In this document: positions 1 through 64,000 of the stretch, piece by piece
Layout of the letters: each line of letters opens with the position of its first letter
How positions within the stretch are numbered: position 1 is the stretch's first letter
DNA from: Paramarasmius palmivorus
Lineage: Eukaryota; Basidiomycota; Agaricomycetes; Agaricales; Marasmiaceae
DNA length: 64,000 nt
Reading direction: 5' to 3'
Assembly (NCBI GenBank): GCA_037176845.1
Contig: JAYKXP010000035.1
Coordinates: 62,001-126,000, forward strand
The notes under the pieces: generated by a model
Databases searched by the model: none
Told to the model about the DNA's origin: nothing
Seen by the model: the letters and a program-made list of their open reading frames with translations, nothing else
Program-made: the position numbers and the translations under genes

Positions 1-659
1 ATCCGCAACAGTCCCTGTGTTAGGGCGCGCCTTCATGAACTCGTCCGTAATCGCTTCAACGAAAGTCGAAGGCTGAGCCTCCGACCTAAGCCTCTTGCGA
101 ATGAAAACAGTAGTGAGGGGAACAAATGAATAGCCCTGCTTCATCAGAAACTGACCCACAAGCAACGCCCACTGTTTCCCCACGAATACATCCAGATCCG
201 AAGGGCGGAAGCGGGCGCGCGAAAGATAGGATACCACCGCCGATCCAGAGACCAAAGCACCGGTGAGGAGCTGTAGACGACGAAACTCTGCGATAGCGTC
301 CTGTGAGTGGAAGAAAGCACCGTAAAGCTTGCCCAATCCAAAGTAGACTTGCTCGTAAAAGACTACCTCATTACGAACGCCTCGAGATACCCTTTTCAAC
401 CTGGCCAGGACTTCCGGGGATACAATGTGAAAGAACACATGTTGAACAACACGAAGGCTACACCCGTCATAGTCAGCACATTTCTTTCTTGAAAATTCCA
501 ACTCACAGTATAGAGAAGCGATCCATCGGTCGCTGATCGACCACAGGAGGCGATCCTTTATAGCAAAACAAAGTCAAGAAAGCGAACAAGAACAGCGGCC
601 AAAGACACACCTTAACTGACACCCTCACGCGCGAACACCGAGCAGTAGTCGCCGAGCAT
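1..659 (-). CDS. Agaricomycete nucleotidyltransferase-like protein, 3' part cut by the window edge
   Basis: I read a continuous minus-strand protein from about 560 to the window edge. It contains CADYDGCSLRVVQHVFFH, then SPEVLARLKRVSRGVRNEV (F-box-like helical part), then LLTGALVSGSAVVSYLS followed by FRPSDLDVFV. A GS motif followed by DLD is the signature of a nucleotidyltransferase-like fold in a large agaricomycete family of unknown role. A 5' exon is spliced through an intron ending near 558 (acceptor before GATCGCCTCC). The most family-like start is the ATG at 659 (MLGDYCSVFAREGV), but it is not in frame with the downstream exon, so either a one-base difference or another first exon exists. 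The C-terminus lies outside the window. The fold assignment is inferred from two short motifs, and activity is unknown. Confidence 0.6.
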
Positions 660-1129
660 TTCAACAGTTCAGAAGAGGCGACGAAACGGGAGATAAAAGA
701 CGGAAAAGAGCGGACCACGAGGCTACCATAAGGTCACTCTCAAACAAGGTGAGAGCGTGACAGCATTCCCACACAGCCTTCACTGGCACGCGATGACAAC
801 GTAAAGGTCAGTACACGTTCGTTTCAATAAATTCATGCTTTCCTCCATGAAAGCCTTGATCCGGTGTACACGACAAGCAATCCTAACAGGATTTGCCACC
901 GTCGTCATCGGTACCTACAACATTTAAAAATGACAAACAGACTTAAAACATAGACAGGCAAGTAAAGCATCTGAAGAAGACAACGAATTTGGAGGGTAAT
1001 TAGAACATGACGGTAATGTACTGCACTATACCTCATCGCCGTACAAAACTTAGGAAAGGCAGTAACCTGTAAACAAGGTATCGAGGGGCAAAGAGGAAAA
1101 AAGGGGCGCGGGAAAAAGGACCGTGGGAG
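660..1129. other. Intergenic, no gene seen
   Basis: Only short unconvincing ORFs occur here. It would hold the promoter of the minus-strand gene to the left. I see no repeat, RNA gene or strong motif. Confidence 0.4.
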
Positions 1130-1344
1130 GAATTGTCGAATAGCAAGCAAAATCGGAGCGAAAATGTCACCATAAAGAACGATTCTCCATTAACATTCCG
1201 AACTCGTAACAAGAGATCTCTTTGGATGGACTTATATGTCAATCAAGTATTGATCAATCATGTCAGAAAAATGTTGTCTCCTTCGGCTTCATGCACTGAT
1301 ACAGCCAATCTCAGAGCACAATTCATCGTCTCGGCATATCACGG

Positions 1345-2898
1345 ATATGGATGGATACTAAACAAGGTGTGCTTTGCATCGGTCCCGAAGGTCCAGACGT
1401 CCCATTTTGGCCCACGACGGCTACCCAACATGCTATCACCAATGCTCCCCTCACTGTTGATATGTTACACGGTGATACGTTCATCAGTTTCTTTCGCCGA
1501 TATGGATCAAACGTCGACACGATGGTCCTGGATTTTGCCTCCAAACTTCGGAACTGGCTACCAGATCTTAGCTTCCGTGAATATTTTCAGGAGCGCAAAG
1601 ATACAGAAGTCGGTACCATAGATATCGACGTGGATGAGATCCGTTTCGATACAATCTACTCGTCATTATTCCAACCTATTGCAAGATGTCCCCGAGGATC
1701 TTGTAATCCGCAATGGAAAGTACATGGAACACTTGGCCTAGATTTTGACAAAGTAATATCAGGAGGATTGTTGCGGTAAGCATATTAATGAACTGCGCCC
1801 TGGTACGTTACTAAACAACTTTCTAAGGTTAAGGCTGATCCTTGCAGCTCCGAACGGCGATCTCTTGATCTCGCTCGGGTTTGACAGAGAGAACATGTTA
1901 TCGAAGGCATGGTTATCACAGTCATCCTGTTTTTGCGATACTCTTGAGACTACGCATGAAAGCTTCGGTATGACTGCTTTCACTAAAGAGTTGTCGATAC
2001 TTGAATGATATCAGCAGTTATAGTTCAACCATCTTTCCTAATTCTATCGGGTCAACGAGATTGTGCTCGTGCCCGAGCTTGCTATAACAATCTAAATTCG
2101 CCTATCTACCTTTTTCTCCGTCCTCCAGAGACTATCGAGGAGCTGGTATCGTTACGGGATCGGGTATTGGAAGGAAGGGGTTGAACGGCGATATTATTTC
2201 TGGTCTCTTGACAAGAACGGTCGATCCGAGTTGACGGATGAAGAGTGCAGGTCATTGGGCCTTCCAAAGATGGTTACTCGAGGATGGGCAAATTCCTCGC
2301 AAGAATGTTGTGCTCTGATTTCGTGGTCTGCACCTATCTATACCAGTATCAGGGACTGGCAAAGGGCTCGGGGCTTTGATCCCTGCACGACTGATTGGGC
2401 GACAAGTATGGGTCATCCTGATTTGGAGGTCTTACAGCGTCCATATCCGACATCAACTGAAGGTATGAGTTGTTCATTGAAGGGTCCGCAATACTGATAA
2501 GCCCATCCTTTAGGACCAAATGAGCGCATGAAGATGCATGACCCCTGCAACTTGGCAGAGCCCAGTTGTCGTAGCACAGAGCAATCACTAGGACACGCTT
2601 TGGTTCATGGCAAAGCCAAGCCGAACGTTGGCCCTCATGGTACTGCCCCAAGAGCGAAATCAGGCCGTACGTGGTTCCAAGTCTTTCAGTTGCTTATAGG
2701 TTCGAACGTTCCACAGAGCCTAGCGAATTGTTGCGCAATTTGCGTGCACGGAAATACGGTGTTCAACTGAAGAATGTGCCTACGTCGAGGCCAGCATCGT
2801 CCAAAGTCAATGCCACTGCACCTACCAGAGACCGTTCTAGTACGAATCGTGTTAATGCGCTAACAGGTGGCGGGATATCCAGGCCTCAATGGAAATAG
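1345..2898 (+). CDS. Degenerate or 5'-truncated member of an agaricomycete hypothetical family (paralogue of the 52.2-54.8 kb gene)
   Basis: The readable protein starts around IWMDTKQGVLCIGPEGP and continues over introns at about 1778-1827 and 1969-2029. It includes WLSQSSCFCDTLE, SPIYLFLRPPE, RRYYFWSLDKNGRSELT, RARGFDPCTTDWATSMGHP and a polar tail ending RPQWK before a stop at 2896-2898. The segments YFWS.D and GF.P.TTD...S.G.P.LEV recur in the gene at 54 kb, which shows the two are paralogues. The N-terminal part that the other copy has is not recognisable here. Near 2150 the frame that joins RPPETIEEL to YWKEGVERRYYFW is broken by one base. A 66-nt splice could bridge it but would delete the conserved YFWS. 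It is therefore probably decaying. Function unknown. Confidence 0.5.
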
Positions 2899-3190
2899 AC
2901 TTCGAAATAGTGTATTAAGCAGCTCTAATTAATTATTGGACATGTTGGGATTTAAAACATGACCAAGGATATAGGATGATGGTTTAATTAATCCTACGCC
3001 TCTTAGCAGCCTGAACTGGAGGTTGAGATGGTGCATTATCACTTGGTTGTGTTTCTCCCCGCCAGATGAGAAGTACGGTGGCTTTCCAGGCTGCAAAGCG
3101 GATTAGGAAGGTTTGGATACGGTATCAAAATTGCACGTACTATGCGTCAAACTTCCGTTCTATACACTCTATTAGTAGTGCTTCGACTTT

Positions 3191-4743
3191 CTAAATGCCT
3201 AAGAAACTCACATTTCGCTCTTGAACCTCAAAGTTAACATCACAATCTCGATCGGTAATGTCTTCCCCTAGGAGATTCGCCTTTTCAAGCTCAGCAAGAC
3301 TTCTGTCCAGCTCCGCCCCATCCTGATCGAATAATTCGTCGACATCGAGGTGTTCTTCGGGATCCTCGTCCATCTCCAACTCATCTGCATCAACATCGCA
3401 CATGAGGTCGCAGATTTCGTCGGAAGTCATGACGCCGCCATGGTATGGAATAGTGACGGTAATGTCACATTGCTGCGTATAGGTGACCCGTGCGAACAAT
3501 ATGATGCACCCGAGGTGTTCCACCGCCGGCTCTAGCTGGTTGTAGAGCGCTTTATCGATACCCTGTAGTATGTCGCTAGACAGCAAATTTGAGGTTTCGT
3601 AGTCGCTGCAGAGAAGGAATCCTAAACATTCCGGTACATGCTGAAGCGGCGTCTTAATCCATGGCTGAAGATTATGAATGATCTTGGCAGTTGAGGATGC
3701 ATTCGGTATCTGGAGCAGCTGTGTCGCGTTGTGCCGCCGGATCCGATACACCAGAGCTAAGCGCCAACCAGTCTCGACGGGCTTGAACTCAAAAGTGGTG
3801 CCAACATAATAGCCCACTATCGTCGTGAGTGCACCCTCTGGGTCCGCGAGACTGACATCCGTGCGTTGACCGCTGTAGGATATCCCTTCGCTGGCGCTTG
3901 TATGACACGACGGCAGGATGAATTGCATGAAGCCGATTGTTGTGGGGTCGTTTCTTGAGGTGACTCTTGAGGATGGATTAGTACAGGATGGACGGTCGCC
4001 GATAGTGGTTGTACGAATACCTTATTTCTTTCTCTTCTCTGAAGTTCGGCTTAGTTGTTACCTGGAGTTAGGAAAGGGGTACTTACGATGATCCCGGTCC
4101 ATGAAGAACAAGCCGATCAAACTCCAGCAATGCCTCGTTAGCTTCGATATCCAATGTACGGCACAATGTCGATGAAACCATGTTCTGTATCCAATTTGTC
4201 CATGTCGGGCTGTTGAACTTTACCTAGTGCATTCTGCCGTGAGCAAGTATGTATCGACGGAGAATTTGAAAAGTACTCACCTCAGTCGATGACAGCTCCC
4301 AAACGTCCTGTAGTGGTGTGCCGCCCTCAAAGGTATGAGGCTTGCAAAGTGGTATGATGCCTTGTGCAAGGTATTCATTCATAGGGATGCCAACAAATCC
4401 GAACCCAGAAATACTGAGAAAGGGGTTTGGGGCATCCTCAGCCTTGATTCGAGAGTAGTAGCAGTAGGAGCGTGGATTTTGCAGTTCATCTTGAACAAAC
4501 CTGTGCATCTTGTCCTGTTAAAAGTCAGTGTTAGGCAAATCTAACAAAAGCCAAGCAAATAAGAGCACGACTTACGCGTACTTGTTGCATATCTACGATA
4601 GGTACCGGATCAGATATTTCGATGGAGTCGTCCGATGAATTGTCATTGTCTGGTTGGTATTGGATTGCACAGTGTGGATTGAGCCTCTTTTGTGGGAGCT
4701 TGCCGCCTACACTCTTGCAGGCCGTCATTTTACTTCTGATCAT
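3191..4743 (-). CDS. 2OG-Fe(II) oxygenase-like protein, agaricomycete expanded family
   Basis: The spliced minus-strand protein begins at ATG 4743, runs through VPIVDMQQVR, then an exon with NPFLSISGFGFVGIPMN and GGTPLQDVWELSSTE, then VKFNSPTWTNWIQNMV. The last exon contains IGFMQFILPSCHTSASEG, TTIVGYYVGTTFEFKPV and GWRLALVYRIR, and ends in an acidic D/E-rich tail (DEDPEEHLDVDELFDQDG). This order matches large agaricomycete proteins annotated as prolyl-4-hydroxylase/2OG-oxygenase-like. I could not find the Fe-binding HxD expected just before the FMQFILPS strand. The segment between 3930 and 4100 is spliced poorly by eye, so either an exon is missed or the protein is non-catalytic. A GTG-started longer N-terminus exists, but the first ATG is preferred. 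Confidence 0.6.
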
Positions 4744-5279
4744 CTTGGGTGGAGCAGATGAAAGATCGGGACTGGTTGAACGCTGCACGCGTTAAAAGGT
4801 CAATGTTGTAAAGAGGAGGAAAAGGGCTTCACGACCACGTGAGTCGTGCCGATAGGTTCCGACCGAACCGGAACGTTGAACCCCGGAATTCAATTTCCCG
4901 GTTTTCCACCAAGTGAGCTGCTTCTTTTAACTAGTACTGTAATTCTGTAGGCCAATAGCCCATTTTCATCCATCCTGGTAGACAACTATAGTACAACGAT
5001 CATCACGGTGGTAGGGTCTAGCAAACAAACCCAATGTGGATCCGATCCCCGGCCCGTATTTCGCCGGCCTTGGTATGCGCGAGGTTTCACAGTTAGTTCT
5101 ATTCGCTAACTACTTCGACCCTTGGATGTTCTCCGAAATGCCTCTCGCAGCATCTCTGGCCCGACGTCTTCGTTCGCGCTTCTTCCGCGTCCGGTACGAA
5201 ACCCTTTCTTCAGCTTTAGGTATCGCTGTGTCTGTCTGTTTTTGGGTCTTCTTTGGTGGTTCCGAGTCTGTGTCCGTGT
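4744..5279. other. Intergenic between two co-oriented minus-strand genes
   Basis: About 536 bases with only short ORFs. It should contain the promoter of the 2OG-like gene and the 3' region of the next gene upstream. A plus-strand ORF at 5036-5329 looks like chance because its composition is unlike its neighbours and it overlaps the 3' end of the next gene. Confidence 0.35.
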
Positions 5280-6304
5280 TCAAAAAACCTCGGTTATCTC
5301 ACCTCGAAGTCGTTTACTTTGAGCATTAGTAATGTGATCGGAATGGGAAGGCTGTTCTGCCAGTGTCGGCTGAGGTAGATGAATGGTAGAAAGACGGGAA
5401 TGTGGGTTATTGACAATGTCCGCAGGATCTACACTGCCGAGTTCTTTGATCATCTGCACGACATCCTCGGCGGCAGCGTAAGGGAAAGAGTCGCCAGCTT
5501 GGACCATCTGTGCAGCGAGAGCCTTACGAAAATTGATGTCATGATACTGTGAGCTGAGCTGAGGGAAAATCCTGCGATAGTCACCTAAGTTAGCATCACA
5601 ACAGGAATAAACGAAATCGTACACATCACGGAAGAAAGGAAACCCCCATTCCTTTGCTACGCATATCAGCCACTCTGCTTCATCGGCAAAGCACGGTCGG
5701 AGACTTCTCAGGATGGCACCACGCTGCTCGTCGCACCAAAGGCTCAATGAATGATCTGTAGTCACAGATGCGACCTTCGATACGAATTGATAGCGTGCTT
5801 GATTGAAGTTGCATGAGTTGACGATCTCGGAGAGCCTAGAAAAGATTGAGAATATTAATGATAGACTGAAGGGAGTAATGACTTACATGTCTATCGTAAG
5901 GCGAGGGTTTCCCATCTCGTATAAGCTCAAATAAGTGTCATGATACTCCAAAGAAGGATCGCACGCGGAGACAGCTTGTATAATGCTGTCTAGATCAGAC
6001 CATCTCAAAGCCGTCGCAAGAAGTAGGCGCAAGACGGACGAAATGTCCTCTGTGAGCACCGCGTTCTTCTGCTTCGCTCGACACCACTCTCGCAATTCTT
6101 TCATCGCGTTGCGTTCGCGACTCTTTTCCACCACGGATACGGATGTTTCGAGTATCTTGTAGGCAGCAGGCGGTGGTTTACTCGATGATGGGGTAGCTGT
6201 GCTCGTTGACTACGAGTAACAACGAGGATCAGGAAGGGAAGCTAGGCCCTAAGTAGTGAAGGTCTTACAGGACAATTTCGCGACTCTGAGATGACTGCTA
6301 CCAT
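5280..6304 (-). CDS. Helical protein of unknown function, about 305 aa, neighbour of the 2OG-like gene
   Basis: A complete three-exon model can be read: 6304-6269, 6209-5887 and 5835-5280. Introns are GTAAGA...TAG and GTAAGT...TAG, and the frame stays open throughout. It begins MVAVISESRNCP, has a Ser/Pro-rich stretch (TATPSSSKPPP), then an alpha-helical body with LREWCRAKQKNAVLTEDI, ALRWSDLDSIIQAVSACDP, LRPCFADEAEWLICVAKEW and FRDVYDFVYSCCDANLGDY, ending in a polar tail. I see no catalytic motif or membrane segment. The helical body recalls the C-terminal region of the large 2OG-oxygenase-like family, and the adjacent gene on the same strand belongs to that family. The two may therefore be split or partial products of one ancestral gene. 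That is inference. Confidence 0.6.
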
Positions 6305-6534
6305 GTCGCAGGAGAAGATATCTGATTTCGATTCCGGTGGCAAGTCGTCAACGTTGACAATGAGGGTGGAAAACAAAAACCGATGCGCGTGATCTCAACG
6401 TCAAACATGAACGCGCCTCGGAGTTCGAAATTTTTCTGACTCCGCTGGCTTGACTGTGACCACGCGTTACAGTTATCAGAATCATTCTTCATCAACCACC
6501 ACCTTCCTTTCTTTCTTACAGACTCATCGAATAA

Positions 6535-9500
6535 ATGCAGGCAAATCGAACTACACAAGCCATTTCTTCAGCACAGAGTCTTGCAGTGGTCCAAACTCTG
6601 CTGCGAGCTGGTCTAGGATGTATTACTTTTATGAGGTAAGTATTTAGTCGTTCTTTCAACTCAACTTCCTCGGATGATAAATATGGATAACAGGGAACTA
6701 CTCCCGCAAGATAACTTCACAGAAAGCGAGTGCTCGCCTCCTGAAGTATACAGTGCGACTGAGCTTTGTTCGCAGGCCATTTCACGACTGGGGATGATGG
6801 ACGATCGTATTCTTCAAGCTCTAGTTTCTCTACACCTGGTGGACAAAGGAATAACGTTAATGGGTTTAAGATAATGGTGTGTTTTTGACCAACGTCTTCC
6901 TGCAGTGGTCCTAATCCCAGCTCCCCCAGACTATGTGCCGTGGCTACACAGATGAAGCCGATAGAATTCTCAACTACTTGGTCGGCATATCGCGATCTGT
7001 ACTGCAACCTCCAGCTCAATCCACTTTCAGGAATATGGAATATTTGATGCTCTACAGAAACAGTACCTGCGCCGTTTTATTTTTGCAATATACCTGGTGA
7101 GTTATAGGTCCGTTATCGAACTGGCAACGATCTAACTGTCTTCTGGTGACCAGGATAACAAGAACCCAAACAAGTACGAACGCATATACCTCTGTTATGG
7201 ACTTGGATTGAATATGACCAGCATAATCGAAGCATACACCTTCAACTTTGGTGTGAGTGATATTAACTATCGCGTCTTTTATCCGAGCTAATGGTACGCA
7301 CAGTATCATACTATCCCTGGAACTGATACCACTATTCCTATAATGACCTTGGGGGAAAATCTGAACAAAATGTCGCTACAGGAAGACCCACTCCTCGAGA
7401 CGGCCAAGCAGGGGAAAGTACCTACGCTCAAGGATGTCAAGAAGAGTGTCAAGGTTCGTATATTCTGATGTATTTCCGATCATTTCTGAGCTCTATCCAG
7501 ACGCTACTGAAAACCCTGATCACGTCCATGGTGCAGATGGATGTCTTGCCCAGTATGCTGCACCGTCCTCCTCCGGCGAAGGCCTTCTTACGTTATTCCA
7601 GAGCGACGCTATGCGTCTTTCAAACTTTTTTACACGGATGACACACCTTCAGACTATGAGCCACCACATTTTAAAGCAGGACATCACGAAAAAGACAAGT
7701 GGTACTTCATGACGCACGACTTCGACGAGGCGCCTGATAGATGGAATGTCGGGAAGATAAACTCGGGCTATCATTCGTACGTGATACTCAAACCGTATAA
7801 GCTTGATAGCTGAGTAACTTATCCCAGTGTCGAGGTCAACGTTAGCTCCATCGCTACCTATTTGCCTTCGTCAACCGAACATGAAAACGCACCTTTCACC
7901 GGTCTCGCCTCTTCCAAGACTGCGGTCGAACCCAGCCTCACTCCCGCAGAAGAGGCCACGCGTCGAGCTGAACAAACATCCAAGCAGATGGAGGATGCCG
8001 AAAGTCGTAAGATCGTCTGGGCTGCTGAACCCGGAGTCGACGATGTATCCGATGCCGACGGTGAATACGACATCGATGACGAATACGTGGCTTCCCAGTC
8101 ACGGACAGGACCAATCGGTATCAAAGGTGCAGACGGTACCATCAATCCTCTCCCCGACAGTGTCGCCCGGATGGACGTCGACGAAGTTCACGTGTTTGGG
8201 GAAACCCAGACTGTTCCATTGCGTCTGCATGATATTGTTAGTTCTTTGCTAATCCATCTCGTTTCTTTTTGACTCGTCTGGCATTGTAGCTGGCAAAAAA
8301 CGTTCCTCGTTCTTCTGCTATCCCAGAGACTCAAAGCGTGGACATGTCTCAAGAAGAAAAAGAGGAAGCTCTTCCTACTATTGAGGATCCAACTGACGAC
8401 TCGAGTGTGTTAGACACCCCGACTCCAATGATACGGAGAGGGACCAGGGCTCGAATAATGTCGCCACCTTCATCTCCGATCTCTCCGAGCTCTGCCATTC
8501 AAGAAACTCGGATTGTCGTAGACCTAACTACTGGAGAAGATACAGAAATGCTTGGTTTGCCTCTATTCAGATTCTTTGCGAGCTAGAACTCGTCTAACTT
8601 GTTTTTGATAGACCTGGAAACCCAACCAGCTAACTTTGGTGTCACTCACGCAGTAGATGCAATTGAATCATTCGAGGACGATCAAGCTATCGACGAAATC
8701 CAAACTAGTCCCAAGAAAGCAATTACCAAGAAGCAGACGACAGACGAGGGCTTGCAATGCGAATGCGGAATCCCTGTGAGTGCCCTCTTGCACAATGACT
8801 CTCGGCAATGACTAATTGGCATACGTGAAGGAGAGCGACGGTGATGAATGTTGCTATTGCGAAGGAGGCTGCAAAAGGTGGTATCATCTATGGTACGCTC
8901 ATCATCACTGCCCTACCTAAGTTATGCTGAGACGCTTATCAGGTGTATGGGGTGCGTATTCTGTTACCCTGCGATCCTTTTCGCTCACGACCCAAGCACA
9001 TTTGATAGGTATCATTCCGCTGACGATCGTCGACTACCCGAAGCCTTCACCTGCTTCGACTGCACCGTACATGCTGACCCATCTTGGGAGTTGATCAAAG
9101 TAGACCTTTATCCAACGATGATGAACAAGTTCAAGGAGCTCGCCACATTCAGGTACGACGTGTTGCTTAAGAATCGCTGTTCTAGATTCTAACAACTGAC
9201 AGGCATGCCATCAAAGTTGCGGAGAAGTACAACCCAAGCACACTCGCAGAGTTCGCGAAGAAGATGAGTGAGTACCGTTCCCCAACTCACGCACCTGATA
9301 TTGATAGCAACGAACAGAATGCAACCACACGGAAGCACGCCCACTGTTCAAGCGATTGGAGACAGAAGGTTCAAGTCGAGCTGTGCCACTGACTCAACCC
9401 GCTCACCCGTCCATAGGCTTCATCTTGGAACAGACCACCACCGTAGACGAGATCGGAGTCTCAGAAACGCGTACTCGGGCCAAAGGGAAGGGAAAGCCAA

Positions 9501-9895
9501 AGCAGCTCAACGCCGGAACGTGCAGAAATCGAAGTATATCTTTAACCGACAGTCTCTGAAGACCCAAGCATACAAAGACTACTTCAACCCGGACCGTGAG
9601 GTGGAGAACCGGCTACTTGGTATTCCAAAAACGGTTGGTTTATCTGTACAACTAGGGTTTAGAGATACTCATCGTTTCCGAGCAGAAGGCCAACATCAAA
9701 CCTCGAAAGATTCCGGTTCCCCAAGTGCCCCAAGCTCAAAGATTATCGCAAAGTCAAACACAAGAAGAATCCCTAGTTGCACTCGAACTCTTTCCTCCTG
9801 CTACTGCCGCGAAACGTACCTCTGAAGACCATGACACGAGACCCAAGAAGAAGACCAAGATTTCCCTTGCCCCTCCAGTAGATCTCGCGGAGTAA
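6535..9895 (+). CDS. HOP1: HOP1, meiotic HORMA-domain axis protein with a PHD-like zinc finger
   Basis: At least fourteen exons with ~50-nt introns encode a Hop1-type protein. The start is ATG 6535 (MQANRTTQAISSAQSLAVV). The HORMA core shows LLPQDNFTES, NVNGFKIM, RGYTDEADRILNYL, FIFAIYL, IIEAYTFNFGYHTIPGTD and TTIPIMTLGENL, then the safety-belt part RRYASFKLFYTDDTPSDYE and KWYFMTHDFDEAPDRWNVG. A long acidic, Ser/Pro-rich linker follows. Next come a C4HC3-like finger (CECGIP...CCYCEGGCKRWYHLWCMGYH...FTCFDC) and a winged-helix-like segment (PLFKRLETEGFILEQTTTVDEI). It ends with a lysine-rich tail and a stop at 9893-9895. Hop1 assembles on meiotic chromosome axes and promotes interhomologue recombination. 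Near 9510 the frames before and after KPKQL and VQKSKYIFN differ by one base, so a very short intron, a base error or a true frameshift is present. Confidence 0.88.
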
Positions 9896-10609
9896 TGCCG
9901 GAGTAATGGTTACCTATTGTCGCCTCTCTTTTCACTCGGTCCTCTTGACGTCCTGACACCCCTGCAAGCCTTTGAACTCATTCTTGTTATCGCGGTTGCT
10001 ATGAACTTGTACTCTTACACGACCGGAACTTGCTACGGACAATGATTACTGTATGTACGCTACATGTTGTATTAGAATGCGTAATGGCTACTGCCTTGAA
10101 CCACAACTGCTACGCCAAACAAGATGCATGAGGCACGCCAGTGCAATCGGAAAAGTGCTAAGGATGGGCCTTTTGAAGGCTTAGCGTATGATTACATGTT
10201 CATGTAGCGTGTTACATGTCAGCTAGAGAATATTTTGGTTGGATACACGAGGAGGCTAGAACGTCCTTTTGTACGGCTATAGAAGAGGGTCACCGGATTG
10301 CACAAGTACCAAAGGTAAAGAGTCTAATGGAAAGATAGGAGTAGTTCAAGGGAAATGAAGTGATAGCATCGTCAAAATGCTCGCGGGAGAAGCCTACAGA
10401 TAAAACGGGAAGGGGAGACCAGAAATATGCGTGTCAGTCACAACCATGTGCCCTATATGTACTCCAACAGAATCCCAGAAAGATGAGAGAGAATTTATAC
10501 ACAGTGGACAGCACGGAGCATTATCCTGAACAGGGGAATAAGAACTGATATCACCGAGCCTTTCACAGGAGCGGCATGTGCATTATACACTACATTGAAA
10601 GAATCTCAA
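9896..10609. other. Intergenic between convergent HOP1 and DOA1
   Basis: Tail-to-tail spacer of 714 bases holding two 3' ends. I see no credible ORF, RNA gene or repeat. Confidence 0.4.
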
Positions 10610-13600
10610 TTACAGAAGAGAGGCGGTTTCCTTGACGAGTGCATCGACGCGTTCCTTGAATGCAGGGGGGATGGACTGCAAGGTTGAGACGATATCAGCT
10701 GACTGAGTGGTGCTTAAAAGGGCCTTGTTAGCCTTCATGCCATAGAGCTACGAATGACATTCAGTATGATCCAAATAAGGAGGGCGTAAAATTGCACGAA
10801 CCATGTTGCCAAGTGCTGCTACTGTTCGGTACACTGTCTCCGAATCTTCCTTTTCCCTCTGTAACGCCTGTGTACATGTGGTCGTCAACTCAAATATAGA
10901 GAAAAGAGGGTACAAGATAAGTCTTACCCGCAATATGAGCGCAAGGTGCTGATTACGCTGCGGAATGTCAAACGGGGTCCTGAGGTAAGAAGTCGACATG
11001 CTACCGATAAAGTCTCTTATGTTCAAAGTCACAGAAGCCAAGATGTAGACACGTACTTGAACAAAAGTGTTGCTAGTGCTCGTCGTTGTAATAGCACAAA
11101 AGTTTCATACGGCGGCTGATCAAGGACCGCGAGGAGCTACAGCAAAATGTTCGTATAAGCATTGACGACAATGATTACTTCAACACCCACTTCGCCCAGG
11201 AAAGTTTTGTCATAGACCGATCCATCTTGATATAGATTGGCCAGTGCTCTCAACATCAGGTACGAATTAGTTTCCCTCGCCTTTGGTACTGGTGGCGTCC
11301 AAGGGGTATCCCATTCCGCCGCTGTGACTAGAACCTTGAGGAATCGGCTTTTGGTTCCTGGCGCATTGAAGGCACCAGGGCAATAGCCAGCCAAGAGACG
11401 CACAAGATCAATGACTAGACCGATATCAGTACAAATCATGTAAACCATTGCGCCCTGGAAGTACCTGGGAATCGTTGGTCTCTAGGCCAACGTTCAATGA
11501 CTTGTAGGATAGCTTCCACACTTGATGCGTCAGGTGTGTTTTGGGTTGCTGTTGATGGATCGCTAACGACTTGACCGAGGTAAAGGAAAACCCCCTCGAT
11601 GGCCGACACCTCTTCTGGGTACATTGCTGACATGGAAGTGGACTGAGTGTGGCGTGCGTCAGTCGAAAATATCACACAAGAGAAAAGTCGTACAATTTCG
11701 TTCCGTAACACATCGTTAAAGTTGAACACCTTCGTACGCATGCCTTCTACGTTGGCCTGTTTAAACGGACTGGCATGAGACTGCCCAGCGTATCAACAAA
11801 TATCCGCAGCCATAAAAGTATGTTGCGTACCATGGGTAGTAACTTCAACTGGACTAAAGACGACGACGGTGCCGGTGGCGATGTTGGCGATGTAGAGTGT
11901 TGTGCTGGAGCTCCGGAGTACCTTGATGCGCCAGTATACGGGTCTTGGTAAGTCGAAGAGGCTGTTGTTGGCGCAGAGGGTGCTCCAGTATATCGAGAAG
12001 CTCCAGTAAATGGATCGGAGTATGAGCCTCCCGCTGGTTGGGGGGCAGAGCCGCCTGAGCCTCGGTATCGTGACGCTCCTAACATGGCGGTAGAGTAAAG
12101 ATATAGTTAGGATTCTGGGGTAGATCGGATAAACGTGCCTGTAAATGGATCGACATATTCGTCTCCACCTGATCCAAGATTGACACCTGAAGTGTTCTTT
12201 TCGATGAATTTCGCGACCTCGTCAATATAATTCATCGAGAGATCATTGTTTTCCAAGAACCGCTGGGCCGCGGCGTATGAGTTCTCTATCGAACGTCATT
12301 AGAATAAGATAAGAGGCAACAGAGCTTCGAAAGATTCCATACCCGTCACATTATAAGGAAGCTTTAAAGGAGGAACACCATCTTGAATGTCCACATCAAA
12401 CACGTAGTCGTACTCCTTCCCTTGATATAGTTGTTTTCGTCCCTGACCGACAGCGTCAACCACGTCGCCGACTTTCTGCCAGGTGTATGTCCCTGCATCC
12501 CACTGCAGGACAGTCAGTATGAACCTCGATGGGAACAGTGTGAAGGATGACCTGATGGGCTTCAACTTTATCACCATTCTTCACCATCTTGACCTCGCCT
12601 GGTTTTTTTCCTGGGAAAAAGTTGGAACTCAGAAAAGGTTACCCTAGGAACGGTATCGGACACACCAGGTGCGTCGAGGGCTTCTGGACCTGGCAGGTCA
12701 CTCTTCTTCACATCACCAACTTGTTGGGAGGGTAAAGCTTGATTTGCAATATAATCTTCGTATTCCTTTAGTTCGGCGGCTGAGACCCAACGGTCTTCTG
12801 AGGTACTGAAGACCCGGACCACACCGTCGGAGCAACCGCTGACAATGTCTCCGTTGGGCATGGAAGAGACGGTCCACACGGAGATGGCCGGATGCGTTAT
12901 GACTTGCGCACACTCTCCATCTGAGTGAACAGAAAATTGTGTGAAAGACAATATTCAGACAACAGGCAGTGCGGCGCACCTTTCCAAACACGGACAGTTC
13001 GGTCTTCTCCTCCCGAGACGATTTCACCAGTTGGTAGGACCGTCAAGCTGTAGACGAAGGATGTGTGTCCAGATAATGTGTAAATTGTATCACCTCCAAA
13101 CGTCCAAACCCGTATTTCGCTTCGGCAACGTAAGCATTGGTGAAAGTGCGAAAACATGCTGCGCACCTGTCATTCGAACAGGAAGCGAATCCGAGTTCAG
13201 GTAACAAGGCCAGACCACGAACAGCGTCTGTATGTCCCTTAAATGTCGATATCAGCTTATGCTGTTGCCATAACTTAATGGTCTTGTCGGCAGAACCTGG
13301 AATTGCCATACAGAGTTTAGTGGTAGGTAGGTCGAGAGTAAACGGTGCGTACCCGTCAATACTTGTTCCTCGTCAACAGCTAGGACCGCCCAAACTGACT
13401 GTTCATGCCCTTTCAATTCATACGCGAGATTGAAGTTCTTCCAGACTTTTGCAGTCCTAAAAACACATATCAGCAAGAAAATGGAAAGATGAAGACTATG
13501 AGCGCACTTGTCCCATGATCCTGAAACGATCGTTCCGCTAGGTGTTACGTCTAGAGTACACACATTCTCGGTATGCCCAAGAAGCGAGAAATTTGGGTCG

Positions 13601-14008
13601 TCTTTGGGGTTTGACAAAGAGAAGATGTTGATAACCGTATCCTGCCCGCCTGTAACAATGTATCCTGGAAGATCACCATTCCTTCAGCCAACACACTCCT
13701 CTAGCACGTCTCACAACCTCGCACCTTTCGGGGAATCCTGGGTAGGGGGTACGTAGGCCACTGCGTTTACATATCGCGACGATGCTCGAAATATAGCTTC
13801 TGTTGTAAATAAGGAGGGTGTCGAGGCTCGTTGCCACGCGATTGCAGTCGAATCCCGAGAGGCCGAAAGGATAAGATCGTTTGTGGGTGCTCTTACAGCG
13901 CGTACCTGCAAGTCAACGTATCAGGCGATTAAAATCGTCAATCGGAAATAGATGAATACGAACATCGGATGAGTGAGCCTTCAAGGTCGAGGACAGCTTG
14001 TAAGGCAT
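10610..14008 (-). CDS. DOA1: DOA1/UFD3/PLAA, ubiquitin-binding Cdc48 adaptor (WD40-PFU-PUL)
   Basis: Minus-strand, multi-exon, start ATG 14008 (MPYKLSSTLKAHSSDVRAVR), stop at 10610. Domain order is diagnostic. Seven WD repeats come first (SASRDSTAIAWQ, SGSWDKTAKVWK, GSADKTIKLWQQ, SCSNDAEIRVWTF, SGGEDRTVRVWK, SGCSDGVVRVFS). A PFU domain follows (KPGEVKMVKNGDKVEAH, WDAGTYTWQKVGDVVDAVG, YDYVFDVDIQDGVPPLKLPY). After a Gly/Ser/Tyr linker with repeated DP[FY]TGASRY units comes a PUL domain of helical repeats, ending in FKERVDALVKETASLL. The protein recruits ubiquitinated cargo to Cdc48/p97 for ubiquitin recycling, ribophagy and mitochondrial or endosomal quality control. The linker repeats DPFTGASRY and DPYTGASRY lie at about 11,900-12,060. 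Exon ends were assigned by eye. The identification itself is secure. Confidence 0.92.
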
Positions 14009-16049
14009 ATTGGTGGCGCGAGGATGGGGGTAAGAGGCAAGGGATTCGTCAGATCTCTGGGACCATAAATCCGGAGTCAATCATTAACGGGTAGATTCCC
14101 CTTCTTCTCTTCTCTCCACCATCTCAGCAGCTCCATAATTCACAGTAAATCCTTGCGATTACTTGTTATACATCAAACATTTTATTGCCCACTAATTACG
14201 AAGAAATGTACACCACTCTAACGAGCCCAAACCGCTGTAAAAATCCCAACGGCAGGGAGATACGGAGGTATAGTCTATGCCATGCACCATTACTTCATCT
14301 CCTGCGAGGTCCCCACGAGTTGAACCGCCCAACCATAGAATGTCGACGAGGCGAAGATAGGTCGCGAGGGGTTGAAAGAAAAATGTTCGCCAAGGCTTTC
14401 TTCGGGTTTTCAGCATCTACTTTAGGGCAGGTCGCTACCGCTTAGCTTTGCCGAAAAGGCTGACGCGTACCCTCTCACGCACTGCTTTCCGTGATTCTCA
14501 TGGTTGGCCATGAATTCAAAAGCTTCAGGAGCTACAGAAACCAGCAAGTATCTGGTATTCCTGCCTCATAATTCGCTAAACGCACTGTTCTGGTTCATAG
14601 GCTTTTATGAGATGCACAGGCACAGAATCAGATCCTTACATCCTCCGAAGTTCCGAGGGAAAGGAAGCTGATAATCATGTGGAGATCTTTACGATTCTAC
14701 TTTTATCGGGTTCACTATTGGTCAACGATTGAAGGGTCGTCCGACATAGGCTTGCGACGAGGATTTTTTGACCAGCTACCGTCACAAGTCCTTTGGAATC
14801 CTTCACCTGAGGCTAGAAATTTCACTACAAGCACAACTTACAAGATCGTTTTCGCCAACAGTCCGACATGTCTGATGACTTCTTGCTTGGAAGAACTCTA
14901 TGTACATAGGTCTAGAACATAGTCCACATCAGACCCCGCCCCACTACACCAACTCTTCTCTGTTACTCCACGAAGCAGATAATCCAGTGGCTTGACAGAA
15001 AAAGGGCACTCACCGTCCGTCTATGACTCAAGTTGGAGCAGGCTGACGCGAGCACACCACAGGCTACCACAGGCTCACAGTATACTCATATGCTCGGAAC
15101 TGGGAACTGGACCATTCTGTTGGTCCCTGGTGTATGTCGAAATGGAAGAAGCCAGGAAACTGGAAAACGTGTCTTACCTGGACTATATCTCTGTGATCTG
15201 GATCCGATGACTGCGTCAGCAGCATGTTCGTTACTGGTCTTATCTATTCAATGTTCCTCAACTTGTACGGGTCTAGTCCACCTACTCATTGAAATTGAGT
15301 CTTCCTAGGCAAGAATCTTCTCTCACGGGGGTATTAAGCATTTAGCGACTTGCGACATGGGACCTGCATGACCATGCCTTCCACTCTCTGTGCTCGAAAA
15401 AAGACCAGTTATCGAAAAGCATCCAAACGCATATGTATCTGTCAAACTCTGTCAAGGCCAAAGCAGACAACGGAACCACTTTCTTCCGCGAATCAGAAGT
15501 CTATCAAATCCCAGAAGTTGTCCAGAAGCATTCCTACTACTACTCGATAGCCTCAGAAGAGGATTTTCGGTCGGGACAATAAATTGGTTACTTATCACTC
15601 CACTTTCTTCCACTATTAATATTGTGGTTCTGATGGTTCGTCGTCATTATCGCGACCTTCTATATCGTGTGTACATATTGGCCCACTCCTTCTCGACATT
15701 TGAACATGGATTGCCACATTCAATCTATAGTTCAGGCGAAATTATGTATATCGATCCAAGGTGACAACGATACAGATATCGAGATAATGGAAGTAACTGG
15801 TATGAGGAATATATAGTATGAGATCGAGGATGTGAAATCGAAACACGCAGACTAAACGGACAGCGTGTGTGAGGTAGCGCAGGTGTGAACAGATAGTTCT
15901 CTACGAAATCGGGGAGTAATGCGTGAATAAGGAGTGACACGGTGAAGGGGTTCAGCAGAGAAATGGAAACATAGTGAAGATGGAACGCGGCGTTCTTGTA
16001 TAGGCTACACGTGTACCTCGGTGGTGTATGAAATGAATGTTTTAAATTT
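14009..16049. other. 2-kb stretch without a recognisable gene
   Basis: Upstream of DOA1 and downstream of the Ca2+/H+ exchanger. ORFs of 60-124 codons occur on both strands, but none has convincing domains, splice structure or composition. It may contain the DOA1 promoter, a non-coding RNA or a small species-specific gene that I cannot support. Confidence 0.3.
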
Positions 16050-18293
16050 TACGAAACCCAAACTAGTTGGAGTACTCAGTTGACGATCATGGCCCAAGTA
16101 ATATGAAGACGTACATGCGAGGGCAATGACAAAGTACAGGGTTACAAGCATGAGGCCTTCCATGTAATTTGACTTGCCATCCCTAAATTATCCCAGAATA
16201 AGCTTGGCCCGCAAAGAACGGAGTGACAACATACTGGATGAGGGTATTGGTAAGGAACACAGAGACAAAGAAAGTAATTGTCTCGAAGTTGGCAAAGAAG
16301 AGGGTGAGCTCGTGACCCGAACTGTCCGATATTGTAAGCAAATCCAGGCATCGCAGAGGGACTCGACGTACATCCATCCAACAATAACCAGCAGTGGCAC
16401 AACAAACGCAGCAATTTGCTACGGGCATGCAACTGTCAGCTCATGACCAGTAATAAGAATCAACTGACGACGCACGATTGAGCTACCGACACAGATACCG
16501 ATCGTCAATTCCATCTGGCCCTTCATTGCCATCCATACGGAGGTTACATGCTCGGCGGCGTTGGCCTGCGTAACGGAGATTCAGTCACATTGATGTAACC
16601 AGAGTAGTACTGAACGTACCACGATAGGTAACAGAATCAGCCCAATGAAAGGTTTGGGAATGTGATAACGCAGGGCGAATTCTTCGATCGATGCAACCAC
16701 TGTGAGGAGCTCAGCTGAGTCGAGCACAGGCACGGACAACAAGACTCACAATAGTCGGCGCAGAACGAAGTGATGACGGTGACGATGGCAAGGCTGTACA
16801 CGAGGCGTAGTGAGTCCACCAGCGAAGGAAGGACCAGAAAAAAACTTACGCTGCTCCGGCAGCCACAATGTTCATCTTGGGTTCCTCTGGCTCTTCGGCA
16901 CTTGGCGGGGCCTCGAAAAGATGTGCATGGGACTTTAGCTAGGAGAAAATCAGTGCAGATTCCTCTAACCGTCTAGAGATGCTTACCTGGAAATACAAGT
17001 AAGCAAGGTAAACCCCCAGTAACAAGATCGCAGTTCCTCGGGAGATGACTAATAGACCCTTCCATTTTTCTGAATCTGCATTCAAGCTGAGTGACGGAGA
17101 GCACTAGCGGTAATGGAAATGGGCACACCATCGAGTGCAATGCCAGGTTCAATAGCTCCGGGGGTTTTGACGCTATAGTAGGCGGCGGGAATAATTAATG
17201 CTGCGGAAGTAATCAGCTATCAAGAATGACAGAACATATAGGTCACATACTGATACAGGCCAAAGTCATGAGCTTGGCGCAAGTGAGCTTCAAAGCTAAA
17301 TGAAAGAGGCTGAAACACATACAGAACTCGACCTGTGCGTCCATCAACATCAACCAACGAAGTAAAAGGACTGCAACACTTACGCTTGAGCGGCTGTTAC
17401 TTGAAAATTGCTTTCATTGAACTTCCAGCCAGCTGTAGTTTGGGACTTGAGTCACGAATTGGACATCCAAAGTGAGAAGCGGCGAACCAGCGAGGAAAGA
17501 GCATCCTAAAACAAGTAGGATATTTGAAAGAATCGATCCGAGCATCTGCGAAATACTCGTCAACGGTACCAGCCACGACCTAGAGCGGAGCGCCATACCG
17601 AGTTCTGCACAATAACAATTTCGCCTGTTGACATTCCAAAGACGCCCAGGTCAGAAATTGGCGCTAAAGGTGATCTGACCGCCCACATACCTTGCAAGAG
17701 AGCGGCTATCCCCACGATGATCTCGACAGCATTTCCGAAGGATGCATTGAGCAGTCCAGCAAGCGTTTGACCCAGTTTCACCGACATTTGTTCTGTGGCA
17801 TCGCCTAGCAACTAGAATAAATGGTGAACATCCTTCAGTATATGTAAAGACTTTGATAAAAACGCGCAAAAAGATGTGCAGGAAATTGTAATAGCGCGTT
17901 TCGAGCGTGGATGAAACTTGGCGCTTATTACAAGAAAGATCTTGGCTATATGTGCTGCGCCACGAATAACGAGATATTTATTCAGTAAAACGGAGATGTA
18001 CTCACTTTCGCGAGAGGAATGATTGCGATAAAGCTGAACGAAAATCGCAAAGCCGCATCCCAGTTCAGATGATGCGAAATGACGCTTAAAGGAACGAATA
18101 CAAGCAGAATGTTCAGCCACGAACTGAACACGAAATACTTGAATGATTCAAAGTAACCAGGTTCGCCCTCTGCCTTGAGGAGATGCGAAGTCCTCTCATA
18201 GAAAGAACTTGGGCGTCCGCTTGCTAAAGTTGATTCCGAAGCGTACAGATCCGAGCCGTTTGGTAGTAGTGGAGTAGTTTCTGATGATGGCAT
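16050..18293 (-). CDS. VCX1: VCX1-type vacuolar Ca2+/H+ exchanger (CaCA superfamily)
   Basis: Start ATG 18293 (MPSSETTPLLPNGSDLYAS), a short cytosolic N-terminus with PLL-type sorting-like residues, then a polytopic membrane protein. The first alpha-repeat is clear: LGDATEQMSVKLGQTLAGLL and NASFGNAVEIIVGIAALLQ, then SMLGSILSNILLVLGCSFL. The second repeat gives NAAEHVTSVWMAMKGQMEL and GICVGSSIQIA, then PLTLFFANFETITFFVSV, LTNTLIQDGKSNYMEG and LVTLYFVIALAFWVS before the stop at 16050-16052. The two GNA[AV]E acidic helices are the cation/proton exchange sites of this family. The protein sequesters cytosolic Ca2+ into the vacuole using the proton gradient. There are about ten introns. The C-terminus is placed by splicing a last 60-nt intron, which yields the FWVS ending seen in fungal homologues. 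Confidence 0.9.
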
Positions 18294-18774
18294 AGTTTTT
18301 GGTCGTTTTTCCGGGTTTCTTCGAAGGTATTAAACAGATGGTAGAAAACGGAGAACAAGGAAAGGAGCAAAAGGTGTGTTGTGCAAGTGACAGCGAAATT
18401 ATATTGGCTCCCTCAACAGCTTTCGTCGCGTTTGAGTAACGGAATCTGTGACAGGGCGTGACGTTGCCGCTCCTTTGGATCCATCCATACTTGGCGTCAT
18501 TCCGGTACACCGGCCGTGATGTAATGATAGGCCCCGTCAGGCCCCGCGATAGAATTTGGTGCAGCTTGGGTGCAGCGGGTCGAATCGATCATACTTTTTC
18601 TACATCGATTGGTTTTATAGAGTTCTAACGCTATTTTCTACAGCGTCCAACTGTCAACGTTCAACACCTGCCAGACTTGAAGCGCTCGAGAGCGACTTAA
18701 ATACCATCTGCAATCGGCGCTGAGATAGCCACCAACATCACTGCCCATTTGCAAGCGAACATCAACTTTTCCAG
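18294..18774. other. Divergent promoter region of VCX1 and the phosphatase gene
   Basis: About 480 bases between two divergently transcribed genes, so both promoters should lie here. I see no clear TATA element on either side. Confidence 0.4.
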
Positions 18775-19649
18775 ATGCCTCAAGCACGGATTTACATCAT
18801 CAGGCATGGTGAAACCCACGAGAACCGGGCGGGGATCATGCAAGGACACCTGGATACCTCTCTAAACGACGACGGGATCGCACAAGCCTTAGTGGCTGCA
18901 ACAGCGATGGAGAAAGTACCTTTGACGGAGGCATTCTCCAGCGACCTGAAGAGGGCTGCCGATGTGCGCTTGTTTAGTCTATTCCCGGTTGCTCAGACTG
19001 ATTCGTAAACATAGACAGCCAAAATGATACTAGAACTACACCCAGGAGTACAGCTTTGCAAGAAAAAGGAGTTCCGGGAACGTGTGAGACCGACGTTCAT
19101 TGTTTTTGATTTCGGACTTACCATATTCGCTCACCGCTCATGCATGATGCGTAGAATCTCGGCCAGCTGCAAGGAAAATTATTATCAGAGAAGCAAGCCT
19201 TCCTGGCTAGTCTCCCTGGAGGAGTAGACCCCACTGCCGAACAACCAGACGCGTTCATTGACCGAACTTTGAAAGCCTGGGACGAGTATATCGTCCCTGT
19301 GGTTTCGAAACCTGTACCCACCACGGCACTCGTCAATGGCGTACAGGATAAGGAATTCACCGCAACCGAAACGCAACCTAAGAGACACGAAGTCCTCGTG
19401 GTCTCTCACGGAGGATTCATTGGCACGTTAGTGAAGAACCTGCTTCTAACGAAGCGTATCACTCCCGTGAAAGAGTTGACCTCTTGGAGCTGGAAGTGTT
19501 TCAACGTATCAATTACCACAATAGAATTAGACGAAAACGGAAAGGGTAGACTCCTCAAGTACGCTGATATCTCCCATCTGGGAGCTGCGTCTGGGAAGGT
19601 TGCACAGATCGTCGCAGATGTAGAAGCTGGCGATGCAGGCAATGCATAG
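18775..19649 (+). CDS. Histidine phosphatase, phosphoglycerate-mutase-like family
   Basis: Three exons: 18775-18963, 19015-19083 and 19155-19649. The protein is about 250 aa. The N-terminal catalytic signature RHGET is at residues 10-14 in MPQARIYIIRHGETHENR, followed by QGHLDTSLNDDGIAQA and FSSDLKRAADTAKMIL. The second catalytic histidine lies in VLVVSHGGFIGTLV. The internal FRERNLGQLQG corresponds to the E-R.LG..EG segment of fructose-2,6-bisphosphatase/TIGAR-like members. It is a cytosolic phosphohistidine enzyme. The substrate cannot be read from sequence, because members include phosphatases for sugar phosphates and nucleotides. It is transcribed divergently from VCX1. Confidence 0.87.
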
Positions 19650-20428
19650 AGACCAATGATATTGGAATTTGGACTGATTTGATGTTTTCACGGCACTTGG
19701 CTCAACAGCTTTTGAAAGAAAGGTGGTGGAATCGAAGCAGGCCCTGTCAACACGGCCTGCGACCGATGGAGGTGCGGCCAGGTGCGGCCTTGGCAGGAGC
19801 GTGGTTGGTAAAAAGAAACGTGCATTGGTGGTCATAGGGTCTATACACAGCTTGCAGTTTAAAAACTACAAAGAGCAATACAGTAACAAATACTGGGTAT
19901 CAAAGTTACGATCAGCTCCCAGTCCATGATTCGACGAAATGCAAGGGAAAAAACGGGAATGAATGCCTCAGCCTCGCCTTTAACTCTCCACCCACGCCCA
20001 ACCGTCAGCGACACAACGTCCGCGACGTTCTCGCCCCCTATATGGAGCTATAGGCTCCATTGGGTAAACACGAGAAATTTTTTGTGCAAACGGGGCGTGT
20101 TCCTTTACCAGGATTATCTTCATCGGCAACCACAAAGAAAAGGAACAATCCATGTAAAAAATTGATTACTCACTGTACATACTACAAGCTATCATTCCTC
20201 TAGCTAGAGTGTAGAATTCTCCAGGTGATCCTGCGTCCTCACTCCTCGACCAAAGGGAGGAGCAATCAGCAAAGATTGTTTTTGAGAAGCCTAATGCTTT
20301 GCTCTTCGACGTTTGTCTGGACCATCCATCCGTGAAAAGAAACAGGCGAGCTGTAGAGTGGAGGGATAGTAATTTGGACGCCGGTGTTTAGGTTGAAGAA
20401 AAAAAGAAAACTGCCAGTGAAAAACGGT
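19650..20428. other. Intergenic upstream of MRP51
   Basis: No supported gene. It contains a small inverted repeat, TGGAGC-TATAG-GCTCCA, near 20,042-20,058 and a poly-A/T-rich stretch. The 3' end of the phosphatase gene lies at its left. Confidence 0.35.
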
Positions 20429-20436
20429 TATAAATA
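20429..20436 (+). promoter_or_regulatory. TATA-like element upstream of MRP51
   Basis: TATAAATA lies 125 bases before the ATG of the downstream gene and in the right orientation. This is sequence-level evidence only. Confidence 0.35.
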
Positions 20437-20560
20437 GTTCGGCGAGCTCCGGAGCGGAGTTGGAAAATCTGGTACCAGGTCCATGGACACGCGCGTGCCC
20501 CAAAATTTCCGAAATCCCTGTCAATATACGACGTCGCTGGACTAGTCGTGCTCGTCGTTC

Positions 20561-22048
20561 ATGGCGTCGAGCGCCGTCACAACCGTTGTCAAAAGTCACC
20601 CGCCTTCATCACCTTTCGCAGAGCTTCTTCGTCGTTCCCGTTTCGCTACCTTCGACCCAAGCATCCGACAAACCTATAACACACCTCCCGAAGCTGCCCG
20701 TCGTGGAGAATGGGGTCTTAAACGACGTTTGGCCATCACGAGACGGAACTCATTTATTGCCGTTCCAGCACCTTTTGACTCTCGGGCATACTATGTTGAT
20801 TGGTCGAACGCCGAAAACGAGGTCCGTTTTATAAGACGGTTCGAGGAGTTGGAGGTATCACCTCAATGTAAACCCTCAACACCATGGCACGCGACGCTGG
20901 GCTCGAAGAACTCGTCCAACTGGTTGGTGGACTCGGAGTTCTCGTTGCCGGAGGAAGGCCCGGAGGTGGAGGAGATCAATGGGTCGGTCGCGGAGCTTGC
21001 TGAGAAGAAGGAATGGGAGAAGGAGAAACTTCAGAACCAATCGACGTCAATAGGTCTTGACGGGCTTGGACTCAAGGGACCTGGGAACTACGGCGCCCGT
21101 AGGGAGGTTCTGGGACAAAAGTTACACCTCACACCCAACATCCACGCCATGTCACCGAAAGCTTTCGAGAAGTACCTTCGTAAACTTCGAGAGCTCAGAC
21201 CAGAATTCAAAGAGTACGTGAAAAGCTCTTGGGAACACGAGCAGAAGATAAGGGCAGAAAGGGAACAGCAGCAACAATCCTCCACTTCTGGTCTGTATGC
21301 CAAAGCAGATACTCCGTCTGAGGCACCCGACCTCGTCACCAGTGCCCAAAGACGTGAAAGGGAATATCACCGTCGTTTCCTTGAACACCACACTGCATCA
21401 CAACTCTCCGATCACAATTCCACCGCTATCGAACAGCGTCCTCACCAAACAGGTGGTCTCGCGTATGCTCGTCTTAGCTCCCTCCACTCCCACCTCTACG
21501 CCCAGCCCCAGCCCGGTATCGTTCTACAAGCTGGTTCGACCAGGCAGCGCGATAATGCTCACAACTGTATCGCTTCGTTCGCGGGCATGACGCCTACTAT
21601 CGAGAAGTCGCATTGGGGCGGCAAACGGCCTCTGCTAAATCCTGGCAACGCCGAGGGTATCTCTCGGGGACGGTTGACTGAGTCCCTTGCGTATATGAAG
21701 ATGAAGCCAGGCTCAGTTATCGTGGAGAGGCCTCCCAAGACAGTCGGGCCTCCTGGCAGCTCAATGGGCCTGGAAAGCGCCCACATCTCTTCACAGGCTA
21801 TGGTCGTTGCCAACCGTGACGGGGACTTTAGTTTGGAGAACCCGTATAGGGCTGGGACGCCGATGTACAGTGGGTTGGCTCCTGCACTGAGCAAAGCCCA
21901 ATTGCCGGCCTATCAGATGAAGGCGTCGAGGGAGCGGTACAACAAGGTTCAGGAGAAGTCTGCCTCTAAACTCCACGGCAACAATAACAACAATCCAGCT
22001 TTCCGCAAACAGATATTAGATAATTTGGCGAATATGCTCCAAAAATGA
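20561..22048 (+). CDS. MRP51: Mitochondrial small-subunit ribosomal protein MRP51 (bS1m-like)
   Basis: Single-exon 495-aa protein. The N-terminal block SPFAELLRRSRFATFDPSIR, with TYNTPPEAARRGEWGLKRRL and WSNAENEVRFIRRFEEL, matches the fungal Mrp51 family (mitochondrial ribosomal protein subunit, Pfam Mit_ribos_Mrp51). It has a basic N-terminus suitable for mitochondrial import. The middle is charged (KKEWEKEKL, EHEQKIRAEREQQQQ). The C-terminus returns to family-like segments (GISRGRLTESLAYMKMKPGS and NPYRAGTPMYSGLAP). The chosen ATG gives the SPF..LL motif near residue 17, as in homologues. Identification rests on recalled family pattern, so I rate it good but not certain. Confidence 0.78.
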   Translation: MASSAVTTVVKSHPPSSPFAELLRRSRFATFDPSIRQTYNTPPEAARRGEWGLKRRLAITRRNSFIAVPAPFDSRAYYVDWSNAENEVRFIRRFEELEVSPQCKPSTPWHATLGSKNSSNWLVDSEFSLPEEGPEVEEINGSVAELAEKKEWEKEKLQNQSTSIGLDGLGLKGPGNYGARREVLGQKLHLTPNIHAMSPKAFEKYLRKLRELRPEFKEYVKSSWEHEQKIRAEREQQQQSSTSGLYAKADTPSEAPDLVTSAQRREREYHRRFLEHHTASQLSDHNSTAIEQRPHQTGGLAYARLSSLHSHLYAQPQPGIVLQAGSTRQRDNAHNCIASFAGMTPTIEKSHWGGKRPLLNPGNAEGISRGRLTESLAYMKMKPGSVIVERPPKTVGPPGSSMGLESAHISSQAMVVANRDGDFSLENPYRAGTPMYSGLAPALSKAQLPAYQMKASRERYNKVQEKSASKLHGNNNNNPAFRKQILDNLANMLQK

Positions 22049-22207
22049 TTTGTCGTTATTGCTACACATCTACTGTTTAATTTTACACCTTATATCGACA
22101 TTCTACCCGGAGAGTTATAGTATGCTTACTGCGTGAAGTCTCCGGGAGCATCATGCCAACAAATACGGCTCTTACTCAGAGGCGCTAAACGGTTGGAACT
22201 GAAGGTT

Positions 22208-22617
22208 CTATTCTGGTGGCTTTATTAAAGCATGGATCGTCTTGGTAACATCCTTATCGTTCGCTGCTAAAGCCTTCTCAGCCTGCGGGCGCGAAATTTC
22301 AAACTCGTTCATCTAAAGGTAGAGGAAATTGAACGCAGAATACTTTGCACGGAGCTCATAGACATACTAGTAGATCCACGTCTTCCTTCTTCAACCCAGT
22401 AATAACTTCTTTGGGCTTTTTCTCCTTCTCCTTTTCAGTCACGACGGCGATGTACGCTTCATCTAGCTTGCCCTTCACATACGAAAATCCATCGCCAAAC
22501 TGATTGAAATATGAGTCGCGTTAGCTGATATTCAAGCAAAAGGGATGAACGACATACGTTCATAATAACTTCCGGCTCTGGCCGTCCATTGCTACGTTGT
22601 AGAATATTCCCGCTCAT
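22208..22617 (-). CDS. HYPK-like small UBA-domain protein (NatA/ribosome-associated)
   Basis: A 98-aa protein in three exons: 22617-22558, 22499-22368 and 22312-22208. All have consensus splice sites and multiples of three. The sequence starts MSGNILQRSNGRPEPEVIMN, has a lysine/glutamate-rich middle (TEKEKEKKPKEVITGLKKED) and ends with a UBA/NAC-type three-helix segment (VDLLMNEFEISRPQAEKALA, then ANDKDVTKTIHALIKPPE). That tail is the HYPK signature. HYPK binds and regulates the N-terminal acetyltransferase NatA near the ribosome exit. The function is inferred from the family. It is head-to-head with RBX1, 138 bases apart. Confidence 0.8.
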
Positions 22618-22755
22618 GGATGTAGGAAGCTGGACGATTTTGCTGTTGTTCTCACGACGAATCTAGATCACTGTCCTCGGACTGTCCCCACGCACTCGCA
22701 TCTTTTATCCTCACCACCACCTCTGCAACTTCGAGAGAGAGCCCTTACTCTGACG
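22618..22755. promoter_or_regulatory. Compact bidirectional promoter, HYPK-like / RBX1
   Basis: Only 138 bases separate the two divergent start codons, so both core promoters must share this interval. It is C/T-rich toward RBX1. No TATA element is evident. Confidence 0.45.
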
Positions 22756-23327
<572 letters not shown>

Positions 23328-23596
23328 GCAAAGTAGAGCCATTCCGCATCCTTACCGATGAGTGTACGACTGAGCACCTTACCAGTATGCATTTGCAGCC
23401 CACTCCTGTTGAAGTAGAGTTCTCATTAGTTGGTGGTGTCTGTATGGAGGACGGTCTAGAGAACGGGTTCGGGCGATTGTGGAGCCAAATTGAACCCAGT
23501 GTTTGAAGCATTGTCTGTAACATTTGTACAATATCCTAAGAATACAAAACGCGTGAATACAACCGGTACAAATACAAAATTGGGAACAGCGTAGCA

Positions 23597-25297
23597 CTAG
23601 TAATCAATAGGAGTTTGGGGCATTCTGTAGGTAGAGCTTTCCTTTACATCCTCTGGATCGTGAACCCAAGACAATACAACACCTCTTTCTTTGAGCAACG
23701 CAATCTTCTCAACACTGGCGTCGTACCGGAGAGATTGGAAGACGACCTTTAACGATAATAGCTTGGCTGATTCGCTGCCATCTTGGCCTGACCGGGCTAC
23801 TACTAGTGCAGCGAGTTGATCTGCCAGGACGAAATCAACGCGTTCCAACGTGATTCGTTCCAATCGTGGACAAAGGACTTCTCCAACATCGGGAGCTCCC
23901 AGCCTCCGAATGACATCTGGGGTAACTGCTGGAGGTGGGTGCGGCGACGTCACCCATTCGTTCGTCATATAATTGGCCCTGGGGCGTTCGATCTCCTGGC
24001 CAGACACGCGTAGTGTAGTTAGTGAAGGAACGCGCTCCAAACACGCGATCAGCATCTCGCTGGAAAGGCACAGCTCGAGGTCCATGTGTGTGATGGAACA
24101 ACGAGATCGAGCGAGGCAGTCGAGGAAAGGCACCATATCCAAATGATACTGCATGTGCACGAGCACGCCGAGAGCCAGCCAGGATAATGACGGGGTTTCG
24201 ACAACATCGAAAATCTTCATGATGGAAGGTTGAGCCGCATCATTCTCGATGAGAACGGCTATGTCAAGACGCCAAAGGTGCCTCCATCTGTGCACAGGCA
24301 AATGGAGATCTTCTGTGAAATCACCTGGAGAACCGACTGAGAAGGAGAGTTCGCAGATGCGCAAGGATGGACATGTGCAAGCAATGGTATGGATGAGCTG
24401 TTTCGGCCTCGATTGGGTGGTTTTGGTATTCATTCTGAGCTCGGTCAAAGTGTGCCACGAGACTGGTAGCGTGAAGGGGTCGGCCGCTAAACTATGGTCG
24501 GTGATGCTGACACTACGGAGTGAAGGTGCTCGCAAGAGTTTAGAAAGCGGATAAGAGGTGGAATCCGATCCGGGGAAGAAATAGTTCCCACCGATATGCA
24601 GGGATTCCAATAAGGGAATATCGTCCGCAGTAAGGTTGTGGAATGTGAGTGGTATTAATTGATACCACAGACCCCGAAGACAGAGGCCTTTCAGCTGGCG
24701 CGAGTAGCGAGGAATTATATTCATCAGCTCGGAATAGGCCTCGTTCATCTCAGCGCGAGATTTCCCAAGGCCCGGTGCTGGTGGTGGCATAGCAATCGAG
24801 ATGGTAAGCGGTACACGCCTTGCCCTTTCCAGCCAAACCTTCAACCCTTCAGTCAAGGTATTTACTTTGGCACGATATCTGTCGTCCACGGGCCGCCTGG
24901 ATATACCTGGGGGTGCAAGATGGATAGCCCTCCAAAGACGAGGTGTGCTAAGGGCAATGGAACGCCAGGAGCGGCAGACTCGGGTGAGCAGAAGTGGTGC
25001 TTCTGCAATACTGTTTAGTGGAAGTCGATTTTTTGGGAGACATTGCAGGAATATCTCTGAAAGGACGTCCTGTGGAAGCCGGCGCATGGGTGATAACAAA
25101 GCTCGATGCGCCTCAGCAACGGCACGCACTTCATTACAGTCAACGATGGGCCAAGAGAGGATATCTGTATACCTTGCCACTGCTTCGTCCATCAAACTTA
25201 TAAAATCCCGGAGAGCTTCAACCTCGTTATCCGAGGGTGAGTAGTTGGATTGTAAGACATGGCGAAATTTTGATTCAAGATAGAAATGCGTACTCAT
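23597..25297 (-). CDS. F-box protein with leucine-rich C-terminus (agaricomycete expanded family)
   Basis: Intronless 566-aa ORF from ATG 25297 (MSTHFYLESKFRHVLQS). A heptad-rich N-terminal helix is followed by a Cys/His-poor linker and the F-box-like core: SPMRRLPQDVLSEIFLQCLP, then APLLLTRVCRSWRSIALSTP and LWRAIHLA. Irregular leucine-rich repeats follow (LKGLCLRGLWYQ, LLESLHIGGNYF, SLTTLRVSGQEI, LERITLERVDF). It is a putative SCF substrate receptor. The substrate is unknown. A GTG-started extension upstream to 25348 is not needed, because the ATG start matches other family members. Confidence 0.85.
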   Translation of the reverse strand: MSTHFYLESKFRHVLQSNYSPSDNEVEALRDFISLMDEAVARYTDILSWPIVDCNEVRAVAEAHRALLSPMRRLPQDVLSEIFLQCLPKNRLPLNSIAEAPLLLTRVCRSWRSIALSTPRLWRAIHLAPPGISRRPVDDRYRAKVNTLTEGLKVWLERARRVPLTISIAMPPPAPGLGKSRAEMNEAYSELMNIIPRYSRQLKGLCLRGLWYQLIPLTFHNLTADDIPLLESLHIGGNYFFPGSDSTSYPLSKLLRAPSLRSVSITDHSLAADPFTLPVSWHTLTELRMNTKTTQSRPKQLIHTIACTCPSLRICELSFSVGSPGDFTEDLHLPVHRWRHLWRLDIAVLIENDAAQPSIMKIFDVVETPSLSWLALGVLVHMQYHLDMVPFLDCLARSRCSITHMDLELCLSSEMLIACLERVPSLTTLRVSGQEIERPRANYMTNEWVTSPHPPPAVTPDVIRRLGAPDVGEVLCPRLERITLERVDFVLADQLAALVVARSGQDGSESAKLLSLKVVFQSLRYDASVEKIALLKERGVVLSWVHDPEDVKESSTYRMPQTPIDY

Positions 25298-25671
25298 AGA
25301 ATGATACTGAGGAGTTTTCAGTACTACCTTATAGTGATGTGGAACCACTTACTTCCATGATGCAGAATATTAGAAGACCTTATAGTATATTTTGAGATGA
25401 GTGTCAGAGAGAAGAAGGAAAAGAGGGTAAAACCGTGACTCAGGGGCTCGGGGCGGAACTTCGAGGTTCGGCCCCCGATCGATCACATGTCCCGCCCGAC
25501 GCATGTGACCAGTCCTGATGATGTGAACCTGGACCGCGTCTAGTCTTAGGCAAGTCGCGGGGGGGTTGCAGCGCACCCATTTCTTACCTAATATATGTAC
25601 CTGTTTGTATCGCCTTTGGGTGTATAGCCACCATCCAATTTTGTACTGCCGCGTCCATCTGCCATTTTCCG
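25298..25671. other. Intergenic between F-box gene and RecQ relic
   Basis: 374 bases with a G7 run near 25,559 and no supported gene. It marks the change from conserved genes to repeat-rich sequence. Confidence 0.35.
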
Positions 25672-26165
25672 ATGACCGTAAAGCTCGATTTCCGATCTTC
25701 TGAAGGCCTCAAAGTCATCGACTCGATTGTGAAGAAGCGTATCCCTCAATGGAAGGACGGTTTGAAGCCGCATCAAAGAGAACCAATTGCCGAAATTCTT
25801 GATCTGATGCAGGTGATGTACATTACTGGTACTGGTGACGGAAAATCGGCTCTATTCATCGTTCCCATCCTTGTCCATCTGGAGATCAGCCAAAACACTC
25901 GGAAATACCCTCAGTTCAACGTTCCGATCAAGAAGAAGCCAGTCGGGATTGTGATAGCACCCACCAAAGCTTCTCCGGAAACAACTTTCATCTGATTCGA
26001 CGTTCCAATGAACGCCCCAACACTAAAATTATTGTACAAACTCTCACGTCTCCGATTGGTGGTCTTGACTTTCCGCAACTCATTCCGTATCTCAACGAAC
26101 GTCGTAAAACAATCATCCATGTCCAAACCATTGAACTCGCACAGTTGATGTGCTACCAGTTGGCT
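25672..26165 (+). pseudogene. Relic of a RecQ-type DEAD/H-box helicase
   Basis: Starts MTVKLDFRSSEGLKVIDSIV and contains the N-terminal helicase region KKRIPQWKDGLKPHQRE and a Walker-A-like TGTGDGKSALF, then VPIKKKPVGIVIAPTK (motif Ia region). It stops shortly afterwards at 25,993. In another frame (about 25,990-26,165) the sequence resumes with NTKIIVQTLTSPIGGLDFPQ and ERRKTIIHVQTIELAQL, which resembles a later part of the same family. The helicase core between them (DEAH box and so on) is missing. This is an internally deleted and frameshifted copy. Agaricomycete RecQ-like families of this kind are multicopy and often found near chromosome ends or mobile DNA. Confidence 0.65.
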
Positions 26166-28387
26166 GAAAAGCGCGGCTCAAGGGTGTGAGATGAGGAATG
26201 TGTGGGACGGGAGGTGCTATATTCTTTGTTACCCGTCTGCCTCGGCCTCTAGATGGTACGGCTGGTGGATCAAGGATAGGAACATCAGTTGAATTGGATG
26301 AGGCCGAGTTTGTGGGTGTGAAGGTGCTTGGTAGCGTATTACGTCGCGGTAGGCTCTCAGAAGGATTCATGGCACTCGAGTATTGAGTTTATATCGAAAT
26401 TGAATTGACCGACGCGAATCTGCTGCTGCAGTCGCGTCGCACAGGTGAGAGTCGGGGAAGCAAAATTTTCGCTCGGCGCTTAGCTCACACGTGAGGAATT
26501 ATTAGGTAATAATGGCATGCGCTGCAAGACCCCCGACAAAAGTAACAGACGCTCGTCATCGTCACGGTATACATAAGTCTGTCTACGAGAGACTAGACCG
26601 CGTCCTCTTTTCTGCCAGTGAGTCTCATCCCATCATAGCCGTCTAACTGCATTGTCCAGCTTCACAAAGACACTCGAGCCTTGGGTTATATCGGTTGATG
26701 ACTAGGCAATGTTTCTGGTCAACAGCATGTGTAGTTTAGTCGACGTTGTGATGAAGGCTCTATCCCGGCGGAACTTTCGAGGTGTTGACTTATGGAGCTC
26801 GGGTCTGGTGCGTCTCCTCCGTCACCTACTAATGCTCCACCAGCTCAAGGTCACCTCCAGGTATACATATTAGGCATAATTCATTAACGATACACAAGAA
26901 CACCGAATGACCTATCTTACACAGCTAGTAGTACAATGTCCAAGTCTCAAGTCCATGAAGTAACGAGTTCACCACATAGTCCAAACCTAGTGCCGTTTCC
27001 CTCGCCCGCTAGAAATTTCAGCGGCCATTGTACGTCTGATCGCCATCGTTGCTCCAGTCAAATTTCTGTCCGTCGGAGGCGGTGGTGTTGCCAGAAGACC
27101 TTGAAGGAAGAGGATCTACGGAGGAATGGTTATGACCATCAACGGTGAGTAAACGGTGATCGTCATCACGTTTCAATCCACTCACAGGGTTGTCCAGGGC
27201 CTACATTCAGCCCATTGAAGATACCGTTCTCTCGGCCGGTGCTTCTAGCCTTGAAAGTGAACGGTATATTCCGTTGGCGGACCCTCGATGTGGAAGAATC
27301 GTAACATCCATTCCACATAACGTTCCTGTTTCCTCGCTGCCTTGTCGAAAACGCTGTACGTCTGCTTTGCATGGTCTGAACAACGCTGGAGATATCGCCC
27401 GGGAGAATCACCCTCGACTGTTCCCAACGAGTACCATGTCCATGAAAACGCGTCAAGGTGGACTCTAGGGGCAAGTTCAATAGTATCATTCCGCGTGGCT
27501 AGAGCATCACTCACCCATAATTACAGAGCCATTCAAAGTCGCGTGGTCGTTCCCATTGTCAAAAGTACTGTATACGGCTTCGGCTTCTGGCACTGAATCA
27601 AGAAAGGCTTGAAGTTCACGGTCGAGTTCTTGTGCGTGAACGGGGTTCTCTCGCTGAGCCGAGAAGCGACTGTCGATGATCAGTGTGCTGTTCAAGGTTC
27701 TGTTGCGTTCCCCGTTGTTACTCGTCTTGTATACGTCCAGCCTCGTCCTAATGGTCCTCCGCTGGTGTCGATCTACTGGCATGATAATCTGCATGGAAGG
27801 CTCAGGTCTAGGTTCACGGAAGGAAGAAAGGATACTGGCCTGTTCGGTGTCCTGTATGTGTTGACCTACTGGTCTGGGGAACTTGAGAGAGAGCCTGCGG
27901 GTTTTTATGGACCTCGGAGCAAAGCCTCTTACATACACACCTGGAAACCCGTCAGTGGCATTCGTTTATCGTAGTTTGGAAATACATGTAAGTTCCATAC
28001 TTTGCACAATGAGATGCAACGTTCCGATCGAAGCTGAAGGTGGAAGACGTTCCTATTCGCCATGCCGACGCTATTGTTGACTGCAAAGAGTACAAGGTCG
28101 CTATTGTTCTTGACGGCAAAATGCTCGGTGTACCTCGACAAGCCTTCAGTGGCGTTGTTACATGGTTACACATGGACACACAGCATCAACTGTAGGTCCA
28201 AGCGTATGGTGATGGGTGAATTATGGCACACGGAGACACGAAAGAAGCATCCTTGTATTCTTTTGACAGCATTGATAAGGATGATCATAGGCCGTTGTCA
28301 GAGCGGAACTCGGTGCGTTGATGGCATTTCGCTTTGATCATGTAGGAAGATCAAGCAGGAAGACAGATGCTATTGTGAGATTTCATC
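26166..28387. other. Unresolved region with coding-like ORFs on both strands
   Basis: No gene could be modelled confidently. Minus-strand ORFs at 27,245-27,514 (SWTWYSLGTVEGDSPGRYL, YVEWMLRFFHIEGPPTEY) and 27,507-27,938 (ELDRELQAFLDSVPEAEAVY) look protein-like but do not splice in frame with each other. On the plus strand, about 28,020-28,195 reads ATFRSKLKVEDVPIRHADAI and VAIVLDGKMLGVPRQAFSGV, also protein-like. The region 26,400-26,930 holds nothing recognisable. Relics of several genes or of mobile DNA are the likeliest content. Confidence 0.3.
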
Positions 28388-29935
28388 CTAGACAGGTACA
28401 TCGTGATAACCCCAGTCCTCCTTCCCAAAATCCCAAAAGTCAAGCACCGTCCCATCCGCCTTATTGCTTGCAGCAACACACCATCTCCCGTGAAATGCGA
28501 CCTGCCATACATTGGTTATACCAGAGAGTAAATCCTTGGACGGCAGCATCCCATCCTCGTCTCCCCCAGCACTTGACGCATCCCCCTTCAAATCCCACAC
28601 TTTCAAGGTTTCATCGCCCCCGCTGACGATTTTGGTGTCGTCGTTCTGGAAGCAGGTTATCGCACCGGTGTGTGCGGTCAAGACGTGTTTGACTTCTCCA
28701 GTATCGGGATTCCAGACTCTGAGGGTCGCATCTGCTGCCCCCGAGACCAGATATGATGGCGAAAGGCCAAGTAGGCCGACTAGGGAGGTATGTCCAAGCA
28801 GAACGCAAATGCATGTTCCTTCGGTAAGTGACCATATTCTGATGGTGCCATCCATCGAGCCAGACATCGTCTGGTTGCGTGTCGAATCGAGCACTACGGT
28901 GTAGACTAGAAAGTGTATCAGCGCATGTATACGAGATTAAAACAACCCTGGTACATACCTTTCTGTGTATGACCTGTCAACACCCATCTACACACACCAT
29001 CTATTATATCCCAGACTCGGACCGTATAGTCATAGCTTCCTGAAACGGCTGTGCGTCCTCTAGCGGCTAGTGCTCGGACGGCATCGTCGTGTCCTTCGAG
29101 GTGATGTAAGTGGTATGGGTTGTCATCGGTATTCTGAGACTATACAACATCAGGGTTTGACTATGGGGCGTGTAACAGTGAGGACGCTTACATATTCGTC
29201 GTTTTCGCCGTCGATGCTTTTGTACTCCTGGTCATTCTTTCCTGGGAAAGACCACACTCGAAGTGAGTGATCTCTAGAGCCGGATACGATCAATGGTCGA
29301 TTTAGCCGTTCTTCTGCCTTGGTACTATCTGGTACAAGTTAGTCACCCAAATCAAGCTACATGGGCACGAGAAGACACGTACCTTCTCCGATATCTTTAT
29401 CTACCTCTGCAGGATCGACAACAGCGAGACACCGTACAGTGGAAGTGTGTCCACCAAAGATGTGTGTGCACTTCCCGTTCTCCAAATCCCATACACGAAC
29501 TGTACGATCGGTACTTCCGCTCACGAGCATTCCTTCCCTCGCTCCTAGTGCCCAGATCCCCCCCTCATGCCCCTCAAGGGACATTTCCAACTCTGCGGTT
29601 TGAGGGTCGTGTACGTGGATAGTGTGGTCGTCGGACGCGGAGATGATTCGGTGCCCTTTGGAGGGAACGAGCGCAAAGAGGAGGCATGTCACCACCGAGT
29701 GACCATGCGCTGGAATGGATATGTGCTTTGGATAGGTGTTGGGCGCACTCATCGAATAAGGTGTCGAACAGGATGTCGTAGTTGGGGTTGACCAGTGCTG
29801 CCTTGAAAGCGCTTTCCTTCCCGAATCTGCTCGCAGCCCAGCGCTAGAAATGGTGTTTTCATCGGGTGCCTTCCAAAACCTGGGAGGGGCCGTTTGGACC
29901 ACTAGATGCAGAGGATGACATGTGTAGTGAGGGGC
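28388..29935 (-). CDS. Cdc4/Pop1-type WD40 beta-propeller protein without a detectable F-box
   Basis: Minus-strand gene with three clear introns. Successive WD repeats read RIISASDDHTIHVHDP, LVSGSTDRTVRVWDLENG, GGHTSTVRCLAVVDP, IVSGSRDHSLRVWSFPG, AVSGSYDYTVRVWDIIDG, TMSGSMDGTIRIWSLTEG, LVSGAADATLRVWNPDTG and IVSGGDETLKVWDLKG. The C-terminal SGITNVWQVAFHGRWCVAAS with VLDFWDFG is typical of Cdc4/Pop1 substrate receptors. The expected N-terminal F-box is absent: before the first repeat there is only a short segment (KHISIPAHGHSVVTCLLF and about 60 residues). The start is unresolved between an ATG at about 29,920 with an extra intron and a downstream one. It could be a truncated paralogue acting without SCF, or a gene whose 5' end was lost. 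A decayed copy lies at 58.9-60.0 kb. Confidence 0.72.
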
Positions 29936-30025
29936 CGCCCACTATCCGGAGCCATGTTGACAATGACAGTCGATGAGGATGTCAAGAGGATGCCCCGCCT
30001 CCGATGAGCCTGCTACTCGGCAATG

Positions 30026-30034
30026 GTAGGCACC
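30026..30034. repeat. Candidate target-site duplication, left copy (GTAGGCACC)
   Basis: The same nine bases occur directly outside the right terminal inverted repeat at 46530-46538, in the same orientation. KDZ/Zisupton elements are known, as I recall, for ~8-bp duplications. Nine bases is near that but not proof. Confidence 0.5.
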
Positions 30035-30109
30035 AGATAGCCGCGTGTGAAAAGACCCGGAGTGACCATCCCTGCCTTTTTCTTTGTTGATTACACGCCC
30101 GCCCACTTT
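30035..30109 (+). repeat. Left terminal inverted repeat
   Basis: Reads inward AGATAGCCGCGTGTGAAA ... GCCTTTTTC ... CGCCCGCCCACTTT. The right end read inward gives GGGGCAGCCGCGTGTGAAA ... GTCCGCC ... CCCGCCCGCTCACTTT. The two 75/76-base ends share an exact 13-base block, GCCGCGTGTGAAA, and a second block CGCCCGC(C/T)CACTTT at the same spacing. Confidence 0.65.
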
Positions 30110-30129
30110 CTGTTCTTGCTGTCACTACG

Positions 30130-31560
30130 CAATTAATCTACACAGCCATGCATTGTTTATTTGAGTCCGTGGGAACCGTAACACAAACCTCAAAGATCAA
30201 AGCACGCGAAAGGACTCAGTGTACACAAACCATTTTGCTATGTGACGAGAAACAGTGTGTACAGACCGTTTCTCGCATTTTTGCATCTCAGGTCTGCTAC
30301 ATATATGTGAGTGCCATAGCACCCATTTCTGACGTTGATGCTCATGTTAGTTCGCACAGACTGTTTTAGTCAGTACATGAAGACCGTTTTGCTCAAGCCC
30401 ACCCGAAGTCAGTATCTCCGAACCATAACTACCCCCGACAGAGATCTTTTGAACTCAGTTTACCCGTACCGTTTGGCCTTGGTGAGTTCCAACACACTCA
30501 TTGCTGACAACGGTGCTAACGAAGTCAGTTCATGAAGACTGTTTTGCTCAAGCCCACCCGAAGTCAGTATCTCCGGACCATAATTACCCCCGACAGAGAT
30601 CTTTTGAACTCAGTTTACCCGTACCGTTTGGCCTTGGTGAGTTCCAACACACTCATTGCTGACAACGGTGCTAACGAAGTCAGTTCATGAAGACCGTTTT
30701 GCTCAAGCCCACCCGAGGTCAGTATCTCCGAACCATAACTACCCCCGACAGAGACCTTTTGAACTCAGTTCACCAGTACCGTTCCGCCTTGGTGAGTGTA
30801 GTCACACTCAATTCTGATGGGGTGCTGATCTTGGTTCATCCAGACCGTTTCACTCACACTCGCTCAAGGTTGGTTTCACCAGACTATTATAATGCTCGTG
30901 GTACCCAACTGCCACAAGTCAGTCTGCCTATACGATTTATCCCAGGTGAGTGCTGTAGCACTCATTTCTGATGCTCGTACTAAAGACGGTTCATGAAGAC
31001 GGTTCTGCTCAAGCCCACCCGAACTCGGTATCTCCGAACCAATCCTATGCCCGACCAAGACCTCTCGAAATCAGTTTACCCGTACCGTGCCGCCTTGGTG
31101 GGTTCAGGCATACTCATTTATGATAGTGCTGAGCTTGCTTTATACAGACCGTTTCGCTACCAAGTCGGTTTCACCAAACTATCATTACGCCCAGCGGCAC
31201 CCAAAAGTTCACTCTTTGAAGTCGGTTTACCCGTACGATTCAGCCTAGGTGAGTTCCCTAGCACTCATTTCCGACGCGGATACTGAAGTGGGTTCCCGGA
31301 GACTGTTTTGCTAGCGCCTACCTGAAGTTGGTTGGTATCGCCGAACCATTACGTTAGCCAACAGTAAGGCGCCGGAAGTTAGTCCTCCCATACCATTCCG
31401 TCTCGGTGAGTTCAATCACACTCATTTCTGATCCTATGGCTAATCTTGGTTCAAGCACACTGTTTCGCTTGCCTGCATCCGAAATGAGTTTCCTCAAACC
31501 ATATTCGTATGATCCAGACCATGAGTAAAGATATCAGTTCATGCATACTCTACCCTGCCT
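30130..31560 (+). repeat. Left subterminal tandem array, about 155-bp unit
   Basis: Units begin with CATGAAGACCGTTTTGCTC at 30376, 30531, 30686 and 30992, so the period is 155 bases (the last step spans two diverged units). The first three units are almost identical, and flanking units are increasingly diverged. Typical words are CAAGCCCACCCGA, TTACCCGTACCGTT, and GGTGAGTTCC followed by ACTCATT. Short ORFs here are artefacts of the repeat. Segments resemble the reverse complement of the array at 44.3-46.4 kb. Confidence 0.8.
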
Positions 31561-31754
31561 GCAAGTGGACTAGAACTCTTGCAACACCTTGTGCTAACCT
31601 GTCGTCAATGAACGCCTAAACTTTCAGTGTGTCTATTCATGGATATCTAACTGTTTATCTTGGACTCCCCGCCTCGGAGTATCCGTGATCTGAAGACCAG
31701 AAGGGAAAAAAATTACAACCATGCTAGGCACACATCGTGTGTGAATGTGAAAGA

Positions 31755-31835
31755 CAGTCACAGCCGGAGTCGAACCTGCAACGTCAATGCGTGAACATAC
31801 AAACAGGCCGCGAAACCACTGTGCCGCAAGGTGGA
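31755..31835 (-). other. tRNA-like sequence (B-box plus D-arm-like part)
   Basis: On the minus strand a perfect Pol III B-box GGTTCGACTCC is preceded by a D-arm-like GGCACAGTGGTTTCGCGGCC, at tRNA-like spacing. The two sides of the acceptor stem do not pair, so a functional tRNA is unlikely. A tRNA pseudogene or the head of a tRNA-derived SINE is more plausible. It lies inside the transposon, just upstream of the F-box gene. Confidence 0.35.
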
Positions 31836-31946
31836 TGTCGTTCTCGGAAAACATTTGGCCTAAGCCCCTTCACGTCGGAGCAAGGTACTGTCGGGGTTCT
31901 CTTTGTTTTCTCTCGCCATCCACTCACTTTTGATTCGCATCTCCCG

Positions 31947-33498
31947 ATGGGTTCTACTCTCAGCCTTGTTGTTGCGCAGCTTTCCCAAGACATCGACAAT
32001 CTACCCCCATGCCCCAGGTGAGTGTTCTTTCCTGAAAATTAAAAGCTGTTGTTCATTGCTGGACCTCAGAGCTACGGACGAGCGGGAGGTCAACAAGAAA
32101 ATGGCTTCCCTGCTTTTTCTCGAGCTCCAGCCGCTCCGACATCGCCTCAACCAGTTCCGAAATACCTTCCCAGAAGACGAATTCAAACGTCTACGACGTA
32201 AACTTCGAGGACATTACCAAGCGGGTCGAAGACTTGCCTCTCCCATCCACGGCTGCCCGCTAGAGGTCCTTTCAGCCATCCTTTCCCATGTTATCCAGCC
32301 CGTGGAGGTCACAGAACTCACGTTGAGTACTTGGGGTGGTAACAGCGACGCTCTAGCTCAATTCACGCCTTTATATCCCTGGGCATATGTCTCCTCTAAA
32401 TTCCGCAGAGCCCTTCTTACTACTCCACGCCATTTTGATCACATTGTCGTCCATCGTCACGCTCGATGTGTTGGGGAAGGTGCACACCGTCCTATGCTCA
32501 TGGAAAAACTCAATTTCTTCCTGAGCCTTTCTGGAGTACTGCCTCTCCACGTTAAAGTCGTTCTTTCTCTCCAATGGGGAGATCAAAATGACACTGCGGC
32601 TCTTCCGACGTGCCCTATCATCAATCGACTTCTGGAGAGACCATGGAAGTCTTTCAGTATCCAGGGGTCTGCCAGAAACTCGTCAATCCTTCTTCTTCGA
32701 CACACCATTGCTCTCATCACTCCCAACGTATTAACAACGTTGGAACTTCATATTGCTGAAGGACCTACTCTCGACTCATATCGAGAGCTATCACGCCTTC
32801 CAAGTACAATAACGACACTTCGGCTCAGTTTTGGATGCGGCTACCCCGACACTCCCGTATCCTTCGCAATTTTGCTTCCCCATATCACAGATCTGCGCGT
32901 TCGGGGATGTCTTAGGTCCATCTTCACAGTGTTGATAGGGTGTCCCGAGGTCCGGCGTCTGGAAGCCGTAATGGTCGGCAATATCATCCCAGAATGGTAC
33001 CTCACCTTCACGATGCCAAGTATCGAGTACATTGAGGCATCTGTTGATGCGTACCCTGGAGAGGAATTCCTTCCCTTCTTTCGCTACCTCCGTGCTCCTT
33101 CCACTCAGAGTCTGGTTGTTCATTGGAATGTTTCCTCGCCCAAAATCACCAGTGGTCTTTTCCCCGCCATGGACAAGTTCATCTGGTCGTTAGATGATTT
33201 TAGGGACCTCACACTCCTGGGTACACCCTTCTCCTTTCAAGAGGCGCGTGCGATGATGGGATCTGCAAGCCGGCTCTTTTACACGTCATCTGATCCATAT
33301 CGATGGAGATTATCATGGGAAGTCGAGAACTGGACATGGAGGCGAGATAGTCAGGAAGACTCTGATTCCCTCGCATCTTCGGTTGATGAGGAATGGGGTG
33401 GCGCGACCCCTCCTTGGGGTTGGCGGATGAATAATGAATGGGGCGACGCATGGGACGATGGTAGTTCAGGAGGTTATGGTGATGCAACAGCAGATTGA
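31947..33498 (+). CDS. F-box-like leucine-rich protein carried inside the transposon
   Basis: Two exons: 31947-32019 (MGSTLSLVVAQLSQDIDNLP) and from 32072 to the stop at 33498. The intron is GTGAGT...CTCAG and phase is preserved (PCPR|ATDERE). A helical N-terminus (ELQPLRHRLNQFRNTFP) leads to the F-box-like core SPIHGCPLEVLSAILSHVI with ALLTTPRHFDHIVVH, then leucine-rich repeats (LTTLELHIAEGP, TITTLRLSFGCG, HITDLRVRGCL). The tail is acidic and Trp/Gly-rich (EEWGGATPPWGWRMNNEWGD). It is a putative SCF receptor, as in many agaricomycete expansions. It is intact and has ordinary base use, so it is either recently captured cargo or a host gene overrun by the element. Confidence 0.78.
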
Positions 33499-33833
33499 TA
33501 CTGTGTCAAGCTCGTTTAGAATTTGTTTTGTACTACCAGAATAATACAACCCTGCTCAGAAATCCACACTTGAGAATTGTGTTTTCGTACCAGCATACTT
33601 CAGGATGTACCCCTTGAGCCGGCGGCATTCAGTATGCTATCAAATATCTATCCTTATCGTGACGCTTGACGCGGCGCTATCACCTCAAAAATTTGATTCC
33701 GGAATTTGATTGGAGTACTTTCTAAGTTGAATTTTTAACTACGTTCCCGGCTTAAAGCGATCTGAGCAGCGTGTCTAGACCTCTCAATCAAGCATTCTTA
33801 AACAAGAGTGGTGTGTGTTGAGGGGGACACAAC

Positions 33834-33861
33834 AAGAGTTAATTAATTGTATAAATGGAGT

Positions 33862-33892
<31 letters not shown>

Positions 33893-35261
33893 GGGGGGGG
33901 TGGTGGAGGGGGGGGGGGGGGGGGGTTAAAAAAATAATAAGATAAAAATAAAAAAATTTTAAAATAAAATTATTATTTTGGGTTTGGGGGGGGGGGGGGG
34001 GGGGGGGGTTTTTTTGATTTTTGTGTTTTTGTGTGGGGGAAATGATTTTGATGTTTATGGAGGGTGATTGTGTGTGTTTATGTAGATATTATAAAGGGGG
34101 AGTGGTTAGAATTAGGGGATGGTAGTTGAAAGGTGAGAGGAGATAATGAGTGGATTGGATATTAATTTAGGGGGGGGAATTTGTTTGTAGGGGAAGTAGT
34201 ATTAATGGGTGATTGTATGGTAGAGGGATGGGAATATGAATAGAAGGGTGGAATTTTTTGTGATGTAGTGATGGGGGGGGTTTTATTAAAAAGATAATGA
34301 ATGGAGAGTGGGAAGAGTTTTTAATGATTGGGTTTTATGGGGGGAGTGGGGTGGAGGAGAGGGAAATTAAATAGGAAGAGTATGTGAGATATGTGGTGAA
34401 AATTGATTGAAGTAATAATTTTAAAGGGACTAGGTTGATGATTGTGTGGTGAGTTAAGGGATTTTAGAAGGTAGGGATTTGGAAAAGGAATGTTTGGGTG
34501 TATGGGGGGTTAAGAGGATTATGGTGGGGTGGGTGGTAAGGGGTAGTTAGGGTTAGGGGGGGTGAGGTGGGATGTTATGAGGGGGGGAAGGTGTGGTTGG
34601 AGTTTTTTAGGGGTGGGGGGGGTTAGTAGATTGGAAGGGGGGTGTGTGTATGGGTTTTTTGGGGGTTTATTTATGGTTTGTGTTTTTTTTTAGGGTGGGT
34701 AAATTATAGGGTGTTTATTAGTGGGTTTATTATTGTTTGTTTTAAGTTGAGGAGGATTGGGATTATGTAGGAATTAGGGGGGGGGGAGTATGGGGGGAGG
34801 AGGATATAAAATAAGGTATTTTATGGGTATGAGAGGAATGTGGAAATTGGTGTGGGTAGGGGGTATTATGATAGTGGTGAAGGATAGTAGGTGGGGTTGG
34901 GGGGGGGGATAATGAGGAGTGAAAAAAAGGGGGGAAAAAATGGGTGGGGGGGGGGAAAAAAGAAGGATAAGGTAATATGGAGGGTGATTGAGTGGGTATG
35001 GAATAGGAGGGAAAAGAAAAATTGAATTGTATTTGATAGAGGAGTGAAAGATAAATTGAAGGGGAATTAAAGAGAGGAGGGTATGAGGAGGAATATGGTG
35101 GGATTAGTAATGGAGGGTAATTGGTGTTGTTAATTATTGTATGATATGGATATGAAATGGGAATTGAAGAGGGTGTATAGGAAAGGTATAGAGGAATAAT
35201 AAAGATTGTGTAATTAGTAGATATTGGATTTGGAGTAATTAGAAAGGTGAGAAGAGAGGTT
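33834..35261. other. 1.43-kb block almost devoid of cytosine on the + strand
   Basis: Between the C at 33833 and the C at 35262 there is a single C (34430). The block has long G homopolymers (two near 33,863-33,925, one near 33,985-34,008) and is otherwise composed of G, A and T. The transition to normal sequence on both sides is abrupt. By eye G makes up roughly 35-50 percent, about what G plus C would be in normal sequence. That suggests C and G have been merged into G rather than C converted to T. The 3' end of the neighbouring minus-strand gene runs into it and becomes an artificial G-free open frame. A base-calling or assembly artefact is the leading explanation. Confidence 0.85.
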
Positions 35262-37358
35262 CCATCTTCTGATCCCTCGGAGCCGCCGTCTTCCTCTTCA
35301 TTACCGACCGCGTTGTTGTCGTTAGCCGCCTTCATCGCCTTGGTAACGCCTGGCCACGGTGTGCCAAAGAGTTCCTTGTCATTGTCAAAGCGGCGTCCAG
35401 TGGACTTCTCTGTCAGTGTGTGGAACCGGCACTTTGCAAAACCTTTCTGAGATGTAAGGGCTGCGAGCGCGATTTGCCAGGACGATGTAGCGGCTTCAGG
35501 AATGGTGGAGGAGTGCTTGAGCACGTAACTTGTGAGGCCTTGCGAGACCTTGGGAATACTAGACGGACCCGCAGTAGCCTTGCACCGTCGAATCCAGTTT
35601 TTGGCCCATTCTGTGAAACTGTGAGTTTGGACACGATGCTGAGATTGCCAATAACAACTTACTAATGGTGCGGGGTGGGACTTCACTCAATGATGGATCG
35701 TGCGCACCATTAGACTCCCCCTCGGCATTGTCTTCGTCCTCAGAAGTCGCTGGAGGGTACGATTGTGAGTGGGCATAGCAACAAAGAATAGCGAAGACCA
35801 CACACCTTTTGCTTTGCCTTTAGCTTTAGATTTACCTTTACCCTTTTTCTTCCCGTTCGCCGGGGCAGCCTGATTAGCGTGCGCATTCCCATCATGGTGA
35901 GGAGTTGCTGAAGAGGTACGTGTAAGATTGATAGTTTTGGTAAGGGAGTAGACGTACCTTTGGTCTTCTTCTTGCCTGATTTTCCCGGGGCTGGTGCGGG
36001 TCCAGTTTCCTTGTCGACAATGCTAGCTTCAGAGGGCACCTCCGCTTCTAAAGGTTGGAAGCTAGGTCAGTAATTAAAGGAAGTAAAAAAGTGCGACATC
36101 AAACCTTTCTCGACGGTCTTGGATGATTCATCTGGGATCGAGGCTTCACCTTTAGCCTTCTTTTGCGGCCTTGTTTCAGGCTGTGTGTCGGAGCCTGTAC
36201 GTTTACGGGTGGGGCCAGTATTTGATGAGTTATCGAGTGCCGCTGGAATTGGATCGTCGACTTGGCGAGAAAAAAAATTAGGTAAGTCAATAAAGCATAG
36301 CATGAATTGCCACACCGTTTGTCTTGTTGACAGTGTTTTGAAGTCCATTGCCGTCTGGAAGTTCCTTGCCGTCTTGAAGTCCATCACTGTCTTTGGAACT
36401 GGATGGCTTCTCTGCTGGCATCGGGGGAGCTTCGGTACTTTTGTCGGAGCCTGAAACAGGATTAGTATGGCAAAGTGAATACAAACAACGCGACTTACTA
36501 TTGTCTTCAGCTGTAGCAGCGGGCGTGGCGACTGAATTGTCTGCAGAAATTTTAATCGTAGAGAAAAACACCCAGTAGAACAAATCTCGTACTGTCGTTG
36601 GAGGCTGTAGCTTCAGGAGCACCACAGGAACTGGCGCCAGCGTCGCTCGTGACACCATCAGTCAAAGTCGGTGTCACAGACGTCTCAAGATCTAATGACA
36701 AGACATAAACGTTAGTACTTGACCAACGGAAAGAGACCTATACCTCACCTGCCGTCTTGGATGGACCCCCTGATGGTATGTCGTCCGGGAGGTCTGACAA
36801 TTCAGATAAGACGGGGCTGGATGGAACAGCGATTTCATTACTATGATTGGGGGCCGCCCGCTTCAGAGCACGATCTAGAGGTTTTGAAAAAATTAATACG
36901 AGCAGCAGGACATACTTGAGGGCTTACTCCGGGCGGTTGTATACACGCCAACCAGCTTCTTGGCCTGGCTCATTTTGCGACCAGACTTCCCGGCCAAACT
37001 TTTTTTGGCCTTCCAGTCCTCGGTGGCCTCGTCGTAACGGCGCTGGGTGTCGTCAGTTCTCCTGAAGTCCAGTTCATGTTTGGCACGACCACGCAAACGA
37101 TCAGCTTCGCCCGTTGCTGCAACGTCAGCCTCCCACTGTGTCTTGATAGCTTCAAACGAGGCTTGGGCATTGGCCAGTGCTAAATATCCTGTCAGCAATG
37201 GCTCAACTATTGAAAAGGAATGTCTGACCTGCAGAGGCTTGTGCCACCGTCATGGCTGTAGCGGGCGCTATGTTCGCTGGAATAGAATGTAACATATTAG
37301 TGTCGGGAGGAAGGTGAACGCCATGAAAAATCTTACTTTTTTTCTTCTGACCGGCCAT
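35262..37358 (-). CDS. Transposon-borne hypothetical protein, 3' end lost in the C-poor block
   Basis: Starts at ATG 37358 (MAGQKKKSKIFHGVHLPPD), followed by many small exons. The product is a coiled N-terminal part (ALANAQASFEAIKTQWEADV, RTDDTQRRYDEATEDWKAKK) and a long low-complexity middle rich in Ser, Pro, Lys and acidic residues (KKTKG, KGKGKSKAKGKAKG, NAEGESNGAHDPSLSE). A better-folded segment follows: EWAKNWIRRCKATAGPSSIP, VSQGLTSYVLKHSS, then KSTGRRFDNDKELFGTPWPG. The reading then enters the cytosine-depleted block. I do not recognise the family. Its position beside KDZ genes suggests a transposon-encoded accessory or nuclear DNA-binding protein, but that is context only. Confidence 0.55.
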
Positions 37359-38212
37359 TGTGAGATTGGAGAGGAGAGACGTCTGAGAGTCGAGTTGGTT
37401 GGTGGTGGTTAAGAAGAAAGTGGCGATAAACCCTGAGAAAATGGGCAACAAAAAATACAAGAATAGTAAATGTTCCCAGTGCGCTATCCGGAAGGATAGG
37501 GTAAGTCGGAATGACATCGTGGAACAAGGTGACCATTAGGGGATGTACGGAAAGGGAGATCTGCCAAGGTTTGCGAGAGTTTTCTCCTTTGGTGCTGGAG
37601 GACGGGTAGATAGTTGTTCATCCACCAGGCATTGCAAATGCAATGCCTGGTGGTCAAAACGAACCAGGGACAGTGGAAAGAAAGCACGCGGCACAGCGAC
37701 GCGTGTTCTGACCAAGCAAGCTCAGCCAAACAGTTGACATCACCCGGCGCTTGCTCGAGCTGCTCCAAATATCGTTAAGATACATGTTATATTTTCTGGC
37801 AGTCATCAAGTACAATAGCTCGAAATTTACTTTGCTAGTTCTTGAATATAATCTACATCTCAATCAAACCCAGGTCACAGTCCTTTTGTCTCGGTAGCCG
37901 ATGTAATATCTATGAAAGAGGTGGTTTAGCCGCCCGCCAGGCGCTCATGTTCGACTATTTGAACGTTCATATATCCAAGGACCTCTACTGTGATGGGTTG
38001 TGGGTTGGAGAGACCAATGTTTAAGTGTAATAGAATGCTATGTCCAAAAATCTAAGCAATTGAAAGAGGTAAGAAAATGTGGTGCAGACGTACCTTGTAA
38101 GTGGTAAGAAACCCCACCTCGGTGATGCCTCAGACGGATACAGCGCGTAACCCTCACAGAGCTACATTGCTGACTATCTCTTGTTCTCACCTCTATTGGC
38201 CTTGCCTCATCA
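37359..38212. other. Divergent intergenic region of the transposon, with a palindrome
   Basis: Lies between the start codons of two divergent genes, so promoters for both are expected. Several overlapping short ORFs are unconvincing. The strongest feature is a near-perfect palindrome listed separately. Confidence 0.4.
37622..37653. repeat. Perfect 15-bp inverted repeat with a 2-base centre
   Basis: Arms CCACCAGGCATTGCA and TGCAATGCCTGGTGG are exact reverse complements separated by AA. It could be a regulatory or transposase binding site or a cruciform, in the divergent promoter region inside the element. Confidence 0.85.
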
Positions 38213-39050
38213 ATGCCTCGACGCAAGACCCGGTCTAAGGGGGACATTCAAGCTGCTAACCGCCTCAAAGCCTCCAATTATTATTACCGGTAAGTGAAAT
38301 ACATACGATTTCGTCTGAAGCTGTTCTCAATGAACTACAGGCACCGCGAAACCATTCTGGCGAGACACCGAGCTCACAGAGAACAAGCTAAGCGCGAAGA
38401 AGAGATTACTAGGAATGTGTTCAGCTTAATTCGCACCTCATTCCCCACCTTACCAGCACACAGATTCAAGATAACAAAAGAGGAAACTCAGATGCGTTTC
38501 CAGCGAGATCAAGCAGGAATAGGCAAGGATGCCACTACCTTCTTGTGCGTCGAGGAAAGTCTATGTATAGATCTGATGCGGACATTAATTTGTGAACCCA
38601 AGGGACCCACTTGGTTGCTTGCGTCGATTGAAAAAGAAGATATCCTCAGAAACCGGCGGCTCAGTCAGCACGTACATCAACAATGCCTTCCTTCTGACAA
38701 TGCAAGTTCGAACCTCTGGCTCCCAATCAGCCTCCACACCTCTTTCTAGAGCATACGACATGTTCATGCAAATTCTTTCCCAAATTAACCGCCTTGATGA
38801 CCTTGTTCTCAATGATCATGGTGCTGGCAAAGAATATCAACGAGTTCAGGCTTTTCGTGAGCAAGTTCGGTGGATAATTCGCTGCCTTGACGACATCGAC
38901 ATGTACATGTTGGATCCCGATGCTGATCCACAAAAGGCCTACAACCAAGGGAAGCTGGCTTTCCAAGATCCAGGGAACCAGGAGTTCATTGATGGTTTGA
39001 CGGGGGCACCGAAGGTAGAATACATGACGAGTATTGGTCGTTCTGTATGA
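38213..39050 (+). CDS. Transposon-borne helical protein with basic N-terminus
   Basis: The first exon 38213-38289 encodes MPRRKTRSKGDIQAANRLKA, SNYYYR. After an intron ending at 38340 it continues HRETILARHRAHREQAKREE with further charged helices. A later exon in another frame (from about 38,592) reads NPRDPLGCLRRLKKKISSET, GGSVSTYINNAFLLTMQVRT, SRAYDMFMQILSQINRLDDL and YQRVQAFREQVRWIIRCLDD to the stop at 39050. The connecting intron between 38,520 and 38,600 is not resolved. The basic YYRxxRExIxxRxRxxRxxAK start resembles short basic helices that I associate with KDZ neighbourhoods and that recur in the next gene. Function unknown; nuclear DNA binding is a guess. Confidence 0.55.
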
Positions 39051-39142
39051 TGAGACAATGAATGTACAACGTCGTGTTTGGCTGTGACTTATGTGACAAC
39101 ATTGTGACACATAATATTTTCACCCTTCTTTGATCCACTTCC

Positions 39143-39650
39143 ATGGTGCTGAGCGATGAGGAAAAGAGACAGGCTAATAAGGTGGCCTGTGCTAAATATC
39201 GTGAGCGGTACGTCCAATATGATACCTACAAATATGAGCTATAATTACTAAAGATTGCAGACACGCTCAACAAATACGGATTCGGTCTCGGGAACGGATG
39301 CGGCGATACCGCATGAAGGGCAAGGTCTTGCGGTATGTGGGCTTTAGTTAGTTGGGCGGCTCTTGGGCAGAACAGACTTTAGAAGCAACGGAGGGGAGCA
39401 GAAATGTCCACCGCGACACCGGAGGTTGAAAGACAGGTGCGTTCTGCCAGCGCTGAGGGTGAACCGGTCACTGATAATTCCTAGCAGTTCAAACAATGGA
39501 TCCTCCCCTTCGCCGACATCTTCTCCCGCCTCATGTTCTCGAACTCCTCCGGTCCTGACATTTCGCCACTGGAACGATCCACCTCGTTATATTTCACCTC
39601 ATCATTATCCTTATATGTATCAAACACATCACACTCAGGCTGGCTAATGT
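39143..39650 (+). CDS. Small basic protein of the transposon
   Basis: Starts at ATG 39143 (MVLSDEEKRQANKVACAKYR). An intron of about 53 bases, then HAQQIRIRSRERMRRYRMKG, a second short intron, and a Pro/Ser-rich C-terminal part (GSSPSPTSSPASCSRTPP, HWNDPPRYISPHHYPY) ending near 39,647. The second and third exon frames have more than one possible junction, so the C-terminus is tentative. The arginine-rich helix parallels the N-terminus of the gene to its left, suggesting that the two arose from one basic module. Confidence 0.45.
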
Positions 39651-39696
39651 CAGTAATACTTGTTCATATACGTTGTACCATTATGTTATCACAATG

Positions 39697-40968
39697 CTAT
39701 GTCACTGCTATCGTCGATGCAATATTGATACCTGCCGCTTCCAAAGCCGTGCGATACTCCTCTGCCTTCTTCAGTGCGGCCTCCTCAGCTTCCTTGGCAC
39801 GGGTTAGTTCATCCCGGGCTGTCTCAAGATCGGCAGCAATCTGAGAGACATCACGGCGACGAGCCGCTTGCAAACTGGAGTACATCCGTTTGGATGCTTG
39901 GTGCACAGTGTCCATCAGCTCTCCGCCCTCGCTCCGAAGTCGTTCCGAGGTATAATGTATAAAAGGATGCTGAGAGGTAGGTAGCTGTGCATTGAAGTAT
40001 AGCCAACATCCGGTCTCAGTCGCAAGGTCCTCGAGCTGTAGACGCGTCATGAGCTTGGCGGAAGGAATACGGATGGGATAAAGTTGCCACCTTGGTCATG
40101 AGCGACCGCGTCCGGTCGTAAAAGCGTTTTGGGACATTGAGCGTGCGGATCTTGCCCGGGTTGATAGCCTGCCGAGTTCGGAAACATGCTGTGATACTCG
40201 TAAATCAACAGCTTTCTACCACAGGGAGGTCACTTACATAAGTGCCTAGTTCCGCGATATACTCCAGTTACATGGCCAAAGATAGGCTTCTTCTTGGATG
40301 CACGTTCCCGCCGACTAGGGGTACTGGAAACACTGGAGGGTGTGACTGAAGATGATGCCAAACTATGACCAGGGGAATCGTGTCCGTCCAATAGGTTCAT
40401 GGATCCTACAGAAGCTGAACGCTGACGCCGAGGTGTCTGGAAGGGCGAGCTCTGGGGAGACGGAAGGAAGAGGGGCTGTGGCGGTGCAAGAATGGCGGGG
40501 TCAATAGGAATGTTGCTCTGTCGCAGGAGATGAATACAAAGGCTAAATGAATGGGGGTTACACATACGATGCCATTTGCAGCCGCTGAAGCCTGGCTCAA
40601 TGATTCTTCAGGTAGAGGAGCTCCCGGTGTATCAAAAGATGAAGTATTTTCACTGCCAATAGCCTGAGGTCCCGAGTCATTTGACGACGTAGGTTCACAT
40701 GGTTGGCTCGACGCGTCGATCGCACCAGAACTGGTCTACTAGCGTGGTTAGCTGCCGGATCTAGAGTAAAATAACCCAAAACTCACCAAAGATGTGTTTT
40801 GAGAGTCCCTTTTCTTCTGCGGGCAAAGTCAGTAAAAGAAAATGATCAAGTAGGTACACTTACACCGCGCTGTCTGCCACGGCTGTAGCTTGGACATTCC
40901 TTCATCAAATGAACTTGAGGGAGGCATTTACGACACATGCGCTGCTTCTTGGTGGTCTCTGAAGTCAT
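39697..40968 (-). CDS. Zinc-knuckle and coiled-coil protein divergent from the transposase
   Basis: Starts at ATG 40968 (MTSETTKKQRMCRKCLPQVH). Residues 12-25 form a CX2CX4HX4C zinc knuckle (CRKCLPQVHLMKEC). Several exons follow with a Ser/Pro-rich middle (PPQPLFLPSPQSSPFQTPRR, SLASSSVTPSSVSSTPSRRE). The C-terminal exon (39697 to about 40,050) forms a long coiled coil: RLRSEGGELMDTVHQASKRM, ADLETARDELTRAKEAEEAA, LKKAEEYRTALEAAG. The zinc knuckle suggests nucleic-acid binding and the coil suggests oligomerisation. Only 77 bases separate its start from that of the transposase, so both are probably expressed together from a shared promoter and may act together. Confidence 0.65.
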
Positions 40969-41045
40969 GGTGATATAGACAGAGGACGCAAGAGTGCGTT
41001 GTCGCGCCTTATGAAGCGCGCTGGAGATGATTAGTCAGCAAATCA

Positions 41046-44000
41046 ATGGCAAACTGGGACGACGACAACGAACCCTTTATTCTAGAGCCTCTGCCTGAGA
41101 TAACTCAGGCTCCTGAGGCATATCCTGGTCACCTCAACCACTTCATTCCAAGTCCTGTGCGTTCGTATAATGCAAATCGCAATAAGCGCCGAGCCCAACG
41201 TAAAGGAGAGAATGGTTCCAAGCGCCGGAAGAACACGGAAAATGTCAGCAACACAGGCTCCAGTGGCGAGATATCAGCAATGGGTGATACACTACCGACA
41301 ATTGACGAATGCGAAGCACCAATGGCCTATGCAAATCCAGTCATCGACGAGAATCCCTTTGCGCCTGAACCGCTCGCAGAGGATGTGGATAAAGACGATG
41401 CATATCAGGAATTCATATGTCTTGTTGAGGACCAGTGCATCTCTTTTGTTCATGTAGCAACTCGCGTGTATGTGGTTGAAGGCTTTGATGAAAGAAAAAA
41501 GGAGGGGACGGTATGTCATTTCCCATCATGGCGACTATGGAGTGGGTGACTAACCTCGTAAGCATCCCAGGGCATTTTCTATCATTTCGAGGCTAGAAAG
41601 AGAGGGAATAGTCTGGACCTCGTTTGTCAGTGTCCTGCAGGAAAGGATATTTGTGTACACCGTCGGTTTTATGAAGAGTTTAGGGAAGCACGCTTCGCTG
41701 CGCAGGAGGCACATCTGGATCTTGGTGAGCCATACAAGCCAGGAGATCAGAGATCACACGCAAACTTACAATCTAAAGATGGCGATGTGGTGTGCTTTGC
41801 ACGTATCCAGATCGATACAGAGAAGGATGTTTGGATAAGCCGATTCTCTGTGGCAGGCGGTACGGCATCCAACACCGGGCGTAGTCGTGCTATCGTCACC
41901 TTTGAAGGGATAGCGTCAGGTGCAGGGAAATGGCAGTGCTCCAAGGACCGAGACTTACATGGAGCAGAATGTGCCCATATGACGCGGGCAAAGAAACTCC
42001 TGGACCTCATTACAGGTAATGCAGGGTCGGAGGTGGGAGGGGACAACACTGGTGACAAGATGTATATGGGTGAGTGGTGTTGGATTTTGTTGACGATAGA
42101 CGTCTAATACCAGTCTAGTCGACGGCATGAACGCAGGGGGGAATTCTGAGAGATCAGTCTCTTACCTTCCAATTATGCCTCCTCCATGGGCACTTCTACC
42201 CGAAGATGAAATACTATATCCATACCCTTCACCAAATGCCGATTTGCCGGAGTTGCTTGCACTTGATGAACGGTCTCGAAGCTTTTGCGGCGAGCATTTC
42301 TTTAGTCCGCAGGGACCGAAGTTGCAGAAGGACTGCACCGTGTATACGCTTACCCATAGCATGCTTCGGAAGGTGGAGTTACAATGGTGTCCTAGCTGTC
42401 CACGGCGACGCCAGTGCTTCATAGGACCTGAACCACGCGACCTAGGACTGTTTAACTACAACAATTCAGTCATCTTCAACCACGAGCTGATGAACGAACT
42501 CACAAGCCGATATACCAGTAGCGAAACACCTTTCACAGCTTTTGTTCAGGCTGTAGATCGCTTGTATACCTCCCGAGGATGTCGTTTTGTGGGCGAGGAC
42601 CTATTCCGATCCGCATGGTTCGCATTTGCAACCAACCAGGAACTGAAGAATGACATGTCATGCTTGGAGTGTGGAGTACATCCAAAGACAGTCATCTGGG
42701 ACGGAGTGACCATTTCCTTTGCGAAGCGACACCTCAAAGACACTCTCCAGCCTCCCACGTGCATTACAGAGAATGCACCAAGGCGAAAACGAACTCGGGT
42801 GCACAAGCAACAATGGCTACCTCACGGCAACGATAAGACAACACCAGTACGAAAGCTTCTCGTGAATTGGCTGCGGAAATGGGGGGATAAAAAGGCTTCT
42901 GAAAGTATGCCCAAGACGCCAAACGTGGATGTGGAGGCGTCTTCTGAGGAAGAAGACATCGATCTGTCGGCAAAAGACAGCACCATATCTGAGACGACAA
43001 GGCGTGAGGGGGAGTTGCAGGAGGTACAGAGGCGCTTGGTGGAGACAGGGGCCGCACCGGTTCGGGAGCTCCTCGCCGAGGTGTATGGTGCAGGTGGTGA
43101 TGGCCTACACTGGAGATTGCGTAAGCGGTATAAAATGCTGTTGGAACAGGTAATGTCAAAACTTGGCAAAGAAGGAATGAATGACTGATCGAACCTTCAG
43201 ATTGGGGCGGAGGAATCTGTGTTGCAGATGGTCAACGAGAAGGGATTGAGAGCACTGAAAGCCTTTGTGGAATGTCCTGACGCTAATAGCATTTCGCTAC
43301 TGACCGATATCCCGGTTCTAATGATGATCCTGGAGTATTTGAGCCACAGCCGGAAAAGTCTGGTGTCGCTGGTGGCATTGTCGAAGTGGATGATACAGCG
43401 AGTAGAAGCCGTACTGGCTCAGCTCAAGAACGGGTACGATGTGCCATTACAGAAACTACCGATGGGGGAGGTGAAAACGGAAGACTGGCGGAAGGTGAGT
43501 TCGGATCAGAGGTTAAGGTGACACTGCTCACCAAGGTTCAATCACTATAGACAGGATGCTGTTATGGCCTTCCACAAATTCGCGATCGTCCTGCATATCC
43601 GAACATCTCTGGTGACACGGAACCTGAAAAAGATGTGAAGAGGGGCGGTCAATGCTCGAAGTATTATTCAACATACAGTGAGCGGAGACTGACCGGAGGC
43701 ATTCTATGCGCATGGTGTACCCACAGCATATGCTACGGTTTCCATTGTATACCCAAGGGAGAGGGAAGGAATGATGTTTTCTCTGCCATGGTTACTCGTT
43801 GGCCGAGAGCACCCGAAACAGTGATCTACGACTTTGCTTGTGCCTTGGGACCGTATTGTCTGACAAGGGAGCCAGAGTTCTTCTCAGAGACACTGTTTGT
43901 GGTGGACCGGTTTCATGCCAAAGGCCACACTAGATGCTCCTCTGCAGCCTTTCTCTCGACATACGGTGAAGTCAATGGTGAGGTAGACAGGATCAATTCG

Positions 44001-44144
44001 AGCGCGGCGGAGTGTGGAAACAGCGGGATGACACGCATACGCAAAGCTGTCAGTTATATGCGTCAGAATCGAGCAATTTTATACACCAAGCATTACCTCT
44101 CCATTTGGAATAGGGTGCGGATACGCAAGATGCGACGACTGTAG
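41046..44144 (+). CDS. KDZ (Kyakuja/Dileera/Zisupton) transposase, intact, 960 aa
   Basis: Five exons that keep frame exactly: 41046-41510, 41571-42069, 42119-43149, 43201-43494 and 43551-44144. Order: a basic/acidic N-terminus, then a SWIM-type zinc motif CQCPAGKDICVH in GNSLDLVCQCPAGKD, then a second SWIM-like WQCSKDRDLHGAECAH. A cysteine cluster region follows (CPSCPRRRQC, then FNYNNSVIFNHELMNELTS and VIWDGVTISFAKRHLKD), then a zinc-rich segment (CAWCTHSICYGFHC). The catalytic part shows PETVIYDFACALGPYCL, LFVVDRFHAKGHTRCS and INSSAAECGNSGMTRIRK, which gives candidate D, D and E residues. It is expected to excise and integrate the surrounding element. No stop or frameshift is visible, so it may be active. 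Superfamily assignment is by motif recognition. Confidence 0.9.
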
Positions 44145-44289
44145 GCAGAGATGTAAAGAAATGAATGAAGCTACAGAAGAAATAGGTCTCACCGGCATTA
44201 AGCAGAGCGAAACGTACGCTGGGTATGGTAGAAAACAGTTTGAGCAACGGGAATTGTTGAGTAAAGGGTGTGAGCAAACTGAAAGCGGG

Positions 44290-46310
44290 TGAGCACGGAG
44301 AATGCTGCCTGCTTCAATTAGGTAAGGATTTCCACAATCATGTGATTACAATAGTTCACGCTAGAGTTCAATAAACAGTGCATTCAAACTAAGGTAACAA
44401 TGGATACTGTGAACGACGAGCGTAGCGTAGAAAGCTGCCTACACTAAACACAATATCAACATGCCTCTCGTGAGTACTCATTTAGGTTCGTGAATATGGA
44501 CGGCATTGCGTACCAAAACCATAAGGGGGAGCGGGGCCCGGGCAGATGTGCGAGAGATTCAGTATGTGACAACTGACATCAGTGGGCCCTATGATAAATG
44601 GTTGTTATGAACTGAAATGAACATGTATGGAACAAATGAGTTCGACGCGACTTACATCGTGTTCCCAAGAAATAGTTTCTCGGAACTGTATTCAGTGCTT
44701 GATAGAGGAAATAGTCCGAGCCAACTGAATTGCGGAGGGACGAGCGAAAGGCATGTCTGTCGACATTGAGTGTGTCAGAACTGACATTGGTACGTCCGAC
44801 TAGAAACAGTCTCGGTAAACCGAAATAAACCTGTGTCCAGCAAATGAGTTCAAGGCAACTCACCTCCAGGGCCCACCAAACAGTATCTCAGAACTGTATC
44901 TGAGACTCGAGGGAGTTAACAGTTTGGGTCAACCGAATTGCGGGGGTATGAGCGAAAGGTAGGCCCCTCAGAATTGAGTATGTCGGAACTAACATCGGTG
45001 GGTACGACTGAACACGGTCTCTGGAAACCGAAATAAAGGTGTGTCCAACAAATGAGTTTGATACGACTGACTTCGTGTGCCCAACAAACAGTCTCGACGA
45101 ACTGTTTTCAGTAGTTGTGTGAGGAAACGGTTCTGGTCGACTGAATCGCAGGAGTGAGAGCGAAAGGTAGGGCGTAGAAGATTGAGTCCATCAAAACTGA
45201 CATCGGTGTGAGCGAGTATAAATGGTTCCTATACACCGAAATAAACATGTGCCCAACAAATGAGTTTGAGGGAACTCACCTCGCCCCAACTAATAGTATG
45301 ACGAGACTGTATTCGGTGCTTGGGTGAGGAAATAGTTCACGTTGACCTAATTGCGGGAAGTGAGTACTAGTGAGTGATAGGTAGGCCCTTCAGTATTGAG
45401 TACGTCAGAACTGATATCGGTGGGTAAGGCGGAAAACGGTCCCTGAAAACCGAAAAAAAGATGTTTTCAACAAATGAGTTTGATACAACTGACTTCGCGT
45501 GCCAAATAAACAGTCTCGCGGAACTGTATTCAGTACTTGTGTAAGGAAACAGTTCAGGTCGACCGAATTGCGGAGGGACGAGCGAAAGGCATGTCTGTCG
45601 ACATTGAGTGTGTCAGAACTGACATTGGTACGTCCGACTAGAAACAGTCTCGGTAAACCGAAATAAACCTGTGTCCAGCAAATGAGTTCAAGGCAACTCA
45701 CCTCCAGGGCCCACCAAACAGTATCTCAGAACTGTATCTGAGACTCGAGGGAGTTAACAGTTTGGGTCAACCGAATTGCGGGGGTATGAGCGAAAGGTAG
45801 GCCCCTCAGAATTGAGTATGTCGGAACTAACATCGGTGGGTACGACTGAACACGGTCTCTGGAAACCGAAATAAAGGTGTGTCCAACAAATGAGTTTGAT
45901 ACGACTGACTTCGTGTGCCCAACAAACAGTCTCGACGAACTGTTTTCAGTAGTTGTGTGAGGAAACGGTTCTGGTCGACTGAATCGCAGGAGTGAGAGCG
46001 AAAGGTAGGGCGTAGAAGATTGAGTCCATCAAAACTGACATCGGTGTGAGCGAGTATAAATGGTTCCTATACACCGAAATAAACATGTGCCCAACAAATG
46101 AGTTTGAGGGAACTCACCTCGCCCCAACTAATAGTATGACGAGACTGTATTCGGTGCTTGGGTGAGGAAATAGTTCACGTTGACCTAATTGCGGGAAGTG
46201 AGTGATAGGTAGGCCCTTCAGTATTGAGTACGTCAGAACTGATATCGGTAGGTACAACTAAAACAGTCCCTACAAACCGAATACCCAGAATTGCGGTATC
46301 TGTTACAGTA
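44290..46310 (-). repeat. Right subterminal tandem array, about 209-bp unit, with a recent 838-bp duplication
   Basis: The word CCGAAATAAA (or a variant) recurs at about 44,819, 45,028, 45,236, 45,450 and 45,657, giving a period near 209. A block of four units is repeated almost identically, with an offset of 838 bases (for example CGACATTGAGTGTGTCAGAA at 44761 and 45599). The only difference I noticed is a 10-base insertion near 45,365. The reverse complement resembles the left array, for example GGTGAGTTGCCTTGAACTCA against GGTGAGTTCCCTAGCACTCA. Confidence 0.8.
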
Positions 46311-46453
46311 ATTGGTCCACACGAACTGTTCTAGAGAGCCATTCTGGATGAAGGCGTTGGCCACTTTGTAAAAAAAGAGTGCGAGGAAACTGAGAAATTT
46401 GATAGCGGACAATTTTATGTACATATGTCATCTATCATGGGCGCCGACATCAA

Positions 46454-46529
46454 AAAGTGAGCGGGCGGGTAAGTACTTCTTTATCTAGGCGGACATGCCT
46501 TTTCTTGCACTTTCACACGCGGCTGCCCC
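46454..46529 (-). repeat. Right terminal inverted repeat
   Basis: Inverted counterpart of 30035-30109. Both contain GCCGCGTGTGAAA near the outer end and CGCCCGCNCACTTT at the inner end, with partial matches between. Confidence 0.65.
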
Positions 46530-46538
46530 GTAGGCACC
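46530..46538. repeat. Candidate target-site duplication, right copy (GTAGGCACC)
   Basis: Direct repeat of 30026-30034, immediately outside the right inverted repeat. Confidence 0.5.
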
Positions 46539-48491
46539 GGCAACCGGTCCTTTGCCCTACTTTTTTCTTCTTTCTTGTGGAACGCATAGGATAGACGCAC
46601 AAGGGTGTGGTTAGCACTCCTCCCTCCGCCCGCGAACGGGCTTCCTCAGGCCAACATAGTCGGTGTACACCATATCCGCGTGTAGGGGGCGAGGAAACGA
46701 GACCTCGCCAGGGGCCTTTGGCCTTGCTTATTCACTCATCATTGTTCTTACCGCCTTCACTTGGATTCCAAAGTATTGTCCTTGTGGTGTAAGGGAATAC
46801 TCACAAAGGATTTTTTATTCGATAATCCGCGGACAATCCTTTTCTAGGTGCGCTTTCGGACCAGTCGATAGTACATCGGGCACAGTAGATCCAGCAGAAC
46901 TCATGATCAAAGGCTCAAAATCAAAAAGCTGGATCATACGACTCCGTACTGTAATGGACTTTATTTCCACCACCTATTTTGACGGAGGTTCTGCGTCTGT
47001 TGGCGATTACCCAGACACTGCAAGTTTTACCCAACGCTCGGACCATCGAACCATCGAACGGGGATGCTTCAACATCACATAGGGGTGAACCGGTGCGCAT
47101 TCCTTAGACCTATACTTTTCTTCTCTTAATTGCCGTTTTATTTCCAAATGTCGTAATAATGGCTAGAAGTTCTAGCCATTATTTCCTAGTCCGCCTGCGA
47201 ACAAACTTTCAACGCACGGCAGATTCTTTCGGGGTTTAACAGGTCGCGACAAGTGGACAGCATCTCTTCACTATTAACAGCTCTTTCTCGCATTCACTTC
47301 AAGGGTGTCCGAGTCTAAAGGTGGGCGGCGTTCAAGTTTAGCGGTGATGATAATGTGACCTGAAATGGTTAAATTCTTCTAACAGCTCACACTGTTCCGA
47401 AGCAAGCGAGGCGGCCAATTTGCTACCGAATACGACAGTAGACGAGGCGATGATAGAAGATTGTAGTGCGACAGGAGATCCATGTTAAGCGGAAAACAGT
47501 ATGTGCTCGGAGGATCTGGATCGCAAAGGGTCTTCGGTATGTAAACATTGACAAGCTGTTCAAAGTCCGGCCCTGATCTAGTTTGCCGAAAGATGCTCTG
47601 AGTATCCGGATCCGACTGAACAGAAGTTGTCATATGCAAAGAAATGGATCCCAACTTGCTCTCGTCGTTCACTTGTCGCTCATTCTAGATTGGCTTGCTC
47701 TTCGGTCTGATTTCGGTTTCTATCAAGCATCCGTAAGTGAATAATGAGTGGACGAACCAGGAGGGACGTATAGAATGCCAAATACAAGAGAAAGGCCGAT
47801 TGCGTTACCATATGTTTACAACCGTTCACCCTTGCATTGCCTTCGCCCATCTGATTCTTACCATTTTGGTTCTGGAGTCTTCACCCTTGTACCGCCTCGA
47901 TTTTAACATGCTTCAAATGTTCAACGCCCAAGAGCGGCGATAGAGATGTATGTACCGACATTCCTAGTTTGGGCTAGGCAATGGAGCTGGTTCCGGTGTG
48001 GAATCATGAAGGGGTTTCGGCCTTTTCAGTGCATGAGGTACGCTTTATCCGTGATCGAGCGTCCATCCTTGGGCTGACCCAGGAGATATCATCATCAGGT
48101 CTGCGTATGCGCCCATGCTTCAAGCCCGTAGGTCGTTCACAACGGCTTGCAATGGCTCGGGTTTCGATCTTTCGGTATGCGGAGATATCATCTGCAGGCT
48201 GATTCTGGGCCAGATAAACTACATTTGGTCCCTTACTCAGCTGGGAATAGTATTCTCGGTTGATAGATGGCATTGCATTCCCGCCGACAAGTGACTCACC
48301 CTGCAGACTCCTTTGGGGAAAAGGTCCAGATTTGTACGATCTTCTGCGCTCTGTCTACCCAAATTGCTGATCGTTGCCATAACACATTTCAGCGGATGTG
48401 GAGTTCGCCCTTGCATGTGGGCACCGGCGCAGCCATGCCTTGGGAGATACAACCAAACTTGCTCACAACCATGACAAGCACAAATAGTGGC
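46539..48491. other. Duplicated non-coding or relic sequence (copy A)
   Basis: From about 46,800 onward this matches 60,070-61,690 with many substitutions and indels. ORFs such as the minus-strand 47,379-47,672 are not conserved between the copies, so I do not call a gene. A perfect palindrome is listed separately. Confidence 0.45.
47155..47183. repeat. Perfect 14-bp inverted repeat with a 1-base centre
   Basis: Arms AATAATGGCTAGAA and TTCTAGCCATTATT flank a single G. It may be a miniature-element core, a regulatory palindr­ome or a hairpin-forming transcript. I see no equivalent in the second duplicated copy. Confidence 0.85.
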
Positions 48492-48500
48492 TATATAAAA
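48492..48500 (+). promoter_or_regulatory. TATA box of motif-array gene A
   Basis: TATATAAAA lies 68 bases before the start codon. The duplicated copy has TATATAAG at the equivalent place (61691-61698), so the element survived divergence. Confidence 0.5.
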
Positions 48501-48567
48501 ATCGTCACTGTTCTGTTTTGTTACCATTTGTCTCACTGAAGTAGCTGCCACTGTCAAAAACAAAGCC

Positions 48568-49458
48568 ATGCCTTTAACCAAGTCAAGTGAGTCGTCGCAC
48601 TTCATCATGTGTTGATACTCATCCAGCTACTACCAGCTCCAATGACAGACATACGTGGTGTCAGGACAGAGAACGAAGCCGACAACACAACCACAAACTA
48701 CGCTTCGGTCTTCAAGGGCTCAGACGCATGTGCGTTTCGATCTCCTGCTGGTATCTGGACTACGTCAAACATATTATTGTGCCACATGGTAGCACTCTAC
48801 TCGGATGCTAAGTGTCTTGATCAGCTCGAAGGTTCAGGACGGGCGGTATTCCACACCACCAACGGGACCAAAGACAAGGCCGTTATTGGTAGCAAAACCA
48901 ACAACATGTCTGTGATTGGAGGCAAGCCTTTCCACTTCATATCCATTATTGTATCTTATACCTTTCCCGTAGCAGATTCCTCTGACAACGTTACTAGGGG
49001 ATCGAACATGATTCCTGAGATTCCGAGGCTCGATTCGTCCGAATTCAAAACCGATAATTTCGGTAACGGATCTACTACGAAAAACCATACAGGTCATCAA
49101 GGAGGTGATTAAATAATTTGCAACAAATCGATGATACGTATCGACTATTTGTCATAGCGTTCGTCGAAGGCGAACCCGGGGGGACCTACAATTTCGAAAC
49201 AGCAAACATCGGCTCTGAAAATATCACATACAACGACGTAGACCTGCCGGCGGAGTCGGCTTCGACTTGGTCACTGTCATTGCAAAGTCTAGCACAGTAT
49301 TTTCGGGAATTTTCCGGTGAGTAAACTAGTCTTATCATACATTATCGTCCTTTGAGACAATTTTCAAAGATTGGTCAACCAAGAAGAAAGACGGTACCGT
49401 TCACCGTTATTATACTAGCAACAAGGGCGGTAATAATTACATCAAGAACGGGGACTAG
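48568..49458 (+). CDS. Motif-array protein A: five copies of an [FY]xTxNxGxxNx[TV]xN motif, 192 aa
   Basis: Six exons: 48568-48586, 48637-48729, 48832-48921, 48976-49104, 49158-49316 and 49370-49458. The sum is exactly 193 codons, and every intron is in phase 1. Each internal exon carries one motif: VRTENEADNTTTNYASVF, VFHTTNGTKDKAVIG with TNNMSVIG, EFKTDNFGNGSTTKNHTG, YNFETANIGSENITYNDVD and YYTSNKGGNNYIKNGD (ends at the stop). No signal peptide or membrane segment is seen in this form. The third intron begins GC rather than GT and is 54 nt without a stop, so its retention would insert a hydrophobic stretch. I do not know the family. Asn/Gly-rich repeats of this size could build a beta-solenoid or amyloid-like stack, but that is speculation. 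Confidence 0.65.
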
Positions 49459-49718
49459 GAACCCGAAAAATATTGTTCATATTTCCTACCCCCAGAAACG
49501 TGTACTTGTATCGAGCATAATGCGACACATTTTTCAGCCACATTATAATTGATCTGGGTGTCAGGTATTCTCGTCCGAATGTTTGCCGTTGTATCGGAGA
49601 TGAAGGAATGAATTAGATGTTGGAAAAAGACAAATGCGCGACCAAGGCTCTGAAGGTTGAAGAAGGATAAAGTTGATACAGGAAGTATAGGACGATCCCG
49701 CGGAAGACAGTCCAGCTC

Positions 49719-50463
49719 TCAAGCCTTGCGATTTGTGGGATAGGGAGGAGGAGGCTCCGTTGTCTTTGAGTCGGTAGGTGGTATTAACCTTGTCAAAACC
49801 AAGCAAACCACACCAATAGTGCCACCCAGTGAGACGAGTATAGTCGGTAGGCTCAAGTTGGCTCTACCCAACACTAGCCCCAGACCTATAAATTCGATTC
49901 GTTGTAAGCTGGCGTTCATATATGAGGTGTAGATCACACACCTGCGATAACGACGACCATCGTGATTGACAAGAAACCCCTGGCTTGCAGGCCTTCCCGG
50001 TATTCCTGACCGGTGGCCATAGACAAGACATGCGCTGCGACCTGGTCTAATGAGTCTGCGTGCGCTGATATTGAGCACTTCAGCTATAGCAAGGAAGTTC
50101 AACGGCATACCAGCAACATTGGTGACACGATTCTTGTCTCCGCGGTTTTTTGTTTCGTAACTGACGGATGAGTTTGAGTCCAGAGGTACTAAGCGTATCG
50201 TTCTGTGAGTCGAATGTTTGTGAAGCAAGTGTTGCTCATCATACCTCCGGCGAGGTTTCCATTTTGGACCTCGTTGCGATTGCCGACATTTCTTGTGGCA
50301 AAGCTTGTATCTTCCCCCAATCGCCCGTCTAAAGTGACCAAACCTGTCAGAGCAAATCGTGACAGTACACAACAACTATCTTACTGCCATTGTCAGTGGT
50401 ATTTTCGTTCCCTTCGTTTTCCGTGACGAATGTTCTTCGAGCCCGGCTTCCATTGAGGCCCAT
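49719..50463 (-). CDS. Membrane motif protein A: three motifs, two TM segments, PPPY tail, about 178 aa
   Basis: Starts at ATG 50463 (MGLNGSRARRTFVTENEGNE) and has five exons, all separated by phase-1 introns. Motifs are TFVTENEGNENTTDNG, SFATRNVGNRNEVQNG and SYETKNRGDKNRVTNVA. A linker (DSLDQVAAHVLSMATGQEYR) follows, then two hydrophobic segments (FLSITMVVVIAGLGLVLG and LPTILVSLGGTIGVVCLVL). The cytosolic-looking tail carries EPPPPYP, a PPxY motif that could bind WW-domain proteins such as Nedd4-type ligases. The stop is at 49719-49721. It is convergent with motif-array gene A, 260 bases apart. The shared motif suggests that the soluble and membrane proteins interact, but this is inference. 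Confidence 0.65.
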
Positions 50464-52233
50464 GATAATGTCCGAAGGTGATTTCTGGTGTTAGCGAAGT
50501 TGGTGAAAGGGCCGGTAGTAAATGTGTCAGCGGATGGGCGTGAGCTCTCTTGAGAGCAACGAAGTACTGCAGAAAGATGAGGAATCCCATCAGGACAAGA
50601 TGTTCCCAGAGGCTTTTTAACCGTCCAATTAGTCGCACGATTTTTGACGGAATCAATGCATAGCTCTTTGTGATGCTGTAGCCACTACGTGATGGATCAT
50701 GGAAGGCGTCTATCCGATTGCTCCACTTCGAAAGCACACTACGAGCACAACTACTCGAAGGATTTGATGTAAGAATGAATCCGAGAGACACGCCCTCTTT
50801 TCGCCGTGTTTCCTTGAATATTTGCTCAGAGCTCTAGATGAAGTAGTTTGAATCACAGATATCGGAGCCTAATGGTACTTCCGAGGTTGAAGGACGAGGC
50901 AGTTCTTCCTCGCTCTGCTGTTGTGTAGTAAGATTCGAACCTTCTATAAAACGGAACTTACGACAAATCACAGAAAGAACCGACCTCCCACGCAAGAACA
51001 GCTTTGGTGGGACGGAAGTCCATTTCAGGCCACTTGCAATAAAGTAGCATGGCATATCTTGAGCGTCGGCGTCTAGCCAGACAGATCTTCAAAACTTCTT
51101 GATAGTACATTGATACACCGCTCGCTATTCCTGTTAAGCGCGCGTGGTAATCAAATCGACCACAATTTATTCTATCCGCGTAGGTCGTAATCGGAAAAAT
51201 ATAGAGGACAGCTTGAATGTCGAGGACAATGATTTAGGGTACAAGCCATTGAGTAGGAAAAGAATACTCACCTGTACATCTACCGTTTCGAGGGACAAGC
51301 TCACTGCCTCGCAAATATGTCTATTTTCAGACCTATTGTTCTTTCAGAGAGACTCCTGAAGGCGTGGCTGCTGTTGCATCTTCGATTCAGGTGGCAATGA
51401 TTCCTCGGAGAGTTCGAAGGTTCGAGTGTGATGAGGCTGTAAGCCATCAAGAAGCGCTGTGATTTCTTGGTACATCATAGAAATTTGGCTTAGACATAGC
51501 CCATTCAGATGTGTTGACGGAAATATGCATGAACATGAGAGTGCTCCCTCGTTGAGGATGGAGGAGTGAGAGCTTTCAACGCTGATGTTGGTGACGCGCG
51601 ATTAGGCAAACCGGACTTTCAAAATTCGACATCCGACGACGGGCGCCTCTACTCGGCAATAGATTCGCCTCAGGTATACTTTGCAGCATGGATATTTTTG
51701 AGGGGCTAAGGAAGAGCCTAACGCGACCTTGGGAGCCGCTATTTTGTCATCGTCCATGAGGAGACAACATTGCTTGGCTGTGCACCTTGGTATAAACGTA
51801 TGGATCCATGTGTAGCCAGATGTAGCCTTGCTTGGACGTGGTATTTGCCAAGAACATCCAAGTATGCGACAAAGATCGGGATTACCAGCGTCATCATCAA
51901 GGAAATATACTGGGTCAACGGAAGGCTTTCCAGGGCTTTCCTGCACTTGGTAAGCAGGGTCGTATAGTTTCCTCGACTCGGGCGTCGGGGTGTCGGTATC
52001 TCCATGGATATCGGTGATTAGCGTGATAAAAATCATCATCGGTATTCATAAACAGCGTGAGTAGAAAGAAATATTAAAAGGCCAAAATGGATTAGCGCCC
52101 GTTACCTACCAAAACGGGATTCACGCCCAAACTCACCTCATGCAGCACTCTTCGTCCGACATGATATATCTACATCAAGCCTCAAGGCCTCCCTTAGTCC
52201 GCGCCCTTCCTCTCCACAACCCCTGCTACTACC
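50464..52233. other. Region with weak minus-strand ORFs, partly duplicated
   Basis: The first part (to about 50,850) is shared with 63,620-64,000. Minus-strand reading gives CARSVLSKWSNRIDAFHDPS in copy A against a diverged equivalent in copy B, so coding conservation is weak. Around 51,000-51,120 a minus-strand segment MYYQEVLKICLARRRRSRYA with FRPTKAVLAWEVGSFCDL looks protein-like. At 51,740-52,005 another minus-strand ORF has one hydrophobic segment (YISLMMTLVIPIFVAYL). Parts of 51.36-51.95 kb resemble 57.7-58.0 kb. I cannot build a gene. Confidence 0.35.
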
Positions 52234-54846
52234 ATGTCCTTCAACAACAGCTCGGCATTCACTATCAACGATGGACACTTTAAAAATGCCAACCACGTAT
52301 ACAACAACTGCAATATCCAAAAGGTCGTGGCTACCCAGAGGATGGTAAAAACGCGGACTATATGGGACGATGTGAGTTCATTCTGTCCTGTTACTCGAGA
52401 CTATGGGCTGATCCCCTCGATTATGGCTCAGTACAACCGTGTCAAACCAGGCGACATGCGTATTGAAGGGAACATAAGCACAACCTCGGTCAGAAGAGAA
52501 TATAACGACTGGGATGAGGGATTAAGGAAACAATATCGACTTTGGCGAGATGTAGATGCTCGTCGCAACATCGGAATTGCTTGCCTTCGGGGTGAGGACA
52601 AAGAGGACAAGTTTTTATGTGTTACATACAATGGGCCAGATGCCCTCAAAGTCAGTTCCACCCATACCCCAGCCCTCATGTCACTGAACTCATGCTCCAA
52701 TAGGCCTTTAAGCAAGACTTCCAACAGTTCGCCCACATTAAGTATGTCAAACGCCCCCACTCGAACGTCAAGTTTACCAACAATCCTTAGGAACGCGAAT
52801 GTCGCACAAATCTTTGGTTACAACGATAACGAACGAGGCTTACCAGCGTTGGTATTCTACGACGGTGCGGTATCTTTTTGAACCTGCGCCTGTTATTCAT
52901 TTGTTCGGATAGCTCTCATTCCACTTTCACGTATCATCCTCGACGGCTATCAATACTTGCCACTGTTGTTCTCGTACTTTGCCCACCAAGTATTTCCTCA
53001 TCGAAATCTACACCAAATAGTGTCTCATCATAGTTCTCTAGTTCGGCAAAATGCAGAGGGAACTCTCGGTGGGCCAAGTTGTACGTCTCCTTACGCCCAT
53101 CATCACAATCCGTATTAACAGACGTTTCAGCTCTTATGTGAACTATGGGTTGACCCAAAAACTGGCGCACTTCAAAAAGGACCATACCTCGAGCTACCCT
53201 TCATCCGGTCCTCGATCATGCAAGGCACCAGCGAGAACACAATGCCCAACACCCATTCCACCCATCTCCCCATCCAAACATATAGCGACAACAACACCGT
53301 CTTTGAATATCTCACAAGAACATTCCCCGCTCGGACTATCCTCACAGGAATTCGCTACGCTTATTCGGGATTCTTACATCCCCTGGACAACGAACAAGTC
53401 ATCTCTGTCCTGTCATCCCTCCCTGGTGCGATATACAATTGGCGTTCGCGAGATATCATTGCTAGATTGCCAGGTGCCAGGGAAAGATTGCATTATAGAT
53501 TTTGGAGGGTGGAGGATAGGATTCCTGATGGAATGAGGGGGAGTCAGGTTGTCATGAATGACGGCTTGGTGCGGTATGTATGCAAAACCTGGGTGTTGGA
53601 TGCTCGCTGACTGACCAGGGGTATAGGTTTACTGTCACGTTGATGGAGATACAGGACCTTCAGGGGATAGAGCTACGGTATACGCTGTATCCTGAGGAGG
53701 AATGGAACATTCTGGAGGAATCATGGCTCACTCAGGCACACAGCGTGTTCAGCCAACTCGGGATTCATGAAGATGATTGGGGGGATTATGGCGGCAAGTT
53801 TTTAGTGTTGTCATGTTTGACCCGTCTGTTGACTTGGACTAGGTGTACTTGACAGTTTTATTCTTCGCCTTGCATGCACTTCACCGCACAAGGAACCCAT
53901 TTTTCCCCCAAAGGTCTATCTCTTCATACGAGCTGTGCCCTGTCCATCTGATGACGAAGCGATCTGGAGATCTTGGGTAGAGGGCGAGAAGTATTTCTGG
54001 TCCTTTGATCCCTTTGGGAGCAAAGTTGTGTCTGAGATCATACGAGCATGCTCAGGATTGCCATCCTTTGCCCCCAGGATGTGTGCCTGGAACACTGCTT
54101 GGCGTCCAGATCACTACAATGCCATTGAGAAACTCCACATCTCCAACGGCTTTGTCCCTACCACAACGGACTTTACTCTTTCACTTGGCCTTCCTATCCT
54201 CGAAGTCATTGGGGACGAGAGTCGATTCGAAGATCTTGAAGACTCGAGCTCCGACACGTTATCGCTAGCCGTCGACAATCTTGAACTACGAAGTTCGTTT
54301 GAACCGTCCTATGTCTACTGCTTGGTACTGATAATCCTATTATTACTATAGGTGAATATTCAAATCCGGCATCCAGCGCAACGAAGCCAAGAACAACTGT
54401 AAAGACTTCGCGATCCACTAGGACCAGTCCTAATAGGCAGCAACAGCCCCGAGATATTGCTCGGGTTCCTGGAAAACGGGTAAATAGCCAAGAAGATGCA
54501 CGACTGGCCTCGACGAGGGTACAAGCAAGCGAACGCAATCTGAAAACCCCAGGCAAGTTTATTCTACGTACCTTGAGGCTGTTATCGTTATCCTAACATT
54601 GAGTTCCCAGGGCACCCTACGGTTTCAATTCCGACATCTGCGACGAACTTGCCACAGCCTATTCAAGCCAGTACTTCCGGAAAGAAACCGGCGCCAGCAG
54701 AGGTCTCTGTCAAGCGAATCACCAAGCAGGCTAGCATGGCGATAGATCCTAGTAAGCGCACTAAGGATCATAGTCAAACACCTCCGAAGGTCGGCCAGCC
54801 AAAACCGCCTTCTCGTCAAGAGGCGAAGAAGCCGGTGTGGAGATGA
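52234..54846 (+). CDS. Agaricomycete hypothetical protein with N-terminal G/N motif and kinase-like-family core
   Basis: Begins MSFNNSSAFTINDGHFKNAN, with HVYNNCNIQK, an N-terminal motif common before diverse domains in agaricomycete proteins. Several exons follow: REYNDWDEGLRKQYRLW, DKFLCVTYNGPDALK, then NANVAQIFGYNDNERGLPAL with VFYDG (compare the family pattern HPNV.QLFG.N....P.L.F.D). Next are a beta-rich middle (LHYRFWRVEDRIPDG, LVRFTVTLMEIQDLQGIEL), CPSDDEAIWRSWVEGEKYFW, GFVPTTTDFTLSLGLPILEV, and a Pro/Lys-rich tail ending KPVWR. The stop is at 54844-54846. It is a paralogue of the degenerate gene at 1.3-2.9 kb. I see no complete catalytic motif set. Exon junctions between 52,880 and 53,930 are approximate. 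Confidence 0.65.
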
Positions 54847-56130
54847 TAAATGTGGTGTTTCCGAATTTGTGTATGGATATCATGGATTTGGACCGCATTC
54901 CTCGAACAACAATGGTATATTGTAGATGCTATGTTGTTTCAATGAATACATATGTCCATTTTGCTTCATTGCGCACACAGCGAGATCAAGTTGCAACGAG
55001 ATATAGGTTATATTGGTATACGTAGACTTGGATTGATGAACTAGGAATCCGATAGTACACGTTATATGTACCCGAGAGTTCGTAGGGGTGCGTTCCGTTG
55101 GCTGGTACTGCAGAGTGCCAATTCCTGGTCATAAGGTAGTCACCGTGATGATAAAGGTCAGTTGCTTGATGGCAGCAACCTTTTGCTATTGAGTAGTGAT
55201 TCAGTGTTGGTTACTAGTCGACTAGAGGTATACAAGTGTAGACACTTACCGCGAATACCTGAATACGAAGTGTCGCTGTCAGCCTGGGGGCTAATTGCGG
55301 TCGCTGAAGTCGCTTCGGTTGAATGATGGTCGGTCGGTTGTCTTCTCAGCTGAGACCCCCGTTTGAAGCACATGAAACCTGAAGTTCAAAGGTTCCAATG
55401 GACTTCTTGATTGAGCCTCAATGTTGTATCATCCAGCCAGAAGATCTTCATGCGTCCTTTGTGAAAGCCTTCGTGAGCTGATTTTGAGGCGAAAATGGAA
55501 GGTGGCTCCGTGGCAGCGACGAATAAACTCGGGTCACATTGTCCTGAGTCCAGACGAAGTAGCTCCAGTCTTGATTTGAAGAATTCGGGACTTTCGTTGA
55601 TAGTCCAAGGGTATTCCGATCGGATGTTGTCGGCGAGTTATTGGTATGTGAAGTCAGCGTAGGGCTTCGGAACCAGGATGTTCGATGGGAGCTAAAATGC
55701 GCTGGAATATTCGAGGGATCTAAATTCTAAAGAGCTTTCGCAAAGTTTGCTGGTTCCAATATGTATGATCTTGAGGCCTTGAAGTAGTACCGGAAGATGC
55801 GTATGGTCGACGTGCAAGAGATATTGAGGAGCAAATGCCTGCTAATTTCAGCTTTGTCTCTTATTTGATTTGCAAAAGTAACGCACATTTTCAAGTTCAC
55901 CGCCGTTCCTTCCTCTAGTCTTTCGACCAGGTGACTCCCTTCGATCCCGGACCTCCACAAACCCATACATAGAACGCGATATTCACCCAACTCAGCTTTC
56001 TCTGCCTGGGAACTCAATCATGTCTTATATCCCATCACGCTCACCCCATCGAATAACGACACCACCACCTCAACAGCATTCGACCTCTTACCCGCGAGAT
56101 TGACATGCGTAGCACCGACGCGTATCGAGT
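54847..56130. other. Intergenic with an unsupported minus-strand ORF
   Basis: A minus-strand open frame at 55,727-56,017 (GLWRSGIEGSHLVERLEEGT, ISRHLLLNISCTSTIRIF) is the only protein-like stretch. It lacks an in-frame ATG and recognisable domains. The rest shows nothing. Confidence 0.3.
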
Positions 56131-57018
56131 TCAAGGCTCGTGTACAACCTTTTTTGGATCTACAGGAGAGAAGGATCTATGGAATATAGGCCATGAGCTG
56201 GGAGCTGGTTGTTGGTGAAGCACATTCGGAATCCTGCGTTTACATCGACCATCGACAACCCCAGCCATCCTTTCACAACGGACGTCGAGCATCCAGGCCT
56301 GGATTCTATTCGCCTTCGTATTTTCGCCAATGACTGTTAACAATTTTGTGAGCCGGCCATCTCGCTGAAAAAGTAATAGTTTCTGACCGCCGTTGAAAAC
56401 GCCGTTTGCATCGCCCAGGTTATCAGTGATATAATCCACAATAGTGTTGGGTGCTCTCGCTGGTCCTTTCAAACTTGTTATTCACAACTATCCACTGAGG
56501 CGGCTGCAATATTTACCTATTCCTCGTCCGTTGCGAGTTCCATTTCCGAAGCCTGTGTTTGATGTCCGGAAGCGTGTTTTCTCACTGGACTTGCCGTCTG
56601 TGACGGTGTTAGTACCTGATTTGCCATATCGCGGCAGTAGCGAGAAAGTTGACACACCTCCGTTGTCCGTGAAGTTGTAGCGACCCTTATTAGTCGTGCT
56701 GTATGATACTTGAGGACCAGTACTCGAACTTCTCGCTGGGTTAGCCGAATCGGTTCTGGGTACAAAAGACTACGTCAGTAGAAATAGAGGTTACATGATC
56801 TTTGAGACGTCACTCTTTGAAAGCTGAACCCTGTGATGGATTTGACGAAGGGTGGGACGGGTGCACGTCTCTGGGTGCTGAGATCAAAGCTTGTCCTGAG
56901 TTGCTTCCAGATCGACGCAGTGCTTCTTGTATACTCGCATTATTCGATACAGGTTCTTCGCGGTACAATCGTCAGGTGAGTCGCTCATTAAAGCCGACAC
57001 AAAACTTACCATCGTCAT
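56131..57018 (-). pseudogene. Third motif-family gene, partial (three motifs, no membrane part seen)
   Basis: Minus-strand exons encode VSYSTTNKGRYNFTDNG, TRFRTSNTGFGNGTRNG and IVDYITDNLGDANGVFNG. Each is flanked by phase-1 introns, as in the other four genes. A Ser/Pro-rich segment (SSNPSQG, then DSANPARSSSTGPQ) precedes the first motif. After the third motif the reading continues to a stop at 56131, but without the two hydrophobic segments of the membrane members. The 5' end (ATG at 57018 or 57012, then GTAAGT) does not join in frame by any splice I found. It is probably a decaying or truncated member, though an unrecognised exon could rescue it. Confidence 0.5.
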
Positions 57019-58921
57019 GATCCTTGTACATTATGCCCCGTTGGGGGTTCCATTGGCTCATGTCGATAATTTCGTCCAAGGTCAATTGGGGGGGTTGAAT
57101 GACGACGCTAAGAAAGTGAGGAAGGATGATATACCGGCTCCAAGCTCAACAGCTCAGAGATGGCGGTTCTCTTTTCTCCGCGCAATCACCATCTAGATAT
57201 TTTGGGACCCCGTTGACCATGTTAGGTTAGCCTGGCAGCCCCTCGGTGACTATCCAAACCTTCCATAAGATGGAAATATCCGTACAGAAGAGGCCGTGCA
57301 CCAGACATACGCAACAAAGTTTCTTGGCACACAAACCGGGTGGTTGCATGGACACTTCGACGTCACTGGTGTTGGGCGTCGGCGCCTCGCCTCTGAAAGA
57401 CAGATCTTCTGAATATAATGCTAGTTCTTATAGGCGCTCACCATTGGGTATGCCATTCTGCTTGGTCCGATATTGGGTTTCCTACTGGAATAGATTATCG
57501 GAAGAACATAAGACAGCTGGAATGTCGAAAAAAACGGTTATATGAGAGTTTATATGACAGATAGAGAAACGAGCGCACACCATTTGTTGAGTGGGCGGCT
57601 CTCACTGCCCTCAACAAGGCACGAGAATATGTATATGTCCAAATCCAGACCTTTTGTTCTCCGAACAAAGCTCCAACAGGCTGTCGAACCTTCGCAATTC
57701 GGTTGGCACGGATGAAATAGATTTGCAGGCGATTCGAGGAAGTAAACCATCAAGACGGGCTGTGATTTATTGCTTCGTATTCGGCATCAGACAGTCCGAT
57801 GCGATGCATCGACAGAACAGGTATGCACGAACCTGAGAATGCTCCTTGGCTGGATTGCATGTAAGAGGTGGGAGTCCGCGTCCGCGTCACTGACGCAGTA
57901 GTAGGAACCGGACTTCCAAAAATCCAACAACGGACTTCGTGCGCCTTGAATCCTGATTGGCATCTCGCGTGGTTCGGATGAACGAAAAAGACCGGCTTTG
58001 TACTAGAAAGTATAGTCGCGGTCAACTCGCCGTAACTAAGAATGGGGGAGAAAGCTTATACTGAAAGGAATTCAACTTCAAGCGGGTCGAGTAATTGCGT
58101 CGGTTACCTGGAAGACAGATCTTCTGAACCCGGCGCTCGTTCTTCTTTAGGCACTAACAATCGGCGAACACAAGGTACTGGTCGAGGAAGGAATCCAGCA
58201 CCAAGGTTCCAATCGAGCATAGCCAGGCAGACCATCTCCAAAGATAGAGTCCTGGTAGCTAGGGGAGTCTGGAGTGTTCAGCTAGTGAGACACGTTAGAG
58301 TCGCGGTTTCGAGCCTGCGAAGGGGGCTACTGCTACCGTCTGCACTTCCAACTCTGTCTAGGGCCTTCAGAAGGAGACTGATAGGCAGACTCGGACCAGA
58401 GGATCATCTCACGCCATCCAAACAGCTGACTGGGACATCACCTCTGCAATCAGCACAAGACCGGATTCTTGACCTTCTGAGAGCGTGGTTTACGTGCTCG
58501 GACAAGCAATCCTGCTAGGTTGAGACTTCACCTCAGCATTAAGCCCGAAGACAGGATTGTAGGCGCCGGGGTGGACGGGTTTCCGCATCCGCGCCTGATT
58601 TGTGCTCATGGAGCGAAAACAAGGTTGGAGTACCCTTAATACATCGGAAGAAAGTCTATGGCAACTGGAGTGTCGAAGTAGAGAAGAGCACTCTCTGTTG
58701 AGCGGGGGCTCTCACCGCCCCAGCGAGACACGAGGATGGGGATTGATTCTTCGAACACAGCTCCAACGTGGCTGTTGCTACTCCTGCAAGTTCAGCTGAT
58801 TGATTCTCCGGAAGGTTCGCCGGTGACGAGACAGTGAGCTATCAAGCCTTGTTAATTCTTGCTTGGACAAATTTGGCGAAAGGAGAACCGAACCCACCAG
58901 GACATAAAGGCGCGTTTAAAG
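57019..58921. other. Local partial repeats without a supported gene
   Basis: Segments around 57.40-57.95 kb and 58.11-58.80 kb resemble each other (for example GACAGATCTTCTGAA in both, GGCTCTCAC followed by CACGAG, and AGCTCCAAC). They also resemble 51.36-51.95 kb. The ORFs here are short and not conserved between repeats. They look like remnants of one repeated, formerly genic unit. Confidence 0.4.
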
Positions 58922-59955
58922 TGAACGTATTCTGATGGTGCCGTCTGTTGAGCGTCTGGTTGTGTGCCGAATCGAGTATTACAGTGTAGACTAGAAAGTG
59001 TATGAGCAGGGGTATACAAGATAAAAGATCCTAGTTCATACATTTCTGTGTATGACCCGACAACACCCAATTACACTCATCGTCTAGACTCGGACCGTGC
59101 CGCAGTCATAGCTTCCATAAACAGCTATGCATCCTCTAGCAGCTAGTGCTAGGATGGCGTAATCATCTCCCTCGAGGCGGTGTAAGTGGTAGAGGTTGTC
59201 ATCGGTGTTCTGAGATGGTATAACATCAGGCATGAGATGCATTAAAGAGTGAGGATACTTGCATATTCATCGGTTTCCCCATCATTACTAAGTTTGTACT
59301 TCTGGTCATCTTTTCTAGGGAAGGATCACACTCAAAGCGAGTGACCTCTAGAGCCGGATACGATCAATGGTCGGGTTAACCATTCTCTTGTCCTCTTGTC
59401 CTGGCACTGTCTGGCACAATTCAGTCACCCAAATCAAGCTCCCAGATACGAGAAAGTACGCACCTTCTCCAACTTCTTCAATATCCACAACAGCGAGACA
59501 TCGTGCAGTAGACGCGTGTACACCAAAATATGTGTGCACTTCCCGTTCTCCGAATCCCAAAGCCAGATTATACTTCCACTGACAAGCACACCCTCCCTCG
59601 CTACCAGCGTCCACATACCCCCCTCGTGCCCCTCAAGTGACATTTCCAGCTCGGCGGTCGTAAACGTGGATGGTGTTCTTTGAAGAGAACGAACGCGAAG
59701 AGGAGGCATGTCACCAGAGAGTGACCGTGCGCTGGAGTAGATATGTGATTGGGAAATATGTCGGTCTCGCTCATCGAATTAGGTGTCGAACATGTCGTGG
59801 CTTGGATTGACCACAGTGCCGCCTGGAAAGCGCTTTGCTTCCCGAATCCGCAGTCCAGCGCTACTAGCGGGGAAATTATTTTCCTCAGGTACGTTACGGA
59901 GCCTTGAAGATGTCTTTGGGGCCCATTGAGGTAGAGGGCGACATATAGGTGTTGC
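58922..59955 (-). pseudogene. Decayed copy of the Cdc4/Pop1-type WD40 gene
   Basis: Parallel to 28,827-29,935. Retained fragments include HISTPAHGHSLVTCLLFAF, AELEMSLEGHEGGMWTL, VAREGVLVSGS and LWDSENGKCTHIL. Small deletions and frameshifts break the reading (the STDRTVRV part of one blade is lost). The 3' half of the gene (last three or four blades) is absent. It forms the left part of duplicated copy B. Confidence 0.75.
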
Positions 59956-61690
59956 GATTGACGTTGAGAAAGAGGAAGGTTTTTTTCTCTAAGCGCCGGC
60001 AATTCGTGGCCTTCTTCACCCATCAGATTCGTCCGAAATGGATTGGGCTCGCACAAGGGATTCCGTTGCACTGAAAAGAATCTTTTAATTGATGATTACT
60101 GGAGCAACCTTTTTCAGGTACGTTTTTGGTCCACCTCAACAATCTCGATAATACGTTGGGTACCAACTGGGTACTCAGTACTCAGTGACCATGACTGATA
60201 TCAACCTTTGTACAGATCCGTTGCTGAAGATTTCGCTGTGTTGGCCTTTGAAAGTTTCCATGTCTAGGGAAGACACAGCACGGAACTCTTATCAAGGCAC
60301 AGAGTCGTACATTCTGACGGAGGTCGGTTCCTTCAGGTCAATTTCAGTCTATTGTCTAAAGCTTTTTTAACCGTTCCCTAGACGCTATTCCCACGTGCGG
60401 ACAAAACCGTTGCCAATGCGCGTTTTAGTCCGCCTGCGACGATTTGACCGAAAAAAGGAAGGGAACAACTGCCAGCATCCGTATCCTTCGTCTGAGTCTT
60501 TTCTCTCATTCACGTCGATAAACGTGCTCAAGGTGAGCGCCTTGACAGTGATGATAATGAAACCTGAAGTAGTCAAGTTCTTTTCTACAGTATGTAGAAC
60601 ACCGGTTCCGAAGCAATCGAAAGGGCCAATTTGCTTCCGAATAGCAGTAGACGAGCACGATGATAGGGGCCTTGGCGGACAGGTTGATTCATGGTAAACG
60701 GAAACCTATGTCGCAATTAGTGTCTGCAATCGGACAGCTCGAAGTGTTGCAAAAGATCTTCGGTCGACATGGTGTTCAAAGTCCGGCCCTAGTCTAGTTG
60801 ACCGAAAGTTGCCGGTAAAATGTTCAGGCTTCCAGTGACTTACTTACAAGTCTTCGAGTCTCCAGCGAACAGTGTAGATGCTTCAGTGGATCCAGCGAAC
60901 CAATCGTGTCGTACAGCAATGAAACCGCTCCCAACTTGTCCAAGCTCTCGCCATTCTACCCGGTGCGCAACCCAGGTCGGTTTCTATCAACAATTCGTAA
61001 GTCAATGATGGGCGCACGAGTTAGGAGGGGTGTAATAGAGTAGTGGTGGGAAGACACCGACTGAGTCACCAAATGTTTCCCACCGTTCATCCTCGCATTG
61101 CCCTTCACCCGCCTTATCATTTGAAATTATGGAGCTCTGATCCTCGATCGTAATATGCCTCTGAATGGTCAGCGCTCAGCGCCCCAGAATCGGCGATAGA
61201 GATATACCAACATTCCTGTTTGAACTGGGACACACGTGGAGCAAGGGTCATGAAGGCTTGCCGCTTTGGTCTTCTTAATGCATAAGGTATGCTTTGATTT
61301 GATTGAGCGTCCATTCTGAATCTGATTGAGGACTATCGTCAGGTTTGTGTATGCTTCTTTCGGTATGCGACTTCACCGTCCACAGAGCAATTCTGGGCAG
61401 AAAGACTATGTTTAGGGCCCCTACTTTGGGAATAGTGGCTTCGGTTTGATAGATGGTATTGTCTTGACAGTACGTTCCTACCGATCGGTGACTCACCCGC
61501 CGAGGTCCTTTGAGGAAAAGATTCAGATGTGCACAATCTTCTGTCTCTACTCAAGACCCTGTTGATCGTTGCCATAACATAGTTCATCGGAGGTGGAGTC
61601 TGTCCTTGTATGTGGGTTCCCAGCTCAGCCACTGCCTTGAAAGGTATAACCAAACTCACTCATGATCACGACAAGCACAAAGAGTGGCTG
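59956..61690. other. Copy B equivalent of the transposon insertion site and following non-coding part
   Basis: The WD40 relic passes within about 50-100 bases into sequence matching the right flank of the transposon in copy A (AGCGCCGGCAATTCG at 59,992 against GGCACCGGCAACCGG at 46,533). It lacks the 16.5 kb. The rest corresponds to 46.8-48.49 kb. No gene is supported. Confidence 0.45.
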
Positions 61691-61698
61691 TATATAAG
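61691..61698 (+). promoter_or_regulatory. TATA box of motif-array gene B
   Basis: TATATAAG, 71 bases before the start codon, at the same position as the TATA box in copy A. Confidence 0.45.
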
Positions 61699-61761
61699 TC
61701 GTCATAGTTTTCTGCTTTTGTTCTCCATCTCACTAAAGTAGCCGTCACCAGTATCAAGACC

Positions 61762-62660
61762 ATGGCTTCAACCGAATCAAGTGAGTTGTTACACCTCGCC
61801 ATATAGACCATGTCTAGAATACCCATTCAGCTGCTGGTTCCAATAACACAACCACAAACAACGCTTCAGCCTTCAAGGGTTCAGACTCATCATGTATGCT
61901 TCGATCTCTGCTAGTATCCGGATCGTGACAAACATATTATTTTGCCATATGGTAGCACTCTACTCGGATGCCAAATGTTTTGATCAGCTCAAAGGCCCGG
62001 GACAAGCGAAATTTTACACCACCAACGGGAGAGCGGACAAGCTTGTTGAGGGTAATATTACCAATAATATGTCTGTGATTGGAGGCGAGTCTCTTCAGCT
62101 CATATCCATTATCGTATCTTATACCTTTCCAGTAGCAGATGCAGATTCCTCTCACAATGTCGGGGGATCATCAGACATGACTCCTGCCGTCCCTGAGACT
62201 CCAAGGCTCGGTTCTTCCGAATTCAAGACTGATAATTTCGGTAACAATTGTACGACAAATAACCATACTAGTCATCAAGGAGGTGATCAAATAACTCGCG
62301 ACGAATTCCATGTGAAGACGTGTATTGACTGTTTGTCATAGCATCCATCAAAGGCGAACCTGGTGGGTCTTACCGTTTCGAGACAACAAACGGAGGCAAG
62401 GCTAACACTACACGCAACGACGTCGATCGCGATACGGCGGCTTCAAGCAACGCCGATGCCACGCCCTCTAAAAGTATGTTAGTGAAGACATTCTTGGATT
62501 CCACATCTCGTCAGCTGAGATATCATCAGATTTTAGGAGTGAACACGGCGGTGCTCAATACGAGTTCCAAACGAACAATATTAATGATGGCGATGGTAAT
62601 TACACCATCAACGGGGAACGAGACGAGACCAATCAGGATATGCCCGACTTTGTACAGTAA
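61762..62660 (+). CDS. Motif-array protein B, paralogue of the 48.6-kb gene
   Basis: Same exon plan as copy A, with phase-1 introns and the same unusual GC-AG third intron. The protein starts MASTESTAGSNNTTTNNASA. The motifs are KFYTTNGRADKLVEG with ITNNMSVIG, EFKTDNFGNNCTTNNHTS, YRFETTNGGKANTTRNDVD and YEFQTNNINDGDGNYTING, followed by ERDETNQDMPDFVQ and a stop at 62658-62660. The first motif is degenerate compared with copy A. Substitutions between copies keep the aromatic, Thr, Asn and Gly positions while the linkers diverge. This supports a real protein under constraint rather than two relics. Confidence 0.62.
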
Positions 62661-62834
62661 TAATCGTTGTGAATTATTTCCAGTCTATCGAGTCAACATG
62701 AGGATCTTGACACTCTGGGAACGGGTGGACATGGTGAACCACTTCAGGATTCATTAATAAAGGAAAAGATGATTGAGATATCGTTGAAACGAGAAGTTGT
62801 AGGCATAGGAGGTTTACAGGTACCTGAAGGTGAT

Positions 62835-63615
62835 CTATAATACCAAGTCTGAATACGGTCCGCCTTCCTTGGAGTAGGGAGGCGGAGAATCTCCATTCTT
62901 AATAGATTGGATTCCTGTGTCCAGATAACGATTCAAGATAAAATAAAGTACACCAGCCATGCCCACCAGCGAGATGATCATAGCGGGCGATCTCACGCCA
63001 GTGCCCGACACCAGGCTCAGACCTATGCAGGTAATTTGTCACAACGAGCGTTCATGCAGACAAGCGAAAGACTACCCACCTGCGATAACAAGGACACCCA
63101 CTCCCGTAGTCAACCAAACGGTCCTAGCTTGTCGTCTTCCCTGGTATTCCGCTTCTAGGCGGCCAATGGTGCTTGACGAGAGGTGAGCTGTTGTCTGGTC
63201 CGGGGAGTCTATATCTACTGTGTTAGTGCTTGTCAGCTGCAACTAAAGAAATCGGCGACGTACCGGCAATGTTCTCAACATGATTATATGATCCTTCATT
63301 TTCAGTCTGATAGTTGGCAGACGCACCGGAAGCCAGAGACGCTGGATGTACCTGTCCATTAGAGTTTTATGGGTGTAATGTATTTTACACATACCTCCAC
63401 CAATGCGCCCATTCTGAACCCTGTTGTGGTCGCCGCTATTGGCCGTGTCAAAACGTGTGTGTTCGGTAGCTCGTCCGTCTACCGTAGTCAGACGCATCAG
63501 TATGGCTGGCTGCAAAATCTACAGAAAATATCCTACTTCCGTTGTTGGTGGTGTTATTACTTCCTTTGTTTTTCGTGGTGAATGATCTTTGACCACGGCT
63601 CCCGGTGAGACCCAT
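62835..63615 (-). CDS. Membrane motif protein B, paralogue of the 49.7-kb gene
   Basis: Starts at ATG 63615 (MGLTGSRGQRSFTTKNKGSN), five exons with phase-1 introns. Motifs are SFTTKNKGSNNTTNNG, TRFDTANSGDHNRVQNG and NYQTENEGSYNHVENIA. A linker (DSPDQTTAHLSSSTIGRLEA) is followed by two hydrophobic segments (VWLTTGVGVLVIAGLSLV and PAMIISLVGMAGVLYFIL) and the tail DSPPPYSKEG, which keeps the PPxY motif seen in copy A. The stop is at 62835-62837. It is convergent with motif-array gene B, 174 bases apart. Conservation of start, motif positions, membrane segments and PPPY against considerable nucleotide divergence argues for function. Confidence 0.62.
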
Positions 63616-64000
63616 GCTTGAGAAAGAAGACGATGGTTGAAAAGCCCTTCACGGGAACTTTTGTCGAAAGTTAGTAAAGGGTGTTGGCAGTGAACGGGTT
63701 AAATATGATGAGAGACCCTCAACAACAACCAAGTGGTGTAGAAAGGCGAGGAAGCTCACCAGGTTCAGAGGTTCCTGGAGGCATTTGAAGAACCGACTTG
63801 GTCGCACGATTGTCGAGGAAATAAATGCATAGCTCTTTGACCGTTCCCATGATGCTATGGCCGATACGTGATTAGGGCGTCTATGCGATTGCTTCGCTTT
63901 GAAAAGAAGCACCGCGCGACTAGGCCAACGATTTCACATGTAAGGGTAAATACGAGGACCACACCCTTTTTCACCGCGTTTCCTTGAGTATTTGCTCAGA
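63616..64000. other. Edge of copy B, weak minus-strand ORF
   Basis: Corresponds to 50.46-50.85 kb. A minus-strand open frame is present in both copies but is poorly conserved, and the window ends before it can be followed. Confidence 0.3.

Follow-up and report, generated by a model that had tools for sequence, protein, structure and literature searches.

In the common view, a DNA transposon has one or two genes and is bounded by inverted repeats; among fungi, large gene-carrying elements are represented by the Starships of Pezizomycotina. Starships employ a tyrosine recombinase (PMC12134995). In Cryptococcus neoformans, the elements KDZ1, KDZ2 and KDZ3 have terminal inverted repeats (TIRs) and a transposase with a cysteine cluster and a KDZ domain, and they have been shown to move; their target duplications are 8 bp long, with 4–8 bp given for KDZ2 and KDZ3 (PMC12810828). 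Fungal Zisupton, Dileera and Kyakuja elements that bear a TET/JBP dioxygenase gene have also been described. The target duplications are 8 bp long for Zisupton and for a Dileera element, and the cited passages give 7-bp duplications and no TIRs for the TET/JBP-bearing Kyakuja (PMC12730594). Marasmius oreades harbors KDZ and Plavaka elements, and its KDZ TIR motifs have been characterised (PMC8290104). In zebrafish, F-box genes contain a KDZ-derived CxC7 domain (PMC12062965).

We analysed a 64,000-nucleotide stretch of the Paramarasmius palmivorus genome (the window), which contains a 16.5-kb DNA transposon with inverted ends and an 8-bp target duplication. Like C. neoformans KDZ1–3, it resides in a fungus and has TIRs, a cysteine cluster and 8-bp duplications, but the C. 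neoformans elements are ~9–11 kb in size, with a CxC1 cluster and TIRs of 139–241 bp, whereas the window element measures 16.5 kb and has a CxC4 cluster; unlike the window element, KDZ1–3 have no accessory genes named in the cited descriptions (PMC12810828). The TET/JBP-bearing elements are also found in Basidiomycota and also hold extra coding capacity, which is the dioxygenase in Zisupton, Dileera and Kyakuja and genes G1–G4 in the window element (PMC12730594); no TET/JBP domain was found among the window open reading frames (ORFs) scanned. The M. oreades KDZ elements come from a host of the same fungal family, and accessory genes are not mentioned in the cited part of their description (PMC8290104). 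The zebrafish genes tie F-box proteins to KDZ elements, as the window element would, but they encode a host fusion protein, whereas G1 is a separate gene within the element and an unconfirmed F-box protein (PMC12062965). Starships and the window element are both large, gene-carrying and fungal; the former use a tyrosine recombinase, in contrast to the TIRs, 8-bp duplication and CxC4/predicted-KDZ transposase of the latter. The first-pass annotation had set the element apart from Starships, and this holds for the element ORFs scanned with Pfam, none of which matches a tyrosine recombinase captain. The defined ends of the element are by themselves no novelty, since TIRs and 8-bp duplications have already been published for KDZ elements of fungi (PMC12810828, PMC12730594).

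Ends, copies and empty sites

The element spans positions 30034–46529 and is flanked by two copies of the target duplication GTAGGCAC (30026–30033 and 46530–46537), which emerge from both an end scan and a comparison of copies. Each TIR consists of two conserved blocks in the last 85 bp of the element, a Zisupton-like feature found by blind scanning and by copy comparison. The left TIR (30034–30118, + strand) is common to the three other copies, C183, C58 and C32, and the right TIR (46445–46529, − strand) is identified by the end scan, a 14-mer and copy comparison. Both ends read as the first-pass annotation had described them, with two refinements. Its ~75-bp inverted repeats are real, as two blocks within ~85 bp and not as one continuous repeat, and its direct 9-mer is a genuine duplication of 8 bp whose ninth base belongs to the element (C at 30034 is the first element base in all four copies). 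The 8-bp duplication seen in all four copies agrees with the 7 or 8 bp of the KDZ superfamily (8 bp in Zisupton), and two empty sites are in accord with this length.

For the end scan, we searched for 8-bp direct repeats around inverted pairs of 30 bp, taking left ends from the first 10–12 kb of each stretch and right ends from past 15.5–16.5 kb. The expected ends rank first in all four copies. Those of the window lead 745 candidates with 18 of 30 matching positions, compared to 14 for the runner-up and 14 for each of the four best pairs in the reversed control. The margin is large for C58 (22 versus 16 for the next pair and 14 for the control) and small for C183 (18 versus 17 and 16) and C32 (18 versus 16 and 15). 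Eight more distant loci give little contrast, with best scores of 15 to 18 and controls of 15 to 17; the highest of these, C2 (18 versus a control of 16), lacks TIR-like letters. The 14-mer AGCCGCGTGTGAAA occurs seven times in the 68.3-Mb genome, always at the ends of these elements, and its reversed control does not occur in the genome. Inside the TIRs lie the subterminal arrays that the earlier annotation had also reported, with ~155-bp units on the left (30338–31489) and eight copies of a 208-bp unit on the right (44610–46281); both contain inward-pointing RGACYGTTTY motifs.

The four copies are located on four contigs, have identical kinds of ends and are each flanked by their own 8-bp duplication. 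The other three are element-sized units of 15.7–20.5 kb. BLAST similarity of the window to C183 and C58 begins and ends at the element termini; the right end of C32 has diverged, and nucleotide BLAST does not match it to the window. Empty sites were recovered for two of the four insertions, and that of C58 differs in one duplication base and about five adjacent bases. For the window insertion, searches with the right flank and with the joined flanks found no empty site. A gene order that is stable across many loci would also be expected if the four copies had arisen by segmental duplication of a gene cluster, their inverted repeats being accidental, but similarity that stops at the inverted repeats, a separate duplication at each copy and the existence of empty sites for two of them make this explanation extremely improbable. 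The four copies with different flanks and the two empty sites thus bear out the original proposal that the interval is a whole element, bounded by TIRs and by a duplicated target site.

Transposase and proposed mode of movement

The transposase gene (41046–44144, + strand) is modelled with five exons (41046–41510, 41571–42069, 42119–43149, 43201–43494 and 43551–44144) and 960 codons. Its frame is intact and its introns are conserved in all four copies, in agreement with the single intact transposase noted previously. The protein scores 143.9 bits for the KDZ-associated CxC4 cysteine cluster (PF18717), where the cut-off is 26.9. The match to the KDZ domain itself (PF18758) is weak, with 23.9 bits for the last exon and 19.6 bits for the whole model, both below the curated cut-off of 26.6. 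Compared by profile with four further KDZ genes from the genome, the transposase aligns over the YDxAC and FHAxGH motifs with a probability of 63 and an E-value of 6.8e-5. We predict that this CxC4-type transposase belongs to the KDZ superfamily and that the element is a multi-gene variant within that known superfamily.

Taken as a whole, the locus most probably represents a TIR transposon with a CxC4-type, predicted-KDZ transposase and three accessory genes of its own, which likely moves by cut-and-paste. The transposase would bind the TIRs together with the inward-pointing motifs in the two subterminal arrays, excise the element and join it to a staggered 8-bp cut. G4 and G3 would act together with the transposase. 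G3 is proposed as a partner of the transposase; relatives of G3 are often found near other KDZ genes. Mobility is directly testable here, given the defined ends, the duplications and empty sites, and the candidate motifs for binding.

Accessory genes and their conserved arrangement

The earlier count of about five other genes is partly upheld: four genes besides the transposase are supported by their substitution pattern. G1 has its main exon at 32068–33498 (+ strand), and in database models a short exon precedes it. The best supported exon of G2 is at 35261–35611 (− strand), with further exons likely to reach ~37350. G3 (38213–39050, + strand) has a first exon at 38213–38289 and a main exon at about 38600–39050. 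G4 (39697–40607, − strand) encodes a coiled-coil-like protein with a conserved exon at 39697–40035 and is transcribed divergently from the transposase. Wherever dS is measurable, dN/dS is 0.05–0.26, which indicates that accessory genes G1, G2 and G4 evolve under purifying selection.

G1 had been called an F-box protein, and this assignment is unproven: the name comes from UniRef (two proteins, F-box domain-containing) and from inspection by eye, and Pfam gives no match of any kind up to an E-value of 10 for either the window protein or four aligned copies. No PDB sequence match was found for G1. None of the genome-wide matches listed for PF12937 (F-box-like; 150 of 880 candidates scored) lies in a G1 gene, and protein searches with G1, alone or as an alignment, retrieved three sequences, each encoded in this genome. 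The frame is open in C183 (475 aa) and C58 (474 aa), and the G1 of C32 is a 501-aa database protein; apparent stops in C58 and C32, produced by alignment projection, were dismissed on these grounds. Despite the negative profile result, G1 may still function like an F-box protein. If so, it would target a protein of the host or of the element for ubiquitination and might, for example, blunt silencing.

To count neighbours across the genome, we merged or dropped second or overlapping gene pieces (4 of 61 CxC4 rows, 1 of 29 G1 rows and 1 of 46 G4 rows) and used all 24 G2 and all 54 G3 rows; 150 of 178 KDZ matches were entered. G1, G2 and G4 adjoin the CxC4 gene at 20 of 57 CxC4 loci, the window included, with identical strands: G1(+), G2(−), G4(−), transposase(+). 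Three close copies aside, the transposases of these loci are 48–57% identical to that of the window over the matched part. G4 alone adjoins the transposase at 43 of the 57 loci. The ends are defined at four of the 20 loci, and it is from these four that the enclosure of G1 and G2 is seen. Loci with the internal genes but without these ends, which the first-pass annotation had named as evidence against an element, do exist; since each has its own diverged transposase, we read them as relatives having other ends.

The annotation had also regarded the genes as cargo. This would fit capture of host genes by a KDZ transposon, with the genes as passengers that are useful to the fungus or to nothing: none of them has a recognised role in transposition, some relatives of G1 (7 of 28 places) and G2 (2 of 24 places) lie away from CxC4 loci, and eight more distant loci hold a different left-arm gene set, as gene exchange predicts. 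Against capture stand the order and strand that remain constant at 20 loci despite the divergence of the transposases, the purifying selection and the presence of G4 beside nearly every relative, and we consider it improbable. Because of the constant arrangement beside the transposase, G1, G2 and G4 probably function as components of the element rather than riding along by chance. The 20 loci define a fungal transposon lineage in which at least four genes retain their order and strand, with transposase identity as low as 48%. The extra genes therefore become open to study as functions of the transposon rather than as cargo that it captured, with G1–G4 as candidate proteins for element movement or for coping with host defence.

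Mosaic structure of the window copy

The window copy is a mosaic with a C32-like left arm and a C183-like remainder (site patterns 306/5/2 versus 74/343/83), and its nearest relative switches at 33.45–35.2 kb. Positions 33834–35261 contain just one C (at 34430), and runs of G reach a length of 30 there; this zone may be an assembly artefact, which makes 1.43 kb of the window copy doubtful. Conversion of C was rejected as its source, as the homologous sister zones, whether left raw or with C replaced by T, G or A, align with it like shuffled sequences or marginally better (C183, raw, 44 versus a shuffled maximum of 40, and C>T, 285 versus 282; C58, raw, 39 versus 38).

The mosaic breakpoint suggests that left arms would be exchanged between elements by recombination, with the window copy as an instance of module exchange between DNA transposons. 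More speculatively, the CxC4-KDZ elements of Agaricales could be modular multi-gene transposons with a constant core of transposase and divergent G4 and with left arms interchanged in phage-like swaps by recombination, the F-box-like gene in the arm of one clade commandeering the ubiquitin system of the host to escape silencing; we advance this tentatively. The exact coincidence of the switch with the doubtful sequence would also fit an assembly error that fused two elements into a chimera within the low-complexity sequence near 34 kb. We set such a contig misjoin aside as very unlikely because both ends share a single duplication sequence, for which the chance in unrelated insertions is ~1 in 65,000. 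The element-sized lengths of the other three copies also speak against it, as does a second pair, C188 and C10, which is likewise far more alike in its left part (96% similar) than in the remainder (74–84%).

Ends, duplications and copies of the element

The element in the window starts with CAGATAGCCGCGTGTGAAAAG at 30034 and ends with TTTCACACGCGGCTGCCCC, the last base of which lies at 46529 (both read directly), and it is flanked by the 8-bp direct repeat GTAGGCAC. The first-pass annotation had described a 9-mer repeat and inverted repeats of ~75 bp. The direct repeat stands, but it is 8 bp long, since the ninth shared base beside GTAGGCAC belongs to the element on the left, as its first base, and agrees by chance on the right; the ends do match in inverted orientation, in the form of two blocks inside the final 85 bp. 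We scanned for 8-bp direct repeats around a 30-bp inverted pair, with the reversed sequence as control. In the window, the expected ends are the best of 745 candidates, with 18 of 30 positions matching, compared to 14 for the next best and 14 for each of the four best candidates in the reversed control.

Genome searches (68.3 Mb, 393 contigs; the window lies on contig C35) using both ends of the window copy revealed three more copies, on contigs C183, C58 and C32. The several copies with common ends and differing flanks that had been anticipated are thus present, and each of the four has its own 8-bp duplication: GTAGGCAC for the window copy (16,496 bp), ACCTTTGC for C183 (20,516 bp), GCACCGCG for C58 (15,741 bp) and CAAGTCCG for C32 (15,908 bp). 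For C183 and C58, BLAST similarity to the window starts and ends at the element ends, plus or minus one base. The C32 copy matches from the left end, and its diverged right end was located by pattern and end scan. The expected ends rank first in the end scan of all four copies, with a narrow margin for C183 (18 versus 17) and C32 (18 versus 16). In the 68.3-Mb genome there are seven occurrences of the 14-mer AGCCGCGTGTGAAA, all of them at these element ends, and none of its reversed pattern. The element and its ends are real; its length of 16,496 bp holds only as assembled, because it depends on a zone (33834–35261) that is not trustworthy.

The extra length of the C183 copy is due to 4.6 kb within the right array. 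This insertion (62897–67532) carries a 240-bp inverted repeat and has no match in Pfam; by eye, one of its ORFs resembles a Helitron helicase.

To search for empty sites, we joined the flanks of all four insertions, retaining one duplication. An empty relative of the C32 insertion lies at 22715–22886 of C32 itself and one of the C58 insertion at 418530–418701 of contig C41, with the whole 172 bases matched at 98% and 95%, respectively. Over up to 350 bases per side, identities are 338/350 and 345/350 for C32 and 317/331 and 333/346 for C58. The C32 empty site contains exactly one CAAGTCCG; the C58 site reads GCACCACG versus GCACCGCG in the insertion, with about five further differences immediately to its left. 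The first-pass annotation had proposed to seek an empty site in other strains or related genomes; within this genome, the joined-flank search found one for each of these two insertions and none for those in the window and on C183.

A WD40 gene occupies 28388–29941 (minus strand) of the window, and the element begins 85 bp upstream of its ORF. Its nearest entries in the PDB list are designed propellers, followed by FBW7 and Cdc4; by eye, the sequence beyond the right end of the element showed no N-terminal half to match. There, ~150 bp (46561–46712) are repeated at 86–87% on contigs C139, C107 and C8, as a small repeat.

DDE transposases point to a cut-and-paste mechanism with a staggered 8-bp cut, and we infer that this element is cut and pasted by its transposase, with such a cut at the target. 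The motif RGACYGTTTY is a candidate transposase binding site. It was picked from the window arrays beforehand, which leaves only C183, C58 and C32 to test it, and that in part, and the units of an array do not count independently of each other; with this proviso, it occurs inward 8, 4, 2 and 5 times in the first 1.7 kb and 4, 5, 11 and 3 times in the last 2.4 kb (window, C183, C58 and C32, respectively), never outward, and is nearly absent from the interior. The looser motif GACYGTTT has two outward matches.

Transposase and accessory genes

The transposase was modelled with five exons. Several intron choices leave the frame open; the chosen model has GT-AG introns and an open frame in all four copies (960–962 codons including the stop). 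The cysteine-cluster domain CxC4 scores 143.9 bits in Pfam (cut-off 26.9), and the KDZ domain 19.6 bits with the whole model and 23.9 with the last exon alone (cut-off 26.6). An intact KDZ transposase had been proposed: the intact frame is confirmed, with CxC4 well above and KDZ below its cut-off. A last-exon profile from nine loci aligns with four other KDZ genes (probability 63, E 6.8e-5), including motifs YDxAC and FHAxGH. The genome has a heavy KDZ load, with at least 178 domain matches.

Left of the transposase (plus strand) lie accessory genes G1 (+), G2 (−), G3 (+) and G4 (−), none of which is recognised by Pfam. G1, the F-box protein of the first-pass annotation, is named 'F-box domain-containing' in UniRef and looks like one by eye, but four aligned copies gave no Pfam match up to E 10. 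The G1 frame is open in all four copies. Exon pieces of the four genes (at most 452, 116, 149 and 111 codons for G1 to G4) have dN/dS of 0.05–0.26 where dS is measurable; dS versus C32 is measurable for G1 and saturated for G2, G3 and G4. The roles of G1–G4 are putative. A possible extra small gene lies at 39143–39320 (plus strand), with a first exon (MVLSDEEKRQANKVACAKYRER) like the start of G3.

Gene order across the genome

We searched the genome with one exon per gene and merged pieces before counting, which gave 57 places for CxC4, 28 for G1, 24 for G2, 54 for G3 and 45 for G4. At 43 of the 57 CxC4 loci, G4 is found upstream of CxC4 and invariably on the other strand (42 at 2.2–3.0 kb, one at 4.1 kb). 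G2 is upstream at 22 loci (opposite strand in all, 6.6–9.3 kb) and G1 at 20 (same strand in all, 9.2–15.8 kb). All three occur jointly at 20 loci, whose transposases are 48–57% identical to that of the window over the matched part (69–93% for three close copies).

The first-pass annotation had read these genes as cargo. Counted against rejecting that reading are matches apart from CxC4 (seven for G1, two each for G2 and G4) and the absence of G4 at 14 of the 57 loci, several of which are on short contigs or distantly related. On contigs C79 and C112, G1 and G2 stand together without a detected CxC4 gene (C79 also has G4, 24 kb off); we regard these groups as decayed or interrupted relatives. 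With G1, G2 and G4 in fixed strands beside CxC4 at 20 loci, the cargo reading is not supported, and the lineage represents a multi-gene form of a superfamily already known. G3 is found at 10 CxC4 loci; at one of these it lies 17.5 kb off and may be unrelated. Of its 44 other matches (query 38589–39050), 30 have one of the KDZ domain matches entered in the count (150 of 178) no more than 15 kb away, so that several KDZ lineages may share G3 as an accessory gene.

Earlier reports describe Cryptococcus KDZ1–3 as elements of ~9–11 kb with TIRs and duplications of 8 bp or 4–8 bp (PMC12810828), TET/JBP genes in Zisupton, Dileera and Kyakuja elements (PMC12730594), TIR motifs of KDZ elements in Marasmius oreades (PMC8290104), CxC2 preceding intact KDZ genes in Pleurotus ostreatus (PMC7641404) and an F-box joined to a KDZ-derived CxC7 domain in a zebrafish fusion gene (PMC12062965). 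The literature searched, which does not include the 2014 founding KDZ paper, yielded no prior report of the G1-G2-G4-transposase order.

Left arms and the mosaic window copy

Eight more distant CxC4 loci (L027–L042) were fetched with ~12 kb upstream. BLAST detects the transposase and G4 in all eight (on contig C141, G4 as a short stretch only) and finds neither G1 nor G2 in the region covered. Their left arms carry other common genes on the strand opposite the transposase, one in all eight loci, one in seven and one in four; some have weak leucine-rich-repeat matches in Pfam, below cut-off. Immediately right of the distant element on contig C30 is an NACHT/NPHP3-type gene (L034, 6521–8176).

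At informative sites in window positions 31700–33450, the window copy pairs with C32 at 306, with C183 at 5 and with C58 at 2; at 35200–44144, the counts are 74, 343 and 83. Between 33450 and 35200, where the doubtful zone lies, they are 94, 15 and 6. For G1, the window copy has a dS of 0.28 with C32 and of 0.83 with C183; for the transposase, dS with C183 is 0.18 and dS with C32 is saturated. Judged by these comparisons, the window copy is a mosaic. The breakpoint coincides with the C-poor zone at 33834–35261, whose plus strand has only one C (34430) in 1.43 kb and contains runs of as many as 30 G; elsewhere in the window no C-free run exceeds 37 bases, and the homologous zone has normal composition in the other three copies. 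The C-poor zone perhaps stems from poor assembly reads and should not be trusted. Both ends of the window copy carry the same duplication, which makes it unlikely that the mosaic arose from two insertions simply misjoined. A second case of arm exchange is possible from the alignment of the distant elements on contigs C188 (L035, 933–3995) and C10 (L037, 1–3065), which are 96% identical over 3 kb in the left part and 74–84% in the rest up to the transposase.
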